64,000 nt of DNA, taken from IMG/VR virus record IMGVR_UViG_3300042511_000631, positions 1-64,000 of that record, one strand, 5' to 3'. Every line of letters begins with the position of its first letter. Positions within the stretch are counted from its first letter, which is position 1. A program made the position numbers and the translations under genes. Below, one piece after another: positions 1 through 64,000 of this stretch. The notes beneath the pieces are model-generated. The model was not told the origin of the DNA. It saw only the letters and a program-made list of their open reading frames with translations, and did not search any database. The DNA comes from a virus.

Positions 1-120
1 CCAACTCCTCCACCGCCAACTCCTCCACCGCCAACTCCTCCACCGCCAACTCCTCCACCGCCAACTCCTCCACCGCCAACTCCTCCACCGCCAACTCCTC
101 CACCGCCAACTCCACCGCCT
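1..120 (+). repeat. 15-bp tandem repeat, seven exact copies plus one variant
   Basis: The unit ccaactcctccaccg occurs seven times without change at 1-105, followed by a variant copy at 106-120. It probably continues leftward beyond the window. It is in frame, giving PTPPP units, so copy-number change would alter rod length without shifting frame. Confidence 0.95.
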
Positions 121-240
121 CCGGCGTGTACCCCTGGCGCGGATTGCGCATCGTTCTGTAACGAGTTTGATGCTTTGTACTACTACTACTTGTATGATTC
201 AAGTTGTAACTGTGTTTACTCGGGCTATACGTTCTGTTAG
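1..240 (+). CDS. proline-rich repeat protein, C-terminal part (5' end outside window)
   Basis: The frame is open from base 1 to a TAG at 238-240. It encodes repeated Pro-Thr-Pro-Pro-Pro units for about 40 residues, then a 40-residue tail with five cysteines and a run of tyrosines, ending in TFC. The repeat should form a stiff polyproline-type rod, and the Cys-rich end may be a disulfide- or metal-stabilised cap. The N-terminus is not visible. Placement upstream of small genes and a 2OG oxygenase parallels the FPP-repeat protein at 20006-21388, so I infer a virion fibre or appendage protein. Function is unproven. Confidence 0.75.
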   Translation, partial: PTPPPPTPPPPTPPPPTPPPPTPPPPTPPPPTPPPPTPPPPACTPGADCASFCNEFDALYYYYLYDSSCNCVYSGYTFC

Positions 241-249
241 GATGTGCTA

Positions 250-624
250 ATGATTGCAAAAGTTAGCGCACCTAAGCCGTACGCGGTGATGATTGATGGG
301 GAGTACGCTCTGCCATTTTTCTTTCCTTCAGAAGGCACAGATGAAGTGGTTATGATGACAGCGGCTCTTCAAAGCAACCCAACAATTACATATGTTGGTC
401 TTGAGGCTGACGGTAACTTATGCAAATACTCTGTTTCTGTAGAAGGAGAGTTTGTAGGGTTTATTCACTACATCAATAAAGCGGATGAACCGCACCCTGC
501 GGCGATCAACGCTGCCTTACAGAGCAATCCAACATTTATTCCGATCCCAGTAGATGGCCCAGTTAGGATTGATCAAGAGTGGACGTATGATGGTTCTACG
601 TTTACTCCTGTTGTTAAGGAATAG
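250..624 (+). CDS. hypothetical protein, possible tail-fibre-associated
   Basis: A 124-residue soluble protein. I chose ATG 250 because TAGGA at 238-242 sits 7 nt upstream; a GTG at 244 is an alternative. An AALQSNPT segment occurs twice (near residues 38 and 87), hinting at an internal duplication. The C-terminus (WTYDGSTFTP) resembles the end of some tail-fibre assembly or tip proteins, but that is weak. It lies between the proline-rich repeat gene and a small Cys protein, so a role with the appendage is an inference. Confidence 0.6.
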   Translation: MIAKVSAPKPYAVMIDGEYALPFFFPSEGTDEVVMMTAALQSNPTITYVGLEADGNLCKYSVSVEGEFVGFIHYINKADEPHPAAINAALQSNPTFIPIPVDGPVRIDQEWTYDGSTFTPVVKE

Positions 625-626
625 CC

Positions 627-863
627 ATGTCGGAGTTATCGCCATGGCAAAAATATAAAGAAAAAATGGGTGATACTCGCCCGTGGGATTTACTAAACCC
701 TGAAAAGAATCGAGCTAGCGAGGAAGTCGCAAACACTCGGTATGAGGTGTGCTTAACCTGCCCAGAGTTTATTAACGTCACTAAACAATGTAAACAGTGC
801 GGGTGTTTTATGGCAGCTAAAACTAAGCTAGAAGCAGCTGTTTGCCCCTTAGGAAAGTGGTAA
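627..863 (+). CDS. small zinc-ribbon-like protein (DUF6171-like)
   Basis: A 78-residue protein with the pattern CLTCPEF...CKQCGCFMAAKT...CPLGKW. Five or six cysteines are placed as in a small zinc ribbon seen in many phages next to tail and 2OG oxygenase genes, which I recall as DUF6171. AAGGA precedes the ATG by 6 nt. The stop is 2 nt before the oxygenase start, so the two are probably co-translated. The molecular role is unknown. Confidence 0.65.
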   Translation: MSELSPWQKYKEKMGDTRPWDLLNPEKNRASEEVANTRYEVCLTCPEFINVTKQCKQCGCFMAAKTKLEAAVCPLGKW

Positions 864-865
864 GT

Positions 866-1432
866 ATGTTTAACGCAAAAACCCAAGGAAACTTTATTCC
901 TCAAGACAAGGTTGATTACATCCTTGACATTGTTTCTAAGAACGATTACTGGGAGCCGTCAAGCAGTGAGTTCTGGGACAAGCGAGTTATTAATATTTCA
1001 AAGTCCTACAGCGTAGATAAAGATCTTGGAGACTTTTTAAAGGAAACTGCGCTTAGAATTAAAGAGTTTATTGAACAAGAATACACTTTAATGGATGAGG
1101 TGTACCCAGACGTTATGACTATCAATCGGTGGTTTCCCGGAATGGAACAACCGCCTCATGCAGATGACATGACTAACACAGATGTTAAAGGTCTAGAGCA
1201 TCGAGTCTTTGGGTCAATCATTTATTTAAATACTGACTATACCGGAGGTCATACTTACTACCCTAATCACGGGGTAGAGATCGTGCCAGAGGCGGGAAAG
1301 CTAGCGGTTCACCCCGGAAACGTAGAGCATCTACATGGTGTCACTAAGCTTGAAGGAAACACCCGATACACGTTATCTGCGTTTTGGGTTCACGATAAGG
1401 ACAAGTCAATTGCCTGGCCCCTATATCAATGA
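866..1432 (+). CDS. 2-oxoglutarate/Fe(II)-dependent oxygenase (prolyl 4-hydroxylase-like)
   Basis: A 188-residue protein with the double-stranded beta-helix signature: H98-x-D100 (PPHADD), distal H157 (HLHGV) and R167 (NTRYTL) as the expected Fe(II) and 2-oxoglutarate ligands. Between them are the strand motif SIIYLN.DY.GG and the typical V.P..G.L..HPG segment. The family hydroxylates protein, nucleic-acid or small-molecule substrates using O2 and 2-oxoglutarate; the substrate cannot be read from sequence. The start is ATG 866, just after the upstream stop; an upstream in-frame extension to 842 overlaps the previous gene. The downstream DUF6065-like gene overlaps its end. Confidence 0.88.
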   Translation: MFNAKTQGNFIPQDKVDYILDIVSKNDYWEPSSSEFWDKRVINISKSYSVDKDLGDFLKETALRIKEFIEQEYTLMDEVYPDVMTINRWFPGMEQPPHADDMTNTDVKGLEHRVFGSIIYLNTDYTGGHTYYPNHGVEIVPEAGKLAVHPGNVEHLHGVTKLEGNTRYTLSAFWVHDKDKSIAWPLYQ

Positions 1433-2162
1433 CCCAGGGCATGAAGTCCCTGACAACACAATTTTAATTGTCCCACATTCTTTTGAGGACACCAGTAAGT
1501 ACAACGACATCATTCTTCCGTTAAAAGGAGAAGCTAAGCGCGACTGGTTTACATCGCATTTTTATTATTGTTTACCTCTAACCATTGGAAATCAATACGG
1601 TTTTGTTATTAAGTCTTTGCGGGATTTTGATGTGACTTGGTCAGGAGGCTTAGCTCAAGCTGAGATCACATTTACTGATGGCTTAAACGGCGCTCCTCAA
1701 ATTATTTCAAACGGTTTTGGGTCTGGGATCATTACCGTACAGAACTACTTTGCTATAAAAACTCCAATAGGCGTAAACGTCATGGTCATCCAACCGCCAA
1801 ATATGTTTACACCTGGACTTGTGGCAATGACAGCAGTTATTGAGGCTGATCAAATTCGCCGAGACTTTACCTTTAACTTAAAAATCACTGTGCCTAACTA
1901 CAAAATAAGTGTTAAGCGCGGGGACGCGGTGGGGGCATTTATCCCTATCCCTAGGTACTTTGTAGATAAGTTTGAAGTAGCTTCCGTCAAAGACGTTTTT
2001 CCTGATGAGCTTCATTTAAATGAGATATCTGAGTCAAACGCCTTAGGCCGTGAGAGGAACAACATTGACCGCAGCAGGCCACACGCGTCTGGTAGGCGGT
2101 ATTTTAACGGTAAACATGTAGATGACAGCTCCTACCCTGACCATCAAAAGCGAGTCCGCTAA
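1410..2162 (+). CDS. DUF6065-like protein
   Basis: About 250 residues. The segment KRDWF...YYCLPLTIGNQYGF...VTWSGG matches my recollection of the DUF6065 family, whose biochemical role is unknown. The start is uncertain: TTG 1410 has AAGGA about 8 nt upstream and overlaps the oxygenase by 23 nt, while an in-frame ATG at 1335 would overlap by 98 nt. Related proteins lie at 24499-25221 and, more distantly, 25208-25972, again beside 2OG oxygenases, so a joint function is likely. Confidence 0.65.
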   Translation: MPGPYINDPGHEVPDNTILIVPHSFEDTSKYNDIILPLKGEAKRDWFTSHFYYCLPLTIGNQYGFVIKSLRDFDVTWSGGLAQAEITFTDGLNGAPQIISNGFGSGIITVQNYFAIKTPIGVNVMVIQPPNMFTPGLVAMTAVIEADQIRRDFTFNLKITVPNYKISVKRGDAVGAFIPIPRYFVDKFEVASVKDVFPDELHLNEISESNALGRERNNIDRSRPHASGRRYFNGKHVDDSSYPDHQKRVR

Positions 2163-2180
2163 CCCTGACAAGTCCTAAAT

Positions 2181-2238
2181 ACTCTTAGACAATAGGAACT
2201 GCACCCCGATCAGGTGCTATACCACTCTAGAGAATAGG
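2181..2238 (+). promoter_or_regulatory. direct repeats flanking a small hairpin upstream of 2246
   Basis: ACTCTTAGACAATAGG (2181-2196) and ACTCTAGAGAATAGG (2224-2238) are near-identical. They flank the hairpin GCACC-N7-GGTGC at 2201-2217. The gap between genes is 83 bp. It may be an operator or promoter for the structural-looking gene at 2246; no clear -35/-10 pair is visible. Confidence 0.35.
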
Positions 2239-2245
2239 TCAATAA

Positions 2246-3187
2246 ATGGCATTAGACACTGGCGGAAACGTCAAAGTAGATTACGTATGGGGCAACTTCC
2301 CTATGCAACCAAATGATATTCGTACTGAAACAGCCGCATCTAATATTGGTGGCTCAACAGGGGATTACGGCTGGGCAGCTACAACAGCTGTAACAGGCGC
2401 TCGTCTTGACGCAGCTTTGGATAGCCACGCTATCGCAGAAGCAGGATGGTCAGGCTACCCAGATTTTACAGCTGGCACAGGCAACTACATCATCACAGCA
2501 GTTTCAGGTGATGGAACAACAGTTACATACACCTCACAGAACAAGCTTGCAGTTGGAGACTCAGTTAATGTGACTGGTCTTTCAGCAGGTGCTTACAACC
2601 TTTCAGCAGCAACTGTTGCTACAGCAGATGCTCTTAAGTTTACAGTGACCAACGCAGCTAACGCTGGAGCTTTAACAGGCCAGTACGGCAAGGTTCAGCT
2701 AACAACTGCTCTAACAGCAGCTGATGGCGCGGGCATCGGATACATCAACGTACCTAACGTACTTGGTGATACAACAGCCGTAGCTCTTGATGAGCTTAAG
2801 GATGCTGGTTACGAAGCGGCTAATATCACTACAGCTTCAGCAGCATCTAACGTCGGTAAAACTATTACAGCAGCAGCCCGTACAGCAGGTTCAGCGGTTA
2901 TCTCAATTACTTGTGCAAGCCACGGCTTTGTTGCAGGTAACAAGGTAACAGTCTCTGATGTTTCTGGTGGAGATGGCGTAAACGGAGTTTGGACAGTTCT
3001 TGCTGTTACAAACGCAAACGTGTTCACTGTAACTGGAACAGCCACAACAGTTCAGGCTCTAACAAGTCTTGCTGGTGTTGTTTCTGGTGTTGCTGGAACA
3101 ATCAAGACTCAGTCAGTTGCAGCTGGAACAGCTTCAGTGCTTTCAACAGCTACAATCACAATCACACCGTTCGCAACAGCTTCATAG
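2246..3187 (+). CDS. structural-looking protein with Ig-like/beta repeats
   Basis: A 313-residue Ala/Thr/Val-rich protein. Two segments, near residues 83-150 and 205-275, share the layout (V)T...H/N.L.VGD.V.V...G..N....V.....F.VT, a beta-repeat also found inside the baseplate J-like protein (about 42890-43070) and the 844-residue tail protein. This suggests a virion surface, decoration or fibre protein. It is followed at once by a strong terminator, so it ends a transcription unit. The specific role is unknown. Confidence 0.6.
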   Translation: MALDTGGNVKVDYVWGNFPMQPNDIRTETAASNIGGSTGDYGWAATTAVTGARLDAALDSHAIAEAGWSGYPDFTAGTGNYIITAVSGDGTTVTYTSQNKLAVGDSVNVTGLSAGAYNLSAATVATADALKFTVTNAANAGALTGQYGKVQLTTALTAADGAGIGYINVPNVLGDTTAVALDELKDAGYEAANITTASAASNVGKTITAAARTAGSAVISITCASHGFVAGNKVTVSDVSGGDGVNGVWTVLAVTNANVFTVTGTATTVQALTSLAGVVSGVAGTIKTQSVAAGTASVLSTATITITPFATAS

Positions 3188-3200
3188 TCTCAACACAAAC

Positions 3201-3233
3201 AAAAAGCCCCCGGCTAATAACCGGGGGCTTTTT
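3201..3233. terminator. bidirectional rho-independent terminator
   Basis: AAAAAGCCCCCGG-ctaataa-CCGGGGGCTTTTT is a perfect 13-bp stem with A and T tracts on both sides. It sits between the convergent gene ends at 3187 (+) and 3235 (-), so it can stop transcription from both directions. Confidence 0.93.
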
Positions 3234-3234
3234 G

Positions 3235-3495
3235 CTATGTAAATTGTCTTTTAGACCGTCTTGATATATTTTTACGTTCGTCTTCCGTTGTTCCCGCCCA
3301 GATCCCGCGTTCGCGGTTTTCTAAAGCCCAAGTAAGGCAAGCGGCGTTGAAATCACATGTTCTACATATAGCTTTGATTTGTCGTGCCGCGGAAGCTTCT
3401 TCAATTCTATCCGTTGGAAAGAATGTTTCTAAGTCCACTTTACGACAAGGTTGTGTGCCATCAAAGGCCGGAGCCTTATACGTGCATTTGTCCAT
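3235..3495 (-). CDS. WhiB-family iron-sulfur transcription factor
   Basis: An 86-residue protein with the four cluster cysteines C17, C44, C47 and C53 (a further Cys at position 4), the turn motif GIWAGTTEDER (64-74) and a basic C-terminus. WhiB/Wbl proteins bind a [4Fe-4S] cluster and act on the host sigma factor. Phage copies such as mycobacteriophage TM4 WhiBTM4 interfere with host septation genes. It follows the lysozyme-like gene by 3 nt on the same strand, with AAAGGAA before its ATG. Its presence points to an actinobacterial host. Confidence 0.92.
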   Translation of the reverse strand: MDKCTYKAPAFDGTQPCRKVDLETFFPTDRIEEASAARQIKAICRTCDFNAACLTWALENRERGIWAGTTEDERKNISRRSKRQFT

Positions 3496-3498
3496 GTA

Positions 3499-4008
3499 TT
3501 ATTCCTTTGGGAATGCTTTTAGGAAGCTCTCGTATCTTTCACCATTAGTTTGATTTTGGTACACCTTCCAAGATGACCAGTCTTTTCCACCGTTAGACAT
3601 GTGAAACGCTATCTCAGCGTTTGTAACGGGGTTAAAGAGGTCTGCGTTAGAGTCTAGGTTAAACTTTTTCCTTCGGTCTTCCCCTAGGCTTCCAATCATG
3701 TTGATCTGGAAGACTCCATATGAATTGTCGCCAGTGCCGCTATTTCCGTTGTGCGCTACTGGTCGACCGTTTGATTCTTTCATAGCAACTGCCCAAGCGG
3801 TCTTGAGAGCTTTTCCCTCAAAACCAACCGCTTCTAATAGATCTTTTAATTCTGCTTTGGTAAGAACCTTAGCTTCTTTAAATGTATCTAACGGGCTCAC
3901 AACTTTAATAACTTCTGGAACTACTGGTTCTGCCATTACTGGCGGACAGTTACCCCACAAAATTAAAAAAGTTGCTACTACTGCTGTACGTTTTCTGATA
4001 TTAAGCAT
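3499..4008 (-). CDS. secreted lysozyme-like / lytic transglycosylase protein
   Basis: A 169-residue protein with a signal peptide or N-terminal anchor: basic MLNIRKR, hydrophobic AVVATFLILW, then a polar stretch with a possible AEP cleavage site near residue 27. The transglycosylase fold is shown by catalytic E78 in AMKESNGRP and the motif GDNSYGVFQINM at 93-104. It should cleave peptidoglycan glycan strands outside the membrane. Being on the opposite strand from the CHAP endolysin, it may act at a different stage. RBS GAGAGGAG lies upstream. Confidence 0.82.
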   Translation of the reverse strand: MLNIRKRTAVVATFLILWGNCPPVMAEPVVPEVIKVVSPLDTFKEAKVLTKAELKDLLEAVGFEGKALKTAWAVAMKESNGRPVAHNGNSGTGDNSYGVFQINMIGSLGEDRRKKFNLDSNADLFNPVTNAEIAFHMSNGGKDWSSWKVYQNQTNGERYESFLKAFPKE

Positions 4009-4032
4009 TGCTGCTCCTCTCAGTAGGCAAAA

Positions 4033-4050
4033 GCCGGTATCGCTACCGGC
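4033..4050 (-). terminator. 7-bp hairpin in the leader of the minus-strand lysozyme gene
   Basis: GCCGGTA-TCGC-TACCGGC is a perfect stem. Read on the minus strand it is followed by TTTTG, about 25 nt before the lysozyme start. It could be a terminator for antisense readthrough or an attenuator. Confidence 0.5.
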
Positions 4051-4127
4051 TCTGTCATGTTCTAGACTGCCACAGCCTTACAGCCAAAGTCAAGTGGAAG
4101 TAAATATATTTTGTTTACTATGACAAG

Positions 4128-4168
4128 TTATCCACAAGAAACTAACATTTAACAAGTAGTTATCCACA
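4128..4168 (+). other. two perfect DnaA boxes (candidate replication origin)
   Basis: TTATCCACA occurs at 4128-4136 and 4160-4168 in the same orientation, 32 bp apart (about three helical turns), within the 222-bp divergent gap. The flanks are AT-rich (TAAATATATTTTG at 4101-4113). This is the consensus site for bacterial DnaA. It may be a phage origin using host DnaA or a DnaA-responsive regulatory site. Confidence 0.55.
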
Positions 4169-4192
4169 TTTTTTGTGCTTTTATTCGGAAAA

Positions 4193-4241
4193 CCATTCTG
4201 TGATCAAATTTAAATTGACATTTCTACAGAATGGGTATATT
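4193..4241 (+). promoter_or_regulatory. promoter within a 9-bp inverted repeat
   Basis: CCATTCTGT (4193-4201) and ACAGAATGG (4226-4234) are perfect inverted repeats. They flank a consensus -35 TTGACA at 4215-4220. A -10-like TATATT lies at 4236-4241 (spacing 15). The arrangement suggests a repressor operator over the promoter of the lysis/early block. Confidence 0.5.
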
Positions 4242-4464
4242 TGTGGTCACGGCTGATAAGATTGTTATTGCTCTCTTCCTTCTTGCGCAAACAGGGGCAG
4301 CAATCAAGTACTTTATGCGCCTTGAAAAGCGTCTAGACAGGATCGACTACCAGCTATATGAGAATGGCGGGAGTTCGATGAAAGACCAAATGAACGATAC
4401 CCGCGATGATCTACAGGAGCTTAAGACCAGTTTTTTAGTCTTAAAGGCTAAACTAGGGGAATAA
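4231..4464 (+). CDS. small membrane protein with coiled coil (holin/lysis candidate)
   Basis: A 77-residue protein with one N-terminal hydrophobic segment (about residues 9-26, KIVIALFLLAQTGAAI) followed by a charged helical region (RLEKRLDRIDYQL ... DLQELKTSFLVLKAKL) typical of a coiled coil. It directly precedes the CHAP endolysin, so a holin or similar lysis role is inferred. The start is unsure: ATG 4231 lies inside the promoter inverted repeat and lacks a good RBS, and GTG 4243 is an alternative. Confidence 0.6.
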   Translation: MGIFVVTADKIVIALFLLAQTGAAIKYFMRLEKRLDRIDYQLYENGGSSMKDQMNDTRDDLQELKTSFLVLKAKLGE

Positions 4465-4480
4465 CCCCTAAGGAGATCAA

Positions 4481-5041
4481 ATGGCAGAGATGGGAACAGT
4501 CGAGAAGCTTATCGACGTAGCCGAAGATGAAATTGGTACTATTGAAGGTCCTAAGGACAATGAGACAAAGTACGGCGCTTTTACTAAGTCTAACTTTCAG
4601 CCATGGTGCGGAAGCTTTGTAAACTGGTGCGGTGACCAAGCGGGAGTAAAAATCCCTAAGACTGTGTACACCCCTTCCGGCGCAGACGCATTTAAAAAGT
4701 CTGGTCGTTGGGAAGACGCAGCCGCTGCCACCCCAAAGAAAGGCGATATCGCCTATTTTGATTTCCCGGCAGATGGCGTCAATCGAATCTCGCATGTTGG
4801 AATTGTTGTAAAGGTAAACAAAGATGGCACCGTTATGTGCATCGAGGGCAACACCTCAGGTGACAAAAAGGGTGACCAGCGCAATGGTGGAGAAGTTTGC
4901 TTAAAACTCCGCGGGTACAAGAAAAACCCAAAGAATGTTATGATTTCTATTGTTGGATTTGGACGCCCTAAGTTCGTCGAGGCTCCAAGTGCAGATGCCC
5001 CAGCCGCAGCTGCTGCAAAATGTCCAACCTGCGGTAAGTAA
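4481..5041 (+). CDS. CHAP-domain endolysin
   Basis: A 186-residue protein. The CHAP cysteine peptidase/amidase motif is clear: catalytic C43 in PWCGSFVNW, H105 in RISHVGIV and an acidic/Asn partner in IEGNTS (122-126). GDIAYFDFP before the histidine is typical. It should cut peptide bonds of the cell wall at lysis. The C-terminus is an Ala-rich linker and a short CPTCGK tail that could bind metal. RBS AAGGAG precedes ATG by 7 nt. No signal peptide is seen, so release would need a holin. Confidence 0.88.
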   Translation: MAEMGTVEKLIDVAEDEIGTIEGPKDNETKYGAFTKSNFQPWCGSFVNWCGDQAGVKIPKTVYTPSGADAFKKSGRWEDAAAATPKKGDIAYFDFPADGVNRISHVGIVVKVNKDGTVMCIEGNTSGDKKGDQRNGGEVCLKLRGYKKNPKNVMISIVGFGRPKFVEAPSADAPAAAAAKCPTCGK

Positions 5042-5055
5042 CTAAGGAGATTCAC

Positions 5056-5298
5056 ATGAGACTAAATAAAAAGACAAAGGCAATGCTGGCATCTTACGGC
5101 CGTTCATTTCTTTCTGCGGCAATCGCTGTAAACGCAACCGGTAACAACGACTTAAAGTCAATTGTTATTGCTGCTCTAGCGGCTACTTTGCCCGTAGCAA
5201 TTCGTGCAATTAACCCAAAAGACCCAGCATTTGGCGTAGCCGCAAAGATGGCTAGTGACGTACTAGCTAAGGCTGCAAAGAAAAAGACAACTAAGTAA
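5056..5298 (+). CDS. small holin-like protein
   Basis: An 80-residue protein with basic N- and C-termini (final KAAKKKTTK) and a central hydrophobic stretch (SIVIAALAATLPVAIRAI). The segment YGRSFLSAAIA...AATLPVAIRAINPKDPAFG is seen in small proteins next to endolysins in actinobacterial phages, sometimes annotated as holin. It follows the CHAP gene by 14 nt with AAGGAG before the ATG, and is followed by a terminator. Confidence 0.6.
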   Translation: MRLNKKTKAMLASYGRSFLSAAIAVNATGNNDLKSIVIAALAATLPVAIRAINPKDPAFGVAAKMASDVLAKAAKKKTTK

Positions 5299-5308
5299 TT
5301 AACAACTT

Positions 5309-5337
5309 GGGGGGTAGGACACAACCTGCCCCCTTTT
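5309..5337 (+). terminator. rho-independent terminator after lysis genes
   Basis: GGGGGTAGG-ACACAA-CCTGCCCCC pairs fully apart from one T-G wobble and is followed by TTTT. It ends the lysis cluster 10 nt after the holin-like gene. Confidence 0.8.
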
Positions 5338-5356
5338 GTTGTATACTGGAGGAACT

Positions 5357-5563
5357 ATGACTATTAAATGTGCTAACTGCGACCGCGACGCTATCTACAC
5401 CTGTGCTGACCCAGGAGTTAATCCTGTGGACTATTGCGGAGAGTGCCTACCATCTTGGATGGCAGACCGCGCTAACGCAAACCATTTCCCATTGGTGACT
5501 CCTGAAAAGTCATCTAAGAAAAAAGCAGAGGCAACTGAGGCTCCTGCAAGTGAAGATAACTAA
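5357..5563 (+). CDS. small zinc-finger-like protein
   Basis: A 68-residue protein with two CxxC pairs, CANC (5-8) and CGEC in DYCGECLPSW, consistent with one zinc site, then a Lys/Glu/Ala-rich disordered tail. ATG 5357 was chosen because GGAGGAA lies 6 nt upstream; an in-frame TTG at 5336 falls inside the terminator. Similar small proteins occur in actinobacterial phages. Role unknown. Confidence 0.65.
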   Translation: MTIKCANCDRDAIYTCADPGVNPVDYCGECLPSWMADRANANHFPLVTPEKSSKKKAEATEAPASEDN

Positions 5564-5813
5564 ACACCAAGCTATACAGGTTCATCCAGTCCCTAGCCAG
5601 TTAACTGCACCGCAAGGCCCGTTCCCTAAAGAACTCTTTAGAGAATCAAAAATTATTACAGATTACGCTTCTCAATATGCTGAGGATGGCGCAGAGTTTG
5701 CGCTTGGCGGAACTGTTCAAAATAACTTTAAGCCCATTAAATTTCTACGATGCGCGTATTGTTTAGTTCGTGTACCAGAGAACGAAACTCAAGACCATGA
5801 ATGTGACGAGTAA
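5550..5813 (+). CDS. hypothetical protein with Cys/His motif at C-terminus
   Basis: An 87-residue protein starting at GTG 5550 inside the preceding gene (14-nt overlap). The C-terminus, FLRCAYCLVRVPENETQDHECDE, has a CxxC...HxC arrangement that could bind zinc. The stop overlaps the next ATG (TAATG at 5811-5815), indicating translational coupling. I do not recognise the family. Confidence 0.6.
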   Translation: MKITKHQAIQVHPVPSQLTAPQGPFPKELFRESKIITDYASQYAEDGAEFALGGTVQNNFKPIKFLRCAYCLVRVPENETQDHECDE

Positions 5814-6349
5814 TGGCCGAAAGCTTTAGACCCAATAAAAAACAGCGCGAAACTATGCGCCGTCGATTTGACGAAGCTAAAGAAGAACTTGGCCGCCTAA
5901 ACGACTTTGACTCGCGTGTCCCTAAGGATGTAGTTGAAGCGGGTACTAAAATGGAAACCGCCCCTACTCGTATCCCAAGTCGCCCTAGAGCAAAAAGTAT
6001 TGGGTATAACTCGACCAGCAGAACTCTTTATATTATTTTTAGAGATAACGCTTGGTGGGAGTACCGCAACGTTCCAATTAAATACTGGGTTGGTTTACAG
6101 AACTCAAACTCTACCGGTGACTATCTAAGAACTGTGGGAAACCCTCCGTTAGATAAATGGCCAGATATGGGGCCAGCTAATCTAGACAATATGTCAACTG
6201 AAGCTAAAACTAGACTTAACGAAAACGCCCTTAGTTCAGAACGCATTCAAGCTGAGATAGACTTTGTTAGAGATAAGACTAAAAGGGTTGAAGCAAAGCC
6301 GATACCTGAAAAGTTTAAAACTACAGGGTTTAAGGGGATGTTTGATTAA
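5813..6349 (+). CDS. KTSC-domain protein
   Basis: A 178-residue protein. Residues about 60-105 (SIGYNSTSRTLYIIF...WWEYRNVP...STGDYLR) match the KTSC domain, a small beta-rich module found in phage and bacterial proteins. The N-terminus is charged and helical. KTSC domains have been proposed to bind nucleic acid or RNA polymerase partners; the role here is unknown. It overlaps the preceding gene by 1 nt and abuts the next. Confidence 0.72.
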   Translation: MAESFRPNKKQRETMRRRFDEAKEELGRLNDFDSRVPKDVVEAGTKMETAPTRIPSRPRAKSIGYNSTSRTLYIIFRDNAWWEYRNVPIKYWVGLQNSNSTGDYLRTVGNPPLDKWPDMGPANLDNMSTEAKTRLNENALSSERIQAEIDFVRDKTKRVEAKPIPEKFKTTGFKGMFD

Positions 6350-6640
6350 ATGAAAGTATTCGGGCCAATATACGTCGGAAAGCTTTACTACTGGCACAGA
6401 CATTTACTGCCTATTGTTGAGGTGGGAACTACCCAAGAAACAGATATGCCTTACCGCAAAGGTAAATGCCTAGTCTTTCGTGCACCATTTACTAAGCCCG
6501 GGTACTACCTTGGTCTGTGGGTAGAGCGCCCTAAAATTGACTGGGATGACGACGACCGCATTGATAAGCTACTCTCTGATGCTATGAGGGGTCGTACCGC
6601 TTGGACTCCAGATAAAGGGGCTTACGATGATGTTTTTTAA
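6350..6640 (+). CDS. hypothetical protein
   Basis: A 96-residue protein, aromatic-rich at the N-terminus (GKLYYWHRHLLPIVEVG) and acidic in the middle (WDDDDRIDKLL). ATG follows the preceding stop directly. No family recognised. It is part of a tightly packed operon 5357-6872. Confidence 0.6.
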   Translation: MKVFGPIYVGKLYYWHRHLLPIVEVGTTQETDMPYRKGKCLVFRAPFTKPGYYLGLWVERPKIDWDDDDRIDKLLSDAMRGRTAWTPDKGAYDDVF

Positions 6641-6872
6641 TAAGAAACCCCAAACATGGGATAAACCTTTTTCAGAAAAAGTAGCTAAGCGTGTTTCTAA
6701 GATCCCTACGGCTGAGCTAGAGATGTGGGTAGACCAAGCCATTTATGAAGTTGGCCGTTGTCTATCTGGGTTTTCTAAAAGCCGTGAACAAGTTTTCTTA
6801 GAAGAAGCTCGCACCGGCGCGGAGGCTCTTCACGCCGTAGTTGAAGAGCTTTACAAACGCAATACGCGTTAA
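6627..6872 (+). CDS. hypothetical helical protein
   Basis: An 81-residue, mostly helical protein (AELEMWVDQAIYEVGRCLSG..., EARTGAEALHAVVEELY). It overlaps the previous gene by 14 nt and is the last gene before the terminase promoter region. No family recognised. Confidence 0.6.
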   Translation: MMFFNKKPQTWDKPFSEKVAKRVSKIPTAELEMWVDQAIYEVGRCLSGFSKSREQVFLEEARTGAEALHAVVEELYKRNTR

Positions 6873-6886
6873 ATAGATTTGTCGAC

Positions 6887-6902
6887 TTTGTGCTAGACTA
6901 CG
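6887..6902 (+). promoter_or_regulatory. candidate phage promoter (TTTGTGnTAnnCTACG motif)
   Basis: TTTGTGCTAGACTACG contains a -10-like TAGACT (6894-6899) preceded by TGTGC. The same motif occurs upstream of the portal (9466-9481) and, with one extra base, at 63275-63292. It would drive the terminase unit. Confidence 0.5.
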
Positions 6903-6941
6903 CTTGCCTCTCTTCCTCTCCCCGTATGGTGGCACCAAAAG

Positions 6942-6969
6942 GCCCTGGGTTTAAACGCCCAGGCTTTTT
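6942..6969 (+). terminator. terminator/attenuator upstream of terL
   Basis: CCTGGG-TTTAAACG-CCCAGG followed by CTTTTTG is a standard intrinsic terminator shape. It lies between the candidate promoter and terL, so it may act as an attenuator for that promoter as well as ending the upstream operon. Confidence 0.75.
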
Positions 6970-6993
6970 GTTTTCTTCTAGACTAAGGGCAGC

Positions 6994-8586
6994 ATGAGCG
7001 ATCAACCGATATTAGAAGACGATGAAGAAGAGTTCTTTCTAGACGTAGACGATGATGAAGATCTTTCTCCAGAAGAAGAGCCCGACGATGAACTTGACGA
7101 GCTCTCTAAAGAGTTTGTAAAAAAGATCGTAGATCGCTGCATTCAGTTTCAAACAGCCCTTGTAGGCCATGAGCTACACCCTTATCAAATGCCCCTTGCG
7201 CGTCGTGTTATTGAGTCTGTAATCATTAACGATGGTGAAGAAATTACCGCGCTTGCCGCACGTCAGTCAGGCAAGTCAGAAACTATTGCTAACACAGTAG
7301 CCGCGTTAATGGTGCTACTTCCACGCTTAGCTTTAATGTACCCAGATTTACTAGGTAAGTTTAAAGACGGTATTTGGATTGGTATGTTTGCTCCAGTTGA
7401 GGGTCAGGTAGAAACACTATTTGGTAGAACCGTTAACCGCCTTACATCAGAACGCGCACTAGAGATCTTGGGAGATCCTGAGATCGATGACTCCCTGGGT
7501 AAAGTGCCGGGCGTTACACGGCAGATTAAACTTAAGAACTCTGGCTCATCTCTAATGATGATGACAGCTAACCCCCGCGCAAAAATCGAGTCTAAGTCTT
7601 TCCACCTTATTGTAATTGACGAGTGTCAAGAGGCGGATGACTTTGTAGTGTCAAAGTCCATCTCCCCAATGCTTGCGTACTACTCAGGAACTATGGTTAA
7701 GACCGGAACCCCGACTACGCATAAGAATAACTTTTACCGCTCAATCCAGTTAAACAAGCGTAGGCAGACTGGCCGCAGCTCGCGTCAAAACCACTTTGAG
7801 TGGGATTGGCGGGATGTCGCTAAATGTAACGTGAACTACGGTAAGTTCATTAAGAAAGAAAAACTCCGTATTGGTGAGGACTCTGACGAGTTCCAGATGT
7901 CATACTCATGTAAATGGTTGCTGGAGCGCGGTATGTTCGTTACTTCCGCAATCATGGATGAACTCGGGGATACTTCTCAAGAGGTTGTAAAAGCTTGGCA
8001 CCGATCCCCAGTAGTTGTAGGTATTGACCCCGCACGAAAGTTAGACTCAACTGTAGTTACTGTTGTTTGGGTTGACTGGGATCGCCCAGATGAGTTTGGT
8101 TATTTTGATCATCGTATTTTAAATTGGATGGAGATCCAAGGTGATGATTGGGAAGATCAATACTTCCAAATTGTAAGTTTTCTCGCTAACTACGATGTAC
8201 TAGCTGTAGGTGTAGATGCGAATGGTGTTGGTGACGCCGTAGCCCAGCGCCTTAAACTTTTATTACCAAGAGCTGAAGTTCACGCTATAGGCAGTAGCCA
8301 GCCTGAGCAATCTAAACGTTGGAAGCACCTTAAAGCTCTTATTGATCGCCGTATGGTGGGGTGGCCGGCTCACGCTAAAACTCGCCGACTTCGTACTTGG
8401 AAACGTTTTTACCAGCAAATGACTGACTTAGAAACTAAGTTCCAAGGCCCTAACTTCTTGGCACATGCCCCGGAAGAAGCTCACGCCCACGACGATTTTG
8501 CCGACTCTTTGGCTATCGCGGTCTGTTTAACAATAGATCTAACTATGCCATCCGTAGAAGTCTCTTCATCACCGTTTTATAGATAG
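6994..8586 (+). CDS. terL: terminase large subunit
   Basis: 530 residues. The ATPase part has Walker A ARQSGKS (89-95), Walker B HLIVIDE (204-210) and coupling motif TGTPT (237-241). The nuclease part has RNase H-type acidic residues D345 (VGIDPAR), D408 (GVDANGVGD) and D500-504 (HDDFAD). It powers DNA packaging through the portal and cuts concatemers. A very acidic N-terminal tail (about residues 7-38) precedes the motor domain. RBS AAGGG lies near the start. No small terminase is recognised adjacent. Confidence 0.96.
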   Translation: MSDQPILEDDEEEFFLDVDDDEDLSPEEEPDDELDELSKEFVKKIVDRCIQFQTALVGHELHPYQMPLARRVIESVIINDGEEITALAARQSGKSETIANTVAALMVLLPRLALMYPDLLGKFKDGIWIGMFAPVEGQVETLFGRTVNRLTSERALEILGDPEIDDSLGKVPGVTRQIKLKNSGSSLMMMTANPRAKIESKSFHLIVIDECQEADDFVVSKSISPMLAYYSGTMVKTGTPTTHKNNFYRSIQLNKRRQTGRSSRQNHFEWDWRDVAKCNVNYGKFIKKEKLRIGEDSDEFQMSYSCKWLLERGMFVTSAIMDELGDTSQEVVKAWHRSPVVVGIDPARKLDSTVVTVVWVDWDRPDEFGYFDHRILNWMEIQGDDWEDQYFQIVSFLANYDVLAVGVDANGVGDAVAQRLKLLLPRAEVHAIGSSQPEQSKRWKHLKALIDRRMVGWPAHAKTRRLRTWKRFYQQMTDLETKFQGPNFLAHAPEEAHAHDDFADSLAIAVCLTIDLTMPSVEVSSSPFYR

Positions 8587-8664
8587 TTACCACTTTAGGC
8601 TGTTTATCACCATCAAAAGTAGGACACTTTTACCGAGGTCCTCAAACCAATTTAGGAGTAAATA

Positions 8665-9063
8665 ATGGCAATTGCACCAGATCCAAAATTCCCAGAGCGT
8701 CCAGGCACAACTTACGATCGTAAGTTCTCACCTGCAACACCAGGACAGCGCGGCCCACTTCGTTTTGAAGAAGGTATCGCAACTGACACAGACGTGCCAA
8801 TGCAGTTCACAAACGGCGCCATGCAAGGCTACATGCCTGCAGCGGGTCGTCCAAACCGCAACGCACCTGTTCACACAAAGACAGCTGAAGAAACAATGCG
8901 CGAGCGTGCTCACGTAGGTTCTGCAGCTTGGGTAGAAGCCCCAGCAAGTCTAAATGACTTTGCTTCAGGTGCTTTCGCAGATCACGGCGACAACCGTTTC
9001 GAACAAGTAGTTCGCAGTGGCGCTCACCAAAATTCTGCTAACCCATCCGTAGTAAACGACTAA
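8665..9063 (+). CDS. hypothetical head-region protein
   Basis: 132 residues, rich in Pro, Gly, Asn and Ala, without clear hydrophobic helices, so probably extended. RBS TAGGAG lies upstream. It sits between terL and portal and may be a minor capsid or decoration protein. No family recognised. Confidence 0.6.
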   Translation: MAIAPDPKFPERPGTTYDRKFSPATPGQRGPLRFEEGIATDTDVPMQFTNGAMQGYMPAAGRPNRNAPVHTKTAEETMRERAHVGSAAWVEAPASLNDFASGAFADHGDNRFEQVVRSGAHQNSANPSVVND

Positions 9064-9070
9064 TTAGCTT

Positions 9071-9110
9071 CTCGCAACCCTGCCTCAGTTACTTGGGGCA
9101 GGGGCGCGAG
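9071..9110 (+). other. long hairpin between head genes
   Basis: CTCGC-aa-CCCTGCC pairs with GGCAGGG-gc-GCGAG around a 12-nt loop. No T-tract follows, so it is more likely an RNA-stabilising or partial-termination structure than a full terminator. Confidence 0.6.
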
Positions 9111-9133
9111 GCTTCCTATAATAGGAGACACAC

Positions 9134-9445
9134 ATGGCACTAATTAGAGGTCAAGAAGTTAAAGCGGGTCCTACACAGTACCCAGCTAATCCAAAGATGT
9201 ATAACACTATCGTTGTACAAGCAAAATCAAGATTTGCTAAATATCCTTCACCAGCTGCAGGTCACTGGGTACACGCTAAGTACACTCAAATGGGTGGAAA
9301 GTTTGTATCTTCAAAGCGTGAAGTTGATCCTCGTTTTAGAGATTATGTAAAAGAAGAGCAAGACAAAAAAGAAGCAGAACAAAAGAAAAAAGTTACTAAA
9401 CCTGTTGGCCGCGGCATGGTCGCGGGCGAATCTTTTAGAAAATAA
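9134..9445 (+). CDS. hypothetical basic head-region protein
   Basis: 103 residues with a charged helical stretch (EEQDKKEAEQKKKVTKP, about 76-92). AGGAGA precedes the ATG. It lies just upstream of the portal promoter. No family recognised. Confidence 0.6.
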   Translation: MALIRGQEVKAGPTQYPANPKMYNTIVVQAKSRFAKYPSPAAGHWVHAKYTQMGGKFVSSKREVDPRFRDYVKEEQDKKEAEQKKKVTKPVGRGMVAGESFRK

Positions 9446-9465
9446 GTTTTATCAGTTTATCGACA

Positions 9466-9481
9466 TTTGTGGTACGCTACG
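9466..9481 (+). promoter_or_regulatory. candidate phage promoter upstream of portal
   Basis: TTTGTGGTACGCTACG matches the motif at 6887-6902 at 14 of 16 positions, with -10-like TACGCT at 9473-9478. TCGAC precedes the motif in both cases. Confidence 0.55.
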
Positions 9482-9507
9482 TATGTTAAATATGGAAAGG
9501 TGGTTCG

Positions 9508-11220
9508 GTGAGCGGCATTGATTTCTCACCCCCGAGTTATCGGGCAGCTTCCTCTGACTTAACAATCTCGATCTCTCCATTAGGCTTGGTTGAACTAGCT
9601 GATGAAGAATTTGAAGTTCACGGCCCCCGCCTAAACCGTTACTCGCTTAACTGGGCTATGTATCTTGGCCATCATTACTCTTATCGCCGTCAAACTGGCG
9701 AAACACAAATGGTACTTAACTATTATCGTGCCTTTACTGACTTTGTACTAAACTTCACATTTGGTAAAGGGGTCTCCTTCCGTTCCCCGAAAGAAACGGA
9801 AGCTATTGTTCCTGACTTGCTAGAGCGAGTTTGGGAAGTAGATAACAACAAAGCCACAGTGCTTTGGGAGATCGGACAACAAGGAGGAGTATCAGGCGAC
9901 TGCTTTATTAAAGTTGCTTACGAAGAAGCTTATGTAGACCCATCAGGGTTAAACCACCCTGGCCGTGTACGTGTTCTCCCGCTTAACTCATCTTTTGCTT
10001 TTCCAGAGTTTCACCCCCATGACCGCGAGCGCTTAATCCGTTTCAAGCTTAAGTATCGTTTCTGGGGAACATCACTAGAAGGAACACGTCAAGTCTTTAC
10101 TTACACAGAAATCTTGACTGACGACGTTATTGAGGAATACATAAATGACGAACTTATTGACTCGCGTCCTAACCCGCTTGGCACTATTCCCATCGTTCAT
10201 ATTGCTAATGTGCGCATCTCTGGTAGTCCTTGGGGCCTTAGCGATTGCAACGACATTATTAATATTAACCGCTCTTACAATGAGATTGCTACAGACATTG
10301 CTGACATCGTTAATTACCATGCTGCGCCGGTTACAGTTATTATCGGAGCTAAGGCTTCACAGCTTGAAAAAGGCGCTAACAAAGTGTGGGGCGGTCTTCC
10401 AAAAGACGCTAAAGTAGAAAACCTAGAAGGCGGATCACAAGGCCTTAAAGGTGCTATGGAATTCCTTAATGTTATGAAGAAGTCTATGCACGAAATGATC
10501 GGTGTTCCTGAAACCGCACTTGGTCAAGCGCAGCCAATTTCTAACACCTCAGGTGTGGCTCTGGCTATTCAGTTCCAGCCTTTGATGAACCGCTACCATC
10601 AAAAAATTATTCAATATGCTCATGGCATAGAGCGTGTAAACGAGATTGTTTTGCGCAGCTTAGCCATCAAAGAGCCCGAAACTTTCTTCTGGGATCCAAA
10701 CACAGGTACCCCGTTAAAGGCGGGTCAAGTACCTCAATTAGATGAAAACGACCCAATCACCTATCGCTCGTATGTTCACTTCCCACAGCCATTGCCGTTA
10801 GATAAGTTAATTGCCCTAAACGAAGTTCAATCAATGCTTTCCCTTGGCTTAGAGTCAAAAGAAGGCGCATTGCGCACACTTGGCGAAGCATTCCCAGCAG
10901 AGAAGTTAAATGAGATCCGCCAAGAGCTCCTTGATGATGCCCGCGCAGATGGTGCACTTAAGCTCATCCAAACTCAGATTGAACAAGAGATTATGCAACT
11001 TACCGGAACCATGATGCCTGAGGGTGCCTCTGGCATGGCTCAAGGCGCGGATGGCGGAATGGGACAAACCCCTATGGGCGCAGCTATGGAACAACCATTA
11101 CTAGATGGTGCTGACATGCAAGCCCAACAAGGTGAAGCGGCACTTCGCACCGCCCTTGTAACTGAAGCTTACGGAACACAACTTCCTCAAAGAAGGGTTC
11201 CGTCAGGCTACGAAAAATAA
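9508..11220 (+). CDS. portal protein
   Basis: 570 residues. The central region shows features of SPP1-type portals: an N-terminal beta-rich wing, NPLGTIPIVHI, a long helix with SYNEIATDIADIVNYHA, and MIGVPETALGQ...NTSGVALAIQFQPL. It forms the dodecameric ring at one capsid vertex through which DNA passes. The start is GTG 9508 with GGAAAGG about 8 nt upstream. The C-terminal 70 residues are Gln/Gly/Met/Ala-rich and probably disordered. Confidence 0.92.
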   Translation: MSGIDFSPPSYRAASSDLTISISPLGLVELADEEFEVHGPRLNRYSLNWAMYLGHHYSYRRQTGETQMVLNYYRAFTDFVLNFTFGKGVSFRSPKETEAIVPDLLERVWEVDNNKATVLWEIGQQGGVSGDCFIKVAYEEAYVDPSGLNHPGRVRVLPLNSSFAFPEFHPHDRERLIRFKLKYRFWGTSLEGTRQVFTYTEILTDDVIEEYINDELIDSRPNPLGTIPIVHIANVRISGSPWGLSDCNDIININRSYNEIATDIADIVNYHAAPVTVIIGAKASQLEKGANKVWGGLPKDAKVENLEGGSQGLKGAMEFLNVMKKSMHEMIGVPETALGQAQPISNTSGVALAIQFQPLMNRYHQKIIQYAHGIERVNEIVLRSLAIKEPETFFWDPNTGTPLKAGQVPQLDENDPITYRSYVHFPQPLPLDKLIALNEVQSMLSLGLESKEGALRTLGEAFPAEKLNEIRQELLDDARADGALKLIQTQIEQEIMQLTGTMMPEGASGMAQGADGGMGQTPMGAAMEQPLLDGADMQAQQGEAALRTALVTEAYGTQLPQRRVPSGYEK

Positions 11221-11334
11221 ACGCGTTTAGCACGTTAATTTTCGTGGTGTAAGGCAAAATTTCATATAGAAATAACTGTTAGGTCATTTGTGCTCTCATA
11301 TCGGAAAACGACCCCTAGGACTAAGGATATAAGC

Positions 11335-12120
11335 ATGTCAGATACTGCAAACACTATGGCGGATGCTTTTGAAAGCGAAGCCGGAACAGCTCCAGTTGTA
11401 AATGTGTCGGGCGTTGACGCGCCTACTGTTACTACTACGGAAACAGCAAACACTCAGAAGTTTTATACTGATGAGGATTTAGCAAAAGTCCGTTCTCAGG
11501 AGAAGTCAAAGCTTTACCCAGAGATTGAATCTCTGAAGGAAGAGCTTAATGGACTACGAAAAGAAAAAGAAGAAGAATCAGCTCGCAGAGCAGCAGACGC
11601 GGAAGCGCAGGCTGCAAAAGTTAGAGAAGAAGCATTGGCCGAACTTGACACAAAGTCATACGCAGATGCTCGTCTAGCAGAGCTGCAGGAGCAGTTGGAG
11701 CGTGAGCGTCAAGAACGCGAACGAGCCTTCGCTCTTCTGGAGCGTGAGAAAGATTTTGCAGACTTACAGTCTTATCGCCAACAAGCAGTTGAACAAGAAC
11801 GTGAAGCAATTATCCCAGAGCTAGTTGATTTGATCGCCGGTAATACCCGCGAAGAAATCCAATCTAGCATTGAAGGGCTAAAAGAACGTTCAGCAAGAAT
11901 TCTTGAATCGGCGCAATCTGCAATGCAGAATGCCCGCAAAGAAATGAAAGGGACGAGTATTACTACTCCTCCCGCCGGACCATTGGAAACTAATTCGGAG
12001 AATCGCTCGTTAACGGCTGAAGAAATTCAGTCAATGTCTATGAATGAATACGCTAAATATAGAGACCGTCTGTTGACCCCAACCGCCCGCGGCAAATCTT
12101 CGGGAATGTTCGGGCGCTAA
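11335..12120 (+). CDS. capsid scaffolding-like protein
   Basis: 261 residues from ATG 11335 (AAGGA 8 nt upstream; a longer frame from 11290 lacks an RBS). Residues about 50-180 are a long Glu/Arg/Lys-rich coiled coil, and the C-terminus has EEIQSMSMNEYAKYRDRL and a basic end. Size, composition and position between portal and capsid gene fit a scaffolding protein that directs capsid assembly. No protease motif is seen. Confidence 0.8.
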   Translation: MSDTANTMADAFESEAGTAPVVNVSGVDAPTVTTTETANTQKFYTDEDLAKVRSQEKSKLYPEIESLKEELNGLRKEKEEESARRAADAEAQAAKVREEALAELDTKSYADARLAELQEQLERERQERERAFALLEREKDFADLQSYRQQAVEQEREAIIPELVDLIAGNTREEIQSSIEGLKERSARILESAQSAMQNARKEMKGTSITTPPAGPLETNSENRSLTAEEIQSMSMNEYAKYRDRLLTPTARGKSSGMFGR

Positions 12121-12153
12121 TACATCCCAATAACTAACAAGGAGTCAATTTAA

Positions 12154-13224
12154 ATGCCAGCAAGCATCACCGGTACCGGCAATTTAGCCGCAGCACCAAC
12201 AGCTTACTCGGGTACAAATACCCAACTGACACAAGCGATCCAGACAATCTGGTCTAAGGAAATTCTTTTCCAGGCCATGCCGATCCTTCGCTTTGAACAG
12301 TTTGCAGTAAAGAAGACAGAACTAGGCGTAGCGCCTGGTCTACAGATCAACTTCATGCGTTACAACAACCTAGGCTTTGCAAACAGCCTAGTTGAAGGTG
12401 TACGTATGCAAACAAACGCGCTTACAGCGCAACAGTTCTCAATCACAGTATCTGAGCATGGTTATGCTCTTGCTGTTTCAGAACTACTTTTAAACGCTTC
12501 ATTTGATGACGTAATGGCTTCAGCCTCACGTCTTCTTGGTCGTAACATGGCTATCTACCTAGATCAGCTTTCACGCGACACACTATACGCAGCAACCTCA
12601 ACAATCTACGGTGAAGACCGCTCAGGCCAAACAGCAGTTAATGCTTGGTATGCAGACGGAACAACCGCAGCAAGCCGTGCTGCTATGACAGGCACCTACT
12701 ACATGACACCTCACACAGTCAAGGACGCAGTAGAGAGCCTTGCAACCAAGAATATCCCTCGTTTGGGCGAAACTTACGTTGCATTCGTTCACCCTCACCA
12801 ATCTCGTAAGCTCCGCGATAATCCAGAGTTCATCGAAGTTACAAAGTACGCAGCTCCAGGTAACTTCATGCTCGGTGAAATCGGTCGTTTGTACGACACA
12901 GTATTCATTGAGACCACTCAGGTTCTCAAGGTTGTTGGCGGCGCTGGTGCTTCTTACACCACAGATACAACTGTTGCTAACCCAACTGTTACAGCCGGTG
13001 GTGGATATATCACTCCAGCAACAAAGACAGGTAACGGCGGATCAGATCGTTATGCAGCTATCTTCATTGGAGATAACGCATTCGGTCACGCAATTTCACT
13101 TCCTGTTGAATTACGCGATGGCGGTATTCTTGACTTCGGTCGTGAGCACGCTCTTGCTTGGTACTCAATATTCGGCCTTGGTCTAATCACTGACCAGTCT
13201 GTAATCATTGCAGAAACCAACTAA
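12154..13224 (+). CDS. major capsid protein, N4gp56-type
   Basis: 356 residues. The pattern ...SKEILFQAMPILRFEQFAVKK...GLQINFMRYNNL...EGV...ITVSEHGYALAVSELLL and a C-terminal GREHALAWYSIFGLG are those of the N4gp56 family of HK97-fold capsid proteins. It should form the shell hexamers and pentamers. RBS AAGGAG is strong, and a GC-rich hairpin follows the gene, as expected for an abundant late product. Confidence 0.93.
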   Translation: MPASITGTGNLAAAPTAYSGTNTQLTQAIQTIWSKEILFQAMPILRFEQFAVKKTELGVAPGLQINFMRYNNLGFANSLVEGVRMQTNALTAQQFSITVSEHGYALAVSELLLNASFDDVMASASRLLGRNMAIYLDQLSRDTLYAATSTIYGEDRSGQTAVNAWYADGTTAASRAAMTGTYYMTPHTVKDAVESLATKNIPRLGETYVAFVHPHQSRKLRDNPEFIEVTKYAAPGNFMLGEIGRLYDTVFIETTQVLKVVGGAGASYTTDTTVANPTVTAGGGYITPATKTGNGGSDRYAAIFIGDNAFGHAISLPVELRDGGILDFGREHALAWYSIFGLGLITDQSVIIAETN

Positions 13225-13247
13225 TAACTTAATAGCTTGACCGTTGA

Positions 13248-13271
13248 GGCGGGGGTGTAAAAGCCCCCGCC
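13248..13271 (+). other. GC-rich hairpin after capsid gene
   Basis: GGCGGGGG-TGTAAAAG-CCCCCGCC is a perfect 8-bp stem, not followed by a T-tract. It probably stabilises the capsid mRNA 3' end or reduces readthrough into the next gene. Confidence 0.7.
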
Positions 13272-13308
13272 CAACACAAACTTTCAGACACTAAACCGGA
13301 GGATCTAA

Positions 13309-13674
13309 ATGGCAAGTAAAGTAAAGCCGACCGATGTAACTGGTCGCGCACGTGAAGAGCAGGTCGCAGCAAACGCTGAGGCACTAGCCGAACGTGCGGG
13401 AGAAATGTCAATGGCTACAGCAACATCTAAAGCCAAACTTGACGAAACGATTGACGCAACCGTCCCAGATCGCCAAACAGTAATTGTTGAATCAACAATT
13501 GAAGTTGGCGGAAGCAAAGATGACAAAGTTGAAATTCGTGTAATCGAAGACATTGAAAACATGACACTTGGCGCAGGAAACAACTACACCTTTAAAGCAG
13601 GTCAGAAGTACGCTGTTACCAAGACTGTAGCCCAACATCTTAAGGAAAAGGGTTACCTAGCTGGTGTCATTTAA
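13309..13674 (+). CDS. conserved head-region protein
   Basis: 121 residues: a helical N-terminus (TGRAREEQVAANAEALAERAGEMSMA) and a C-terminal domain ending YTFKAGQKYAVTKTVAQHLKEKGYL, a pattern found in actinobacterial phage head proteins located after the capsid gene (I recall DUF7302, unverified). RBS GGAGG. Probable minor head or connector component. Confidence 0.65.
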   Translation: MASKVKPTDVTGRAREEQVAANAEALAERAGEMSMATATSKAKLDETIDATVPDRQTVIVESTIEVGGSKDDKVEIRVIEDIENMTLGAGNNYTFKAGQKYAVTKTVAQHLKEKGYLAGVI

Positions 13675-13693
13675 CCAGTAAAGAATCGGAGCG

Positions 13694-13720
13694 GCGGATC
13701 CTGTTTAGGGTCCGCTTCTT
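13694..13720 (+). terminator. terminator-like hairpin
   Basis: GCGGATCC-TGTTTA-GGGTCCGC pairs with one G-T wobble and is followed by TTCTTCGTTTG. It likely ends or weakens the head transcript before the connector gene. Confidence 0.6.
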
Positions 13721-13782
13721 CGTTTGTAGAGATTTTTCATCAAAAAACTGCGACTATGTAAGTCGTAAGTTAGGAGCTGTGA

Positions 13783-14841
13783 GTGGCCGCAATAGCAGAT
13801 CTGGTATCTAGGGTTCGCCTAGAGCTAGGGGATATGCCTAAGCAGTTCTCCTTTACCGCTACTGGTGACGGCACTAACAAAGATTTTGATACTAAAATCA
13901 AGCCGCTTGACTCAACCACGCTTCTTGTAACTGTAAACGGCACCGCAATTGCTCAACCAGCAGGCTACACGGTTGAAAAAGATTTAGGTGTTTTTCACTT
14001 TGTCACTGCCCCAGCAAATAACGCGGTAGTTAAATTTGTGGGAACCTCTTACCGTTACTTCTCAGACTCTGACTTAACTACTTTTATCAACACCGCGGTA
14101 TCCCAACATGTAGACAACCGTACAGACCAGTTTGGTACCCAAGTAACCTTAGCATCTATACCGCCTGTTGAAGAGTATCCGCTGGCCATTCTAGCGACCA
14201 TTGAAGCCCTCTGGGCGCTTGCTACAGACGCTGCTTTTGATATTGACATCTCCGCACCAGATGGCGTGATGATCCCCCGCTCAGAGCGCTATCGTCAGCT
14301 TTCACAGATTATCGCTCAACGCTGGGATCAATATAAGCAACTTTCATCTGCTCTTAATATTGGCCTGTGGCGTATTGAAATGGGTACCCTCCGCCGAGTT
14401 AGCCGAACCACCAACAAGCTGGTTCCAATCTACCTTGCTCAAGAAATTGATGACTCTCGTAAACCAGAGCGTATCTATATTAATAATGATTTGAAGGGTA
14501 GAAGCCCACTACCTTCTTACGCGGGTACCTATGACATTATCCTTTATCAGGGTGATAACTGGTCGGGCACATTTGATTTCCCATTTGATGTAACTAATTT
14601 AAACTTTAAAGCTCAAGTACGAACCTACCCAAATAGCCCGGCAATTTATGCAACATTTACAATTACTAAAACCAACGCTGCTAATGGAACTATTCTATTA
14701 ACTCTTCCATCAAGTGCTACTAAGTACATGCCTGCACGAGCTTTTTGGGATCTACAAGCAACTATGGATTCTAACCCCGACTTTGAACAGACGTATGTTA
14801 GAGGCCAAATATTTACTCAACAACAAGTAACATTGGACTAA
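13783..14841 (+). CDS. head-tail connector / adaptor with C-terminal beta domain
   Basis: 352 residues from GTG 13783 (TAGGAG upstream). The N-terminus (IADLVSRVRLELGD) and helical middle fit a head-tail adaptor. An inserted FTATGDGTNKDFDT...LLVTVNGT segment resembles a phage beta-domain. The last 110 residues (LYQGDNWSGTFDFPFD...FKAQVRTYP...LLTLPSSATKYM) resemble the N-terminal domain of baseplate upper proteins (BppU). It could be a neck protein that also attaches fibres. The next genes are fibres. Confidence 0.65.
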   Translation: MAAIADLVSRVRLELGDMPKQFSFTATGDGTNKDFDTKIKPLDSTTLLVTVNGTAIAQPAGYTVEKDLGVFHFVTAPANNAVVKFVGTSYRYFSDSDLTTFINTAVSQHVDNRTDQFGTQVTLASIPPVEEYPLAILATIEALWALATDAAFDIDISAPDGVMIPRSERYRQLSQIIAQRWDQYKQLSSALNIGLWRIEMGTLRRVSRTTNKLVPIYLAQEIDDSRKPERIYINNDLKGRSPLPSYAGTYDIILYQGDNWSGTFDFPFDVTNLNFKAQVRTYPNSPAIYATFTITKTNAANGTILLTLPSSATKYMPARAFWDLQATMDSNPDFEQTYVRGQIFTQQQVTLD

Positions 14842-14842
14842 T

Positions 14843-15139
14843 ATGACAATCCCTACTCACGTTCCAATTGTCGTTACAGTCACGCCGCCAGCAGCACCAT
14901 CAATAACTATAAACGATATTGTAGTTAGCGGTATAAACTCACCCGCAGTCGCGTATCATCATACGCAGGGAACTTCCTCAGCTACTTGGGTTATTGCTCA
15001 TAATCTGGGGTTTAAACCTAACGTTACCGTTCAGGACTCAGGCGGTTCAATCGTAGAAGGCGAAATTGTCTATACGAGCGTGAACTCCCTTACCGTTACT
15101 TTTACTGGCGCATTCAGCGGCAACGCGTATCTTTCTTAA
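14843..15139 (+). CDS. small tail-fibre-type domain protein
   Basis: 98 residues. After a Pro/Thr/Val-rich start, residues about 40-98 (SATWVIAHNLGFKPNVTVQD...LTVTFTGAFSGNAYLS) form a beta-domain common at fibre C-termini. A related unit ends the next protein (SYTITHNLG). It begins 1 nt after the previous stop. Confidence 0.65.
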   Translation: MTIPTHVPIVVTVTPPAAPSITINDIVVSGINSPAVAYHHTQGTSSATWVIAHNLGFKPNVTVQDSGGSIVEGEIVYTSVNSLTVTFTGAFSGNAYLS

Positions 15140-15151
15140 AGGAGAAGGTAA

Positions 15152-16615
15152 ATGGCACGTAAGTTTTTAACCGCACTTGATCTAGGTAAGAACGAGCTTC
15201 AAAACGCTAGAGTTCAAAACCTAGCAACTGACCCAGCAAGTCCTGTCCTTGGTCAGATCTATTACAACACCGTATCTAATGAAATGCGTATCTATAACGG
15301 TACGATATTTGAAGCAATTGGTCTTAACGGTGTCACCGCAGATGCTGCGGAAATTAACATTCTTGACGGCGCTACGCTTACCACTACAGAGCTTAACTAT
15401 GTAGACGGCGTAACCTCTGCAATCCAGACACAGATTGATACTAAAGCTCCGTCAGCTAACCCAACTTTTACCGGTACAGTAACACTTGATACTGGCGTTA
15501 ACATCGTTTTTGAAGGCGCAACAGCCAACGCATTTGAGGCCACCCTTACAGCTGGCGACCCAACAGCAGATCGAACAATCACTCTTCCAGACCTTACAAC
15601 AACTCTTGTTGGTCAAGATACAACTGACACTCTTACTAACAAGACACTTACTAGCCCTGTTGTTTCAGGACTTACGCTTTCAGATGGGTCAATTGTTGTT
15701 GAAGGCGCTACCGCAGACGCCTACGAAACTACTCTTTCATTTGTAGACCCGACCGCAGATCGCACAATCTATGTGCCAAATGCTGACGGTACTTTAGCTC
15801 GCGTTGAAAACAAGCTTCACGATTTTGCTGTAGCTACTGCTTCAGTAGATCTTAACAGCCAAAAGATTACAAACCTTGCAACACCTACAGACCCAACAGA
15901 TGCCGCTAACAAAGGCTACGTTGACGCAGCTGTTGTTGGTATTGATTGGAAAGCCTCTGTTCGTGTGGCAACAACAGCAGCTGTTACTTTAGCAACAGCT
16001 TTTGAAAACGGAGATACTCTTGACGGAGTAACTCTTGCCACAGGTAACCGCGTTCTTGTTAAAGACCAAGCGGATGGATCAGAGAACGGTATCTATACAG
16101 TAAACGCTTCTGGTGCCCCTACCCGAGCAACTGATGCCGATACCGCAGCTGAAATCACAGCTTCTTTTGCAGTATTTGTAGAAGAAGGCACTGTTAACGC
16201 AGACTCAGCGTGGACACTTACAAACAACGGAACAGTTACTGTTGGAACTACCGTTCTTGTCTTTACTCAGTTTACAGGTCTTGGCCAAATCACAGCTGGT
16301 GCTGGTTTAACTAAGGCAGCTAACACTCTTGACGTTGGTGCAGGCACTGGTATTACGGTTAATGCTAACGATGTAGCAATTGACACAGCCGTAGTTGTTC
16401 GCAAGTACGCAGTTAGCTTAGGTGACGGATCAGCTACCTCTTACACAATCACACACAACTTAGGCACTCGCGATGTAACAGTTGCTCTCTACGAAGTTGC
16501 TTCACCGTACGCTGAAGTATTAGCAGATATTGAACACACAACTACAAACACCATCACAGTTAAGTTCTCAGTAGCACCTACAACTGATCAGTTCCGCGTA
16601 GCCGTACAGGGATAA
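15152..16615 (+). CDS. tail fibre protein with repeats
   Basis: 487 residues. N-terminal collar-like region (GQIYYNTVSNEMRIYNGT), then ITADAAE/INILDGAT-type repeats and FEGATA...DPTADRTITLP units shared with the 960-residue fibre, a NKGYVDAAV shaft-knob motif (near residue 255) and a C-terminal SYTITHNLG...VAVQG domain. It is probably trimeric and involved in host binding. RBS AAAGGAGAAGG is strong. Confidence 0.82.
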   Translation: MARKFLTALDLGKNELQNARVQNLATDPASPVLGQIYYNTVSNEMRIYNGTIFEAIGLNGVTADAAEINILDGATLTTTELNYVDGVTSAIQTQIDTKAPSANPTFTGTVTLDTGVNIVFEGATANAFEATLTAGDPTADRTITLPDLTTTLVGQDTTDTLTNKTLTSPVVSGLTLSDGSIVVEGATADAYETTLSFVDPTADRTIYVPNADGTLARVENKLHDFAVATASVDLNSQKITNLATPTDPTDAANKGYVDAAVVGIDWKASVRVATTAAVTLATAFENGDTLDGVTLATGNRVLVKDQADGSENGIYTVNASGAPTRATDADTAAEITASFAVFVEEGTVNADSAWTLTNNGTVTVGTTVLVFTQFTGLGQITAGAGLTKAANTLDVGAGTGITVNANDVAIDTAVVVRKYAVSLGDGSATSYTITHNLGTRDVTVALYEVASPYAEVLADIEHTTTNTITVKFSVAPTTDQFRVAVQG

Positions 16616-16618
16616 CCC

Positions 16619-17077
16619 ATGAGCCGTAAATCGCTCGTACCTGTAAACGTCCCTGCACTATCTAGTGCTCCGAGCACGCCTACTTTACGCACGGGCGACC
16701 TGTACTTTAATACAACTGACTCCACTCTATACAGCTACAACGGAACAGCCTGGGCTGCATCTAGTGGTGCTGGCGGCGGTATTGCCGCTGCCGCGTCATC
16801 CGCCCCGGGTTCTCCAGTAGATGGGCAACTATGGTTCAATACAGTATCAAGGCGTCTATCTGTTTATTCTACAGGTGCCGCTGACTGGATTGTGCTTGCT
16901 AACTTTGCAGACGACCTTAGACAACATATTCATGATACCGATGTTGACGGCACTGGATTAATTATTTTTGTATTTGAAGACGCAGGGTTTTACGACTCAA
17001 TACTTATACCTACAGCAGATGCTGGATTTTACGATACAGATTCCTGGGCTAGTAGTTACGATGGCGCAAGTCTCTGA
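16619..17077 (+). CDS. tail fibre / collar-like protein
   Basis: 152 residues with two copies of a small module (P.TLRTGDLYFNTTDSTLYSYNGTAW and SPVDGQLWFNTVSRRLSVYSTGAADW) typical of fibre attachment regions. The C-terminus repeats AGFYD twice. It starts 3 nt after the preceding stop. Likely a fibre accessory protein. Confidence 0.68.
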   Translation: MSRKSLVPVNVPALSSAPSTPTLRTGDLYFNTTDSTLYSYNGTAWAASSGAGGGIAAAASSAPGSPVDGQLWFNTVSRRLSVYSTGAADWIVLANFADDLRQHIHDTDVDGTGLIIFVFEDAGFYDSILIPTADAGFYDTDSWASSYDGASL

Positions 17078-17109
17078 TATAGTAGTGAAGGTCTGGGAGG
17101 ACATATAAC

Positions 17110-19992
17110 ATGGCAACAAGAATGCAACAGCGTAGGGGCACTGCGGCACAGTGGATCTCTACTAACAGTGGCAACGGTCCTATCCTAAACGCGGGCGAAA
17201 TTGGGTACGAGAGCGATACAAACAAATTTAAAATTGGTGATGGAACAAATCACTGGATCAACCTTGACTATTTTACTGATGCTAATTCAACAGTAAATCC
17301 ATCATTTGGTTCAAGCATTACATTTGAAGGCGCAACAGACAATAATTTTGAAACTACGGTTTTGGTAACTGACCCTACAGCAGATCGTACTATCACACTT
17401 CCAAACGCAACTGGTACAGTAGCGTTTACTTCAGATATTCCTTCATCAACAACAGCACTTTCAGAAGGAACAAACCTTTACTTCACAGACGAAAGAGCGC
17501 AGGATGCCGTTGGAAACAGTGTTGGAACTGGGCTTTCATACAACGATTCAACAGGTGCAATTTCTGTAACAGCAAACACTTATGATGCGTATGGTGCGGC
17601 AGCAACTGCAAAAACAGGAGCAGAATCAACGGCTTCAGGATATGTGTCAACACACGCAAACCTTACAGAAACACATGGCGCAACTGGTGCGGTAGTTGGA
17701 ACAACTAATACACAAACCCTTACTAACAAGACTCTTACATCACCAGTAATCAATACACCTACTGGAATTACAAAAACAGACGTTGGTCTATCAAGTGTTG
17801 ATAATACAACCGATGCTAATAAGCCAGTATCCACAGCAACACAAACAGCTCTTGATTTAAAAGCGCCCCTAGCCTCACCGACTTTCACAGGAACAGTGTC
17901 CCTTGACACTGGTGTCAACCTTGTATTTGAAGGTGCAACAGCAGATGCGTATGAGACCACTCTTACAGTAGTCGATCCAACTGCTGATAGAACTATTACA
18001 TTTCCAAATGCTACAGGAACAGTGGTTCTTGCTGATGGCAACGGAAATGTAACAATATCAGGAGACGTGACGGTCAATGGAGTTACCACCGTTATTAATA
18101 GCACAGTGCTTGAAGTTCAAAATGAAATTAAATTTGAAGGTACAACCGCAGACGCATTTGAGACAAGCCTTAAGGTTGTAGATCCAACTGCTGATAGAAC
18201 TATTACATTTCCAAATGCTACAGGAACAGTGGTTCTTGCTGATGCGACTCAAACTTTAGACAATAAATCCATTAACTTAAACGGAAATACTGTAACCGGA
18301 ACTATTGCTTTATTTAACACAGCTCTTTCAGACGCAGACTTTGCAACACTTGCGGGCACAGAAACATTAACAAATAAAACCTTAACAACTCCAAATATTA
18401 ATGAAGCAGTTGCCCTTACAGCAACAGCTACAGAGCTAAATGTTCTTGATGGGGTTACCTCATCTACCGCAGAATTAAACCTTCTTGACGGCGTAACATC
18501 TTCAACCGCAGAATTAAACATTCTTGACGGCGTAACCGCAACAGCGGCAGAATTAAACCTTCTTGACGGCGTAACATCTTCAACCGCAGAATTAAACATT
18601 CTTGACGGCGTAACCGCAACAGCGGCGCAAATAAATGTTCTTGCAAGCTTAACTTCATCTGCAACAGAACTAAATATCCTTGATGGTGTTACAGCGACTA
18701 CAGCAGAGATAAATAAACTTGCTGGAGTAACTGCAACTTCAGCTGAGATTAATACCTTATCTGGACTCACTTCTACCGCTGCAGAACTAAACATTCTTGA
18801 TGGCGCAACCCTTAGCGTAACAGAACTTAACTATGTTGATGGAGTTACTTCAGCTATTCAAACTCAATTAGACGCTAAGCAAGCAGTTGTTGCCAACGTT
18901 TCAGACACAGAAATTGGATACTTAGACGGTGTTACTTCATCTATCCAAACTCAACTAAATGGCAAGCAAGCAACTGTTGCCAATGTTTCAGATGTTGAGA
19001 TTGGATATCTTGATGGAGTTACTTCAAGCATTCAAACACAGATGGATGCTAAAGCACCACTAGCCTCACCAACATTTACAGGTACTGTAACATTGCCTTC
19101 TGGTACTGTAACAAGCACAATGATTCTTGATGGCACAATTGCAAATGCAGATATTAATGCTTCAGCAGCAATTGATTGGACAAAGATTGCTCCTTCATCA
19201 ACAGTATCTGCTACTGAGCTTGGTTACCTAGATGGTGTTACATCAGCTATTCAAACTCAATTAGATGCAAAAGCAGCACTATCAGCTCCTACATTTACAG
19301 GAACAGTGACTTCTACAAACGATGTTGTAGTTAATGGAAATTTAACGGTAAACGGTACAACTTTTAATGCATCATCAACTTCTATTACAATTGAAGATAA
19401 TATGCTGCAACTTGCTCATCAAAATTCAGCAAATACAGTAGATCTTGGTATTGTAGTTGGATACACAGACGGTACCGCAAAGCATGCAGGTTTTGTAAGA
19501 GATGTATCAGATGCTAAGTGGAAGTTGTTTAAGGATGTAGCAACAGAGCCAGCAACAACAGTAGCATTTGGCGAAGGTTCACTTGATGCACTTGCAGTAG
19601 GAGCTCTTGAAGCAACAACTGTAACACCTTCATCTGGTGTAGTATTCTCAGACGGTACACAAACCCTTGAAGGAACTCCTTCACGTACACCAATTATTCA
19701 AAAGACAGCGTCCTACACTCTCTCAGCATTAACTGAAAGAGATAGTTTAATTGAAGTTGCTAGTGCAAGCGGTACAACAATTACTATCCCACTAAACTCA
19801 GCGGTCGCATATCCAGTTGGAACCTCAATTGATATCCTTCAAACCTCAACAGGTCAGGTAACAATTGCAGGAGATGCTGGAGTAACAGTAAACTCAACAC
19901 CAGGATTAAAGTTAAGAACACAGTGGTCAACTGCAACTCTTTTCAAAAGAGCAACAAACACTTGGGTTGTTTACGGCGATCTGACAGCGTAA
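17110..19992 (+). CDS. large repeat-rich tail fibre protein
   Basis: 960 residues. The N-terminus (RMQQRRGTAAQWIS.....LNAGEIGYESDTNKFKIGDG) is the usual phage fibre head-binding module. It is followed by FEGAT..DPTADRTITLPNATG units, many 13-residue (T)AELNILDGVT repeats (about 440-570), ELGYLDGVTSAIQTQLDAK units and a beta-rich C-terminal domain. It probably determines receptor binding. The coding DNA has exact 64-bp and 78-bp repeats, so recombination within the gene is expected. Confidence 0.88.
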   Translation: MATRMQQRRGTAAQWISTNSGNGPILNAGEIGYESDTNKFKIGDGTNHWINLDYFTDANSTVNPSFGSSITFEGATDNNFETTVLVTDPTADRTITLPNATGTVAFTSDIPSSTTALSEGTNLYFTDERAQDAVGNSVGTGLSYNDSTGAISVTANTYDAYGAAATAKTGAESTASGYVSTHANLTETHGATGAVVGTTNTQTLTNKTLTSPVINTPTGITKTDVGLSSVDNTTDANKPVSTATQTALDLKAPLASPTFTGTVSLDTGVNLVFEGATADAYETTLTVVDPTADRTITFPNATGTVVLADGNGNVTISGDVTVNGVTTVINSTVLEVQNEIKFEGTTADAFETSLKVVDPTADRTITFPNATGTVVLADATQTLDNKSINLNGNTVTGTIALFNTALSDADFATLAGTETLTNKTLTTPNINEAVALTATATELNVLDGVTSSTAELNLLDGVTSSTAELNILDGVTATAAELNLLDGVTSSTAELNILDGVTATAAQINVLASLTSSATELNILDGVTATTAEINKLAGVTATSAEINTLSGLTSTAAELNILDGATLSVTELNYVDGVTSAIQTQLDAKQAVVANVSDTEIGYLDGVTSSIQTQLNGKQATVANVSDVEIGYLDGVTSSIQTQMDAKAPLASPTFTGTVTLPSGTVTSTMILDGTIANADINASAAIDWTKIAPSSTVSATELGYLDGVTSAIQTQLDAKAALSAPTFTGTVTSTNDVVVNGNLTVNGTTFNASSTSITIEDNMLQLAHQNSANTVDLGIVVGYTDGTAKHAGFVRDVSDAKWKLFKDVATEPATTVAFGEGSLDALAVGALEATTVTPSSGVVFSDGTQTLEGTPSRTPIIQKTASYTLSALTERDSLIEVASASGTTITIPLNSAVAYPVGTSIDILQTSTGQVTIAGDAGVTVNSTPGLKLRTQWSTATLFKRATNTWVVYGDLTA
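17974..18244 (+). repeat. 64-bp exact direct repeat in fibre gene
   Basis: 17974-18037 and 18181-18244 are identical over 64 bp, encoding DPTADRTITFPNATGTVVLAD. Spacing is 207 bp, a multiple of 3, so unequal exchange would keep the frame. Confidence 0.9.
18469..18624 (+). repeat. 78-bp exact tandem repeat in fibre gene
   Basis: 18469-18546 and 18547-18624 are identical. Each encodes two 13-residue AELN(L/I)LDGVT units; degenerate copies continue to about 18850. Confidence 0.9.
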
Positions 19993-20005
19993 TAGGGAAA
20001 TATAA

Positions 20006-21388
20006 ATGGCTAAGAAGACTGGTAAACGTTCCGCGGCATCAAACGACTTTTTAGAGCCATTAGCGCCAACAAGCGTATCTGCTACAGATGTTGGAACAGG
20101 CAGAGCGTTTAACAATGGTGCAGCCACGGTTACATTTTCTTTGCCCGCACTATCACCTGCTGCTACATCATTTACTGTAACTTCATCTCCTGGAGGATAT
20201 ACCGGAACCGGGTCATCTTCCCCAGTTACAGTCACAGGTTTGCAATCTAACACCGCCTACACATTTACCGCAACAGCAACTAACGCTTCTGGAACTTCTC
20301 AAGCATCTACGGCATCAGCTTCTATTACCGCAACAACAGTTCCTGCTCAAATGTCCGCCCCAACCCCAACTGCCGGGGTTAACCAAAACTCAATTGCTTT
20401 TTCAGCACCGGCAACTGGTGGAAAAACTATTACTAGCTTTACCATAACAGGCTCTGATGCCACTACTGGAACAGGTGCGACTTCCCCAATTACTATCGCT
20501 GATACTGGTGGAACGTCACAGACATACACAGTCACCGCAACTAACGCTAATGGAACAAGCGTTGCTTCTGCTGCGTCTGGCTCTATTACTACGTTATCCC
20601 CATTTTTCCCGCCATTCTTCCCACCGTTCTTTCCATTTTTCCCGCCATTCTTCCCACCGTTCTTTCCATTTTTCCCATTCTTCCCGCCTTTCTTCCCGCC
20701 ATTCTTCCCATTCTTCCCGCCTTTCTTCCCGCCATCATTTGGTCCTTTCTTCCCGCCATTCTTCCCATTCTTCCCGCCTTTCTTCCCGCCATCATTTGGT
20801 CCTTTCTTCCCGCCATTCTTCCCACCATACTTTGCGTATGTGCCGCCTCCAGCGTTTAGCAAAAACTCCCTAGGCCCTAACGTACTTGTTAGAGGAGAAA
20901 ACGGTTTAATTCGTGCACAAGATTTAGTACTTGGCGACGTTATTCACTCTCTTGATATTCCAGGAATTCCGCAAAACTTTAGAGAGATTGGGACAACTCC
21001 AGAGGATCTTGCGGCAATGTCTTGGGATGTAGAGGCGATCTTATCGGCAACCCCAGTACTAACTACAATTAATAGAATACAGATTGCGCAAAGAACTGGT
21101 GCGGTAATTGTAAGCGGTGAAATGTTTACACGAAACCACCGCATACTTATTGAAAGATCTGGAATTGTAAAGATTGTAAAGGCTCAAGAGCTTTTAGAAA
21201 CAGATAAGGTGTTCGATTACCAAACATCTACTTTTGTTGATATAACTCTAGAATTTATTAACGATATTGAGTTTTATTCGTATAGCATTAACTGTGAGCC
21301 GTACGATTTTTACTTAACAGAGTCTACGTTAACATTTGATAATATTGAATGGTACCCAGACGTAGACTCTCCAAACGCGGTAGAGTAA
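20006..21388 (+). CDS. fibronectin III / FPP-repeat / Hint-like protein
   Basis: 460 residues in three parts. Residues about 20-197 hold two fibronectin type III-like domains (SFTVTSSPGG...VTGLQSNTAYTFTATATNASG). Residues 199-277 are an almost pure Phe-Pro repeat (FFPPFFPPF with SFGP breaks). Residues 288-460 look like a Hint (hedgehog/intein) domain: an N-terminal NVLVRGENGLIRAQDLVLGDVI block, a FTRNHRILIE block with the TxxH-like histidine, and a final YSINCEPYDFYLTESTLTFDN block. The usual first-residue Cys and terminal HN are absent (S288, then DN), so splicing activity is doubtful. Likely a surface-exposed fibre. Confidence 0.75.
   Translation: MAKKTGKRSAASNDFLEPLAPTSVSATDVGTGRAFNNGAATVTFSLPALSPAATSFTVTSSPGGYTGTGSSSPVTVTGLQSNTAYTFTATATNASGTSQASTASASITATTVPAQMSAPTPTAGVNQNSIAFSAPATGGKTITSFTITGSDATTGTGATSPITIADTGGTSQTYTVTATNANGTSVASAASGSITTLSPFFPPFFPPFFPFFPPFFPPFFPFFPFFPPFFPPFFPFFPPFFPPSFGPFFPPFFPFFPPFFPPSFGPFFPPFFPPYFAYVPPPAFSKNSLGPNVLVRGENGLIRAQDLVLGDVIHSLDIPGIPQNFREIGTTPEDLAAMSWDVEAILSATPVLTTINRIQIAQRTGAVIVSGEMFTRNHRILIERSGIVKIVKAQELLETDKVFDYQTSTFVDITLEFINDIEFYSYSINCEPYDFYLTESTLTFDNIEWYPDVDSPNAVE
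20600..20805 (+). repeat. tandem repeats encoding the Phe-Pro rod
   Basis: A 33-bp unit is exactly duplicated (20600-20632, 20633-20665) and a 57-bp unit is exactly duplicated (20692-20748, 20749-20805). Both are multiples of 3, so rod length can change by slippage without frameshift. Confidence 0.9.
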
Positions 21389-21391
21389 AAA

Positions 21392-21904
21392 TTGATTATT
21401 TATAATGACCATAAATCCATAAAATTTAATCCTGATATAAAAGAATATCCAAAAGAATTATCTGGATCATGGTTTTGTTTTACAAAAATAGAAGGTCATC
21501 CAATTCTTGCTGGGATGTGTGCTGTTTATTTTAATGACGAATACCCAAGCGGAACAATTATAGTTTCTAACTACGTACTAGATCAATATCCAGATATATA
21601 CGCTACATGGGATAAAGACTATATGTCAAATAGAATGTTTGTATCCCCAAAATTAAGAAAAAGCGGAAAAGGCAAAAACGCACTTATTGTCGGAGATCAG
21701 TTTATTAAGTTTTTAGGAAATGAGTTACAATATTCTTATGGGGATCATGAAAATGGAGATTTTCTTTTTAATGGGGCATACTCTTTAAATAAAAAAAATG
21801 AAAACAAATATGTTAATGACCTTAACATGTTTGACTTTAGAGACTCAGCCTACCCACTAATACATTTTGATAAAAGGTTCATAAAATATGAAGTATACGC
21901 ATAG
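21392..21904 (+). CDS. hypothetical protein, weakly GNAT-like
   Basis: 170 residues from TTG 21392, AT-rich coding. The segment NRMFVSPKLRKSGKGKNALIVGDQFIKFLG (about 88-117) loosely resembles the acetyl-CoA loop and following helix of GNAT acetyltransferases, but the rest is not convincing. It opens the accessory island directly after the Hint-like fibre gene and overlaps the next gene by 17 nt. Confidence 0.5.
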   Translation: MIIYNDHKSIKFNPDIKEYPKELSGSWFCFTKIEGHPILAGMCAVYFNDEYPSGTIIVSNYVLDQYPDIYATWDKDYMSNRMFVSPKLRKSGKGKNALIVGDQFIKFLGNELQYSYGDHENGDFLFNGAYSLNKKNENKYVNDLNMFDFRDSAYPLIHFDKRFIKYEVYA

Positions 21905-22460
21905 AGATACAAAAGTATTTACTAAAAATATAGCTACATTAAACTCTGAAGATATCTTATCTTTAAAGAGTAGCACGCATAAAGATGTATACAGCTATGA
22001 GAACTTTAAAAAAATAGGATATGAAAAAATTAATAGCCCTAAAAATATATTTCAAGAATATAATGCAGAAACGTATAAAGTGTATAAAGAGATCTCAAAT
22101 CTACTAAATGACGCCTGTAATCATTATCTAATAGATCAAGAGCGGCAAAATTATTTTATTAAAGGTAAAGTGTTTGAGTACAACAAAGATCATAATAATG
22201 AGATTTTTGATTTTCCTGGGAGAGATATTCCAATTTTTCATGGGTTTGTTATTTTGGGCGAAGAGGGATTAAAGCAAACATACTACACTGATAAAAGTAA
22301 AAAAGAGTTTATTTTTAGTAAAAATACAATCACACTATCCGCACCAACAAATCTTATAAATAATAAAGTTAATAACAGCTGCAAAGTTATAGAGTACTAT
22401 ATATCCCCATTGTCATCTACTATTCAAAATGAAAAAAATCTTTGGGTTCCTATTTTATGA
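21888..22460 (+). CDS. hypothetical protein of the 2OG-oxygenase island
   Basis: 190 residues, very AT-rich coding (Lys/Asn/Ile-rich). A beta-rich C-terminal half (PIFHGFVILGEEGLKQTYYTD...TITLSAPTN.....KVIEYYISPL) could be a degenerate jelly roll, but no HxD iron motif is visible. It overlaps both neighbours (the last overlap is ATGA). Role unknown; it may be a non-catalytic relative of its neighbours. Confidence 0.5.
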   Translation: MKYTHRDTKVFTKNIATLNSEDILSLKSSTHKDVYSYENFKKIGYEKINSPKNIFQEYNAETYKVYKEISNLLNDACNHYLIDQERQNYFIKGKVFEYNKDHNNEIFDFPGRDIPIFHGFVILGEEGLKQTYYTDKSKKEFIFSKNTITLSAPTNLINNKVNNSCKVIEYYISPLSSTIQNEKNLWVPIL

Positions 22461-23038
22461 AATCGTATAGCACAAACAACTTTTTAGAAACTGATGCCTT
22501 TAATGAAGTGCACTTAGCTTGTGTAGAAAAAAGTAAAAGCTTTAGAAATATACATTATGCGAGCGGGTATGGCAGATACGGCGTTTTTATAGACTTTTCA
22601 AAAGAAATTGAAGATATTTTTGTTAAAAAAGCAAGAGAAGCCTTTAAAACAGAGGATTTATTTATTACTTACATCCAATTAGTTAAATATCAGATAGTAG
22701 AAAACAATATCCCAAGGCTCACTCCCCATATTGATGACCTGCCAGGAACACGGGTTATTGACTTGTGTGTTGACACGACTTTGAGTAATTGGGGTCTTTT
22801 GGTTAACGATACGCTGTTTATAGATACGCCTAACACGGCAATATTTTTATATGGGCAAGAAGAGATCCACTCTAGGCCAGAGTACACTTCAAACAGCCCA
22901 AAAGACTACTCTTTACAACTACTTATAAACTTTGCGCCCAAAAACTTTTGGTTTTTTAAAGGAGACTACAAAAAAGCCTTAAAATATGTAATTCCTTCCC
23001 CGGTTATGTACGGCGATGGTGTTGTAACACAAAGTTGA
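22457..23038 (+). CDS. diverged 2OG/Fe(II) oxygenase-like protein
   Basis: 193 residues from ATG 22457 (overlapping the preceding stop as ATGA). H91-x-D93 (LTPHIDDLPG) followed by WGLLVNDT...NTAIFLYGQEEIHSRPEYTS (H138, R140) fits a jelly-roll iron site. The usual YLNDDYEGGEL block and the H-x9-R/K spacing of its neighbours are absent. It is probably a distant family member, and activity is uncertain. A hairpin and a promoter-like site follow it. Confidence 0.6.
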   Translation: MKSYSTNNFLETDAFNEVHLACVEKSKSFRNIHYASGYGRYGVFIDFSKEIEDIFVKKAREAFKTEDLFITYIQLVKYQIVENNIPRLTPHIDDLPGTRVIDLCVDTTLSNWGLLVNDTLFIDTPNTAIFLYGQEEIHSRPEYTSNSPKDYSLQLLINFAPKNFWFFKGDYKKALKYVIPSPVMYGDGVVTQS

Positions 23039-23039
23039 A

Positions 23040-23064
23040 CACCAAAGCCAGTTGGTGCTATAGT
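23040..23064 (+). promoter_or_regulatory. hairpin plus extended -10 promoter candidate
   Basis: CACCAA (23040-23045) pairs with TTGGTG (23052-23057), and TGC-TATAGT (-10 at 23059-23064) follows at once. It would start transcription of the main oxygenase cluster from 23092, which has RBS GTGGAG. Confidence 0.45.
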
Positions 23065-23091
23065 TCGTAGAACTTTAAAAGTGGAGATATT

Positions 23092-23811
23092 ATGGATGTA
23101 TACAACGAGAATGAAAACCCCTGGTTTACTAAAGATCGGTCTGAGACAGCTTCCAACAGGGTTGTAAGACTAATGCCTAAAAGCAATATCCCTATTAGTA
23201 ATCCGGGACTAGGGTTAAATGTTTATCATAATACTTTTTCTTTGGATGACTCTAAAAGGTATATTAAAACGCTTGAGTCCAACTTGGCTAATGGCGGCAA
23301 ATATAAGTGGTCAGAAGCCCAAGTAACAAACTCTGACGTGCCGATTAAAAAAGCAAGAGATTGCGTAGACTTTAAGTACAAACAAGAAAATCTAGGGCCA
23401 AGAGACGAATCTAATAAAGAGTTACTTGATCTTCATGAAGAGATATATCAAAAACTAAAGATGTGTGTGGACGACTACGCACACTACTGGGGCATAAATG
23501 TTACATATTATGAAGCATTTAACTTTGTAAAATACGAAGGTGAGGGTACCCATTTTAATATTCATGCCGATCATGGCCCTGCTTACAACTGCACAGTCTC
23601 TGCGGTAATCTATATTAATGACGATTATGAAGGTGGAGAGCTTAAATTTCCAAGACTAGATAACCTTGTTCATGTCCCAAAAGTTGGTGATATAGCTATT
23701 TTCCCTTCAAACTATATTTATGAACACGCATCTTTGCCGATGAAAACAGGAACAAAATACTGTGTTGTTATCATGACAGATATAAATCTTTTAGGCCATC
23801 CGACAACTTAA
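23092..23811 (+). CDS. 2OG/Fe(II) oxygenase (prolyl 4-hydroxylase-like)
   Basis: 239 residues. Iron ligands H158-x-D160 (NIHADHG) and H212 (YEHASLP); K222 (TGTKY) is the likely 2-oxoglutarate anchor. The core block is VIYINDDYEGGELKFP, then V.KVGDIAIFPSNYIY. It is closest to the next gene in layout: both share RDCVDFK(Y/F)K near residue 90, YYEAFN..KYE before the HxD, and NCT(V/L)S after it, so they are paralogues from a duplication. Substrate unknown. Confidence 0.88.
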   Translation: MDVYNENENPWFTKDRSETASNRVVRLMPKSNIPISNPGLGLNVYHNTFSLDDSKRYIKTLESNLANGGKYKWSEAQVTNSDVPIKKARDCVDFKYKQENLGPRDESNKELLDLHEEIYQKLKMCVDDYAHYWGINVTYYEAFNFVKYEGEGTHFNIHADHGPAYNCTVSAVIYINDDYEGGELKFPRLDNLVHVPKVGDIAIFPSNYIYEHASLPMKTGTKYCVVIMTDINLLGHPTT

Positions 23812-23824
23812 ACTAGGAGAATAT

Positions 23825-24499
23825 ATGAGTACAGAACCTACAACCCCACAATCTTGGAGTAGTTATGAAGAGCTTGCTCCAGGAATATTTGTTTACCACG
23901 ACGTCTTACCAACAGGTCTAAACCTTGTTGATAGACTAGAGTCTGTTTTACAACCTTTAGGGTCTACTGGGTATGCTTGGCAACCAGCTTATGTGGGGTA
24001 TCAACAGCTAATGCCGGAGTATAGAGATTGTGTTGATTTTAAGTTTAAAAAAACAGATGTTCAAAAAGATAATTCAGAAAGCTCTAGGCAACTACAAGAA
24101 ATTTGGCAAGACTGCTACGATAGACAAGCGTTAGCGGTAGAGGATTATTGCCAACGATTTAACATCAACAACTTAAGGTATTGGGAAGCCTTTAACTATA
24201 TTAAGTATGAGGCGGGGCATCATTTTATGGAGCATCACGATCACGGGTTCTCTTATAACTGCACGCTGTCTTTAGTCGCCTATCTTAATGATACTTTTGA
24301 GGGTGGAGAGTTGTTCTTTAGACTTCAAGGGCTAACATATGTCCCAAAAGCTGGAGATGTTGTACTATTCCCGTCTAACTTTATGTACCCTCATCAAGCA
24401 AAAGTCGTTCACTCTGGGACAAAATACTCATTAGTAACAATGCTTGACTATAGTGAAAAGTACCATACACCAGACATGTATCATGAGACTGGATCATAA
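23825..24499 (+). CDS. 2OG/Fe(II) oxygenase (prolyl 4-hydroxylase-like)
   Basis: 224 residues. H137-x-D139 (EHHDHG), H190 (YPHQAK), K200 (SGTKYSLV); core VAYLNDTFEGGELFF and KAGDVVLFPSNFMYPH. Clear paralogue of the preceding gene. AGGAG precedes the ATG, and the stop overlaps the next ATG by 1 nt (TAATG), coupling it to a DUF6065-like gene. Confidence 0.88.
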   Translation: MSTEPTTPQSWSSYEELAPGIFVYHDVLPTGLNLVDRLESVLQPLGSTGYAWQPAYVGYQQLMPEYRDCVDFKFKKTDVQKDNSESSRQLQEIWQDCYDRQALAVEDYCQRFNINNLRYWEAFNYIKYEAGHHFMEHHDHGFSYNCTLSLVAYLNDTFEGGELFFRLQGLTYVPKAGDVVLFPSNFMYPHQAKVVHSGTKYSLVTMLDYSEKYHTPDMYHETGS

Positions 24500-25221
24500 T
24501 GTCAATTATTACGGCTTATAAAAAAACACCAACGGCGTTGATTATAGAGCCAATGTCTATTAAGCGCGACTGGATGGACGAAACTCCACAAGGCCATGCT
24601 TATAGGTGCCACCCGGTAACCTCCGCCAATGTTGTTGGTTGGAGCATATCTTCTCCAGTAGACATTAAGTTTATTTGGAACGGTATTAACGACACAAGCG
24701 GTACATCTGTAAAAATTTTAGAAGGTCAAACCTATGTTTATACAGGTAGAGGGCAATCTACAGTTAGCTTTAATACTGGTTTTATCCTTAAAACAAATCA
24801 AAATGTAAGTGTACTAACTGTTACACCTCAAAATTATTTTAATCCAGATATAGAAGTCATGTCTTCTTTGATATCTACATCCTTTTTAAGCACTGATTTC
24901 CCGTTAGCAATTAAGTGCCTGACAGCAAACAAAGAAATTACTATTAAAGCAGGAACTCCAATAGCAACTATCATTCCTATATCTTTGACCTCTTTAAAGG
25001 ATGAATCGGTTGAAGTTGTTGAGTTTGTTCAAACTAAAGAGTACACCGATGCGGTAACATCCTATGGCGCGGCCGCTCAAGAAATAAATAAAACCGGAGA
25101 GTGGACTGATTGGTATAGAAATGCTGTAAACGAAAAGGGGGATTCAGTAGGGTCCCATGAAGTAAAAAACTTAAAGCTTAGTGTTATTGATAATACAGGG
25201 GCTAATAATGAAAATAATTAA
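24499..25221 (+). CDS. DUF6065-like protein
   Basis: 240 residues. The segment IKRDWMDETPQGHAYRCHPVTSANVVGWSI...VDIKFIWNG has the conserved R-W-M-D, YRC.P and W.I landmarks I associate with DUF6065. The C-terminus (TGEWTDWYRNAVNEKGDSVGSHE) is also typical. Biochemical role unknown. It is translationally coupled to a 2OG oxygenase, as the similar gene at 1410 is. Confidence 0.7.
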   Translation: MSIITAYKKTPTALIIEPMSIKRDWMDETPQGHAYRCHPVTSANVVGWSISSPVDIKFIWNGINDTSGTSVKILEGQTYVYTGRGQSTVSFNTGFILKTNQNVSVLTVTPQNYFNPDIEVMSSLISTSFLSTDFPLAIKCLTANKEITIKAGTPIATIIPISLTSLKDESVEVVEFVQTKEYTDAVTSYGAAAQEINKTGEWTDWYRNAVNEKGDSVGSHEVKNLKLSVIDNTGANNENN

Positions 25222-25972
25222 TTTTATAAGCAATAGACCGTGGCTTACTAAAGAGAGTAAATCAAAACCGGTTCCGACCTCAAAGTCAATACCGCAATGG
25301 TACAAAAACGCGGATAGGTTTGCTAAAATGCCAACTGGAGAACACTACCAAGCAACAAAAGAGATGTGTCCATTCCCTAAAAAAGGCACAACTGATGATT
25401 ATGGGAAGATCCCTACATGGAAAGCTTGTCCTGCACTTTTGGATGTTTTAACAACAGGGTATACCTTGATCACTCCTTGCGACATAGAGTTTTTCTTAGA
25501 TAGCGCTGGGCAGATTGATTTTAAAATTGAAGACCCAATGTATAAAGAGTTTGTTAACAAACGCCCACCTATGCCACAATTTTATCACCCAAAGGGTTAC
25601 TACGAATATCATTTTGCTTGGTGGCCCGAATGGGCGGTAAAAGTTCCAGCTGGGTATAGCGTTTTATATGTATCTCCGTTTAATCGTTACGACATTCCAA
25701 TTATGACAGTTTCTGGGATTATTGATAACGACGAGGTTAACCTTCCTGGATTAATGCCATTTTTTGTACAAGAAGGCTGGGCTGGAGTTTTACCAGCAGG
25801 CACTCCTTACGCTCAACTGTTGCCTTTTTTAAGGGAAGATTGGAAGTCTGAAATTAACATTCCAAAAGAAGTAGAGATGATACAAAACAATATGGAAAAC
25901 AGCAAAAAGTATCGTATTGCAGATGGAGGGGTGTATCAGAAAGAGGTCTGGACTAGGCGGCTCTACGAATAG
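25208..25972 (+). CDS. conserved phage protein, distantly DUF6065-like
   Basis: 254 residues from ATG 25208 (14-nt overlap with the previous gene). Features: PTSKSIPQWYKNADRF near the start, FPKKGTTDDYGKIPTWKACPALLD (possible Cys site), TPCDIEFFLD, YHFAWWPEWAVKVPAGYSVLYVSPFNRYDIPI and GTPYAQLLPFLREDW. This layout is frequent in phages beside 2OG oxygenases; it may bind a small molecule or the modified substrate. Function unknown. Confidence 0.6.
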   Translation: MKIINFISNRPWLTKESKSKPVPTSKSIPQWYKNADRFAKMPTGEHYQATKEMCPFPKKGTTDDYGKIPTWKACPALLDVLTTGYTLITPCDIEFFLDSAGQIDFKIEDPMYKEFVNKRPPMPQFYHPKGYYEYHFAWWPEWAVKVPAGYSVLYVSPFNRYDIPIMTVSGIIDNDEVNLPGLMPFFVQEGWAGVLPAGTPYAQLLPFLREDWKSEINIPKEVEMIQNNMENSKKYRIADGGVYQKEVWTRRLYE

Positions 25973-25979
25973 GGAATGG

Positions 25980-25985
25980 TATAAT
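25980..25985 (+). promoter_or_regulatory. leaderless promoter, TATAAT 6 nt before ATG
   Basis: TATAAT with upstream TGG (extended -10) ends 6 nt before ATG 25992. No RBS is present, so the mRNA probably begins at or next to the start codon, a mode common in actinobacteria. Confidence 0.65.
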
Positions 25986-25991
25986 TAAAAC

Positions 25992-26672
25992 ATGAAACAA
26001 AACAATGACTCATACACGACAGTTAAACGCACACCGTCTATGACCCCATCTGGTTGGTTTGGGGATAGCAAGGACATGATTGTCGAGCTAGAGAACTTCA
26101 TGACGCTAGAAGAAATAGAGTTTTTAGAAAAAGCTGCTAAATCTTTAACAATTTGGGATGTAACGCAAAGCCATACGAATGAAAATGGAACCGTTACCTA
26201 TGATTCAGATTATTGGAAAGATAGGGTTGCAAGTCAACCAACCTTAGATAAAAATGATCCAAAGATATCCCCAGTAATTGCTGGACTATTCATAAGATTA
26301 AAACCAATTATTGAAGAGTTTTATAAGGTAAAGGCCCAGCCAACAGGCACAACTATTGTTAAATGGCTCCCTGGGCAGTTTCAAAACCCCCATGCTGATA
26401 AAGAGCTTCATGAAGGGCCTGATGCTGGGACACCTAATGATTTTCCAAACTATGACCTTTCAAGTTTGTTTTATCTTAATGACGATTATGAAGGTGGCGA
26501 ACTATACTTCCCACTACAGGGGGTACAGTTTAAACCTAAAAAAGGCGCTGCTTACTTCTTCCCGGGAGATAAAAATTATATTCACGGGGTTACTGAAATC
26601 AAGAGTGGTTTAAGGTTTACATGCCCACTATTTTGGGAAATAACCCGACATACAGGGGATAGGCAACCGTAA
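25992..26672 (+). CDS. 2OG/Fe(II) oxygenase
   Basis: 226 residues. H134-x-D136 (NPHADKE), H198 (YIHGVTEI), R208 (GLRFT); core SLFYLNDDYEGGELYFP and PKKGAAYFFPGD. A 20-residue insertion follows the HxD motif. It is apparently transcribed from its own leaderless promoter, so it could be expressed at a different time from the preceding genes. Substrate unknown. Confidence 0.88.
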   Translation: MKQNNDSYTTVKRTPSMTPSGWFGDSKDMIVELENFMTLEEIEFLEKAAKSLTIWDVTQSHTNENGTVTYDSDYWKDRVASQPTLDKNDPKISPVIAGLFIRLKPIIEEFYKVKAQPTGTTIVKWLPGQFQNPHADKELHEGPDAGTPNDFPNYDLSSLFYLNDDYEGGELYFPLQGVQFKPKKGAAYFFPGDKNYIHGVTEIKSGLRFTCPLFWEITRHTGDRQP

Positions 26673-26679
26673 TGACGGA

Positions 26680-26685
26680 TATAAT
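26680..26685 (+). promoter_or_regulatory. leaderless promoter, TATAAT 6 nt before ATG
   Basis: TATAAT sits exactly 6 nt before ATG 26692, with no RBS in between. The same geometry is seen at 25980, 51612, 53423 and 59548. Confidence 0.65.
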
Positions 26686-26691
26686 ACAATT

Positions 26692-27465
26692 ATGAAATCT
26701 ATTTATGATATCCCGCTTAATTCGGCCGAAGGGGCCCCTAGCTTCTTAGGCCAATTTAAGGGTAAAGTAACGCTGCTAACAAATACGACAGTGGGCTGTG
26801 GTAATGCTAATCAAATGGAAGTTCTCCAATGGCTTCAAGATAAGTACGGTGGAGATGATTTCCAAGTAGTTGCTATCCCTACTAATGACTACTGTGGCCC
26901 TGGCGTTACTAAGGGCAAGTGGTCACAAGGCATTACTTGTGGCTTAGACTCACAAGAGTATGGCAAAGACACTTATGGGACTACCTTTAAGTTTTCAGAG
27001 ATGGTTGCGTCAAACCCAAATAAAAGTGCTAATGAAATGAGCCCTCACAAAGGAAATGACTCTGTAAATGGGTTAGGTCAACCTAAACAAAAAACTCATG
27101 AGCTGTATAAAGAAATATCAGATCAAATGCTTGCGTATGCCGCAAAACAAAAAGAGCTCGGCATTCCAGATAGAGATGGGTATATGTCACCTTGGCTAAA
27201 TCAACCTGTCGCTAATGGAGCAATGCAAGGCGGAAACTTTGAAAAGTATCTTATTGATAAAGACGGATTTGTGGCAAATTGGTTCCAATGTACCGTTTTA
27301 AATTATGATATTGAAAAAACCCTTAAAGAAGATTTAATAGCTAAAGGCACCCCTGCTGCTATGGGAGAAGGCAGAACTCCAGAAGTATTTGAAGAAGAAT
27401 ATAACCTTGTTCAACAAGAGATAGAAAAATTAATTGCTGGAGATAAATCCCTTATAAATAACTAA
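26692..27465 (+). CDS. glutathione-peroxidase-like (thioredoxin-fold) protein
   Basis: 257 residues. The pattern SIYDIPLNSAEG..SFLGQFKGKVTLLTNTTVGCGNANQ...L..LQDKYG...FQVVAIPTNDY is that of glutathione peroxidases, with C36 at the peroxidatic Cys/Sec position. KYLIDKDGFVANWF near residue 192 matches the late conserved strand. A 60-residue central insertion and a helical C-terminus are unusual. It may protect oxidation-sensitive Fe(II) enzymes or detoxify peroxide made by uncoupled oxygenases; this is inference. It is leaderless. Confidence 0.75.
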   Translation: MKSIYDIPLNSAEGAPSFLGQFKGKVTLLTNTTVGCGNANQMEVLQWLQDKYGGDDFQVVAIPTNDYCGPGVTKGKWSQGITCGLDSQEYGKDTYGTTFKFSEMVASNPNKSANEMSPHKGNDSVNGLGQPKQKTHELYKEISDQMLAYAAKQKELGIPDRDGYMSPWLNQPVANGAMQGGNFEKYLIDKDGFVANWFQCTVLNYDIEKTLKEDLIAKGTPAAMGEGRTPEVFEEEYNLVQQEIEKLIAGDKSLINN

Positions 27466-27481
27466 ACGGAGCACAAGCACA

Positions 27482-28237
27482 ATGAATCTAGAAAACAAAA
27501 AAAGAATAACAAAAGACATAGTTGTTTATAAGAACTTTATAAGCAGAGAAGACTGCAAAAAAATGATTCAAGCCTTAGATGCTCAAGCGGACAACGGGGC
27601 AATTTCTTGGATGCCTATTTCATTTTATGAGTCATACTCTTCAGTATTGCCACAAGACAACGATAAAGAAATAATTGATGCTGGGCTATCTCCAACTATA
27701 TTCTCAGACATTGAAAAAATAATGCCAGAGGCAATTGCTTCAGTTCACGACTTAGACCCAAAAACAATTTCTAAAATCGGGTATCACACACAAAAATGGG
27801 AGCCGGGAGCATACGCAAGAATCCACTCTGACAATACGGATGCGCATGGAAAGTCAGGGGCATTTACAAGAAGCCGTTACGCAGGTTTTCTATATCTTAA
27901 TGATGACTTTAAAGGAGGATTACTTAAGTTTCCAAGTCAACACATAGAGATCAAACCAGAAGTTGGAATGCTTGCCGTTTTTGACGGGGGATTTAACAAC
28001 ATGCACGAAGTATCTTTAATAGAGAGCGGAGTAAGGTACACCATTGGATCTTTCTGGGATGATAGAGAAGAGTCAGATTATCCGCAAGAACTAAGAGATG
28101 CTTGGGCTGCAGAAATGAAAGAGACTAGAGCTCAACAAGAAGTTGAACGAGCAGAGTGGCAAGATTTGCTTAAGCAGGGCTGGAAGCTAGATGCGGACGG
28201 TAATAAATACAAAGTAAAAGAGACTACAAATGATTGA
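27482..28237 (+). CDS. 2OG/Fe(II) oxygenase with C-terminal helical tail
   Basis: 251 residues. H115-x-D117 (ARIHSDNTD), H175 (NMHEVSLI), R185 (GVRYTIGSFW); core GFLYLNDDFKGGLLKFP and EVGMLAVFDGG. The last 50 residues form a charged helix (ELRDAWAAEMKETRAQQEVERAEWQDLL) followed by GWKLDADGNKYKVK, absent from the paralogues and possibly a substrate-docking element. RBS CGGAG. It overlaps the next gene by 8 nt. Confidence 0.88.
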   Translation: MNLENKKRITKDIVVYKNFISREDCKKMIQALDAQADNGAISWMPISFYESYSSVLPQDNDKEIIDAGLSPTIFSDIEKIMPEAIASVHDLDPKTISKIGYHTQKWEPGAYARIHSDNTDAHGKSGAFTRSRYAGFLYLNDDFKGGLLKFPSQHIEIKPEVGMLAVFDGGFNNMHEVSLIESGVRYTIGSFWDDREESDYPQELRDAWAAEMKETRAQQEVERAEWQDLLKQGWKLDADGNKYKVKETTND

Positions 28238-28889
28238 GCCCTTTAAACAACAGTTGATAGATAGCGGGTATGTAGTTACAGATATTACCCCAGAACTATT
28301 TTCTGTTGAAAACTTTTTATCACAAGATCAACTAAATACTTTTTGGGATATTATCCACAGTACGTCTCAAGAAGATTGGGAAGTAGAGTACCACGCAAAC
28401 TTAAAGTATTTTTGCATGGAAAAATTTGGCAGAGATGATGTTGATAACCTGGTTGCTGAAGGTAAGTTTGAAATTACTCAAAATTGGAAAGATAAAAACT
28501 TTAATATATTACATCACGAGATCCAGAGGCCATTATATGACGGCTTAAACTCAATGGTAGTCAAAGCTGATCCAGAGTTAATTTTAAGTGGTTTTGCAAC
28601 AATTCAAAGAATGCAAACAGGAGTAGAACTAAAAGCTCATACTGACCAAAAAACAGACCCCTCTATAAAATACGCTACGATTGTATATATTAATGATGAC
28701 TATGCAGATGGCGAGTTATTTTTTCCAAACCTGGGGATCCAGTTAAAGCCTAAACCAGGAACTATGTTGTTTTTTCCAGGTAATGAGCAATATGAGCATG
28801 GGGTTAAGCACGTAGGTGAGGGCCAAATAAGATACGTTCTTGTTGGCTTTATTAAAGAAAAATATCACTATCAAAATAATAAATACTAG
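28230..28889 (+). CDS. 2OG/Fe(II) oxygenase
   Basis: 219 residues. H137-x-D139 (KAHTDQKT), H190 (YEHGVKHV), R201 (QIRYVLVGF); core TIVYINDDYADGELFFP and PKPGTMLFFPGNEQYEHG. The N-terminal half is helical and unlike the other paralogues. Its start lies within the end of the preceding oxygenase gene, suggesting coupled translation. Confidence 0.87.
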   Translation: MIEPFKQQLIDSGYVVTDITPELFSVENFLSQDQLNTFWDIIHSTSQEDWEVEYHANLKYFCMEKFGRDDVDNLVAEGKFEITQNWKDKNFNILHHEIQRPLYDGLNSMVVKADPELILSGFATIQRMQTGVELKAHTDQKTDPSIKYATIVYINDDYADGELFFPNLGIQLKPKPGTMLFFPGNEQYEHGVKHVGEGQIRYVLVGFIKEKYHYQNNKY

Positions 28890-28899
28890 GGAGCATTAA

Positions 28900-29589
28900 A
28901 TGGATAAAGAAATTTTAAATGAAAAAGTATACTACTATAAAAATGGCGTTAAAAACTTTGAAGAGCTTATGAAAAATGTTTATGAGTTAGACAATCTAGA
29001 TAACCCTCAACCTTGGGAAAACTGGACCGCATCCAACGACAAAAACTTTATCTATGGAAAAACCATGTCATTTGATAAAAACCAAATAGGAAAACTAGAA
29101 GATCCGTACAAATCTAAAATGTCTTATATTTTTGATACTATTATGGAATCATTTTATGATGTCTCTAAAGATTTTGCCATGTCTATTGGGGATACTGATG
29201 AACCTAGACTGTTTCCAGTATTTAATATTAAAAAATACAATGTTGGAATTGGAATGGGTGCCCATTTTGACCAGCTAGATGGGGATCAAACCCTAAGGTA
29301 CTCTTTAGTTATGTATTTAAACGATGATTTTGAGGGTGGAGAAATATCATTTAAATTATCTGACTATAAAAATATAGGGGAATTTCCAACTCCAAATCTT
29401 GATTATGATGTGGCTGTTGCAAATAATGAAATTGATTTTGGATTAAAACCTAAAGCTGGAAGTATTATTATTTTTCCATCTATGGCGCCATATCACCATA
29501 CTGCTCATATTGTAAAAACTGGATTTAAATATATGGTGCCAAGTCACTGGATCCATAATAATATGGACCTTCATCAAAGTCACATGTAA
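28900..29589 (+). CDS. 2OG/Fe(II) oxygenase
   Basis: 229 residues. H122-x-D124 (GAHFDQLDG), H200 (PYHHTAHIV), K210 (GFKYMVPSHW); core LVMYLNDDFEGGEISF. A 25-residue insertion (about 155-180) separates this block from PKAGSIIIFPS. RBS AGGGAG lies upstream. It is followed after 5 nt by the short-chain dehydrogenase, so a two-step oxidation (hydroxylation, then dehydrogenation) is conceivable but unproven. Confidence 0.87.
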   Translation: MDKEILNEKVYYYKNGVKNFEELMKNVYELDNLDNPQPWENWTASNDKNFIYGKTMSFDKNQIGKLEDPYKSKMSYIFDTIMESFYDVSKDFAMSIGDTDEPRLFPVFNIKKYNVGIGMGAHFDQLDGDQTLRYSLVMYLNDDFEGGEISFKLSDYKNIGEFPTPNLDYDVAVANNEIDFGLKPKAGSIIIFPSMAPYHHTAHIVKTGFKYMVPSHWIHNNMDLHQSHM

Positions 29590-29594
29590 TATAA

Positions 29595-30260
29595 ATGAAA
29601 ACAGCTATTGTAACTGGGGCAAGCAAAGGGGTAGGGTTAGCAACAGTTAAACGCCTGTCTGAAAATGGGTACAAGGTCATCGCTGTTTCAAGAGATCTTT
29701 CCAAAGTGTCTGAGCTTGTTTCTGATAACGTTGAGGTCTATAGGCTAGACATTACAGACTCTAAAGCAATAGAAATATTCTTTGAAAAATATAAAAATAT
29801 AACCCTAGACCTTTTAGTTAACAACGCAGGTGGCGGCTCTGGACCAACCCACATTATTAATGAAACTCCAGAAAACTTTAGAAGAGCCTACGATATAAAC
29901 GTAACGGGCCCTATGTATTTATCTCAACTATTTGTACCCTGTATGAGAAGGTCACAATCTCCAACAATTGTCTTTATTACCTCTTTTGGCGGTAAGGTGC
30001 CCTATCGCGGTGGGGGGAACTATACAAATGCCAAGAGGGGTGAGCGCGGTCTAATTGACACCATGAGGCTTGAGTTTCCTCAATTTGGCATTAAAATTAC
30101 AGATATCTGCCCAGCTACCATCGACACCCAAGAACAAAAACGGGATCAGGCGTTAACCGCAGAGGATTTAGCGGAAGCTATTTACTGGGTGGGGTCATTA
30201 CCAAGCCATGTTAATATAAATGAGATTGAAATTTGTCATATTAACAGTAGTAAGTACTGA
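29595..30260 (+). CDS. short-chain dehydrogenase/reductase
   Basis: 221 residues. Rossmann fold with cofactor motif TGASKGVG (7-14), NNAG (76-79) and catalytic S130, Y143, K147 (YTNAK). R33 after the second strand (VSRD) suggests NADP(H) preference. The family interconverts alcohols and carbonyls on sugars, lipids, nucleosides and other substrates. It is the last gene of the accessory island. It may act on the product of a neighbouring oxygenase or on a surface sugar. Confidence 0.88.
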   Translation: MKTAIVTGASKGVGLATVKRLSENGYKVIAVSRDLSKVSELVSDNVEVYRLDITDSKAIEIFFEKYKNITLDLLVNNAGGGSGPTHIINETPENFRRAYDINVTGPMYLSQLFVPCMRRSQSPTIVFITSFGGKVPYRGGGNYTNAKRGERGLIDTMRLEFPQFGIKITDICPATIDTQEQKRDQALTAEDLAEAIYWVGSLPSHVNINEIEICHINSSKY

Positions 30261-30282
30261 AATTTGTGACATACTTGTTTAT

Positions 30283-30432
30283 ATGGGCAGAGACCATTTT
30301 TCTAAAACGTTTCACTCACCTTATTTTCAATCTAATTACTATAAGGAAGAAACCCCTGGCGGAAAATTTGAAACTAAAGTAGAGAACTGGCTTAAAAAAG
30401 TGTTCTTTCGTCCTAGAAAAGATACCAAATGA
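30283..30432 (+). CDS. small basic protein before the neck gene
   Basis: 49 residues from ATG 30283, very basic and aromatic (GRDHFSKTFHSPYFQSNYY; C-terminal WLKKVFFRPRKDTK). No clear RBS; CATACT lies 7 nt upstream, so it may be leaderless. The stop overlaps the next start (ATGA). Role unknown. Confidence 0.5.
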   Translation: MGRDHFSKTFHSPYFQSNYYKEETPGGKFETKVENWLKKVFFRPRKDTK

Positions 30433-30950
30433 GATCATACACTCCGGGCGGTCGGTTTGACGCAGACTTTGAAACAGATGACCTACTCGTAGGTGTCGAT
30501 ACTGATCTTAAGAATCCAGTAGGCACCTCCGCGCTTTGGTACATCTACGACTCAGTCAATACTGTGGTTGACCCTATCTACGATACCGGCCAAGACTTAA
30601 GTGGCACCCTTGGTGGCAAAAAGTGGACTGGCCCATTTACCATCCCTGTGGTCAAAGCTATTATTGACCAAGGTCAAGCTATGACATCCGCGGTCGGTTT
30701 CTATAACGCCGACACCTTGCACCTTACCTTTAACATTGAAGATGTCCAGAAATACGCCCCTAATATCATTATCAAACCCGACACAAACAACCGCGACCGT
30801 GTCGTTTGGCGCGGTCAGGTATATCGCCCATTCTCAATCCAAGAACGCGGTATCATTTCCGAGAGATTTACGATCTTGTCTGTTGACTGTATTCAGGTCA
30901 TGCCTGAAGAAATGGTCAATGACGCTCAATTTCAGACCTACGCGTCTTAA
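30429..30950 (+). CDS. neck / head completion-type protein
   Basis: 173 residues, beta-rich, ending DCIQVMPEEMVNDAQFQTYAS. Position upstream of the neck, sheath and tube genes suggests a head-completion or neck protein; sequence alone does not prove it. It starts within the stop of the previous gene. Confidence 0.55.
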   Translation: MRSYTPGGRFDADFETDDLLVGVDTDLKNPVGTSALWYIYDSVNTVVDPIYDTGQDLSGTLGGKKWTGPFTIPVVKAIIDQGQAMTSAVGFYNADTLHLTFNIEDVQKYAPNIIIKPDTNNRDRVVWRGQVYRPFSIQERGIISERFTILSVDCIQVMPEEMVNDAQFQTYAS

Positions 30951-30958
30951 GGAAACAC

Positions 30959-31108
30959 ATGGCTAAAGACACTAACCCTTGTTGGGATGGCTACGTTCAA
31001 GTAGGCATGAAGATGAAGAATGGCAAGAAGGTTCCGAACTGCGTACCTGCGGGTTCTGGAAAGAAAAAAGTTGCAAAACCTACTACAAAGAAGGCTGGTA
31101 AAAAATAA
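30959..31108 (+). CDS. tiny lysine-rich protein 1
   Basis: 49 residues: MAKDTNPCWDGYVQVGMKMK start, NGKKVPNCVPAG middle and a Lys-rich tail (KKKVAKPTTKKAGKK). AAGGAAAC precedes ATG. C8 and C28 could form a disulfide or metal site. N-terminal CWDGY-type motifs with a VPNCVP end occur in small phage structural proteins. Its stop overlaps the next start (TAATG). Confidence 0.7.
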   Translation: MAKDTNPCWDGYVQVGMKMKNGKKVPNCVPAGSGKKKVAKPTTKKAGKK

Positions 31109-31281
31109 TGTGCGCAGCATGTGGATGTGGAAAGAAAAAGGGCGAGCCAGGTTTTGGCAAGGGCCCAAAGAAGACTGCTAAGAAAGCGGCTTTAAAAGGT
31201 AAACAAAAGAATCTTGATGCAGATAAAGACGGCAAGCTAGAAGGCTCTGACTTCGCTGCGCTACGAAAGAAAAAGAAGTAA
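31108..31281 (+). CDS. tiny lysine-rich protein 2 with EF-hand-like loop
   Basis: 57 residues: Cys cluster MCAACGCGKKK at the N-terminus, basic middle, then DADKDGKLEGSDF (37-49). Asp37, Asp39, Asp41, Gly42, Glu45 and Asp48 match the calcium ligands of an EF-hand/dockerin loop. C-terminal KKKK. It overlaps both neighbours by 1 nt (TAATG). Confidence 0.7.
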   Translation: MCAACGCGKKKGEPGFGKGPKKTAKKAALKGKQKNLDADKDGKLEGSDFAALRKKKK

Positions 31282-31424
31282 TGTGCGCGACTTGCGGCTG
31301 TGGTCAACCAAAGAACAAGCACGGGATGAAGACAGTACAAGCAGCGAACAAGAAGTTTGCTGCCAAGAAAGCTGCGCCTGCAAAGGGCAGTAAGTCTTCA
31401 ATGGTCAGAAAAAAGGGTATGTAA
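31281..31424 (+). CDS. tiny lysine-rich protein 3
   Basis: 47 residues. The N-terminus MCATCGCGQPKNK is a clear relative of the start of protein 2, followed by a Lys/Ala-rich region. Possible metal-binding Cys triad plus nucleic-acid-binding tail. Overlaps both neighbours by 1 nt. Confidence 0.68.
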   Translation: MCATCGCGQPKNKHGMKTVQAANKKFAAKKAAPAKGSKSSMVRKKGM

Positions 31425-31540
31425 TGGCTCACGATGACAAAAAATGGACCAAAGGCATGACCCCTGCTCAAAAGAAAAAATTTGAGAAAAAGGATGAAAA
31501 GAACGACGCTAAATTAGCTAAGAAGATTAAGAAGAAGTAA
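31424..31540 (+). CDS. tiny lysine-rich protein 4
   Basis: 38 residues, almost entirely charged (MAHDDKKWTKGMTPAQKKKF then alternating Lys/Glu/Asp, ending KKIKKK). MTPAQKKKFE is a recurrent phage small-protein motif. No fold is evident. The next ATG follows the stop directly. Confidence 0.62.
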   Translation: MAHDDKKWTKGMTPAQKKKFEKKDEKNDAKLAKKIKKK

Positions 31541-31714
31541 ATGAAATCTCTCCCTAAAGGTGTTATGGATAAAGTTAACAAAAACGTTAACTCCGCCAAA
31601 GCGGCAAAGCCGCCCATGGCAGCTCCTGGGATGCCTGTAAAAAAGATTGTGACTAAAACAGTCCACTTTGGATCAGATGCCCCAAAGAAAGCGGCCCCGG
31701 CCAAAAAGAAGTAA
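31541..31714 (+). CDS. tiny lysine/alanine/proline-rich protein 5
   Basis: 57 residues with AAKPPMAAPGMPVKK and an APKKAAPAKKK tail, resembling histone H1-like basic tails. It ends the five-gene cassette 8 nt before a strong terminator. Confidence 0.65.
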   Translation: MKSLPKGVMDKVNKNVNSAKAAKPPMAAPGMPVKKIVTKTVHFGSDAPKKAAPAKKK

Positions 31715-31721
31715 AGCTTAA

Positions 31722-31745
31722 GCCCCGCGAAAGCGGGGTTTTTGC
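31722..31745 (+). terminator. rho-independent terminator after small basic genes
   Basis: CCCCGC-GAAA-GCGGGG is a perfect stem with a GNRA loop, followed by TTTTTG. It closes the lysine-rich cassette. Confidence 0.9.
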
Positions 31746-31759
31746 TTTATCCTATAACT

Positions 31760-31775
31760 GAATTCATGCGAATTC
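31760..31775. other. paired GAATTC palindromes
   Basis: GAATTC-ATGC-GAATTC: two identical 6-bp palindromes 10 bp apart (one helical turn) in the gap after the terminator. It could be an operator for the unit starting at 31825, or chance. Confidence 0.3.
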
Positions 31776-31824
31776 GAAGCAGTACCCGTGCGTTCCACTT
31801 TGCCCAACTCCTTAGGAGATTGCC

Positions 31825-31974
31825 ATGTCTAACATAGACAAGCCAGATGAAGTAGCTTTTGCTAAAGCAATTGCGGAAAATATCCCTGGGCAAAAAGACA
31901 GCGATAAACTCTGGTACGGCTTAGTGGCGGCAGGTGTAGCACGGAAAGTTATAAAGAGTGTCAGAGCCCGGTGA
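31825..31974 (+). CDS. small hypothetical protein
   Basis: 49 residues (MSNIDKPDEVAFAKAIAENI...LWYGLVAAGVARKVIKSVRAR), amphipathic helices with a basic end. RBS TTAGGAGA is good. It overlaps the next gene by 17 nt. Role unknown; part of the neck gene group. Confidence 0.62.
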   Translation: MSNIDKPDEVAFAKAIAENIPGQKDSDKLWYGLVAAGVARKVIKSVRAR

Positions 31975-32296
31975 CTTTGACGCGGTGGTATCTGACGCCG
32001 CATACTATCTAAATAAAGAGTTAACCCCTGAGCTTAAGACTGCCGCTAAACAAGCAGGCTGGCCAAAAGAAATTGTAGATGTGCTCTCAGTTCAATTTGA
32101 TGGCAAAGACGTCTATGTTGACTATCCGCCTCAGCTAGAATCACAAATTAACAATCTTACCTATGGCAATGGGCCGATCTCGCCAAACCCAGTCATCTTA
32201 CCTTTTCGTGCCCGTAGCTCAGAGACAGTAAAAAGCGTGTTAGCTAACCGCGTAGTTTCTAACCTGTTTCAGTTAGAGGAGGTCTTTGGTGAGTAA
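31958..32296 (+). CDS. neck-region hypothetical protein
   Basis: 112 residues from GTG 31958. Mixed alpha/beta (WPKEIVDVLSVQFDGKDVYVDYPP...). Position between head and sheath genes suggests a neck or tail-completion component. No family recognised. Confidence 0.6.
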   Translation: MSEPGDFDAVVSDAAYYLNKELTPELKTAAKQAGWPKEIVDVLSVQFDGKDVYVDYPPQLESQINNLTYGNGPISPNPVILPFRARSSETVKSVLANRVVSNLFQLEEVFGE

Positions 32297-32915
32297 TCCT
32301 TTTATTATTGCTGAAGACTTAGCCCTTAAGACCCACATAACTGGTCTTACTGTTTCAGATGAGAAAAACGCTGCCCGCGTAGTTAAAGTGTGGTTTGGCT
32401 ACCCTGACGTTGAAGTTCGCAGCCAAGACTTTCCTTTTATTACAATTGATCTAGTAGATGTTGTTCCAGCTAATGACCGCCAACACCAAGGGCTAGTTAA
32501 TGACAGCGACTACCGTGGCACTATTGCTCCAATTGCAAATAAATCATTTACTTACGAAATGCCCGTAGCTTACGATTTGGTATACCAAGTCACTAGCTAC
32601 TGCCGCCACCCGCGGCACGATCGAACTCTTATGTACAAGCTGGCAGATAAATTTCCCTCAAAGTACGGCAAGTTAGCTGTGCCTAATTTCTTAGGCACCG
32701 AGACAGGCTACCGAAGCATGTTCCTTGATGGGTTTGTAAAAAGAGACGCAGTGGATGGAGAAACCGGTAACCGCCGTCTTCTCCGAAACGTCTACATGGT
32801 TAGAGTGATAAGTGAAATGACTCCAAGTCAAGCCGCTTCATCAGTCTGGGCAGTAGATACCGTCTTGATTAACGCTACTACCGCGAGCATCCCGATCCAA
32901 TACAAGCCGGTCTAA
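32289..32915 (+). CDS. tail terminator / neck-type protein
   Basis: 208 residues from GTG 32289, with GAGGAGG 8 nt upstream. The segment FPFITIDLVDV...MPVAYDLVYQVTSYCRHPRHDRTLMYKL resembles proteins that cap tails or join neck to sheath in myoviruses, judged by position directly before the sheath gene. Confidence 0.6.
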   Translation: MSNPFIIAEDLALKTHITGLTVSDEKNAARVVKVWFGYPDVEVRSQDFPFITIDLVDVVPANDRQHQGLVNDSDYRGTIAPIANKSFTYEMPVAYDLVYQVTSYCRHPRHDRTLMYKLADKFPSKYGKLAVPNFLGTETGYRSMFLDGFVKRDAVDGETGNRRLLRNVYMVRVISEMTPSQAASSVWAVDTVLINATTASIPIQYKPV

Positions 32916-32953
32916 CATATGAAACCTACGAATAACTTAAAGGAGACAAACTA

Positions 32954-34462
32954 ATGCCTTTCCAACGCCCTGGGGTATACGTTCAAGAAACGTTAAACCC
33001 TGTTCAATCAACCACTGGTCCTAACTCGGATTCAGTCGGTGCTTTTATTGGTGCTAACGACCGCGGTCCAACCACCCCAACTTTAATCACATCATGGAGC
33101 GATTACGTTAACAAGTTTGGTAGCTGGAACGTTTCAGCCTCAAACAACCTTCCGCTTGCTGCTTACATGTTCTTTTCTAACGGCGGAAGCAAAGCATACT
33201 TTGCTCGCGTAACAGCCTCAGCTGTTTCGGCTACACGTACTCTTGTTGACCGTGCGGCTACACCGTTAAACACCCTTACCGTAAGTGCTGCTAACGCAGG
33301 CGCATGGGGTAACAACATCAATATCTCTGTTTCAGACTCTACGAGCACTGGTCTATTTGATATCTCTGTTTACTACAACGGCAGCACCGATGCGTTTTTA
33401 GTAGAGCGTTATACAGACCTTTCAATGGCTGCTACTAATGCTCGATACGCCCCAACTGTAGTAAATGCAGGTTCTTTGTACATTACTTTGGGAGATCTTG
33501 GTTCAGCCACTGTTGGTACTTCTAAGAACCCAGCAGTTATCACAAACCAAGCTTTGGCTTCAGGAGCTAACGGCTCAGCGATTACTGCAGTCTCTTCCTA
33601 TTCAGTATTTGACACAGTTAACCAGTCTTTAATTTTAAATGTGCCTGGCTTTACTGATGCAACTACTGTAAACGCAGCAATTGCTTATGCGGATGCTCGC
33701 CAAGACGTGTTTGTTGTGATTGATGGCTCTGGTCTACCTGTTGGTGACGCAGTTACATCTAGCACTCAATTAAACTTAGCTTCTACCTACACCGCATCAT
33801 CTTATGCTGCTGTGTACTACCCGCCAATTACAATCTCTGACCCTACAGGTGGCGTCGGCTCAGCAACTGGGTCTACAAAAACTATCGGTGCAGGTGCAGC
33901 TGTTGTTGGTCTTTATTCAGCAACTGATGCCTCTCGTGGAGTTTACAAAGCACCTGCGGGTCTTCAAGCTCGTTTAGCGGGTGCCGTATCTGTAACACCT
34001 TTAACAAATGCTAATCTAGACAGCCTAAATAGCGCAGCTAAGCCTGTAAATGCTATTAAGTTTGTTCCAGGATCAGGCATTGTAGTAATGGGTGCTAAGA
34101 CACTTAAGGCTGGATATATTGACAAGTACATCCCTGTCCGCCGCACACTTATCTATTTGCGTAAAGCTCTTACAGACCTTACTGAGTTTGCAATTTTTGA
34201 GCCAAATGACCCAGCGCTATGGCGCCGTTTGAACGCAACTGTTAGCAGCTTCTTGACTAATTTCTGGTCACAAGGCGGTCTTGCTGGAACAACTCCGGCA
34301 AGCGCGTTCTTTGTAAAAGTGGATAGCACTAACAACCCACAACCATCAATTGACAATGGCGAAGTTAACCTTGAAATTGGTGTGGCCCTTCAGCGTCCAG
34401 CTGAATTCGTAATTATCAAGATCGGCCAGTTTGACGGTGGAACCACCGTTACTGTTGCGTAA
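32954..34462 (+). CDS. tail sheath protein
   Basis: 502 residues. The start PFQRPGVYVQETLNPVQ...VGAFIGANDRGP and the C-terminal R..IYLRKALTDLTEFAIFEPNDPALWRRLNATVSSFL...QGGLAG block are hallmarks of contractile tail sheaths. Insertion domains fill the middle. It shows that this phage has a contractile tail. Strong RBS AAAGGAGA; the tube gene follows after 15 nt. Confidence 0.95.
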   Translation: MPFQRPGVYVQETLNPVQSTTGPNSDSVGAFIGANDRGPTTPTLITSWSDYVNKFGSWNVSASNNLPLAAYMFFSNGGSKAYFARVTASAVSATRTLVDRAATPLNTLTVSAANAGAWGNNINISVSDSTSTGLFDISVYYNGSTDAFLVERYTDLSMAATNARYAPTVVNAGSLYITLGDLGSATVGTSKNPAVITNQALASGANGSAITAVSSYSVFDTVNQSLILNVPGFTDATTVNAAIAYADARQDVFVVIDGSGLPVGDAVTSSTQLNLASTYTASSYAAVYYPPITISDPTGGVGSATGSTKTIGAGAAVVGLYSATDASRGVYKAPAGLQARLAGAVSVTPLTNANLDSLNSAAKPVNAIKFVPGSGIVVMGAKTLKAGYIDKYIPVRRTLIYLRKALTDLTEFAIFEPNDPALWRRLNATVSSFLTNFWSQGGLAGTTPASAFFVKVDSTNNPQPSIDNGEVNLEIGVALQRPAEFVIIKIGQFDGGTTVTVA

Positions 34463-34477
34463 AGGAGAAAATAAATA

Positions 34478-35074
34478 ATGACAAGCAGCGTTATCAATCG
34501 CTTTTCAACGATTGCAACCGACCCGTTACGCAGTTTTCGGTTTTATGCGGAATTTACTGCGGCGGGTGAGACCCAGTTTGACAACAAAATCACCAGTGGT
34601 TTCACTGGCGGTTTTACAAATATCAGTGGTTTAAACATCACTACTCAGTCAATCCAATACCGTGAGGGTGGCTACAACACCACTGTTCACCAGATCCCAG
34701 GAATGACAACTTTTAGCCCAATTACGCTACAACGTGGTGTGTTAGCCGGTAACGACCAAGCTATCACTTGGATGCGTGGTTTATTTGCTGCCTCAAGCGG
34801 TGACGGACTCGACACCGGAACTAATAAGACTTTCCGCGTAAACGTGGATATCTATGTAATGGATCACCCAAACGCAAATGCGGCATCTACCAACCTCCCA
34901 AAAATGAAGTTCACGGTACACAACGCATGGCTTACTGGTCTAAACTACACAGATCTAAACGCAAATGATGGATCTCTTTTCTTTGAATCAATGCAGCTAG
35001 TCCATGAAGGATTAACTGTAGCCTTTACCAAAACAACTGCTGGTAAAGAATTTGAAGCAAACCGCGAGCAGTAA
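34478..35074 (+). CDS. tail tube protein (gp19-like)
   Basis: 198 residues. DPLRSFRF.AEF near the N-terminus, a GLNITTQSIQYREGGYNTTVHQIPGMTTFSPITLQRG block and a W..GLNYTDLNANDGSLFFESMQLVHEGL end match the contractile-tail tube family (T4 gp19-like). It polymerises into the inner tail tube. It lies directly after the sheath gene. Confidence 0.93.
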   Translation: MTSSVINRFSTIATDPLRSFRFYAEFTAAGETQFDNKITSGFTGGFTNISGLNITTQSIQYREGGYNTTVHQIPGMTTFSPITLQRGVLAGNDQAITWMRGLFAASSGDGLDTGTNKTFRVNVDIYVMDHPNANAASTNLPKMKFTVHNAWLTGLNYTDLNANDGSLFFESMQLVHEGLTVAFTKTTAGKEFEANREQ

Positions 35075-35106
35075 TCTAACCGACTAACTATTTAGGAGTA
35101 TAAATC

Positions 35107-35901
35107 GTGACTGAAATAATCACAGACGCAGAACTTGTATCAAAATTTGCCGCACAGGCGATGGAGGAGCCCGAGAAAGTTATTGAAACTCGGGCACCTT
35201 CAGAGTCAGAAGTAGATCTACCGGGAGGTTTCATTGGAGTCAACCGCGAAGTGATTTTAACCGCTGAGGTTAGAGAGTTAAACGGAATGGATGAAGAGTT
35301 GATCGCTAAAGCGGGATCTTCAGCTAAAGCCTTTAACGTTCTTCTTCAGCGCGGGTTAGTAAAACTAGGTTCAGAAGATGTGACTAAGGATCAAATTGAT
35401 AGCCTGTTATCAGGTGACCGCGACGCCATCCTTATCGCTATCCGACGAGCAACCTTTGGAAACACTCTAGATCTAAACATTAACTGCCCTAGCTGTAACG
35501 CCCCGCAAACTACAAGTATTGACCTTGTAGACGATGTTCCAGTTAAGCGGTTAGAGGATCCAATTGCGGATCGAACATTCTATGTAGAGACAAAGAAAGG
35601 CCCGGTGGGAGTTGCTCTTCCAACGGGAGTAGTTCAAAAGCGTCTTGTAGACAACATGGATAAAAGCATTGCTGAGATGAACACTGTTCTACTAGCTGGT
35701 TGTATTTTATCTGTTAATGGTTCTCCATCTTCAGGCGCTTCAACCGCTTTAGCTTTAGGAATGGCTGATAGAACAAAAGTTCTTGACGCAATTACTGATC
35801 GTAACCCAGGCCCACGCCTTGGGGAGGTGAAGAAAGCTTGTCAGGCATGTAATGAGGATATTGAACTCCCATTAAGTTTGACAGATTTGTTTCGCTTATA
35901 G
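35107..35901 (+). CDS. baseplate/tail assembly protein (T4 gp26-like), zero-frame product
   Basis: 264 residues from GTG 35107 (TAGGAG upstream). Residues about 95-150 (DRDAILIAIRRATFGNTLDLNINCPSCNAPQ) and the end (CQACNEDIELPLSLTDLF) fit the T4 baseplate/tail assembly chaperone-like family and include two CxxC pairs that could bind zinc. The frame ends TTT-CGC-TTA-TAG. An open +1 frame without any start codon follows, so a longer frameshifted product is likely, as in many tail assembly chaperones. Confidence 0.82.
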   Translation: MTEIITDAELVSKFAAQAMEEPEKVIETRAPSESEVDLPGGFIGVNREVILTAEVRELNGMDEELIAKAGSSAKAFNVLLQRGLVKLGSEDVTKDQIDSLLSGDRDAILIAIRRATFGNTLDLNINCPSCNAPQTTSIDLVDDVPVKRLEDPIADRTFYVETKKGPVGVALPTGVVQKRLVDNMDKSIAEMNTVLLAGCILSVNGSPSSGASTALALGMADRTKVLDAITDRNPGPRLGEVKKACQACNEDIELPLSLTDLFRL

Positions 35902-36049
35902 CACTACTGAGTACGAAGGCATTTTAAATGAGTACGAAGTACTTACTAGAACGTTTACAGGATGGACATTGACAGAGATCCGCGCATTATCAGTTAGAGA
36001 ACGATATAACTGGTTAGAGCGGGCTCAAAGACACACGGGAAGGAAATAA
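35894..36049 (+). CDS. +1 frameshift extension of the tail assembly protein
   Basis: The +1 frame opens after a TGA near 35877 and runs to TAA 36047-36049. It encodes AYSTTEYEGILNEYEVLTRT, FTGWTLTEIRALSVRERY and NWLERAQRHTGRK in sequence. No ATG, GTG or TTG precedes the conserved-looking part, which resembles the C-termini of such tail assembly proteins. The proposed site is TTTC at 35890-35893, where tRNA-Phe can move from UUU to UUC. The product would be join(35107..35892, 35894..36049). A sequencing-type indel is an alternative. Confidence 0.65.
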   Translation, partial: AYSTTEYEGILNEYEVLTRTFTGWTLTEIRALSVRERYNWLERAQRHTGRK

Positions 36050-36052
36050 CAA

Positions 36053-38119
36053 ATGGCAGATCCAAAGAGCGTCATTGTTGAAATAAAGAACGGCCTTTCC
36101 GACGTCCGTCAACAAATGAACTTGCTTAAGCAAGATACCGCGGCGTGGGTTAACAGTTTAGGCTCTGGTGTTTCCAAACTCTCTGGTGCTGGAGGCGGCT
36201 CAAGCGGTGGGGGCTCTACAGTAGCCTCTGAACCAAAATTTACCCCACCCGCTTCTCAGACTGGCGGAGGTGGCGGAGGTTCCGCCCCGTACCAACCTAT
36301 GGGTGGAAACCTTGTAGCTAAGAACCCATCTTTTAACCCACCAGCAGGCGGGGATGACGGCGGTGGCGGTGGCGGTGGAGGCGGCGCAGGTGGCGGGTAC
36401 ACCGGTAACACTAGCTTAACTAAATATTTAACAGAAAACGCAGCAGCCGGGTTCTTATACTCAGCTGCGTTAACTTCTGGAATGTTGGACCAACCCGGTG
36501 AAACTGTTGAAGCCCAGTTGTTAATGAAACGAACCGCTTATTTTAATGACAAGTCTTATAACAACATTCGCGATCTTCAATCAAGCCTTGGTAAAAAAGG
36601 AACTATTAAAGATAAGATGGATGTTTCGCGTGGTCTTGCTTCTGCGCAAAGCATTGGTGTTACCGGTCCAAACGTAACTCAAGGATCTAAAGGCATGGGT
36701 AGTGTAGCTGAAGGCGTAGCTGCAACCTCAAATCTTTTGCCTGGAGCTGGTTTTGAAGGCACAATGCGAGCTTTCTCGTCTATGCAGCAAGCTAGAAACG
36801 TAAACATGCTCCGCGGTATTGGTATCCAACTCCGCGATGAAAATGGAAATTTAACGCCTCCAGATAAAATTATTGACAGCCTTTGGAAAAAGATTGTTCA
36901 TGATTACCAACAAGCTTATGGCTCAGGGTCAATGCCAAAAGAACGCGAATTGCTTATTGGTATGCAGCCAGGTAACTCTATTGACTCAATGCTTGATATG
37001 TATTTTGGCAATGACCCAATGGCAAAACAACTTATTGCTAATGGTCTTTTGTACAAGGCAAAAACTGGCGGCGGCGCTATTGATAAAACTAAATTAACAG
37101 CCATGGGCGCCACCACAGAAGCAGTAGGTGCGTTTAGCCGTAGAAATGCTGCCGCTGGAACCCAATTAGGGCTTACCGCAAATGCTGGAGCATCGGGCTA
37201 CACAACAGCTGCAAACGCAATTGCTAACATTAGCGAAAACATATCTTCAAATGAAACTTTGTTAAAAGCCCTTCAAAAAACAACAGAAATTAATGCGCAA
37301 GTTGTTACTGTATTAGGGGCAGTAAACGGAACATTAGCAAAAGCGTTAGGCGCTCTTACCGGTATAGGCGGAAAATTAGGTCTTGGACTTGGGTTTGCTG
37401 GTTTAGCGGGGTTAGGTGTTGCTGGATTGGTAACTACTTCAGGGGATGACACTTCTGGTGCAAGTGACACCGCTCCTAGTGGTGGAGGCAGTTCTGGCAG
37501 CTCGGGCGCAAGCGGAGTCGGCCTCAGCAAAAATCCAAAAGCTGGACAAAAGTCTTTTGCTTTAGCTTTGCTAAGAAAATTAGATATTAAACCTACACAA
37601 ACCGCAATTGACGCACTTATGGCATGGCAACAAAGAGAGGGCGGTCACTGGAAAAATAGTGCGACGTACAACCCTCTGAACACTATGCTGCAAAAAGATG
37701 GATCCGTTAACTACATGTCTGGGCAAGAAGGAAAGGGCGTTCAAGCTTACATGTCTTTGGATCAAGGAATTGATGCTACAGCCGATACTCTTACTGGAAA
37801 AAGCTCTAAATCTCGAGGCTACGACAGAGTTATTTCAGCTTTAAAATCTGGCGATCAAACGGATATATACGCAGCAATTTTAGCTACTGAATGGGTTGGA
37901 AGAAACGAAGTTGACAGTGAAGGGAACCGAACAGGTGCCAACTACTCCTACAAAGGTTTTAAAGGGTTTAAGTCGACGACGGACGAGGGAAAAACCTACA
38001 ACATGGGCGGTGTTACCTTTAACATTGTCGGTACTGGAAAATCTGCGGATGAGCTTTACAAAGAATTTAAAACTTTAATGGATGCGGAAGAGCGGAAAGC
38101 ACAGGCGGCCAACGGATGA
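36053..38119 (+). CDS. tape measure-type protein with muralytic domain
   Basis: 688 residues. The N-terminal helical region is followed by Gly/Ser-rich linkers (about 45-125), a long helical part, a hydrophobic stretch (GIGGKLGLGLGFAGLAGLGVAGL, near 440) and a C-terminal lysozyme-like domain: IDALMAWQQREGGHWKNSATYNPLNTM (about 515-541), with a Glu in the catalytic position. Position between tail assembly and baseplate genes fits the tape measure protein, carrying cell-wall hydrolase activity for DNA entry. It is short for a long-tailed myovirus. Confidence 0.75.
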   Translation: MADPKSVIVEIKNGLSDVRQQMNLLKQDTAAWVNSLGSGVSKLSGAGGGSSGGGSTVASEPKFTPPASQTGGGGGGSAPYQPMGGNLVAKNPSFNPPAGGDDGGGGGGGGGAGGGYTGNTSLTKYLTENAAAGFLYSAALTSGMLDQPGETVEAQLLMKRTAYFNDKSYNNIRDLQSSLGKKGTIKDKMDVSRGLASAQSIGVTGPNVTQGSKGMGSVAEGVAATSNLLPGAGFEGTMRAFSSMQQARNVNMLRGIGIQLRDENGNLTPPDKIIDSLWKKIVHDYQQAYGSGSMPKERELLIGMQPGNSIDSMLDMYFGNDPMAKQLIANGLLYKAKTGGGAIDKTKLTAMGATTEAVGAFSRRNAAAGTQLGLTANAGASGYTTAANAIANISENISSNETLLKALQKTTEINAQVVTVLGAVNGTLAKALGALTGIGGKLGLGLGFAGLAGLGVAGLVTTSGDDTSGASDTAPSGGGSSGSSGASGVGLSKNPKAGQKSFALALLRKLDIKPTQTAIDALMAWQQREGGHWKNSATYNPLNTMLQKDGSVNYMSGQEGKGVQAYMSLDQGIDATADTLTGKSSKSRGYDRVISALKSGDQTDIYAAILATEWVGRNEVDSEGNRTGANYSYKGFKGFKSTTDEGKTYNMGGVTFNIVGTGKSADELYKEFKTLMDAEERKAQAANG

Positions 38120-39156
38120 GTCCTATCTTAGAACCATTAGACAACCCGCTAGTTGTAGCAACTTCAGCTACTAAAGCGGAGATTGCTGCTGCTGAAGCAA
38201 TTGAGCGTTGGAAACAAAATGAGTTAATTAGAACCGTATCGGAAGATATCGCAAATCAAACTCAATCTAGCTCTATATACAATGGTGCTGCGTTCCTAGC
38301 AACACAAGATAAGCCTAACTCAACGCAATCTTCTGCTATTGAGTACACGGGTACCCCTACCCCAATTGATTACAAGTTTAACTTGCCTCCGCACACTTGG
38401 AGCTTACCCCTGCGCCCAGGCGAAATTGAGCCAGAAATTGTGGGCTCTAGTACCGTTTACACAAATGATTCTTTCCATGGTTTCCGCCGTGGTCGCATTT
38501 GGTACTGGCAAACATCGGCTGATATCAGCAAAACTACTAGCGATAACTCTGCTGCTACCAGCGGAGCTGAGAAGCTATTACTTGACCGCAACTACGGCTT
38601 CCAGTTCCTATGGAACCCTGATGCTATCTCAGTAAACGTCTCTAGAAACATGGACATAACCCCAAACAGCGCCGATACTCTCCGCGTTGTAGCTGGTGTT
38701 TTTCCTGGTCAAGAAACCGTTTCTTTAACTATTGTTCTAGACCGCACTAATGACTTTGCTTACGCTAAAGCTACCGGTACTGGGGCCGCGGAGTACTACA
38801 CCGCAGGATTCCCATTAGCGGCAAAACAAGATTTTAATACACAACTAAAAACATTGTTAGAGCAAGGAACAATGGCGGACTTAGAATACCTTTTCCGCGC
38901 TATTAACGGTTCTGGCTCCGGAGACAAGCAGTGGACAACACTTTTAGGAAAGAAAACAGCAAACGTTGGTTACTTACAACCGACATTGCTTGGTGTGGCT
39001 CTTGGCCCAGATACCCAAAACAACTTGTCATATGTAGGTTGGATTTCTAACTTATCTATGAACCATACTGCCTTTACCCAAACTATGATCCCTCTAAGAA
39101 CAACAGTAACCATCTCACTCGAGTGCTTCTCTGGCTCAGGAATTACGGCGGGTTAA
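38116..39156 (+). CDS. baseplate/tail protein
   Basis: 346 residues, overlapping the previous gene by 4 nt. The C-terminal half (GFQFLWNPDAISVNVSRNMDITP...VSLTIVLDRTNDF...YVGWISNLSMNHTAFTQTMIPLRTTVTISLECF) is typical of the protein coded just before the LysM/gp53 gene in phage baseplates and may link tube and hub. The specific role is inferred from context. Confidence 0.7.
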   Translation: MSPILEPLDNPLVVATSATKAEIAAAEAIERWKQNELIRTVSEDIANQTQSSSIYNGAAFLATQDKPNSTQSSAIEYTGTPTPIDYKFNLPPHTWSLPLRPGEIEPEIVGSSTVYTNDSFHGFRRGRIWYWQTSADISKTTSDNSAATSGAEKLLLDRNYGFQFLWNPDAISVNVSRNMDITPNSADTLRVVAGVFPGQETVSLTIVLDRTNDFAYAKATGTGAAEYYTAGFPLAAKQDFNTQLKTLLEQGTMADLEYLFRAINGSGSGDKQWTTLLGKKTANVGYLQPTLLGVALGPDTQNNLSYVGWISNLSMNHTAFTQTMIPLRTTVTISLECFSGSGITAG

Positions 39157-39158
39157 AA

Positions 39159-39440
39159 ATGGCTATCTATCGCGGATCTCGTTACGAGTACTCAACTGTT
39201 GACTACTTTTCAACTACGGTAGAGGGTGCCGATGAGCCTGTCGTTTTTTACAGCTTTTCGGATCTTGGGTATGTTCGCTACTGGCAACACACGTATGTAG
39301 AAGGCGAACGTTTAGACCAGATTGCGTATAAGTACTACCAACGCCCTCAATTCTGGTGGATCATCCCTGAGTACAACCCGGAAATTACAGACTTAAACAA
39401 CATTCCCGCGGGAACCGTTTTAAGAGTGCCAAATGTTTAA
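39159..39440 (+). CDS. LysM/gp53-like baseplate wedge protein
   Basis: 93 residues from ATG 39159. The region EGERLDQIAYKYYQRPQFWWIIPEYNPEITDLNNIPAGTVLRVP is a LysM-type module of the T4 gp53/gpX family. It is a small baseplate component joining tube and wedge. It overlaps the next gene by 8 nt. Confidence 0.85.
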   Translation: MAIYRGSRYEYSTVDYFSTTVEGADEPVVFYSFSDLGYVRYWQHTYVEGERLDQIAYKYYQRPQFWWIIPEYNPEITDLNNIPAGTVLRVPNV

Positions 39441-40779
39441 TTACATAAAGGTAAACTTCCCTGACTCAGATATACAACCAGAGGTTGTTTACTCTGCCAC
39501 TATCTCTCAAAGCCGGTTTGCCCACGAAACCGCGGTAGTAAAATTTAGAGACTGGAACGTTCAATACGACATCGTAGCTCCAGGCACACCTGTCCAACTA
39601 ACCCTTTATGGCATGAAAAACCGTAGAGAGTTTTATGGCTATGTGCACCACATTACCCCTGACCAAAGCCCAGGAAAAAACTTTACAGAAGTTGTAATTA
39701 TTGGGGCATCTTTTCCCATGAAACAACAATCTCAAACTATTTATAAAAACACTACAGCTGATCAAGTCATTCAGTCAATTGCTACAAAATACAATTTTGT
39801 TGCCTATACCGTTCCGCATCCACGCATTTACCCACAGGTGTCCCAAGCTGGCCACACTGATTGGGAATTTATGGTCCGTTTAGCTATGCAATCTGGGTAC
39901 TCTTTGCGTACAGAGAACACCGAACTTTATTTTCAACCCGTTATGGACGACTTTACAAATTACAGAGAAAGCGCCCCTAAGTTTATTATGCGACAAGCCA
40001 CCGATCCGGACGGCTCAACCATTTACTCTTTTAAACCTATTATTGGTGAGTCATTAGACTTTAAGGACTCAACTAAAGCGGCTGTTGCAATCAGCGGCGT
40101 AAATCAAAATGATGGCACTAGAATGGCCATTACCACTCAAATTAGAAATATTAAAACTAGAAAAAAGCAACAAATTGAGTTTTTTGACAAATTTGATACT
40201 TCTGTAGTCGCATCAGATATTCAAACAGCTAGCTTTGAAGCAAAAGCTGCTGAAGACAAAAACTACTTTCCATATCGAGCTACTGTAGAAGTTTTAGGCG
40301 ACCCTACCTTGCGCCCAGACTTGCCTGTATTTTTAGAGGGCATCGGGGACAACTATTCTGGTTACTGGGTCATTTTAAATACAGAGCATAAGATTATTGA
40401 AACTGAGCGGAATCAACAGACCTACACAACTGTGTTAACTGTAGGTATTGACTCTTTAGGCGCCGCTGCGTCGTGGAGTGACAACAAGACAATAAACTCC
40501 CCTGACTACATTCCGCGTAGAAAAATTATTCCGGGCGTAAAACAAACAAAGGTTGTTCCCGCTACCGCCTTAAACACCGTATCTCCTGCTGCGAGTCCTC
40601 AGCTAAAAAGCAGCTTTGGAACTTTACAAAATAGATCAAAGCCAAGCCTTAACCGCCGAGATCAATCCCCAACAGTTTGGAAGAGCACTACCTCTTCGCT
40701 TAATAACATAATTGTAGAAACTAAAAAGTCTCCAATTATCCTTGATCGGTTGCTAAAACGAGCGGCGTCTAACTTATGA
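39433..40779 (+). CDS. baseplate hub protein (gpD/gp27-like)
   Basis: 448 residues. VQLTLYGMKNRREFYGYVHHITPDQS and the SIATKYNF....VPHPRIYPQVSQAGHTDWEFMVRLAMQSGYSLRTENTELYF block are typical of late-control gpD/VgrG-type hub proteins that form the trimeric hub around the spike. The Pro/Lys-rich C-terminal 90 residues are probably extended. Overlap with the next gene is 4 nt. Confidence 0.85.
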   Translation: MFNYIKVNFPDSDIQPEVVYSATISQSRFAHETAVVKFRDWNVQYDIVAPGTPVQLTLYGMKNRREFYGYVHHITPDQSPGKNFTEVVIIGASFPMKQQSQTIYKNTTADQVIQSIATKYNFVAYTVPHPRIYPQVSQAGHTDWEFMVRLAMQSGYSLRTENTELYFQPVMDDFTNYRESAPKFIMRQATDPDGSTIYSFKPIIGESLDFKDSTKAAVAISGVNQNDGTRMAITTQIRNIKTRKKQQIEFFDKFDTSVVASDIQTASFEAKAAEDKNYFPYRATVEVLGDPTLRPDLPVFLEGIGDNYSGYWVILNTEHKIIETERNQQTYTTVLTVGIDSLGAAASWSDNKTINSPDYIPRRKIIPGVKQTKVVPATALNTVSPAASPQLKSSFGTLQNRSKPSLNRRDQSPTVWKSTTSSLNNIIVETKKSPIILDRLLKRAASNL

Positions 40780-41018
40780 CCTTTGACAAGCGTTTTTATG
40801 GACTATATAAAGGTATTGTTGTAGACAACAACGACCTAGAGTTGCGAAAGCGCCTTACGGTTAAGGTTCCTCAAGTAACTGGGGACGCTGTAACGGGTTG
40901 GGCCGAAGTCTGCATCAATGGTAGCGGGGTTACCGCGCCAAGTGTAAACGACGTTGTATGGATATCCTACATAGCAGGAGACCCTAATTTTCCAGTATGG
41001 ATAGGAGTAACTACATGA
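40776..41018 (+). CDS. OB-fold baseplate spike protein
   Basis: 80 residues: FYGLYKGIVVDNNDLELRKRLTVKVPQVTG...GWAEVCINGSG..APSVNDVVWISYIAGDPNFPVWIGV. This is the gp5/gpV-type OB-fold, here without lysozyme or needle domains. It should sit at the hub tip. It overlaps the neighbouring genes by 4 nt each. Confidence 0.85.
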   Translation: MTFDKRFYGLYKGIVVDNNDLELRKRLTVKVPQVTGDAVTGWAEVCINGSGVTAPSVNDVVWISYIAGDPNFPVWIGVTT

Positions 41019-41422
41019 TTGAAAAAGCAATAACGTTGCCTTTTTCCTTTGATTCAACCGGGGCGGTATCGCACTCAACGGATCAAAAGAAAATATTACA
41101 AGACCGCGTTGTTCTTGTGGTTATGACCAAATTAAGAGAACGAGTAATGCGTCCTACATTTGGCAGCGAAGCTAGTAACTCATTGTTTGAGAACGTAGAC
41201 TCAGCCGCAAATATGATCCGTCAAACTATTGGCGCGGCGTTCTCTAATTGGCTAAAAGGTTTACTTTTGACCAACGTTGAAATTTATGTAGATCCTTCTG
41301 AAGGCTATTTAATTGCGGAAGTGTTCTATAAGATTGATCTACAAGAGAATGAGCAAAGTGTAAGGATAAAAACGGCTATCCTTAGCCGAACAGGCGACGT
41401 ACTTCTGGAGGTAAATAACTAA
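41015..41422 (+). CDS. gp25-like baseplate wedge protein
   Basis: 135 residues from ATG 41015. LPFSFDSTGAVSHSTDQKKILQDRVVLVVMTKLRERVMRPTFGSE is the gp25/gpW wedge signature (the conserved R-M-P-FG turn). It nucleates sheath assembly and binds the gpJ-type wedge, whose gene follows with a 1-nt overlap. Confidence 0.9.
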   Translation: MIEKAITLPFSFDSTGAVSHSTDQKKILQDRVVLVVMTKLRERVMRPTFGSEASNSLFENVDSAANMIRQTIGAAFSNWLKGLLLTNVEIYVDPSEGYLIAEVFYKIDLQENEQSVRIKTAILSRTGDVLLEVNN

Positions 41423-43170
41423 TGGCTACTAACTACATACCGCAGGTGGATTACACCTCCCGCGATTACTCGTCTATTCGCCAAGATTTGATTGATTTAA
41501 TCCCAGAATTTACCCCTACTTGGACTAACCGCGATCCAGCTGACTTTGGTATTACTATCTTAGAGATGTTCTCTTACATGGGTGACATTTTAAATTACTA
41601 TATTGATAAATCAGCTAACGAAGCATTTATTAGCACAGCTAGCCAACGCGACAGCGTGCTCCAGTTGGCTAAGCTTTTGGGATACACCCCAACAACCAGC
41701 ACAGCTTCTACTGTTACATTAACTTTTGCCGACACCCGCGGTGGTACCCCAGCTACCGCTTTTGTGGTGCCAGCTTTGACTCAGGTAGCAACATCTGCGG
41801 TAACAGATAGCAATACAAATCAAATTGTTTTTGAAACCAATTCTGCCGTAACCGTGCCCATAAACGGAACAATTACAGTTTCCGCCAAACAGGGCAAAAC
41901 TATCGGGATCTCTCCTGTGGAAAAAATTGGTGAGTCTAACGGACAAGCTAACCAAGTATTTAAATTAGCTCAATCGCCTGTAATTAACGGCAGTATTTCA
42001 GTCACTGTTGGCGGGGTTAACTATTACGAAGTTTCTTATTTAATTGACTACAATAGCTACGACCCAGTGTTCTCTACCTACACAAACGCCGATAGCGTCA
42101 CATATGTTTTGTTTGGCGATAACATCAGCGGCCGTATTCCACCAAATAACGCAGAAATTTTTGCCGTATACCGTATTGGCGGAGGCGCCGAAGGTAACGT
42201 AGCAGCAGGCACAATTAAATCTATTATTAGCCAAGCTGCTATTACACCTACTGCTTCTGGTTTAACTGTGCTTAACCAGTACATATCTGCCGCTAATGAC
42301 GGCTCAGCTTCTGGCGGAGCTGACGCGGAGTCTACTGACTCTATTCGTATTAACGCTCCGTTAAGCTTACGCGCTTTAAACCGCGCCGTATCTCTATCTG
42401 ACTATTCAGCTCTTTGTGTACAAGTTAGCGGTATTGCAAAAGCCATAGCTATTGCTGAAATTTATAGCAGCATTACTGTGTTCTTTGCTCCTTACGGTGA
42501 TCGCGGAGTAGAATCTGACAACGTAACCCCTACCGCAACCTTTAATACACTAAAGGCGACAGTACTAAGTTATATGGCTGACAAAGTTCCAGCTAACACC
42601 ACAATTACATTCCAACCACCAAGCTATGTAACTGCGCTAATAGACGCAAACGTTACATGCCTACCTCAATACAAACAAAACTTAGTAGAGGCCGGCGTAA
42701 ACACAATCTTGGCAGAACTATTTGCTTTTGACAACGTAGCGTTTGCTGACCGCATTACCCTACAAGATGTAATGTCTGCTATTTCATCTGTAGATGGTGT
42801 GGCGTACTCGCAAATAACAAAACTTGTCCGCGAAGATGAAGACATCACATTAACCGTAACCAACAAGGTTCTTTCATCAAATGTAGCAACATTAACTGTA
42901 GGTTCCTCACACGGCATTACTGTTGGAAATACAATTCTGGTTTCTGGAGTAGACGCTACGTTTAACGGTACGTTTGTAGTTACCGCAGTAGCATCCACTA
43001 CAATTTCTTATGTATGTATTGCTACTAACGTGTCTTCTACCGTAGTCTCCATTACTGATGGTGTAACAGTGCTAAAAGTTACTGACATCTTATGTTTAAC
43101 AAATGAAATCCCAGAGATTGACTACGAAACAAATCTTAATTTGACATTAACGGGAGGTATTCTTAACTAA
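41422..43170 (+). CDS. baseplate J-like wedge protein (gp6-like)
   Basis: 582 residues. DYTSRDYSSIRQDLIDLIPEFTPTWTNRDPADFGITILEMFSYMGDILNYYIDKSANEAF is the classic gpJ/gp6 N-terminus. A beta-repeat of the same kind as in the 2246-3187 protein is inserted near residues 480-555 (VLSSNVATLTVGSSHGITVGNTILVSG). It forms the wedge ring of the baseplate. Confidence 0.92.
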   Translation: MATNYIPQVDYTSRDYSSIRQDLIDLIPEFTPTWTNRDPADFGITILEMFSYMGDILNYYIDKSANEAFISTASQRDSVLQLAKLLGYTPTTSTASTVTLTFADTRGGTPATAFVVPALTQVATSAVTDSNTNQIVFETNSAVTVPINGTITVSAKQGKTIGISPVEKIGESNGQANQVFKLAQSPVINGSISVTVGGVNYYEVSYLIDYNSYDPVFSTYTNADSVTYVLFGDNISGRIPPNNAEIFAVYRIGGGAEGNVAAGTIKSIISQAAITPTASGLTVLNQYISAANDGSASGGADAESTDSIRINAPLSLRALNRAVSLSDYSALCVQVSGIAKAIAIAEIYSSITVFFAPYGDRGVESDNVTPTATFNTLKATVLSYMADKVPANTTITFQPPSYVTALIDANVTCLPQYKQNLVEAGVNTILAELFAFDNVAFADRITLQDVMSAISSVDGVAYSQITKLVREDEDITLTVTNKVLSSNVATLTVGSSHGITVGNTILVSGVDATFNGTFVVTAVASTTISYVCIATNVSSTVVSITDGVTVLKVTDILCLTNEIPEIDYETNLNLTLTGGILN

Positions 43171-45704
43171 TGTCACGTTACGGTATTAATTATTACGGCT
43201 TAAGTACGTACGGCTCTTCCGCCGCCGTTCAGTACGTAGCTGGGGCTTTTACTGCCCAATCTAGAGGGTACGGGTTTATACGTATTGAATGGGAAAACCC
43301 ATCTGGCGCGTGGTCAAATGTTCGGTTAATAAGAAACTCTTACGGTTACCCCGTAAACGCGTATGACGGCGACGTATTAGTCAATGCGGCAAGAGAAAAC
43401 AATTTAACAGAGTATGACGATTCAACGTTAGCAAAAGGCGCATTTTATTACTACTCTTTATTTTTGTATGACACCTTAACTTATAGCTGGGTTCGTGCGG
43501 GAAATGTAACGGGAGTATCTGTAAAAAATTACAATTACGGTGCCAATATGTACAAATACATGCCGGACATTTACAAACTTACTCAAGCCTACGTGGCCTC
43601 ATCCGAATGGGATAACGACGACCTTTACAACTTTTTATCTTTATTTGGATTTCAACTTGACCACGCTCACACAATAACTAATTTATTAGTAAATCGGTAC
43701 GACTTAGAAAAAGTTGGCGGAGTTCTAATCCCGTCATTACTACAGCAGTTTGGCTTAACGTACGAGCCTGAAATTGGTTACCAGCAATCCCGCATCCTTG
43801 TACGTGACGCAGTTCAAATTGGCAAGAAAAAGGGAAGCGCAGAAGGCTTGCGTCAATTTATGAAAGCTTTTACAGGGTACGCAGTACCTCAACCAATTGC
43901 TGGAACCCCAAATCCAAGTGTAGACGGATTAGTGGTAGGCGAAAATATAATGCTTGATTACAACGATTCTTCATTTGAAGAGTCCGTTGGGCAATGGGCT
44001 TCATCTGACAGTACGGCTACCTTGACCCATTTAAAAAAGATGGACATTACAGCCGTATCTTTAACCTCTAACGTTGTCCGTTTAATTATTGGATCTCATG
44101 CGTTTAAAGTTGGAAACAAAATTAACACCTCTGGGTTTACTTACCCACTGTTTAACACGTTAGGTACTCAAAAGACTATTACCGCAATTGATGCTACGTC
44201 AATTTATTTTGCGTTAACTGCCAACGATGTGGCGCAACTACCGGCGTATAACAACTCCACTTCAAGTTACCCAGTAGTTATTCCCTACCCAACACCTTGG
44301 GATGAGCCAACAACTTTAACTCAATACCCAAATAAACAAAACGGTATTTTGGCTATAAAAAATAGCACGGCGTCAACAGCTACAATTAAAATTGAATGCG
44401 GGTTGCTTAACCCTGTTCTAAAAGGCGTTCCAGTAACCACAGGTTTAAATTATGTGTTTAGTGTGTACTCAGCTGCTGGGTCTACTCTTAAAGGAATTGT
44501 TCTTAAAATTAGATGGTATAGCCGTCTAGGTGATTTTCTTTCAGAGTCAACAGGCAGCTCAGTAAATAACGTAGTTGGCGATTTCTCAGCTCGTCCTGTT
44601 GTTTCGGACGGTGCCCCAGCTGACGCTTATTACGCTGTACCTGTAATAACAGTTGTTAGCGCCGGAGCAACATCGCTTAATGAATACCATTATTTTGATT
44701 GCGCTCAATTTGAACAATCAGCTTCAGTCACAGACTTTGATGAAGCGCGCCAAATACATATGACGTTAAGAGCTTCTAGAATTAACGAATTGCTAAACCC
44801 TCACTTTGCCTCACCGTTAACCCCCTGGGCGGTTACAGGAGCATCAACTTCCGTAGATGCAACAACAAAAGAGCCAGACGTTGACGTATTCTCAATTGCC
44901 TTTAAATCTTTAACTTCAAATGTAGCAATGCTTGAAACATCCGTAAGTCACAACTTGCGTCCGGGAGATGTAGTTGTCGTAAGCGGGGTTGGCGCACCAT
45001 TTGATGGAACTAAAACTATAGCAACAGTTAGAGTTAACGCGGCTAACCCAACGCAAGTGTCAAAAACTTTTACCTACGCTGTTACAAACACAAATATTGT
45101 TAGAGTGGCCGCAACAGGTACAACTTATAAATCTGGAGATGCTTTAAAACTTACCGCCTCTGGCACGTCGGTGTTAGTAAAATCAACAACAACAACTGCA
45201 GATTTAATGCCAATCCATTACCCAAGCACCTCTTACACATTTAGCGTATACGCTCAAGTTGCAACGGGAACAGAAACTGTAACCCCGGCTATTGTTTGGT
45301 ATGACTCTTCTAAAGTTGCAATAGGTTCACCTATATCTGGAACCGCTACAGCAATTACCGCAACAGGTACTGCTTGGAATCGCCCATCTGTAACAGCCAT
45401 CGCACCAAGCAACGCAGCATACGCGCACGTGCAACTGTCATGGACAGCTGTAATTGGCGAAGAACTTTGGCTTGATGCAGCTTTGTTTGAAAACACTTCA
45501 TCAATATCAACATACTTTGATGGAAGCTACGGCCCAGCTACAGCTAACGACTTGTTTTGGGAAGGCGGGGTAGTAGGTGGTTCCCGCAGCCATTACTACA
45601 AGCATCGGTACGCTATTCAAGATCGTTTGGCGGGAGCAGCGTTAGACTCTCAGTTAAACACGGGAACCACTGTAGCTATTTACTTGGCTCAACCAAAAAC
45701 GTAG
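43170..45704 (+). CDS. gpI-like tail protein with C-terminal carbohydrate-binding-like domains
   Basis: 844 residues. Residues about 125-240 (YMPDIYKL...LYNFLSLFGFQLDHAHTITNLLVNRYDLEKVGGVLIPSLLQQFGLTYEPEIGYQQSRILVRDAVQIGKKKGSAEGLRQFMKAFTGY) match the P2 gpI/phage tail protein family that connects baseplate and fibres. The rest holds repeated beta-domains with a jelly-roll look (WYDSSKVAIG...FENTSSISTYFDGSYG), probably glycan-binding. Confidence 0.82.
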   Translation: MSRYGINYYGLSTYGSSAAVQYVAGAFTAQSRGYGFIRIEWENPSGAWSNVRLIRNSYGYPVNAYDGDVLVNAARENNLTEYDDSTLAKGAFYYYSLFLYDTLTYSWVRAGNVTGVSVKNYNYGANMYKYMPDIYKLTQAYVASSEWDNDDLYNFLSLFGFQLDHAHTITNLLVNRYDLEKVGGVLIPSLLQQFGLTYEPEIGYQQSRILVRDAVQIGKKKGSAEGLRQFMKAFTGYAVPQPIAGTPNPSVDGLVVGENIMLDYNDSSFEESVGQWASSDSTATLTHLKKMDITAVSLTSNVVRLIIGSHAFKVGNKINTSGFTYPLFNTLGTQKTITAIDATSIYFALTANDVAQLPAYNNSTSSYPVVIPYPTPWDEPTTLTQYPNKQNGILAIKNSTASTATIKIECGLLNPVLKGVPVTTGLNYVFSVYSAAGSTLKGIVLKIRWYSRLGDFLSESTGSSVNNVVGDFSARPVVSDGAPADAYYAVPVITVVSAGATSLNEYHYFDCAQFEQSASVTDFDEARQIHMTLRASRINELLNPHFASPLTPWAVTGASTSVDATTKEPDVDVFSIAFKSLTSNVAMLETSVSHNLRPGDVVVVSGVGAPFDGTKTIATVRVNAANPTQVSKTFTYAVTNTNIVRVAATGTTYKSGDALKLTASGTSVLVKSTTTTADLMPIHYPSTSYTFSVYAQVATGTETVTPAIVWYDSSKVAIGSPISGTATAITATGTAWNRPSVTAIAPSNAAYAHVQLSWTAVIGEELWLDAALFENTSSISTYFDGSYGPATANDLFWEGGVVGGSRSHYYKHRYAIQDRLAGAALDSQLNTGTTVAIYLAQPKT

Positions 45705-45716
45705 TAGGATGAGAGT

Positions 45717-45998
45717 ATGTTAAACCTCATACTCATTGGATGTTTTACTGCGTTTTTACTTGCCGCTCTTGGTCCTTTAATGGATATTTTAAGCATGTTT
45801 ATAGACAGTTTAATCCTCACCGCGTTTGCTTCTCTTGTCTTTTCTTTGGGGGCAACTTTGTTGTTAGGTACCCCGGACTATAGGTCAGCTACTGTCACAG
45901 TTGTTGCTGGCGCCTTTCTAGGATCTCTATTTTTAGCTTTGGCTGAACGCGTAGCTACCTACAAACCAGCCGTAATTAACCCCACTAGGACAAATTAA
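45717..45998 (+). CDS. small membrane protein (possible second holin)
   Basis: 93 residues with three predicted hydrophobic segments (about 3-22, 30-50, 58-78) and a short polar tail. AGGATGAG precedes the ATG. It is not next to endolysin genes; it ends the tail gene group. It could be a holin-like or superinfection-related membrane protein. Not recognised further. Confidence 0.6.
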   Translation: MLNLILIGCFTAFLLAALGPLMDILSMFIDSLILTAFASLVFSLGATLLLGTPDYRSATVTVVAGAFLGSLFLALAERVATYKPAVINPTRTN

Positions 45999-46008
45999 AA
46001 AAAATGTG

Positions 46009-46014
46009 TAGGGT
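46009..46014 (+). promoter_or_regulatory. -10 element TAGGGT for the replication module
   Basis: TGTG-TAGGGT lies 30 nt before the RBS (AAAGAGGAGA) and ATG 46039. The same hexamer is used at 51612 and 59548. Confidence 0.45.
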
Positions 46015-46038
46015 AGGGACTCTTAAAGAGGAGACCTT

Positions 46039-46662
46039 ATGGAAAAGCATTATGTTGTAATTGCGGGTAATGGTGAAACTAGCCGCGCAAACCTTGAAGC
46101 CCTTATGGAAGACTACTTTTACACAAAAGGCGCAGACGGAATAGTCACAGTTCACATTGTTGTGGAAGGCGCGTTAAGCCCCGGAAAAACTTTTGCTACG
46201 CAGTACTCAGAAAGCAAGGGCAAAGAAGTTTTTCAACTGGGCGTAAAAGACAGTCTACAAAAAGCGGATCGAGTAAATACGTCCTGTTTCATCCTGTGGT
46301 CTGATGAAGACTCAGAGTGCCAGAAAGTTTTGGCGGTAGCCACCCAAATGGGGATCCCATGCTTTGACTTGACCGAAGGTCTTCTCCCAATCACCGCATC
46401 TAACGGAATCAAGGCTGCGGTGGAACCCGTGATCCCAGTACAGGAAACCTTGACCCCGCCAGTTGTTGAGGAGCCTTACGTTGAACCTGAGGATGAGGAT
46501 GTTGAAGAAGACGGCGAAGAGGAAGAAGCCGAGTACGACGAGGAAGACATGGATAGCCTCTATTTCGGCGTGGAGGCCATTGCCAAGATATTTGCAAAAG
46601 CTATGGTTAAGGAATTGACCGAGCAGGGTGTTTTAAAGCCTTCCAAGGCACCTGAGGCATGA
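46039..46662 (+). CDS. hypothetical Rossmann-like protein with acidic linker
   Basis: 207 residues. The N-terminal 125 residues (YVVIAGNGETSRANLEALMEDYFY...KADRVNTSCFILWSDEDSECQKVLAVATQMGIPCFDL) alternate beta and alpha like a nucleotide-binding Rossmann/SLOG domain. An extremely acidic linker follows (about 148-172), then a short helix. It is the first gene of the replication module. Function unknown. Confidence 0.6.
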   Translation: MEKHYVVIAGNGETSRANLEALMEDYFYTKGADGIVTVHIVVEGALSPGKTFATQYSESKGKEVFQLGVKDSLQKADRVNTSCFILWSDEDSECQKVLAVATQMGIPCFDLTEGLLPITASNGIKAAVEPVIPVQETLTPPVVEEPYVEPEDEDVEEDGEEEEAEYDEEDMDSLYFGVEAIAKIFAKAMVKELTEQGVLKPSKAPEA

Positions 46663-47531
46663 TTTCAGCCCGAGCCCTAGGCATCCTTTTGGAAATCGCT
46701 TCTACAGGCCTCCAAGGCGGTGCTGACACCCTTTCTCTCCATTTTAAAGAGGGGCGTGACGCCTGCCAGTCTGCCCTGACCGAACTACGCAAGGCCGGTC
46801 TGATAGAGACCAAAACCAACAAGTTCAATGGCGGGTTTAGCCGGTCAATTGAGGTCACGGAGCTAGGATTTACTTTCCTGGAAAGCCGTATAAGTATAAC
46901 CCTGAAAAGCCGTACATCCATACTGCTGTCACAGCCTAATAGCATATTAAGCACTAATAGCTTATTAGCAAATAAGCAAGAAATAGTACCCGACGGGGTC
47001 GGGGATGAAGAATTTTACAAGGTCGATTTAAAAACGGGAGGCGAAATGGATTTCTTAGGGCAAATGGATTTAGACCCTGATGACCGCGAGGAACAACTTC
47101 GCAAAGGGCGAGAACGCCGAAAGCTGGATTATCAAGACGCCAAGCAGCAAAAGCACGATGCTATGGTTGCTACAGCTGAAAATCGTTTACCGGCGATGTG
47201 GTCGACCAACCAAAGCTCATCGGAGTTCATCAAGCGCCTTGAGGACATGTGGCATGTAAAACCTTGGACTGTCAGTCAAGCCCCCTTCAGAGCATCCCTA
47301 GCCAACGCTAGAAAGGCCTACGACACAGACGGCGAGATTGAGATTTTGATGATGGATTTGTATTTTAAGCAGATTGCTCATGAAACTTCTATTGACAACC
47401 CTGAGCATATTTGGCGAAGATTCATCCAACAATTTAGCTCACTTGCGATTGAGGCAAAACGGTCTAGGGTTACCGACGACGATATTGAAACTGAAAAGAT
47501 TAAAGCCGCAAAGTCTTGGGAAGGTATTTAA
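46659..47531 (+). CDS. winged-helix replication protein (initiator/loader candidate)
   Basis: 290 residues. N-terminal winged helix (ISARALGILLEIASTGLQGGADTLSLHFKEGRDACQSALTELRKAGLIETK), a linker, then a helical C-terminal domain. Position immediately upstream of the AAA helicase loader suggests a replication initiator or DnaD/DnaT-like primosome protein. It overlaps the previous gene by 4 nt and the next by 1 nt. Confidence 0.62.
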   Translation: MISARALGILLEIASTGLQGGADTLSLHFKEGRDACQSALTELRKAGLIETKTNKFNGGFSRSIEVTELGFTFLESRISITLKSRTSILLSQPNSILSTNSLLANKQEIVPDGVGDEEFYKVDLKTGGEMDFLGQMDLDPDDREEQLRKGRERRKLDYQDAKQQKHDAMVATAENRLPAMWSTNQSSSEFIKRLEDMWHVKPWTVSQAPFRASLANARKAYDTDGEIEILMMDLYFKQIAHETSIDNPEHIWRRFIQQFSSLAIEAKRSRVTDDDIETEKIKAAKSWEGI

Positions 47532-48220
47532 TGTTTAATGTTAAAGATCTAAAGGTTCGTCGCCGATCTTGGGTACAAAGCGCGTCTATTCCTAGCGCCC
47601 GTGTGGGTTGGACGGTTGAGGATTGCGTAGATGTAGACAAGGATGACATTGAATCTATCCGCCGTTGGATGTCAACGGTTGAGTCGGGAAAGGTCATCCG
47701 CGCTGTCGGATCAAAGTTTTGTGGCAAAGGGTTACTTTTATACGGCCAACCGGGTCGCGGAAAGTCCACATTAGCTTTGGCTGTGATTCAAGACATGATG
47801 AGAACGTTTCCGTTAGAGGCTTTTGCTCCAGCTGAACACGGGGTAGTTATCCGCCCTTGTTATTTTGCAACTTTTAACAGCATTTTAGACTTAAAGGGGT
47901 CTTTAATGGGAGACCCTTCAATTGAAGAGCAAATAATTTATAACGGAATACTTGGGGAGTGCCAAGACGATGCTTATAACATACGAGTATTGATTATCGA
48001 CGATCTAGGTAAAGAACACGCTAGTTTGTCTGGTTGGCAAAAGAATTTACTTCATCACGTGTTAAGAACCCGCTTTAACAACGGATTGCCTACTATTGTC
48101 ACCACGAACATCAAACGCGATGATTGGGGAGGGCTCTACGGTGACGCAACTGAAAGCTTTGCAAACGAAGCTTTTGTTTATATGCCCATTGCTGTCACTA
48201 AAGGAGACCTACGTAAATGA
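47531..48220 (+). CDS. DnaC-like AAA+ helicase loader
   Basis: 229 residues from ATG 47531. Walker A YGQPGRGKSTLAL, Walker B RVLIIDDLGKEH and sensor-1 LPTIVTTN are clear. The layout is that of DnaC/IstB-type ATPases that load DnaB onto DNA. DnaB and primase genes lie close downstream. It overlaps the following SWIM gene by 4 nt. Confidence 0.87.
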   Translation: MFNVKDLKVRRRSWVQSASIPSARVGWTVEDCVDVDKDDIESIRRWMSTVESGKVIRAVGSKFCGKGLLLYGQPGRGKSTLALAVIQDMMRTFPLEAFAPAEHGVVIRPCYFATFNSILDLKGSLMGDPSIEEQIIYNGILGECQDDAYNIRVLIIDDLGKEHASLSGWQKNLLHHVLRTRFNNGLPTIVTTNIKRDDWGGLYGDATESFANEAFVYMPIAVTKGDLRK

Positions 48221-48531
48221 GCGAGTTCCAAATGACTGATGATTATCGTTTAGTTCAAGTGTTCTTGCCGCAAAACACAACCACCGGCCCTGGAATTTAT
48301 GAAGTGTCTATAAATGATACTGATGGTTTTTACTGTACTTGCCCGGGTTACTCTGGACGCGCTATATGTAAACATGTTAAGTTTGTCAGAGCGCGGATTG
48401 ATACTAATAACGGAACTTACCCGTTAGAGATATCTAGTAGAGCTACTATGGATGACGCCGATAAAGCTAAAACATCCAACAAAGAGTTCCGGCAATTTAT
48501 TATAAAATTTGGCAAGGTAGAGGTTATCTAA
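48217..48531 (+). CDS. SWIM zinc-finger protein
   Basis: 104 residues. The motif YCTCPGYSGRAICKHVKFV (CxC, then C-K-H) is the SWIM zinc finger, found in DNA-interacting proteins. It lies between the loader and helicase genes. It could be a DNA- or protein-binding accessory of the replisome. Confidence 0.8.
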   Translation: MSEFQMTDDYRLVQVFLPQNTTTGPGIYEVSINDTDGFYCTCPGYSGRAICKHVKFVRARIDTNNGTYPLEISSRATMDDADKAKTSNKEFRQFIIKFGKVEVI

Positions 48532-48532
48532 C

Positions 48533-48940
48533 TTGCGAAACGGGGATATCAGCAACGAGCTCCCCAAAAGAATACTTGTAGTAAGTGACATATTCTTAAC
48601 TGTAGAGCTCACGTTTAAAAAAGTATTAAAAGTTTTTCCTGTCGCAAAAATTGATAAAAAGATTCGTCGTGACATTTTAAGTTATCTCTACTTGTACACC
48701 ACTAAACAAGGTGTTACTTTAGAACTTGTATCGTATGAGTTATCCGATGATGATCTAGCAAAAGTAATTGATATGCTTGACGACATGGGTACTAACCCGT
48801 TTAGATACTTCTCAGCGTACGAATCAGTGAACCATCTAGTAGCGGAATTGCCTTATCGTCCAGAAGTTGTTGGTGTGCTTGATACACCAGAGCGACTGTT
48901 ACGTTATGGCCATTGGGGATTGGACTTTAATAGACTATGA
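48533..48940 (+). CDS. conserved hypothetical replication-module protein
   Basis: 135 residues from TTG 48533 (AGAGG upstream). N-terminus RILVVSDIFLTVELTFKKVLKVFP, C-terminus VVGVLDTPERLLRYGHWGLDF. No family recognised with confidence. It overlaps dnaB by 4 nt. Confidence 0.58.
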   Translation: MRNGDISNELPKRILVVSDIFLTVELTFKKVLKVFPVAKIDKKIRRDILSYLYLYTTKQGVTLELVSYELSDDDLAKVIDMLDDMGTNPFRYFSAYESVNHLVAELPYRPEVVGVLDTPERLLRYGHWGLDFNRL

Positions 48941-50163
48941 ACAACCAAGTAAAACTCATCAGTAAGATTCTTTCAGACCGAGATGTAACTTTAGTTCTTG
49001 AAAAGAATATTAACGAGTCTTGGTTTTCAGACGCCACAGATAAAAAAATATTTAAGTTTATTCAACAGCATTTTGTTAATTATCAAGAATGCCCAAGCTT
49101 AGATGTAATACTCGAGAACTTTCCAACTTTTGAGATAACACCTTGCTTAGATAGCGTTGATTATTTAATTGATCGTTTAACTCAAGATCGTCGTAAGCAA
49201 AGAATTGTTGCCACACTTGGATCAGCTCTTGAAGCACTTGAAAGAGAACAAGACCACGAATCAGCTTTACTTGCTTTACAAAATGGAATTGTAAAGTTAG
49301 AAGAGGATGGGCTTAACAGCTCTACAGATTTAGAAATTACTATTGCTGCTAAGTCAGCGGTGGAAGAGTATGAGTGGCGAAAGAATAACCCCGGGCTATT
49401 AGGACTACCTACAGGGTTTCCTACTATTGATAGGGCTACTTCTGGTTTACAGAATGGCCAGTTAATTGTAATTATTGCTCCACCAAAAACTGGTAAGTCA
49501 ACTCTTGCGTTACAGATTGCTACTAATTGTCACTTGAATAACAAAGTCCCATTGTTTTATTCGTTTGAGATGAGCAACAGCGAGCAGAAGAGTCGGTACT
49601 ACGCCATGCGTGCTCGTATTTCTCACAAGCGTTTAATGGAAGGTAACTTAACTTCGGAAGAAGAAAGTCGTTATTACCGTGTTGTTAAAGGCATTGAGAA
49701 CATGCACGATAAGTTTTGGTTTAGCGACTCCTCTGGCGGTCAGACTGTAAGCGGTGTGGCTAGCAAGATTCAAAATAAGAATCCAGATATTGTTTTTATT
49801 GACGGAACTTACTTGATGATTGATGAGCAGACTGGTGAGGCAAATACTCCTCAAGCTCTAACTAACATCACTCGTTCTTTAAAGCGTTTAGCTCAGAAGG
49901 TTAACAAGCCGATTGTTATCTCTACTCAAGTACTGGCTTGGAAGATGAAAGGTGGAAAGGTAAACGCAGACGCTATTGGTTACTCATCTTCTTTTCACCA
50001 AGATGCTGACACTATCTTTGGTTTACAGCGAGAGACTGAAGATGTCGATGACACTCGTTTACTTAAAGTTGTAGCCAGCCGTAACTCTGGACTTAGCGAA
50101 GTTTCTCTATGCTGGGACTGGGACAGCGGTCAGTTCCGTGAGCTTGGGGTTGAAGACCTATGA
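48937..50163 (+). CDS. replicative DnaB-type helicase
   Basis: 408 residues. GLPTGFPTIDRATSGLQNGQLIVIIAPPKTGKSTLALQIA contains Walker A (PPKTGKST). YSFEMSNSEQKSRYYAMRA, the Walker B-like PDIVFIDGTYLM and the S-T-Q-V strand (IVISTQV) follow the RecA-like DnaB layout. The N-terminal domain is reduced. It unwinds DNA at the phage fork and is coupled to the primase gene by ATGA overlap. Confidence 0.92.
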   Translation: MNNQVKLISKILSDRDVTLVLEKNINESWFSDATDKKIFKFIQQHFVNYQECPSLDVILENFPTFEITPCLDSVDYLIDRLTQDRRKQRIVATLGSALEALEREQDHESALLALQNGIVKLEEDGLNSSTDLEITIAAKSAVEEYEWRKNNPGLLGLPTGFPTIDRATSGLQNGQLIVIIAPPKTGKSTLALQIATNCHLNNKVPLFYSFEMSNSEQKSRYYAMRARISHKRLMEGNLTSEEESRYYRVVKGIENMHDKFWFSDSSGGQTVSGVASKIQNKNPDIVFIDGTYLMIDEQTGEANTPQALTNITRSLKRLAQKVNKPIVISTQVLAWKMKGGKVNADAIGYSSSFHQDADTIFGLQRETEDVDDTRLLKVVASRNSGLSEVSLCWDWDSGQFRELGVEDL

Positions 50164-51089
50164 CAGTTGAAGAGATGCAAGACACCCTTACGCGTTTAGG
50201 TATGGAGAGTATTGCTGTACGCGGAGATGAAATCCAGAGCTATTGTCCAGCTCACAAAGATAGAACTGGTCGTGAAGACCGCAACCCGTCGTTTTGGATT
50301 AACTCCGACACTGGAGCTTTTATTTGTTTCTCCTGTCAGTTTAAAGGAAATGTTTACAGTTTAATTAGTTATGTAAGCGGTATTGAGTTTGATAAAGCTA
50401 AAGAATGGTTTGCTTCTCCTTCGCTTTTAGTTACTCGGTTTAACCGACTTATTGAAGAAAAGCGGGGGCCAATTGAAGAGCCAACTATTATTACTGAATC
50501 GATGCTTAGTGCTTTTGTAGACCCCCCGCAGGAAGCTTTAAACGCTAGAGGGATATCTTTAGCTGCTGCAAGAGCCTACGAGATTTGTTGGGATGCTAGA
50601 CAAGACAATTGGATTATCCCTATTCGTGATTCTAAAACTCAAAAGCTTTTAGGCTGGCAGGAGAAGGGTTACAAACAGCGTTACTTTAACAACCGCCCGG
50701 CTAAGATTAAAAAAAGCAATTCTTTATTTGGTTACAGCCAGTATGTAGGCGGGGACATGATTGTGGTTGAGTCCCCTTTAGATGTAGTGCGCTTAGCCTC
50801 AGTGGGGATTATGGGCGGGGTGGCTACTTACGGAGCTTTGATATCAGACTCTCAAGTTGGGTACTTAAGAGGAGCCGACCGATTGATCTTTGCTTTAGAT
50901 AACGACGAAGCTGGAAAGAACGCGTCTATGAAAATGCTACATACCTGTAAGGCTCTTGATATGGAAGCGTGGTTCTTTAGTTATAGCAATACGGACATGA
51001 AAGATATTGGCGGGATGAGCCTTGATGAGGTACGTTTAGGGTTAACAAACGCCAAACACTTGGTACACGGATTGAGGGCAGTTCTATGA
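50160..51089 (+). CDS. DnaG-type primase
   Basis: 309 residues. N-terminal CHC2-like zinc finger (YCPAHKDRTG.......FICFSCQFKGNVYSLI), then a TOPRIM domain with E in IVVESPLDVVRLA and D-x-D in LIFALDNDEAGK. It makes RNA primers. It is shorter than bacterial DnaG and lacks an obvious helicase-binding domain. It overlaps both neighbours by 4 nt. Confidence 0.92.
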   Translation: MTVEEMQDTLTRLGMESIAVRGDEIQSYCPAHKDRTGREDRNPSFWINSDTGAFICFSCQFKGNVYSLISYVSGIEFDKAKEWFASPSLLVTRFNRLIEEKRGPIEEPTIITESMLSAFVDPPQEALNARGISLAAARAYEICWDARQDNWIIPIRDSKTQKLLGWQEKGYKQRYFNNRPAKIKKSNSLFGYSQYVGGDMIVVESPLDVVRLASVGIMGGVATYGALISDSQVGYLRGADRLIFALDNDEAGKNASMKMLHTCKALDMEAWFFSYSNTDMKDIGGMSLDEVRLGLTNAKHLVHGLRAVL

Positions 51090-51619
51090 TTATTGGTCTT
51101 TCAGGATATGCGCGTTCGGGAAAAGACACGGTTGCTGGAATGCTAATGGGTATTCATCATTATCAGCGAGTAGCTTTTGCGGACAAGATTAAAGAAATGT
51201 TGTATGAAATTGATCCGTTAATCATGTTTAATAGGAGAGATTTTAGGTTGCAAGACATTGTTGACTACAAAGGTTGGGAAACCGCCAAGACAGAGTTTCC
51301 AGAGATTCGCCGCTTACTTCAAGACCTTGGCGTAGGCGCTCGTGACATTTTTGGAACTGACTTTTGGATTGACCAAGCTTTGCGGAAGTACAACGTTACT
51401 GAAAAGATTGTTATTACAGATGTAAGGTTTAAGAACGAAGCCGCCGCTATTAAACGGCATAAAAATGGTCAAGTATGGCGAATTAATCGTATTGGTACTG
51501 GGCCAGCAAATGACCATGTCTCTGAAATAAATATGGACGACTGGGAATTTGACGCTGTTATAAACAACGACAGCGATATGCCCAATTTGATTCGCCAGAT
51601 ACGCGCCCTGCTAGGGTAG
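51086..51619 (+). CDS. deoxynucleoside monophosphate kinase
   Basis: 177 residues. P-loop GLSGYARSGKDTVA (4-17), then RVAFADKIKEMLYEIDP, an LLQDLGVGARDIFGTDFWI lid region and IVITDVRFKNEAAAI. This matches phage dNMP kinases that supply dNDPs for DNA synthesis. Overlapping start with primase (ATGA). Confidence 0.85.
   Translation: MIIGLSGYARSGKDTVAGMLMGIHHYQRVAFADKIKEMLYEIDPLIMFNRRDFRLQDIVDYKGWETAKTEFPEIRRLLQDLGVGARDIFGTDFWIDQALRKYNVTEKIVITDVRFKNEAAAIKRHKNGQVWRINRIGTGPANDHVSEINMDDWEFDAVINNDSDMPNLIRQIRALLG
51612..51617 (+). promoter_or_regulatory. leaderless promoter, TAGGGT 6 nt before ATG
   Basis: TGC-TAGGGT ends 6 nt before ATG 51624. There is no RBS in the short gap after the kinase stop, so the helicase gene may have its own leaderless transcript. 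Confidence 0.55.
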
Positions 51620-51623
51620 CTCT

Positions 51624-53213
51624 ATGACATTTACAGGCACACTTCTGCCTTATCAGCCAGAGGCTGTCGATCGCATGTGCGACCGTAACAAGATGCTGGT
51701 GGCCTATGACCTAGGGCTAGGCAAAACTGTTTTAACCATTGCGGCTTTAGAACGTTTGATGGATGAGCGGAAAATACTGGAGCCAGGGCTTATTATTTGT
51801 CTTTCAAGCCTCAAATACCAGTGGCATAATCAGATTGCGAAATTTACAAATGGAACTTCAAACTCTTTGGTCATTGATGGAACGCCGAAGAAACGCACAG
51901 ATCAATACGCCGAAGCGATGGACTGGCGGAATAGCGGGGTTGATTATGTCATTCTCAACTACGAGCAAATTGTTAATGACTGGGCATACGTCAGCCAACT
52001 CCCCCGAGGATTCGTGGTACTCGACGAAGCAACAGCTATCAAATCTTTCAGATCAAAACGATCAAAAGCTGTAAAAAAGTTAGGCGACGCTCCTTTTAAA
52101 TTTGCGCTTACCGGAACTCCTATTGAAAACGGTAAACCAGAAGAGCTGTATTCAATTATGCAGTTTGTTGACCCAACCGTGCTTGGAAGGTTTGACATCT
52201 TTGATTCAACTTTTATCGTGCGCAATAACTGGGGCGCGGTTAACTACTACCGTAATCTCCCAACGCTCCATACTAAGTTAAAGGAAGCTTGCGTTCGTAA
52301 AGCGCAAAAAGATCCAGACGTAGCGCCATTCTTACCAGACTCTATCCACAAAGAGCCAGTAAAGATTGTGCTTGATCGCAAGTCAGCAAAACTTTACCGC
52401 CGTATTGCTACCGATTTATCAAATGACTTAGAGGAAGCTCAAGAGTTGTTTGGCGCATCTTTTAACGTGCTAGCGCACTACGGGTTTGAAAGCCAACGCG
52501 GTGGGCCAGAGGATGAGATCCGCGGTCGTATTATGTCCAAGGTAGGTTGTCTAAAGATGCTGTGCTCTCACCCAGATCTATTAAAGACAAGCGCTCGCAA
52601 GTTTTTATTAGAAAACAACGAGGGCTCTGCTTACGCCAATGATTTAAAACAATCTGGGGCGCTGGATGATCTTGGTCAATCTACAAAGCTTGATTACTTA
52701 ATTCAATATGTTAAAGATTTCTTAGAACAAAACGACGCTAACAAAGTAGTTATCTTTGCTACTTACGTAGATATGCTAGACATGATGGCAGAAGCGCTGG
52801 GTGTAGACCAATGTCGTTTGTACTCAGGAAAACTGAATGCCAAAACTAAGGAGGATAACAAAATTGCTTTTAACACTGACCCTAATATTCGGGTGCTTAT
52901 TTCTTCAGACGCTGGCGGTTACGGTGTGGATTTACCGGCGGCTAATCTACTCATCAACTACGACTTACCATGGTCATCAGGAGCAGCGACCCAACGCAAC
53001 GGACGAATAATGCGTGCCTCATCCACTTGGCCTTCTATCGTTATTCAAGACGTGCTGATCCAAGGATCAATTGAAGAGCGTCAGCATGAAGCGCTTCAAC
53101 ACAAGAGTGCCTTAGCAAGCGCGGTGGTGGACGGAGAGGGTATAGACGACAAAGGGGGTATTCCAATGACAGTTGGGAGCTTAACTACCTTCCTACGGGT
53201 CTCTACGGTCTGA
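51624..53213 (+). CDS. SNF2/SF2-type DNA helicase
   Basis: 529 residues. Q-like motif LLPYQPEAV, Walker A YDLGLGKTV, motif II VVLDEAT, motif III FALTGTPIENG, and C-terminal motifs KVVIFATYVDMLD, VLISSDAGGYGVDLPAANLLINYDLPW and QRNGRIMRASS. It is a dsDNA translocase likely acting in recombination or replication restart. Confidence 0.92.
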   Translation: MTFTGTLLPYQPEAVDRMCDRNKMLVAYDLGLGKTVLTIAALERLMDERKILEPGLIICLSSLKYQWHNQIAKFTNGTSNSLVIDGTPKKRTDQYAEAMDWRNSGVDYVILNYEQIVNDWAYVSQLPRGFVVLDEATAIKSFRSKRSKAVKKLGDAPFKFALTGTPIENGKPEELYSIMQFVDPTVLGRFDIFDSTFIVRNNWGAVNYYRNLPTLHTKLKEACVRKAQKDPDVAPFLPDSIHKEPVKIVLDRKSAKLYRRIATDLSNDLEEAQELFGASFNVLAHYGFESQRGGPEDEIRGRIMSKVGCLKMLCSHPDLLKTSARKFLLENNEGSAYANDLKQSGALDDLGQSTKLDYLIQYVKDFLEQNDANKVVIFATYVDMLDMMAEALGVDQCRLYSGKLNAKTKEDNKIAFNTDPNIRVLISSDAGGYGVDLPAANLLINYDLPWSSGAATQRNGRIMRASSTWPSIVIQDVLIQGSIEERQHEALQHKSALASAVVDGEGIDDKGGIPMTVGSLTTFLRVSTV

Positions 53214-53215
53214 TT

Positions 53216-53240
53216 TCACCCAATAAAAACGGTTGGGTGA
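53216..53240 (+). promoter_or_regulatory. 8-bp inverted repeat upstream of the RHH gene
   Basis: TCACCCAA (53216-53223) and TTGGGTGA (53233-53240) are perfect inverted repeats 9 nt apart, immediately before the RHH-protein promoter. This fits an autorepression operator, although a weak terminator for the helicase gene is possible. Confidence 0.5.
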
Positions 53241-53243
53241 CAT

Positions 53244-53249
53244 TACACT
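53244..53249 (+). promoter_or_regulatory. possible leaderless promoter, TACACT 6 nt before ATG
   Basis: TACACT ends 6 nt before ATG 53256, matching the geometry of the other leaderless genes. No RBS is present. Confidence 0.4.
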
Positions 53250-53255
53250 TATCTA

Positions 53256-53399
53256 ATGCCTAACGCACCTAAGACTCCAACACGCACAATACGTGTACCT
53301 GATGACCTGTGGAAAGCCGTCCAGCTTAAGGCTGCCGATCAAGGCATAACTGTCACAAGCGTCATTATTAAAGCTCTTGAGGATTATCTTAAAGATTAG
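53256..53399 (+). CDS. ribbon-helix-helix DNA-binding protein
   Basis: 47 residues: TRTIRVPDDLWKAVQLKAADQGITVTSVIIKALEDYLKD. This is the canonical beta-alpha-alpha RHH fold (Arc/CopG type), acting as a dimer on operator DNA. The inverted repeat 16 bp upstream of its start is a plausible target. Candidate regulator of the early/middle module. Confidence 0.85.
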   Translation: MPNAPKTPTRTIRVPDDLWKAVQLKAADQGITVTSVIIKALEDYLKD

Positions 53400-53428
53400 T
53401 TGACAAGGGCTTGGCTGGACATTAAGTT
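53400..53428 (+). promoter_or_regulatory. leaderless promoter TTGACA-N17-TAAGTT-N6-ATG
   Basis: A consensus -35 TTGACA at 53400-53405 is followed 17 nt later by TAAGTT (53423-53428), then 6 nt to ATG 53435. The -35 begins 1 nt after the RHH stop codon. Confidence 0.65.
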
Positions 53429-53434
53429 ATCAGC

Positions 53435-53824
53435 ATGGACATGGAAACTATAAAAAACACAGTAAAGCAATACCTTGCGCTTAAAAAAGAAGCTGACATG
53501 CTTTCAGATCGCACAGGTGAGTTAAAGAAGCGTTTGACATCAGATGTTGAAGAGTTTGGTGAAGAGAACGATCGCGGACACATCGTTTTAGATGTGGATG
53601 GCGTAACCCTAACTAAACAGCGTAAAGTATCTAAAAACTTAGATATGGACGTTGCAGAGCAGATGCTTAAAAAGCGCGGTATTTATGACCGCTGTGTAAA
53701 AATGGAGCCAGTGCTTCAAGAAAATGAAATTTTAGCGTGCGTCTACACTGGCGACTTAACTGAAGAAGACATTGACGTTATGTTCCCGTCTAAAGTTTCT
53801 TACGCATTTCTTGTGAAGGAATAA
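53435..53824 (+). CDS. hypothetical protein with N-terminal coiled coil
   Basis: 129 residues. N-terminal helix (VKQYLALKKEADMLSDRTGELKKRL), a beta part (GHIVLDVDGVTLTKQRKVSKNLD) and a conserved-looking C-terminus (FPSKVSYAFLVKE). Similar proteins occur beside phage replication genes. Function unknown. Leaderless by promoter geometry. Confidence 0.6.
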   Translation: MDMETIKNTVKQYLALKKEADMLSDRTGELKKRLTSDVEEFGEENDRGHIVLDVDGVTLTKQRKVSKNLDMDVAEQMLKKRGIYDRCVKMEPVLQENEILACVYTGDLTEEDIDVMFPSKVSYAFLVKE

Positions 53825-54288
53825 TGGAAGATTTTATCGAGTCAGCTTTTGCTGGTTTAGATGAGTACTACCCAGGTAGTAAACGCAAGCGCAAAAAAGC
53901 TGAGCCAAAGAAGCGAGAAGTAGACCCTGATCTTACTTGGGATGCAAAACCTTTTAAAAAGAGTTTGCCTAACGGTAGCGAGATTGAGATGTTTACTATC
54001 GGCGCGGTGGCTAGCGCTTTAGGTCGTCCTGTGATTACTATTAGAACATGGATAAAGGAAGGCTACCTTCCCGCATCTCCATACAGACTTCCCTCTAAGA
54101 AAAATATTAGAGGGGAAGACCAGAAGGGGCGTAGGCTGTATTCGCGCCAGATGGTCGAGTCATTGATTACTTTGTTTGGTAAGTCTGGACTTCTATATAT
54201 AAAACGTATAGAGTGGTCAGAACATCGGCAACTAAGCAATGAAATTGCAAAAGCGTGGGAGACAATCCGCGCTGATGAAACTAAATAA
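53824..54288 (+). CDS. MerR-like helix-turn-helix protein
   Basis: 154 residues. FTIGAVASALGRPVITIRTWIKEGYLPASPYR...GRRLYSRQMVESLITLF (about 57-120) is a MerR-type winged HTH. The N-terminus is basic (SKRKRKKAEPKKRE) and there is no effector-binding domain. It probably binds DNA as a regulator or replication accessory. It overlaps the previous gene by 1 nt. Confidence 0.75.
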   Translation: MEDFIESAFAGLDEYYPGSKRKRKKAEPKKREVDPDLTWDAKPFKKSLPNGSEIEMFTIGAVASALGRPVITIRTWIKEGYLPASPYRLPSKKNIRGEDQKGRRLYSRQMVESLITLFGKSGLLYIKRIEWSEHRQLSNEIAKAWETIRADETK

Positions 54289-54321
54289 ACATACATAAAA
54301 CTAAGAGAAAAAAGGAAACAT

Positions 54322-55014
54322 ATGTCTATCGACCGGGAAGCAACACTTGCCCCTGAGAACGATGCGTTCTCAATTTCAACTGCCGTATTGGCAGATCGCC
54401 CAGCTCAAGCAACCAGTACAGTAATTCAATCTGGTTGGGATGCAGCTGAAAAAACAATTGCACCAGTTGGGGATTATCCAACTGAGTTCAAGTTTGTTGA
54501 AAACTCCTATCAAATCATTCGGTTTATGGATCCGCCTACTCCTCCTGCAGGACCATTTGCTATCTATAAGCAACACTTTTTAAATCAAAAGACAACAGGC
54601 AAGCGTTCATACGTTTGCTTGGAAAAGAGTTGTCCACTGTGCGTTCGTTTGCAGAACAAAGCAGAGGACAAGAAGGCGTTTACTGTAATTAATTACAGTG
54701 CTGAAGGCGGCCCACAGCGACAGATTCTTGTTGCTAGCGTCAAGTTGTACAAGCAGCTTGCCGGCATTCAGCATTCAACTTCTGGCCCTCTTATCAATAA
54801 GTACTGGTCTGTTACCCGTACAGGTAAGCAACAGACTACTAACTACATTATTACCCCAATCAAACCTCGCGACCTTCTTGAAGATGCTCCACATCTTGGT
54901 CTTGACGAGGCAGCTGCGGAAGAAGTTTTCCACCAGTTCCAAGCTTATGATCGTTCCGCTATTAAAGAATCAACTTGGGACGAACTAGAGGCAGTTGCTC
55001 TATCCCTGATGTAG
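54322..55014 (+). CDS. ssDNA-binding protein candidate
   Basis: 230 residues. The middle part (YQIIRFMDPPTPPAGPFAIYKQHFLNQKTTGKRSYVCLEKSCPLC..LQNKAEDKKAFTVINY) has a CxxxxCPLC cluster and a beta-rich layout reminiscent of T4 gp32-like ssDNA-binding proteins of actinobacterial phages. The acidic C-terminal region supports this. It has its own RBS (AAAGGAAAC) and terminator, just upstream of the polymerase. Assignment is tentative. Confidence 0.6.
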   Translation: MSIDREATLAPENDAFSISTAVLADRPAQATSTVIQSGWDAAEKTIAPVGDYPTEFKFVENSYQIIRFMDPPTPPAGPFAIYKQHFLNQKTTGKRSYVCLEKSCPLCVRLQNKAEDKKAFTVINYSAEGGPQRQILVASVKLYKQLAGIQHSTSGPLINKYWSVTRTGKQQTTNYIITPIKPRDLLEDAPHLGLDEAAAEEVFHQFQAYDRSAIKESTWDELEAVALSLM

Positions 55015-55021
55015 CAAGTTT

Positions 55022-55062
55022 GAAGAGGCTAGGTTCAGGAGTGCGCCTAGCCTCTTCATTTT
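55022..55062 (+). terminator. rho-independent terminator before polA-like gene
   Basis: GAAGAGGCTAGG-N12-CCTAGCCTCTTC is a perfect 12-bp stem followed by ATTTTAATT. It separates the ssDNA-binding candidate from the polymerase gene. Confidence 0.9.
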
Positions 55063-55075
55063 AATTGGGAGACAA

Positions 55076-57043
55076 ATGGAACATATAATTACAACGATAG
55101 AACAACTTAACGCAATGGTTGAGCATTACATGAAACAAGACGCATTTGCTTTTGACGTTGAAACTGTTGGCGATCGCAGAGGCGTGCCAGCTGTTAACGA
55201 AGTACTTTGGATTAGCTTTGCCACACACAATCGCGGTGACGTTATTCCGTTAGGGCACCCTCATGGAGAGTTTATTAGTGAGGCTTTCCCATTGACCGGG
55301 CAAGGAGAAAAGCGTGTGCTTGCTGGTTTACAGGCAAGAGATTCTGATTACTCTAAAGATAAAAAGAAAGCACTTAAATCTTTTGGCCCAGCACCAGATC
55401 AGTTAAACCCTGCCGAAGTGTTTAAAGCGTTAGCCCCTCTATTTTTTAATGACAAGATTCTAACTATTGGCCACAACTTAGGTTTTGATTTAAGTTCTGT
55501 TGCCAAGTATTACAAAGGGCAGATTCCAAGTGGCCCTTACTTTGACACTCTTATGGGTTCTTTTCTTTACGACAACAAAAATAAAAACAAGGTTGGTCTT
55601 GATGATTGCTTAGATCGCGAGTTTGGCTACAAGATGAAAAAAGGTATTGGCCACATGGTTGAGATTTATTCATTTGATGAAGTAGCTAAGTACGCATATT
55701 TAGATGCCAAGTACACGTTTCTTTTGTGGAAAGCAATTAAACCTAAGATTGTTCAAGCAGAGGTTGATTATGTTATGAGCGTTGAAATGGACGTGTTAAA
55801 AGTGTTATGCGACATGAAGCTTACTGGCGCACCTATTGACATGGAGCAGTTACAGATTTTGTATGACAAGTTAAACATTGAGATTGAAGAAGTTAAATCC
55901 GAAATTTATAAGATTGGCGGCATCTTTAATATTAACTCAAACTCCGATAAGCAATACTTGTTGTATGGCCCAAAGGAGGAGGGCTGCCGCGGGTTGAAGC
56001 CTATGATTCTTACAGGTAAAGGCGAAAAGAACGAAGGCGCATTAAACTATAAAGACTACTCAGTTTCAGCTGAGGCGCTAGAGCCTTTCCGTGAAAAGGA
56101 CGAGTTAGTAGGAACTATTCTTAAATACTCTGACTTAAACAAATTGCTTAGCACCTACGTTATTCCATACCTAGGCGGGGAAGTAACTAAGACTACAAAC
56201 GGAAAGACTAAGACAGAGACCAAGGACAGCTTGCTAGTCAATGGTCGAATCTACGCAGATTTTATTCAATGGGGCGCAGAAACCGGTCGTTTCTCTAGCC
56301 GTAACCCTAATTTACAGAACATCCCAAACCCTTCGGTAAGCGAAAATGGTCGCGCTATCCGTAATTTATTTAAAGCACCTGCTGGGTACAAGCTAGTGGT
56401 GGCTGACTATTCACAGATTGAGCCACGCGTTATTGCTGCCATGTCACAAGATCCAATTATGTTAGACAACTATCTAACGGGCGGGGATATCTATACAACT
56501 GTAGGAAACACTATGGGGGTAGACCGTAAAGCTGGCAAGGTGTTGGTACTGGCTATGGCCTACGGCGTTGGCCCGGACAAGATAGCTAAGAGCATCGGGT
56601 GTACCGTTACAGAGGCTAGAAAGCTTCTCACAGACTTTGGGGCTAAGTTTCCAGCGGTCAATGAGTACCGCCAGTTAGTCATTGGTGTAGCCCGCAATCT
56701 AGGGTATGTGACCACAATTCTTAAGCGCCGCCGATACCTACCAGATATTAACTCTAAAGTGGTTTCGTTTCGAGCAAGCTCAGAGCGACAAGCTTTCAAC
56801 ACGCGGATCCAAGGGTCTGCTGCGGATATTATTAAACTGGCTATGGTCAGAGCGCATGAGCGTTTGCCAAAAGAGGCTAAACTAATCCTTACAGTTCACG
56901 ACGAACTGGTAGCTCTGACTCCTGATAATCTGGTGGATGAGGCTAAAGAAGCGATTAGAGATGCAATGGAAGGTTTAATTCTATTGCCAATACCTTTAAT
57001 TGCCGATATCTCTGTAGTTGAAAGGTGGGGTGATGCTAAGTGA
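55076..57043 (+). CDS. DNA polymerase I (family A) with 3'-5' exonuclease
   Basis: 655 residues. Proofreading exonuclease motifs: D27/E29 (FDVET), N134-D138 (GHNLGFD), Y206-D210. Polymerase motifs: A with D444 (DYSQIEPR), B with R484/K488/Y496-G497, and C with H608-D609-E610 (TVHDEL). There is no 5'-3' exonuclease domain, as in phage T7-type polymerases. It should be the phage replicase. RBS GGGAG; coupled to the next gene by GTGA overlap. Confidence 0.95.
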   Translation: MEHIITTIEQLNAMVEHYMKQDAFAFDVETVGDRRGVPAVNEVLWISFATHNRGDVIPLGHPHGEFISEAFPLTGQGEKRVLAGLQARDSDYSKDKKKALKSFGPAPDQLNPAEVFKALAPLFFNDKILTIGHNLGFDLSSVAKYYKGQIPSGPYFDTLMGSFLYDNKNKNKVGLDDCLDREFGYKMKKGIGHMVEIYSFDEVAKYAYLDAKYTFLLWKAIKPKIVQAEVDYVMSVEMDVLKVLCDMKLTGAPIDMEQLQILYDKLNIEIEEVKSEIYKIGGIFNINSNSDKQYLLYGPKEEGCRGLKPMILTGKGEKNEGALNYKDYSVSAEALEPFREKDELVGTILKYSDLNKLLSTYVIPYLGGEVTKTTNGKTKTETKDSLLVNGRIYADFIQWGAETGRFSSRNPNLQNIPNPSVSENGRAIRNLFKAPAGYKLVVADYSQIEPRVIAAMSQDPIMLDNYLTGGDIYTTVGNTMGVDRKAGKVLVLAMAYGVGPDKIAKSIGCTVTEARKLLTDFGAKFPAVNEYRQLVIGVARNLGYVTTILKRRRYLPDINSKVVSFRASSERQAFNTRIQGSAADIIKLAMVRAHERLPKEAKLILTVHDELVALTPDNLVDEAKEAIRDAMEGLILLPIPLIADISVVERWGDAK

Positions 57044-57522
57044 GTTGGTTTTCTGAGTTCTTTAAAAAGCAAGATGACTTTGAAGTAGAGTATAAAGATA
57101 TACCCGCTAGCACTTTGCTACGTTGGTATATTTATGACACCTCACTTGCGGATGAAAACGGTACAGCGGAGTTTATGGGGTTAAGCAGGGTTAGCCAAGA
57201 AGGCGATGAGAAAGAACGCGAAGATAGCGATCGTCGTTTAATTGACTCTAAGTTTTTATTTCCATACATTGACTACATCTCTAGTATTAGCTCAGACGTG
57301 GTAACTTCTGTGCAGTTAAGAGATTTAGCAGACAGCACGGATCAAGCAACAAAAGCTTTATCTGAAGAGTTAGCTGTAGATTTAGAAGTAATGCGAAAAG
57401 TGTACAAAGCTGTAGCCGCATCTACATTGTTGGGCGCGTTTTCAATAGCTTTACATGTAGGTTTGATTGATGCTGGAACCGTAGTACTATCTGAAACTGA
57501 CGAAGGAGATATTTATGAGTAG
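57040..57522 (+). CDS. hypothetical protein
   Basis: 160 residues from GTG 57040, acidic and mainly helical, with a modestly hydrophobic helix (AAASTLLGAFSIALHVGLI, about 125-143). No family recognised. It is translationally linked to the polymerase and the zinc-ribbon gene. Confidence 0.6.
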   Translation: MSWFSEFFKKQDDFEVEYKDIPASTLLRWYIYDTSLADENGTAEFMGLSRVSQEGDEKEREDSDRRLIDSKFLFPYIDYISSISSDVVTSVQLRDLADSTDQATKALSEELAVDLEVMRKVYKAVAASTLLGAFSIALHVGLIDAGTVVLSETDEGDIYE

Positions 57523-57871
57523 CAATTGGTGGGCAAATAAACTAGGAACACCCGCACCGGCAGTTGCGCCTCAACAACCGCAACCAGTGCTACAACAACA
57601 GCTTCAGTACCAGCAACCGCAGGCACAGTATCCGCCTTCACAACAGCTGCAGTTGCCGGCACGTTGCCCAGGTTGCGGTAGTGGAAACTACGGCGGTACA
57701 GCTGAGAGCAGAGCTCGTTGTTATGACTGCGGTTACCCTATACAACAATCAGGTAGTGGAGTAGGCACCGGTATTGTTGGTCAAGGTGGTCAGGCATCCG
57801 GGCCCGCAACTCCAGCTACACAAGTAGCAGTTGGCGGCTTTAACCCAACAACAATCATTGGACACATTTAA
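57515..57871 (+). CDS. Gln/Pro-rich zinc-ribbon protein
   Basis: 118 residues: a low-complexity Gln/Pro/Ala N-terminus (about 14-46), then a zinc ribbon RCPGCGSGNYGG...RARCYDCGYP and a Gly-rich C-terminus. It may be a flexible nucleic-acid or protein tether. RBS AAGGAGA; the stop overlaps the recA start (TAATG). Confidence 0.65.
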   Translation: MSSNWWANKLGTPAPAVAPQQPQPVLQQQLQYQQPQAQYPPSQQLQLPARCPGCGSGNYGGTAESRARCYDCGYPIQQSGSGVGTGIVGQGGQASGPATPATQVAVGGFNPTTIIGHI

Positions 57872-58923
57872 TGAATATTACAGGCGAACTAGCAAAAGTA
57901 TTTAGCGACATTAACAAGAAGTATGGATCTGACACTATTGTTTTAGGATCAGACATTAGAGAAGATTTATTAGATCGTTTGACTACTGGCTCATTAGCTA
58001 TTGACATGGCTCTAGGCGGCGGGTGGCCGATTAACCAATGGCATGAGATCATTGGGGAAGCTAGTAATGGTAAGACGGCACTTGCGCTAAAGACTATTGC
58101 TGCTAATCAAAAGCGAGATCCAGAATTTACCACTGTCTGGGTTGCCGCTGAGCAGTGGGTACCTAAGTACGCAGAGATGTGCGGGGTTGACACCTCAAAG
58201 ATTTATGTAATTTCTACCAATTTAATGGAGGAAGCTTATGAAGCGGTTATTCGCATCGCTGAAAGCAAGGCTGTTGATTGCATTGTTGTTGACTCCCTTC
58301 CTGCTCTGGTTCCTGGCGCAGAAAATGATAAAGACATGGGAGAATTTACAGTGGGAAGAGGAGCTCTACTAACCAATACGTTTTTCCGTAAGGTTGGAAT
58401 GGCTTCAAAGCGCAGCTTAACTGAGCATGAGCGCCCTTTTATTGGGTTAATGATTAACCAATGGCGTTCAAAGATTGGCGTTATGTACGGGGATCCTCGT
58501 ACGACCCCGGGCGGTTTGGGCAAGGACTACGCGTTCTTTACCCGCATTGAAGTTAAACGCGATGAATGGATTGAAGAAGGAACTGGCCAAGAGAAAAGAA
58601 AGATCGGGCAGTCAATTAAAGTTAGAGTAATGAAGAACAAGTCAGCTCCCCCATCACAAGTAGCCGTTGTTGATTTTTACTTTTCTGATGGGAAGGCCGC
58701 TAAAGCTGGAGAGTTTGACTTTGCCAAAGAGATATTGTCTATCGGCATTCTGAATAAAGTCATCACACGTGCAGGTGCCTATTATCGTTATGCCGATAGA
58801 CAATGGCAAGGATCCGATGCTATGCTTAGCACTATTCGGGAAGAGTTAGACTTGAAAGAAGCCCTTGAACGTGAAGTACTGGATTCCATTAAAGCGGGAT
58901 CTAAGTTCGTTTATGAAGAGTAA
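57871..58923 (+). CDS. recA: RecA-like recombinase
   Basis: 350 residues. Walker A GEASNGKTA (62-70), DSLPALVPGAENDKDMGEF as Walker B and following region, LMINQWRSKIGVMYGDPRTTPGG and the FFTRIEVKRDEWI strand match RecA. It mediates homologous pairing and replication-linked recombination. It overlaps the nuclease gene by 11 nt, suggesting a recombination operon. Confidence 0.93.
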   Translation: MNITGELAKVFSDINKKYGSDTIVLGSDIREDLLDRLTTGSLAIDMALGGGWPINQWHEIIGEASNGKTALALKTIAANQKRDPEFTTVWVAAEQWVPKYAEMCGVDTSKIYVISTNLMEEAYEAVIRIAESKAVDCIVVDSLPALVPGAENDKDMGEFTVGRGALLTNTFFRKVGMASKRSLTEHERPFIGLMINQWRSKIGVMYGDPRTTPGGLGKDYAFFTRIEVKRDEWIEEGTGQEKRKIGQSIKVRVMKNKSAPPSQVAVVDFYFSDGKAAKAGEFDFAKEILSIGILNKVITRAGAYYRYADRQWQGSDAMLSTIREELDLKEALEREVLDSIKAGSKFVYEE

Positions 58924-59254
58924 GGGTCAAATAGAGTCAAAGAAGCATGAGGTACGGCTAGCCAAGGAGATTGGCGGAACGCGTAATGCGGGAAGCGGAT
59001 CGTTTTGGAGTCGTAAAGGTGATGTCCGCAGTAGCGATCTACTTATTGAACATAAGTGGACGGGCAAAGCTTCCTTCACTGTCAAAGCGACAGTTTTGGA
59101 AAAGATTGTTAGAGAAGCAATTCTTGACAATCGGACGCCTGTCCTCGGCTTCAGTCTCAATAATGAAAATTATGTGATGCTCACTGAAGATGATTTTCTG
59201 GAACTACGCCAGAATCTTCAGGAGTGTACTTGTACCAAGACAACGAGCACGTAG
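58913..59254 (+). CDS. PD-(D/E)xK nuclease, Holliday junction resolvase-like
   Basis: 113 residues from ATG 58913. E13, then GGTRNAGSGSFWSRKGDVRSSDLLIEHKWT containing D42 and E46-x-K48, is the archaeal-Hjc/phage resolvase-type active site. It should cut branched DNA. Its start lies within recA. Confidence 0.78.
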   Translation: MKSKGQIESKKHEVRLAKEIGGTRNAGSGSFWSRKGDVRSSDLLIEHKWTGKASFTVKATVLEKIVREAILDNRTPVLGFSLNNENYVMLTEDDFLELRQNLQECTCTKTTST

Positions 59255-59547
59255 AAAGCTGGCGCTACAACGCTAAGTGTCGCGGCATGGATACTGAATT
59301 ATGGTATCCCCCAAGAGATAAAACCAAATACAAAACTATTGCCGAAGTATCTAAAGCTGTGTGCTACGGCAAAGATGGTTTACCAGAGTGCCCTGTTCGT
59401 AAGCAGTGCTTGTTGTATGCAGACAAGATGGATGAGCAGCACGGTATCTGGGGCGGTATGTCACACCGCGAACGTAACGCATTAAAACGTAAAGCTACAA
59501 AAATGGGTTACTCTTTAAAAGATTGGGTAGAACGAAAGAAACCGTGA
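59224..59547 (+). CDS. second WhiB-family protein
   Basis: 107 residues from GTG 59224. Cys ligands C19, C47, C56, C62 and GIWGGMSHRER (74-84). The canonical CxxC spacing is expanded to C-x8-C, a variant also found in phage Wbl proteins. The basic tail (RNALKRKATKMGY...ERKKP) should contact DNA. Located in the recombination module, it may time middle or late transcription or redirect host sigma factor. Confidence 0.85.
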   Translation: MYLYQDNEHVESWRYNAKCRGMDTELWYPPRDKTKYKTIAEVSKAVCYGKDGLPECPVRKQCLLYADKMDEQHGIWGGMSHRERNALKRKATKMGYSLKDWVERKKP

Positions 59548-59553
59548 TAGGGT
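59548..59553 (+). promoter_or_regulatory. leaderless promoter, TAGGGT 6 nt before ATG
   Basis: TGA-TAGGGT ends 6 nt before ATG 59560. There is no RBS in the 12-nt intergenic gap; same geometry as at 51612. Confidence 0.55.
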
Positions 59554-59559
59554 GCCAGA

Positions 59560-60420
59560 ATGGCATACAAATCAACCGGATCATTAAAAAGTTTTATTGA
59601 AGCTGGCAAAAAAGAAACCCGTGTCCTAGGTTCTGTAGAGCGACACGTATTGGTTACTCCTCGAGATGAGGCTCCCCGCAGGCACGATGTCCTGCATCCT
59701 TCCGAAATGGCCGGAACAGATTGGTGCCACCGCGCCTCTTATTTTCAGTTGTTAGGTCACCCACCGGCCGATCGCAAGTTCTCATTTAAATTGCTATCTG
59801 TATTTGAAGAAGGCCACGCAATTCACGCAAAGTGGCAGGGTTGGTTTAAAGACATGAACAACCTATATGGAAAATACTATTGTACTGATTGCCGAGATAG
59901 TTTTTGGGGACTTCCCTCAGACCATCAGATTGATCCAAAAGCTTTACGTTACAACGAAGTGCCATTAGATTACGAACCTTTGCGTATATCGGGGCATTCA
60001 GACGGCTGGTTAATTGGTTTCGGTAACCCACTAATGCTTGAAATTAAGTCTATTGGTATGGGCACGCTTAGATATGAAGCGCCACAGTTGTTAAAAGAAA
60101 ATGACAATGATTTTGAGAAAACATGGAAAGCTTTGTCTGAGCCTTTTGGAAAACATGTTACGCAGGTACAGATTTATATGAAGTTAGCCGAGTTAATTGG
60201 TTACGAAAACGTACCGCAAGAGGCTGTATTGATTTATGAGTCTAAAGCTACGCAAGATGTAAAAGAGTTTGTAGTTCCAAAGAGCGATTTTTCTATTAGC
60301 CATATCTTTGCTGCCGCAGAAAAGATTGTTAAAGCTGTTGACAGCCGTTCACCCCTTGATTGTAATATTGGGCCAGTGAGTTGTTCAAAGTGTAAGGGGT
60401 ATAGCAATGAGTCCAATTGA
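59560..60420 (+). CDS. Cas4/RecB-like exonuclease
   Basis: 286 residues. C56 in WCHRASYF, an inserted C108-x2-C111 pair, then GHSDGWLIGFGNPLMLEIKS with D148 and E161-x-K163, a QVQIYMKLA helix and a C-terminal C-x2-C (CSKCKGY). This is the layout of Cas4-type PD-(D/E)xK nucleases with Fe-S or zinc Cys. No cas1/cas2 or CRISPR is present, so a replication/recombination exonuclease is most likely. Confidence 0.82.
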   Translation: MAYKSTGSLKSFIEAGKKETRVLGSVERHVLVTPRDEAPRRHDVLHPSEMAGTDWCHRASYFQLLGHPPADRKFSFKLLSVFEEGHAIHAKWQGWFKDMNNLYGKYYCTDCRDSFWGLPSDHQIDPKALRYNEVPLDYEPLRISGHSDGWLIGFGNPLMLEIKSIGMGTLRYEAPQLLKENDNDFEKTWKALSEPFGKHVTQVQIYMKLAELIGYENVPQEAVLIYESKATQDVKEFVVPKSDFSISHIFAAAEKIVKAVDSRSPLDCNIGPVSCSKCKGYSNESN

Positions 60421-60904
60421 ATTACAAATGGCGGATGCTAGTAAAAGAGCTATAGACAAGCTTAAAGGTCAAGGTCTTAGCATAAACGAGGATTACACAT
60501 ATGATCCGCCATCATTACCTATGGATGTTACTTCTGTAGATGACGATGAGTTAATGGACATGTACGCTAAATATGTGGCTTATTTAGAGTTTATTAACCT
60601 CCAGCTGTGGTGCGCAAACACTGACAAGTCTGAGGCTGAAAAAGATATGGTTTTAGTTAAGTCTAGAAAAAAATTAACAATGAAGGCTGCCGGTACGGCA
60701 GTAGCTTTACTTGATGCTGAGATTGAAGTAGATGACGAGTACCGAGTTAAGGCTGATAAGTTTCAAGAGCTAGACAACTACCACAGCCTTATTCAAATTA
60801 TGTCTAGCAAGCTGTCTAAAGATATTTCGTTTATTAACCGTGAGATTACTCGTCGAGTGAATTTAAATAAAATGGCTGGACGAGGCCCGTGGCTAACCCC
60901 CTGA
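60407..60904 (+). CDS. conserved hypothetical helical protein
   Basis: 165 residues, mostly helical with a coiled-coil look (LMDMYAKYVAYLEFINLQLWCANTDKSEAEKDMVLVKSRKKL). Similar proteins accompany RuvC/Cas4 genes in actinobacterial phages. It overlaps both neighbours (14-16 nt). Confidence 0.6.
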   Translation: MSPIELQMADASKRAIDKLKGQGLSINEDYTYDPPSLPMDVTSVDDDELMDMYAKYVAYLEFINLQLWCANTDKSEAEKDMVLVKSRKKLTMKAAGTAVALLDAEIEVDDEYRVKADKFQELDNYHSLIQIMSSKLSKDISFINREITRRVNLNKMAGRGPWLTP

Positions 60905-61437
60905 AAACATTCGGTAGCCCAGCCGAGCTTCTGGGCAGTCCAGTCTATGTAGGCATAGATCAGTCTTACAGCGGGTTTGCCACGACAATTTTGCGGGGCG
61001 ATAACCAGTGGACAACGGTATACAAGTCTGAGCAGCGCGGGATTGACCGGTTAAAAGATATACAAGCGCATGTAATGGAGTTGTTAGTTCAATTTGAGAT
61101 AAAAGATGTAGCTATGGAAGGCTACGCATTTGGATCTCAAATGGCTAATATGCTTGGTGAGCTAGGCGGAATGGTAAAGCTGACGCTGTTAGATTTTGGC
61201 GTTTACCCATTAATCGTGCCCCCTACAAGCTTAAAGAAGTACGTTACCGGCAAAGGCAACGGTATTTCAAAGAGTCAGATGCTGTTGTATGTTTACAAAA
61301 AGTGGGGCGTAGATTTTACTGACGACAATGCCGCTGATTCATACTCGTTAGCTCGCTTAGTGGCGGGAATGCACCAAACAGCTTATGAAAAAGAAGTGTA
61401 CGATAAACTCCAAGATCCAAAGTTTAGGGAGAAATAA
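60889..61437 (+). CDS. RuvC-like Holliday junction resolvase
   Basis: 182 residues from GTG 60889. RNase H fold with D24 (VGIDQSYSG), E77 (AMEGYAFG), K-rich turn TGKGNGISKSQM and D146/D150 (DDNAADSYSLAR). It should resolve recombination junctions or trim DNA before packaging. It is a second resolvase-type nuclease beside the PD-(D/E)xK enzyme. Confidence 0.85.
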   Translation: MANPLKTFGSPAELLGSPVYVGIDQSYSGFATTILRGDNQWTTVYKSEQRGIDRLKDIQAHVMELLVQFEIKDVAMEGYAFGSQMANMLGELGGMVKLTLLDFGVYPLIVPPTSLKKYVTGKGNGISKSQMLLYVYKKWGVDFTDDNAADSYSLARLVAGMHQTAYEKEVYDKLQDPKFREK

Positions 61438-61661
61438 TGAATAAAGAAGCCCGCGAAATACTGCGCAAATTAGAGAATGCTAAACTTGAAGTTAAATTTT
61501 TAGAGGCTGAGTACAGCGCCGTGTGCGAGTGCAACGAAAAAATTCCTGGTGTTAAATTTGAATCTCAGTCTTACCAAAAGCTTTATAAAACGTGTCAACA
61601 CCACGAAGTAAAACTAAGACATAGTCATTTCCCAGAAAGCCAACACCATGCCGGCATATGA
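61437..61661 (+). CDS. small coiled-coil protein
   Basis: 74 residues (EAREILRKLENAKLEVKFLEAEYSAVCECNEK...), helical with a C-terminal His/Cys-rich part (CQHHEVKLRHSHFPESQHH). Overlaps the previous stop by 1 nt and the next gene by 14 nt. Role unknown. Confidence 0.6.
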   Translation: MNKEAREILRKLENAKLEVKFLEAEYSAVCECNEKIPGVKFESQSYQKLYKTCQHHEVKLRHSHFPESQHHAGI

Positions 61662-61818
61662 CTTTGTATGTATGAAATGCGATCGCACAGTAGAGATGCA
61701 CTTTGCGTTTGATTCGGTTCAACGCCCGACTTGTTCTGAGTGCGGAGAGTTTATGACTAAGTCCTACACCCCACCATCTATTCAGTTTAAAGGCGGAGGC
61801 TGGGGAGGTCAAGGATGA
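61648..61818 (+). CDS. FmdB-type zinc ribbon protein
   Basis: 56 residues: MPAYDFVCMKCDRTVEMHF...PTCSECGEFMTKSYTPPSIQFKGGGWGG. Two CxxC knuckles and the P..Y.F.C..C start with FKGGGW end are diagnostic of FmdB-family zinc ribbons. Start within the preceding gene; ATGA overlap with the next. Possibly regulatory. Confidence 0.88.
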   Translation: MPAYDFVCMKCDRTVEMHFAFDSVQRPTCSECGEFMTKSYTPPSIQFKGGGWGGQG

Positions 61819-62054
61819 GTAAGACTAAAGATAAAAGAGAAGCCCGTAAAGCAGAAGCTGAGTCTTTTGTAAAAGAACGGCGTCAAGTACAGATGGCGGT
61901 GTTTGAAAGTAACTTTAATGTAGGCCTTGATCTATACGAGCGAACTAAAGATAAGATGTCTAAAGAAGAACTTGCGTTAATTGAAGCAGAGATTGCTCGT
62001 AACCGTAAGTTAATTGATGAGTGGAAAGAGAGGTGGGGTAGTGAAGAAGAGTGA
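61815..62054 (+). CDS. hypothetical charged helical protein
   Basis: 79 residues, almost all helix with high charge (KTKDKREARKAEAESFVKERRQVQM... MSKEELALIEAEIARNRKLIDEWKERW). Overlaps the previous gene by 4 nt and the next by 14 nt. No family recognised. Confidence 0.6.
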   Translation: MSKTKDKREARKAEAESFVKERRQVQMAVFESNFNVGLDLYERTKDKMSKEELALIEAEIARNRKLIDEWKERWGSEEE

Positions 62055-62262
62055 AGACCAAGAGCTACGCAGCTGCGGGTACATGACCCCTGATGAATTT
62101 GTCGACAAATTAGTTCCAGGGCTTAAAGAATATTTAAACAAAAATTGGGGAATGGTTCCCGATCGGCTATACCATCCAGAGGATTTAGCGTCTAACGTTG
62201 CTATCTATATGGAAGTGGCTTATCACGTGCTTGTGGATTTCGGTGCTCGACCTCCGCGATAA
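62041..62262 (+). CDS. hypothetical protein
   Basis: 73 residues from GTG 62041 (GAGAGGTGG upstream). Contains MTPDEFVDKLVPGLKEYLNKNWGMVPDRLYHPEDLASNVAIYMEVAYHVLVDFGARPP, helical. Typical small actinophage gene of unknown role. Confidence 0.58.
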   Translation: MKKSEDQELRSCGYMTPDEFVDKLVPGLKEYLNKNWGMVPDRLYHPEDLASNVAIYMEVAYHVLVDFGARPPR

Positions 62263-62416
62263 GGAAGCCCCGCTGCACGTATGTGCCTGTGGGTCGACCT
62301 TATGGAATGTTAAAGTTATGTTTGAAGATGGGGAAATATCCCTATATATGCTTGATATGGAGTGTGCTTTGTGCGGAAGTCTGGCCACCGCACCTACACC
62401 TTTAGACACACAATAA
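62243..62416 (+). CDS. small zinc-ribbon protein
   Basis: 57 residues from GTG 62243: VLDLRDKEAPLHVCACGSTLWNVKVMFEDGEISLYMLDMECALCGSLATAPTPLD. Two CxC/CxxC knuckles bracket a beta hairpin. The pattern recurs in actinobacterial phages. I preferred this start over an upstream in-frame ATG (62198) because the region before it is coded in the other frame. Confidence 0.65.
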   Translation: MLDLRDKEAPLHVCACGSTLWNVKVMFEDGEISLYMLDMECALCGSLATAPTPLDTQ

Positions 62417-62475
62417 GCCGGTAATCCCTCATAATTGCGGGTACGGGGTTCCACTATTCGTTAAACGAGGTACAC

Positions 62476-62754
62476 ATGTCCGAGCAACCAGAAGAGCAGA
62501 TCCTGCGCGTAAGCGCTGGTTCTAACCCACAAGCCGTAGCATCAGCAATCGCACACAGCATTTATGAAACCCGTGCTTGCAAACTTCGTGCCGTAGGCGC
62601 AGGCGCTGTCAATCAAGCCGTAAAGGCCATTGCCATTGCCCGTGGATACACCGCACCAAGAGGGCTTGATTTAAGCTGTATTCCAGGGTTTTCCAGCATT
62701 GAGAGCCACGATGGGCAGATTTCTGCCATTGTATTCTCAGTAACTGCGAGTTAA
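62476..62754 (+). CDS. SpoVS-like (Alba-fold) protein
   Basis: 92 residues: ILRVSAGSNPQAVASAIAHSIYETRACKLRAVGAGAVNQAVKAIAIARGYTAPRGLDLSCIPGFSSI...ISAIVFSV. The GAGAVNQAVKAIAIARGY core is the signature of stage V sporulation protein S, an Alba-like nucleic-acid-binding fold. Good RBS (CGAGG). A phage copy could coat DNA or RNA or mimic a host regulator. Confidence 0.9.
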   Translation: MSEQPEEQILRVSAGSNPQAVASAIAHSIYETRACKLRAVGAGAVNQAVKAIAIARGYTAPRGLDLSCIPGFSSIESHDGQISAIVFSVTAS

Positions 62755-62814
62755 GCCATTATTTTTAAGTAAATAGACATACGATTTATTTACCCTTCGG
62801 CCAAAGGAAATTAA

Positions 62815-63147
62815 ATGAAAAAAGATTCAACTAAGAACTCAGCACCACTAGCTCCAACTTCAGCAAAGCCTTCAAACGCTACTGGATCAAAGCCACGTGT
62901 TGCCATGCCTGAAAAGGGCACCCTTATAAAGAAAAAGAACACAGCTGCTGGCGATCCAACAAAGATGGCTAAGCCTTCACGTTCTTTTGTAACCGCAACA
63001 GGCGGAGCTCGCTACGGTATTCGTGTTAAGTACCAAGCATCAACAGCTCCAGAAGCTACTTCAACACAGAGCAACGGCCGCTTACTAGCAGCCGCTGTAA
63101 AGCGTTCAGCACCTAACTTCGCAGATGGAATGCAAGACTATAACTAA
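62815..63147 (+). CDS. basic, low-complexity hypothetical protein
   Basis: 110 residues, rich in Lys, Ala, Ser, Thr and Pro, strongly basic (PEKGTLIKKKNTAAG, AAAVKRSAPNF). Resembles the lysine-rich cassette proteins in composition. Strong RBS AAAGGAAA and its own terminator suggest abundant expression. Possibly DNA-binding or virion-packaged. Confidence 0.6.
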   Translation: MKKDSTKNSAPLAPTSAKPSNATGSKPRVAMPEKGTLIKKKNTAAGDPTKMAKPSRSFVTATGGARYGIRVKYQASTAPEATSTQSNGRLLAAAVKRSAPNFADGMQDYN

Positions 63148-63160
63148 TCTTTAAAAATAA

Positions 63161-63198
63161 AATCCCCGGTATCTTTCGAGATGGCCGGGGATTTTTTT
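63161..63198 (+). terminator. rho-independent terminator
   Basis: ATCCCCGG pairs with CCGGGGAT around an inner ATCT-TTCG-AGAT stem, followed by seven Ts. A very strong intrinsic terminator. Confidence 0.93.
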
Positions 63199-63274
63199 AT
63201 GTATACTACTGTTGACTAGATTCGCTACCTAGACACGACCTGAACAAGTCGGTAAAAGGTTCAATTTTCATTTC

Positions 63275-63292
63275 CTTGTGGTAATCTTAACG
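63275..63292 (+). promoter_or_regulatory. candidate promoter with TTGTGGTAnnCT motif
   Basis: CTTGTGGTAATCTTAACG, with -10-like TAATCT at 63282-63287, resembles the motifs at 6887 and 9466. It lies 32 nt before ATG 63319, which has RBS AAGGAGAG. Confidence 0.45.
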
Positions 63293-63318
63293 CGTCATGA
63301 TGACGACAAGGAGAGAAC

Positions 63319-63558
63319 ATGCTTGATATTTTAACTAAACACCTTGAGGAAAAAGCTTCTATTAACTGTGTAGTAAGCGTTTGGATTGAGTCATTAGAAG
63401 AGGCTGAAAAAGAAGCATTTGCTAAATTAAAAGAGAATAATAAAAACGTTGTTCTTGCTTCATTATATAAGGAGTTAGATAACGCAGATCCTATGCCTTT
63501 TGGGTTAACTGCTTTTCGTTCCCACTTGAGAGGTTACTGCACATGTCTGAAAAGTTAA
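63319..63558 (+). CDS. hypothetical protein
   Basis: 79 residues: acidic helical (HLEEKASINCVVSVWIESLEEAEKEAFAKLKENNKNVVLASLYKEL) with a C-terminal DPMPFGLTAFRSHLRGYCTC. FGLTAFRSHLRGYCTC suggests a small DNA-associated fold (similar ends occur in small phage HTH proteins). First gene of a new unit; overlaps the next by 16 nt. Confidence 0.6.
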   Translation: MLDILTKHLEEKASINCVVSVWIESLEEAEKEAFAKLKENNKNVVLASLYKELDNADPMPFGLTAFRSHLRGYCTCLKS

Positions 63559-64000
63559 AGATATTGGGAAAAACCCTTATTAACGCTGATTTAAACGGCG
63601 TTGAGTCTGATTTAAAAAAAGCTAATACTCCGCCTGAATACAGAGCTCGCTTAGATGTTGGGCCAGAGGGCGGATATTTTGTTTCAACACCCCGCACCGC
63701 CGGTGACCTTCCAGATGCGGTAGAGATGTTTAAAGATTTTGATTTAGATCCAAATGTGTGGGAAGTTATTAGTGTTCGTAAAAGCCGTTGGCAACGTTAT
63801 GACGGTGAATGGTTAGAAGCAGCTCGCGTAAGTATTAAGCCAACCGGACAAATATCAGGCAATGATCTTGACTACGATTTGTTAATTGATGAGGTAAAAA
63901 AATGGAAGCCAAGCAAGAAGGAACCGCACAGTGGAGCACTGTTCGCTATCTACGCGATAGGCGATACACAGTATGGCAAGGACGCGGGCGGTGGAACGGA
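63543..64000 (+). CDS. hypothetical protein, 3' end outside window
   Basis: Open to the window end (152 codons visible) from ATG 63543 with GAGAGG upstream. N-terminal helical part, central GGYFVSTPRTAGDLPDAVEMFKDFDLDPNVWEVISVRKSRWQRYDGEWLEAARVSIKP, and a terminal FAIYAIGDTQYGKDAGGG that could begin a metallophosphoesterase-like domain in actinobacterial phages. The catalytic part is not visible, so this is only a suggestion. Confidence 0.6.
   Translation, partial: MSEKLKILGKTLINADLNGVESDLKKANTPPEYRARLDVGPEGGYFVSTPRTAGDLPDAVEMFKDFDLDPNVWEVISVRKSRWQRYDGEWLEAARVSIKPTGQISGNDLDYDLLIDEVKKWKPSKKEPHSGALFAIYAIGDTQYGKDAGGGT

Follow-up and report, generated by a model that had tools for sequence, protein, structure and literature searches.

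The intergenic region at 4.1 kb of this phage genome carries a pair of DnaA boxes that is real and not a product of chance. Comparison with related sequences inclines us to the view that host DnaA docks at the pair to regulate transcription, and that the pair is not a replication origin, since the fixed distance between boxes and promoters in the relatives makes gene switching more likely than a replication start. Within the window (the whole stretch of DNA that was analysed, 64,000 nt), the pair probably controls two divergent transcription units, one encoding WhiB and a lysozyme, the other a holin and an endolysin.

The Phage and Its Likely Host

The window covers positions 1 to 64,000 of a virus record of 96,518 bp, from a phage with the genes of a contractile tail. 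The phage terminase is 53% identical to the one in Streptomyces phage BRock, and two of the phage genes encode WhiB. The presence of WhiB is used to recognise phages of actinobacteria, and the GC content of the window (43%) is near that of Ca. Nanopelagicales (≈42%) (PMC6802176); a freshwater actinobacterium is therefore the likely host. A direct repeat of ≈113 bp was seen at the two ends (window positions 1-113 and record positions 96406-96518), but it is composed of 15-bp tandem repeats (CCAACTCCTCCACCG), which makes the completeness of the record uncertain. Rfam and tRNA scans of the window gave nothing.

Sequence and Statistics of the Box Pair

The pair and the tract beside it are arranged as follows:

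4101-4120, no strand assigned: A+T-rich tract adjoining box 1, from sequence
4128-4136, plus strand: DnaA box 1, exact TTATCCACA, reading TGTGGATAA toward the leftward unit
4160-4168, plus strand: DnaA box 2, exact TTATCCACA, 32 bp after box 1

Both boxes are thus on the same strand, 32 bp apart from start to start, and the repeat common to the two sites extends to 11 nt (AGTTATCCACA). The surrounding 200 bp (4078-4277) are 69% A+T, a value equalled or exceeded by 15 other windows in the record. The A+T-rich tract is not specific to the boxes, since similar tracts persist in relatives that have none.

That the boxes are chance matches without function is hardly credible. The count in the window alone is ordinary (TTATNCACA occurs three times, against a shuffle mean of 2.56, and is not over-represented), many relatives lack the pair, and three exact copies of TTATCCACA are lone ones within coding sequence (28351, 68537 and 70806, each inside an ORF). 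However, the full record contains seven exact copies, the others being the 4.1-kb pair and those at 83757 and 83768, where third-order Markov genomes gave a mean of 0.82. Among 1000 such simulated genomes, not one had seven or more copies, and not one had a same-strand pair within 40 bp. Moreover, the spacing and the box positions are kept in diverged phages, and the promoter geometry recurs (see below). These results bear out an initial annotation of the window, which had reported the 9-mer twice in the same orientation, 32 bp apart, in A+T-rich DNA between minus- and plus-strand units, had considered so close a pair unlikely to arise by chance, and had proposed counting the sites throughout the genome.

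The lone copy at 28351-28359 lies in an oxygenase-like ORF, and probably reflects protein-coding constraint, since the relative G005 has a copy at the same codons. By eye, translations of window positions 22442-30260 show about eight tandem 2OG-Fe(II)-oxygenase-like genes. This run is low in GC (≈35-40%), and the GC-skew minimum directly precedes it.

Divergent Genes and Putative Promoters

The pair is intergenic, with the minus-strand lysozyme-like/WhiB unit to the left and the plus-strand holin-like/endolysin unit to the right:

3235-3495, minus strand: WhiB-like transcription factor, gene 2 of the leftward unit (Pfam Whib, E 1.1e-16)
3499-4008, minus strand: SLT lysozyme-like gene, gene 1 of the leftward unit (Pfam SLT_3, E 3.9e-18)
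4064-4093, minus strand: putative leftward promoter of the SLT lysozyme-WhiB unit, from comparison with relatives
4120-4148, plus strand: putative rightward promoter of the holin/endolysin unit, from a consensus scan
4193-4234, plus strand: inverted repeat CCATTCTGT (4193-4201) / ACAGAATGG (4226-4234), just 5' of the holin-like start codon
4243-4464, plus strand: small holin-like ORF, gene 1 of the rightward unit, GTG start
4481-5041, plus strand: CHAP-domain endolysin (Pfam CHAP, E 1.3e-12; PHROG endolysin, E 1.9e-23)
59224-59547: second WhiB-like gene, in the replication block (Pfam, E 1.7e-16)

The lysozyme-like product has a signal peptide, as read from its sequence. The ORF at 4243-4464 had no match in Pfam or in PHROG, and is a putative holin by its size and position. 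Its longest form begins at 4231; the ATG at 4231 is missing in one relative.

Both promoters are putative and were assigned from consensus matches. The rightward one consists of ATGACA (4120-4125), a spacer of 17 bp and TAACAT (4143-4148). Box 1 falls inside this spacer, and the predicted transcription start (≈4155) shortly precedes box 2. The box-bearing phages keep this arrangement as NNGACA-17 bp-TA[A/C]CAT. The leftward promoter consists of TTGACT (4088-4093), 18 bp and CAGTCT (4064-4069), the latter a poor -10 element in this phage. In four box-bearing relatives, the leftward elements are TTGACA and TAAGGT, which lie 41-42 bp and 66-67 bp, respectively, from where box 1 starts. The leftward TTGACA is also retained in relatives without boxes.

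The inverted repeat in front of the holin-like ORF could be an operator or an RNA hairpin. In most relatives with the same layout, at least 7/9 of its paired positions are kept whether or not boxes are present, and it is therefore probably independent of DnaA. The RNA fold of the possible holin leader was unremarkable (z -1.5). Window positions 4215-4243 also contain TTGACA, 15 bp and TATATT ending exactly at the GTG start codon, which has no clear ribosome-binding site; a transcript from these elements would perhaps be leaderless.

Conservation of the Pair among Related Phages

Four further phages, each distinct, have the pair with its 32-bp spacing unchanged: L108, L309 (G010), L314 and L315. 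It was absent from L307, L308, L310, L311 and L313, which have the same layout, and L312, also of this layout, has only one degenerate box (TTATACACA). A pair that is not conserved at all and a pair that is strictly conserved could thus both be rejected, the former by the identical spacing in four diverged phages found with the small-gene searches, the latter by the five phages without the pair and the single TTATACACA of L312. Since about half of the phages with this lysozyme-holin layout do without it, the pair cannot be essential.

The pair-bearing phages were retrieved using two small neighbouring genes as queries. A search for relatives of the CHAP gene had missed them, because the 80 loci that it covered mostly have another gene layout, and the pair was found upstream of CHAP in a near-identical contig only. 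A neighbouring DUF4192 gene used as query found no relatives. As a rare signature of viral contigs the 32-bp spacing was rejected, the matches listed being mostly larger box arrays.

Within the five distinct pair-bearing phages, 17/18 box positions are invariant: all nine in box 1 and 8/9 in box 2, where the sole change (TTATACACA) falls on a position that is free in TTATNCACA. Between the boxes, 7/17 of the non-promoter bases are invariant in the box-bearing set. The sequences were in part selected for carrying boxes, so that invariance of the boxes is not by itself strong evidence, while the unchanged spacing is. Other blocks of the 4.1-kb region are conserved equally with the boxes, which are therefore one of several control elements. 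Other relatives that are just as close lack the pair, as do ≈75 more distant ones and nearly all relatives of roughly 100 kb, and the near-complete relatives G004, G007, G008, G009, G421, G422, G425 and G426 have no exact box. Retention in a sub-lineage together with absence elsewhere points to a lineage-specific control element rather than to a family-wide origin.

Host Boxes and the Cluster at 83.7 kb

The dnaA/oriC regions were compared in 30 small actinobacterial genomes (1.0-1.5 Mb, 41-53% GC around dnaA), whose link to the phage host we infer; TTATCCACA is their commonest clustered box (82 instances), and many of the boxes are 10-12 bp apart. The phage boxes match the DnaA box of these presumed hosts. 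A DnaA homologue was sought in the phage itself. No Bac_DnaA_C domain was detected in this genome (G000) at E up to 0.001, or in 15 related or similar phage records, some of them fragments, at E up to 1; control genomes did yield the DnaA DNA-binding domain. A winged-helix candidate at 46659-47531, the one possible initiator named in the initial annotation, had no Pfam match even at E 0.1.

A second group of boxes lies outside the window:

Record 83733-83776: cluster of four boxes in 44 bp, from sequence

It consists of TAATCCACA, TTATACACA and two inverted copies of TTATCCACA at a spacing of 11-12 bp, and is located 112 bp upstream of an early ArdC-like antirestriction gene. The close relative G010 carries a matching cluster. 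A 27-mer from the cluster with paired boxes (CACAGGCTGTGGATAACCTGTGGATAA) matched 1/84,980 bacterial and archaeal genomes, that of Phytomonospora, where the match overlaps the dnaA start. An exact tandem 21-mer was rejected as a general host signature, as it was found in the seed genome only among 394 actinobacterial genomes.

The initial annotation had suggested that the phage may recruit host DnaA to the 4.1-kb pair, as to a replication origin. That the boxes, either here or in the 83.7-kb cluster, form such an origin is unlikely. The A+T-rich tract adjoins the pair, the boxes at 83.7 kb are four in number and phased, and the phage encodes a loader, a DnaB-like helicase and a primase without a recognised initiator, as the annotation had noted and as gene context from Pfam and PHROG confirmed. 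On the other hand, the 4.1-kb site has just two boxes, with no closely phased cluster and no initiator gene beside them, and it belongs to a promoter region that serves the lysis block, at a long distance from the replication genes (46-60 kb). Conservation is patchy, with eight near-complete relatives lacking any exact box, and the many same-strand boxes per genome at promoters, in a constant geometry in the relatives, suit regulation better. Taken as a guide to the origin, the GC skew reaches its lowest value at 20.9 kb, with no more than a local minimum close to 84 kb and no switch at 4 kb; it tracks gene orientation. Recruitment of host DnaA thus remains plausible, given the host 9-mer and the lack of a phage DnaA, while the origin role assigned to it at 4.1 kb was not upheld. 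The annotation had also made its reading depend on conservation of the boxes in related phages, and there the outcome is divided, with retention in one sub-lineage and loss elsewhere.

Boxes at Early Promoters of Similar Phages

Using the early intergenic motif GTTTGTGTTGGCCCACC of this phage as a query, 44 stretches were retrieved. Several of these contain a single early block with exact boxes, one or two to an early intergenic region and always on the same strand, amounting to ten in G437, eleven in G441, nine each in G438 and G435, eight in G436 and five in G434, while a control with the reversed pattern gave 0-2 matches per record. Several of the relatives compared are fragments. The terminases of G434, G438 and G445 are 86-89% identical to that of this phage. 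The terminase search showed no kinship of G435, G436, G437, G439 and G441 to it, perhaps due to incomplete records.

The distance from the boxes to the promoters, which were called from consensus matches, falls into two classes. In L391, TANNNT is found at 48-49 bp in 8/10 boxes (P ≈ 3e-9 after allowing 70 windows), and in L391, L379 and L394 together in 14/22, although L391 and L379 are partly homologous and the counts therefore not fully independent. In another set of phages, a promoter-like -10 is found at 69-72 bp (7 matches vs. ≈0.2 expected). The two classes differ by ≈22 bp, or two helical turns. At the 83.7-kb cluster, TTGTAA is located 49 bp and TACCTT (-10) 72 bp from the proximal box, and the corresponding elements in G010 are TTGGTT at 46 and TAGATT at 69; both fit the ≈70-bp class.

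In this phage, boxes are missing from most of the other early modules, which have different motifs. The minus strand of record 79857-84720 has repeated early intergenic modules that contain a hairpin CCCTTATCCCTTCGGGATAGGG and TTGTGTTGGCCC, with a ATCGTTATA motif 51 or 62 bp before the -10, i.e., one helical turn apart, and GGCGTGTCG directly before the -35. An array of 11-12-bp units in L360 (1300-1380) mixes TTATCCACA with TTGTTCAC/TTGTTCAT, units that resemble strong and weak DnaA boxes. The Streptomyces relative BRock has no cluster of TTRTCCACA-like sites.

We considered the possibility that another regulator, of phage or host, recognises the same 9-mer and that DnaA is not involved. In some phages the conserved element extends beyond a DnaA box (TGTGGATAACTAGGTTAACA in L391, TGTGGATAACTTCCTGAGAG in L394), and phages encode WhiB and further regulators. 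However, the flanks differ from phage to phage and the 9-mer alone is common to all, a pattern that fits a shared host protein reading the 9-mer. The tandem spacing of 11-12 bp and the inverted partners are as in host dnaA/oriC regions, and the variant TTATACACA fits the DnaA consensus. A different regulator is therefore unlikely.

It is very unlikely that the boxes act as decoys, sequestering host DnaA and thereby blocking the start of host chromosome replication. Several exact copies per genome would multiply with phage copy number, and E. coli DnaA is known to be titrated by extra binding sites (PMC8203912), but a pure decoy needs neither a fixed distance, orientation and helical phasing relative to promoters nor the retained 32-bp spacing of the pair.

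A Proposed Role of Host DnaA as a Transcription Factor

That DnaA can activate or repress promoters is well established (PMC8203912). In our preferred reading, with host DnaA regulating transcription from the boxes, the host protein would bind the boxes and, when positioned upstream of early promoters, would help RNA polymerase. Sequence features expected of a DnaA-regulated promoter are found here: a consensus DnaA box is present in the promoter region, and the box-to-promoter distance is set, at 48-49 or ≈70 bp in the relatives and 72 bp at 83.7 kb, although for the window pair the match to this geometry is approximate (-10 at 66-67 bp in relatives). Box 1, in its TGTGGATAA orientation and ≈67 bp before the -10 in relatives, could help the leftward lysozyme-WhiB promoter. 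The pair overlaps the putative rightward holin/endolysin promoter and may thereby repress the lysis side, a speculation from position; this repression would be lifted once the supply of DnaA was exhausted or replicating copies of the phage genome had titrated it.

Action of host DnaA on a phage promoter is already known from lambda. There, two boxes downstream of pO are footprinted by host DnaA, which also stimulates the transcriptional activation of the lambda origin (PMC3985674). The present phage resembles lambda pR/pO in having a phage promoter region that carries DnaA boxes, but lambda has one origin-linked region, whereas here the boxes lie in a divergent lysis/WhiB promoter region and, in the relatives, at many early promoters with fixed geometry, remote from known origins. 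The promoters of E. coli dnaA and nrdAB likewise have consensus TTATCCACA boxes, and there activation or repression is set by the level and nucleotide state of DnaA (PMC8203912). Unlike these chromosomal genes, the boxes described here are phage-borne and form a repeated module.

Two further kinds of element invite comparison. Start-associated sequences of cluster K mycobacteriophages are repeated early-promoter elements of actinophages, and as here, they are short and occur once per small early gene; the element in the present phages differs in having an exact 9-bp DnaA box upstream of the promoter. P1 oriR is a DnaA-dependent phage/plasmid origin, and a DnaA-dependent origin was predicted by Ori-Finder in Pseudomonas phage PseuGes_254 (PMC11512268). 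These origins and our phage share the presence, within a mobile genome, of several DnaA boxes close to A+T-rich DNA, but the 4.1-kb region has two boxes and no adjacent initiator gene, is not conserved in the family, and shows promoter geometry instead.

In the literature searched, we did not find an early-promoter set built around DnaA boxes. As a tentative generalisation from sequence comparison, a group of lytic freshwater actinophages might use host DnaA as a common early transcription factor acting through boxes helically phased before the -10, to which one sub-lineage would have added a switch that favours WhiB and lysozyme and delays lysis until DnaA is depleted. If so, infection would be tied to the replication state of the host, with early transcription strongest when DnaA is active, and the timing of lysis could follow DnaA depletion. 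Such a set of promoters would also offer a signature by which phages of this kind could be recognised from sequence in uncultured actinobacteria.

Follow-up and report, generated by a model that had tools for sequence, protein, structure and literature searches.

The stretch of DNA analysed in this study (the window) comprises 64,000 nucleotides, positions 1 to 64,000 of the IMG/VR record IMGVR_UViG_3300042511_000631. It belongs to a freshwater bacterial virus and encodes six prolyl-hydroxylase-like enzymes in a row, adjoining the gene of a tail-fibre-like Phe-Pro repeat protein. Unless indicated otherwise, all features are located on the plus strand. The repeat fibre (20006..21388; 460 aa) had been reported in an earlier note on the same DNA, and both the gene and its coordinates were confirmed. 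It comprises FN3 domain(s) (PF00041, 3.7e-6), a (P)PFF tract of FFP and FFPP units (residues ~198-290; DNA ~20600-20875) and a C-terminal Hint-like domain, and is the proposed substrate of the enzymes. Homologues were found in 185 loci, with weak Hint_2 / Intein_splicing matches in those of L203, L110 and L080. Since different codons are intermixed for Pro (CCA/CCG/CCT) and for Phe (TTC/TTT) while the amino-acid pattern is preserved, the tract is not a chance reading frame. An antisense ORF (20347-20862; Gly/Lys/Asn-rich) was rejected, as it mirrors the FFP tract. Likewise, a collagen-like (GXY)n reading of the window's fibres was rejected, because the tracts consist of FFP/FFPP or TPPPP and lack Gly at every third residue. 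Just upstream, another fibre protein (17110..19992; 960 aa) is repeat-rich and carries an Mtd_N domain (PF18454, 3.1e-11) as well as PHROG tail fibre/minor tail matches.

Downstream of the repeat fibre, the array begins with an unidentified 170-aa gene (21392..21904; GNAT-like by eye, no Pfam match) and a 190-aa protein without identity (21888..22460). Both have homologues in 8 loci; the former occurs only with the window's subtype of array, to which the latter also belongs. They are followed by a diverged 2-oxoglutarate (2OG) oxygenase (22442..23038), which has no Pfam match and was recognized by a family alignment with invariant H96xD98...H143.R145. The 2OG oxygenases proper are o1 (23092..23811; PF13640, 7e-11), o2 (23825..24499; 2.1e-12), o3 (25992..26672; 1.4e-8), o4 (27482..28237; 9.1e-8), o5 (28230..28889; 1e-10) and o6 (28900..29589; 4.2e-9). 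Thus, of the five clear oxygenases and one diverged member listed in the earlier note, the cluster and the diverged member are real, but the clear enzymes number six. Its two DUF6065-like proteins are present between o2 and o3, namely D (24499..25221; PF19541, 1.1e-31) and the related protein B (25181..25972), which has no Pfam match and shares phrog_7084 (7.7e-30) with D. A glutathione-peroxidase (GSHPx)/thioredoxin-fold protein (26692..27465; PF00255, 2.5e-8; homologues in 11 loci) takes a position held by a second o1-type 2OG in many other arrays, according to the array orders, and a short-chain dehydrogenase (SDR; 29595..30260; PF00106, 8.3e-40; homologues in 76 loci) closes the array. Of 69 complete arrays, 65-68 contain orthologues of the six 2OG enzymes, arranged in a fixed order.

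A second, smaller module is located at the left edge of the window (1-2162). It starts with the C-terminus of an FN3-(TPPPP)n protein (1..241, from the translation), whose 5′ part lies at the opposite end of the 96,518-bp record (95437-96518). Closure of the record, joining both parts, is likely; it is not proven, because the joining 113-bp terminal repeat falls inside the TPPPP tandem repeat. Then follow a small non-Cys protein of 126 aa (244..624; homologues in 42 loci), the 2OG oxygenase o0 (842..1432, likely start 866; PF13640, 4.9e-7) and the DUF6065 protein D0 (1335..2162; PF19541, 2.1e-32). The repeat, the 2OG and the DUF6065 protein had been described correctly before, while the supposed small Cys protein turned out to be the Cys-rich tail of the repeat protein itself. 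Among 12 distinct o0+D pairs with more than 4 kb of upstream sequence, 11 have a VTPP/TPPPP/poly-Pro-type ORF, so that this diverged second module also goes with a repeat. Counting against such a pairing, another Pro-rich ORF of the record (90464-92914) is without an adjacent 2OG.

All of o1-o6 and o0 contain a 2OG-FeII_Oxy_3 domain above the Pfam gathering score. The HxD...H iron triad and the Lys/Arg 2-oxoglutarate anchor are invariant in the alignments of o1 (A4; HxD, H, K), o3, o4, o5, o6 and o0 (A9), and these residues are also present in o2 of the window. Profile searches against the PDB were performed for o1, o3 and o0 only, and Foldseek was used among the oxygenases for o1 only. By sequence, the natural PDB matches were mostly P4H, P3H1 and LH3, the nearest being P4H/LH3 for o1, P3H1 and B. 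anthracis P4H for o3, and P3H1 and P4H (E 3e-7) for o0. For the AF2 model of o1, prolyl hydroxylases made up 44 of the best 50 Foldseek matches, led by algal P4H, PBCV-1 P4H and PHD2; the best was an algal P4H with a (Ser-Pro)5 peptide (PDB 3gze). The tested enzymes are hence closest to prolyl hydroxylases (o1, o3 and o0 by sequence, o1 by fold), with catalysis being inferred. Marine cyanophage homologues share 24-33% identity, and a match to phrog_61 was also obtained.

The association of repeat and oxygenases was analyzed in hundreds of relatives. HMMs for 2OG, D and B were built and iterated in the analysis, and ORFs were called by a simple greedy rule; counts are thus approximate to a few percent. 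An FFP protein was observed within 3 kb upstream of every one of the 63 DUF6065-retrieved arrays (at least three genes each) for which upstream sequence was available, in 34 as the immediate neighbour; 17 arrays were cut by contig ends. Oxygenase/DUF6065 clusters without a proline repeat, named in the earlier note as what would refute its reading, were therefore not encountered in this set. Conversely, 92 of 104 FFP proteins with sufficient flanking sequence have 2OG/DUF6065 genes within 3 kb, and for 10 of the other 12 a 2OG lies elsewhere, so that 102/104 have 2OG genes on the same record. For one syntenic slot, loci were fetched irrespective of 2OG. After deduplication, 47 slots had both FFP and 2OG, 24 had neither, one had FFP only and none had 2OG only (Fisher 3e-18). 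This concordance (71/72) supports the idea that the phage hydroxylates its own repeat rods, albeit only comparatively. Because retrieval of the relatives relied on similarity and the module may travel as one cassette, independent events are few: supported branches yielded four independent pairs, essentially all of them pointing the same way (p 0.125).

Such joint movement also allows a reading in which the oxygenases act on a surface glycan, another tail protein or a host protein, their link to the FFP fibre resulting merely from the membership of both in an exchangeable host-range cassette. In line with this, the module is exchanged as a unit in one slot, the FFP tips vary as in receptor-binding proteins (Cys-rich, Hint-like, S74-like), and single 2OG genes without a Pro repeat beside them exist in relatives (L309, L317, L332). 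SDR and GPx-like genes are nearby, as are GT61, FkbM and UDP-sugar dehydrogenase genes in relatives. We nevertheless regard this explanation as unlikely, though it deserves to be kept in mind: the 2OGs are absent where a similar FN3 and Hint-like fibre has a Pro-poor tract, a separate 2OG+DUF6065 set accompanies other repeat chemistry (VTPP, TPPPP, poly-Pro), and the enzymes group with peptidyl-prolyl hydroxylases.

The Pro-poor slots also bear on which residue of the fibre is modified. Some or all oxygenases could hydroxylate Phe, Tyr or Thr/Ser of P(P)-[F/Y/T/S]-F instead of Pro, since the tract contains as much Phe as Pro, with Phe as the second residue after Pro in 4319/4358 tract units, a set of six enzymes is large if proline is the only target, and an Asp/Asn-hydroxylase-like relative lies nearby in L232. 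However, slots in which the FN3 protein has a Phe-rich, Pro-poor tract (Phe 28-42%, Pro 10-25% of 40 aa) contain B and lack the 2OGs, and for this reason the enzymes track proline, not phenylalanine. Modification of Phe was accordingly disfavoured. As Phe-free TPPPP/VTPP/poly-Pro repeats have their own o0 and the nearest structures are prolyl hydroxylases, a target residue other than proline appears improbable. Proline as the modified residue remains an inference.

The DUF6065 proteins raise the question of nucleotides. The AF2 model of D (pLDDT 90) resembles dUTPases in Foldseek (E 3.3e-5; target TM 0.69), and the best hmmsearch match of D was WSSV dUTPase (E 0.0097). The DUF6065 alignment (A3) has few invariant columns. 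D is dUTPase-like by resemblance of its predicted fold only, and dUTPase catalysis is not claimed. Together with weak Tet_JBP matches and halovirus B homologues near thymidylate synthase/RNR, this resemblance could suggest that the 2OGs act on bases, with the dUTPase-fold DUF6065 protein handling nucleotides. Yet the array lies among virion genes and not among replication genes, the Tet_JBP matches are far below the family cut-off, and no DNA glycosyltransferase was found in the array. Moreover, array presence follows the repeat tract in the slot test, which disfavours DNA modification; we consider it highly improbable.

Overall, the phage probably uses the oxygenases to hydroxylate prolines in its own repeat fibre, although enzyme activity and virion hydroxyproline are undemonstrated. 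The cluster would then be a post-translational modification module serving this fibre. The FN3-(FFP/FFPP)n-tip protein would be produced along with the neighbouring tail-fibre proteins, and its tract prolines would be hydroxylated by the six 2OG/Fe(II) oxygenases in the infected cell before assembly, a timing that is inferred. The six enzymes would probably differ in preferred site, whether the P that follows FF, the first or the second P of PP, or the 3- as opposed to the 4-position; o0 and DUF6065 would form a separate, smaller set for the TPPPP fibre at the left edge. Regarding their inferred roles, D might act alongside the oxygenases and its relative B might go with the repeat fibre itself. 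Possible effects, likewise inferred, are solubility or rigidity of a very hydrophobic rod, or glycan attachment.

For several relatives, a GT60-type glycosyltransferase might then add GlcNAc to hydroxyproline. PF11397 (GT60) genes were located at most three genes from a 2OG, DUF6065 or diverged 2OG gene in 15/18 distinct cases, and several lineages have the gene inserted between the repeat, 2OG and D genes. Since DUF6065 served to fetch these loci, a certain proximity is to be expected (background 38%). No PF11397 match was found in the record of the window phage, and the search controls gave none either; glycosylation of hydroxyproline, itself inferred, can therefore be claimed for some relatives only. 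Further points against this step are that GT60-like genes in jumbo phages have a different context, that the GT60 polypeptide GlcNAc-transferase of T. cruzi modifies Thr, and that Thr-containing repeats occur in some GT60 loci. GT60 covers this enzyme (PMC6939170) and is also the family of the hydroxyproline-Skp1 GlcNAc-transferase Gnt1 (PMC3515798, PMC6939170). In the Skp1 pathway (PhyA and Gnt1), a cytosolic 2OG prolyl hydroxylase precedes the GT60 enzyme, comparable to PF11397 beside 2OG in the relatives, but a single Pro of a eukaryotic ubiquitin-ligase subunit is modified and no repeat rod is involved. Only tentatively, and with somewhat less than even confidence, we propose that six dedicated prolyl hydroxylases, together with the dUTPase-fold proteins D and B, form a phage-encoded assembly line that sets a defined hydroxylation pattern on (FFP/FFPP)n rods, with related phages adding HyPro-GlcNAc and with separate enzyme sets for FFPP and for TPPPP/VTPP/poly-Pro repeats.

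Hydroxyproline is a modification usually linked with eukaryotes. If the proposal is true, bacterial viruses make it, and probably HyPro-glycans, via a six-enzyme set tied to a repeat sequence, so that hydroxylated or glycosylated Phe-Pro fibre chemistry would exist in these viruses. For the P4H of the algal virus PBCV-1, Pro-rich viral repeat proteins were reportedly proposed as substrates by Eriksson in 1999, and we know of no pairing of that P4H with a fibre gene. The PBCV-1 enzyme (PDB 5c5t), among the leading fold matches of o1, is likewise virus-encoded, but it is one enzyme of a eukaryotic virus, whereas the FFP fibre of the phage is accompanied by six orthologous enzymes and DUF6065 in a fixed order. 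It is cited (Eriksson 1999) in PMC9301287 and PMC7019647; according to the latter (ref. 162), hydroxyproline was reportedly undetected in the virion despite the P4H. Algal/plant P4Hs (PDB 3gze, 2jig) hydroxylate Pro-rich non-collagen rods (extensin-like (Ser-Pro)n / poly-Pro), but these are eukaryotic cell-wall proteins without FFPP repeats or DUF6065. Phage 2OG-Fe(II) oxygenases/P4Hs of the same superfamily have been described as auxiliary metabolic genes (PMC9301287, PMC12774648). Such genes are widespread in aquatic phages, with a use described as cryptic (the substrate "remains cryptic"; PMC9301287) or merely as a likely advantage (PMC12774648), whereas a substrate protein is proposed here from synteny. 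In the part of PMC10202952 considered here, on cultured Nanopelagicales phages, no 2OG array is mentioned. The virion's own proline-repeat fibre is a specific, testable candidate substrate for phage 2OGs. If this is true, the widespread occurrence of prolyl-hydroxylase-like enzymes in phages would be accounted for, and phage genes of a common type regarded as "metabolic" would serve virion maturation instead.

The FFP tract deserves attention beyond its enzymes. A scan of 84,980 bacterial and archaeal genomes revealed no FFP DNA pattern, and at least 120 matches were obtained in viral contigs; the tract therefore represents, by itself, an unusual type of viral rod. A tblastn search of 50,697 phage records with the FFP protein, D and D0 gave no match, and no named phage of this collection has a close relative of any of them. 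In some relatives, a GPQG-type fibre (L254_15) is located just upstream.

The cluster at 20006-30260 has virion/tail-fibre genes on one side and the tail sheath on the other. Its repeat protein (20006-21388), here called the FFP protein, consists of an FN3 domain, a (P)PFF tract and a C-terminal domain. Downstream of it are six 2OG-FeII_Oxy_3 proteins (o1-o6); one diverged 2OG protein of the cluster has an invariant HxD...H.R. A DUF6065 protein (24499-25221) and its relative, protein B (25181-25972), share phrog_7084. The cluster further encodes an SDR and a GPx-fold protein, and two more of its genes are unidentified. Across 69 distinct complete arrays of 2OG and DUF6065 genes, gene order was nearly constant: o1-o6 were each found in 65-68, the DUF6065 protein in 69 and protein B in 68. 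The GPx/thioredoxin-fold protein (26692-27465) occupies the spot that a second o1-type oxygenase takes in many other arrays.

Metal and 2OG ligands were invariant across all six group alignments made. With designed proteins and weak tail matches set aside, profile searches against the PDB matched prolyl 4-hydroxylases (B. anthracis, Chlamydomonas, PBCV-1, human), prolyl 3-hydroxylase 1 and procollagen lysyl hydroxylases; the o3 search also matched PiuC. For the AF2 model of o1 (pLDDT 77), prolyl hydroxylases made up 44 of the best 50 Foldseek matches, led by an algal P4H with bound (Ser-Pro)5.

The earlier note had inferred that the phage hydroxylates its own proline-repeat rods, which an oxygenase/DUF6065 cluster without a proline repeat would refute. 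A search of viral contigs that took the 24499 protein as query matched 155 relatives, 80 loci of which were examined. No such cluster was found: among these 80 listed loci, an FFP protein lay at most 3 kb upstream in 63/63 arrays (at least three genes) having upstream sequence, as the very next gene in 34; 17 arrays cut by contig ends were excluded. The sole apparent exception (L027) was a split of the same array. A DNA-pattern scan for PFFPPFFPPFFPFFP gave at least 120 viral stretches and none in 84,980 bacterial/archaeal genomes. Among the matches listed, 92 of 104 FFP proteins with room had 2OG/DUF6065 genes within 3 kb downstream; of the other 12, three were in loci holding an array, seven more on records with 2OG elsewhere, and two, on 38 and 48 kb records, without any 2OG.

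Loci were also fetched via a gene upstream of the fibre (16619), blind to 2OG content. Between this gene and a downstream gene of ~677 aa lies a single exchangeable slot. After removal of duplicates and addition of the earlier loci, 47 slots held FFP and 2OG, 24 neither, one FFP without 2OG and none 2OG without FFP (Fisher 3e-18, with kinship lowering the number of independent events); the lone FFP slot has an array elsewhere on its record. When phylogeny was considered, four pairs on supported branches remained, and essentially all of them point the same way (p = 0.125). Because phylogenetically independent switches are few, room is left for a co-travelling cassette instead of an enzyme-substrate pairing. 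Protein B was present in ten deduplicated slots without FFP, eight of which hold an FN3 protein whose tract is rich in Phe and poor in Pro, e.g. (GAF)n or FGFTPF, and whose tail is Hint-like; no 2OG lies in any of these slots. The oxygenases therefore track proline, and B tracks the repeat fibre in a more general way. As a side observation, a second, Phe-rich rod family occupies the slot behind the fibre gene (L309, L313, L315, L319, L320, L325, L326, L332): its members are FN3+Hint-like proteins whose tract is (GAF)n, FGFTPF or FVPYSF, with B alone downstream.

A second module lies at the left edge. Its FN3-(TPPPP)n protein, which has a Cys-rich tail, precedes a small protein, a 2OG (842-1432) and a DUF6065 protein (1335-2162). 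With the latter as query, 46 loci were fetched; 12 distinct pairs of 2OG and DUF6065 had more than 4 kb of sequence upstream. An upstream ORF with at least 40% Pro in 30 aa was found for 11 of them, with (VTPP)n, (TPPPP)n, poly-Pro, PPVFTPPP and similar repeats; in the twelfth, a Pro-rich tail is present but weaker. Two DUF6065 loci that lack a 2OG also lack such a repeat.

Relatives also carry putative glycosylation genes. PF11397 (GlcNAc; GT60) is the family of the HyPro-Skp1 GlcNAc-transferase and also includes a T. cruzi polypeptide GlcNAc-transferase (PMC6939170). Gene orders include Pro-repeat/2OG/GT60/DUF6065, and 15 of 18 distinct copies lie at most three genes from a 2OG, DUF6065 or diverged 2OG gene (background adjacency 38%; loci fetched via DUF6065). 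The T. cruzi enzyme acts on Thr, and Thr is present in some repeats at GT60 loci, a caveat to the HyPro reading. PF11397 had no match in the window phage itself, where search controls were likewise silent; other relatives encode GT61, an O-FucT-like protein or a UDP-sugar dehydrogenase. The note's inference that the phage hydroxylates its own rods withstood the refutation test and gains strength from the slot experiment, the contrast between Phe and Pro, the fold shared with prolyl hydroxylases and the GT60 genes nearby; this support is comparative, and no hydroxyproline was measured.

In 150 distinct FFP tracts, F-runs comprise 1-2 residues, as do P-runs, with five exceptions of 3. Residue 1 after Pro is F, Y, T or S, and residue 2 is Phe in 4319/4358 units; mixed synonymous codons encode the tract. 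The tip beyond it varies (Cys-rich knot-like, Hint-like, S74-like or short). The Cys-rich, knottin-like mini-domains at the ends of FFP rods are very variable (e.g. L018_5, L020_1, L077_2, L096_4, L144_4), as if the rod presented an exchangeable receptor-binding tip. The C-terminal domain gave weak Hint matches in homologues. This Hint-like domain (intein/hedgehog type; 20880-21388 in the window; homologues L080, L110, L203, L163, L183) makes autoprocessing of the tip possible; its starting Cys is kept in homologues and appears absent from the window copy.

The best Foldseek matches of the DUF6065 AF2 model (pLDDT 90) were dUTPases (E 3e-5, TM by target ~0.7), echoed by a weak profile match of WSSV dUTPase. 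The predicted dUTPase-like fold is recorded as a resemblance; activity is unknown. Homologues of B occur in cultured haloviruses, close to baseplate/adhesin genes and without an annotated 2OG in the vicinity. They share 23-29% identity and include L338 and L339 (HSTV-2 gene 40, HRTV-17 gp35) and other HF1/HF2-type (archaeal) haloviruses, near tail fibre/adhesin genes.

The window covers positions 1-64,000 of its parent record (96,518 bp, IMG/VR) and belongs to a contractile-tailed actinophage genome, with WhiB, SPP1-type portal, terminase, tail sheath and baseplate J as well as DnaB, family-A DNA polymerase and RecA. The record's first 113 bp equal its last 113 bp. The genome is likely to close into a circle, but this is not certain, because the terminal repeat falls inside the TPPPP tandem DNA repeat (window 1-160 and record end) and the closure could be an assembly artefact. 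An 816-aa ORF outside the window (record 90464-92914) has long PTPTP/EPSP Pro-rich stretches and no adjoining 2OG. Upstream of the terminase gene lie a secreted lysozyme-like protein, assigned by eye (3499-4008, minus strand), and a CHAP endolysin (4481-5041, plus strand).
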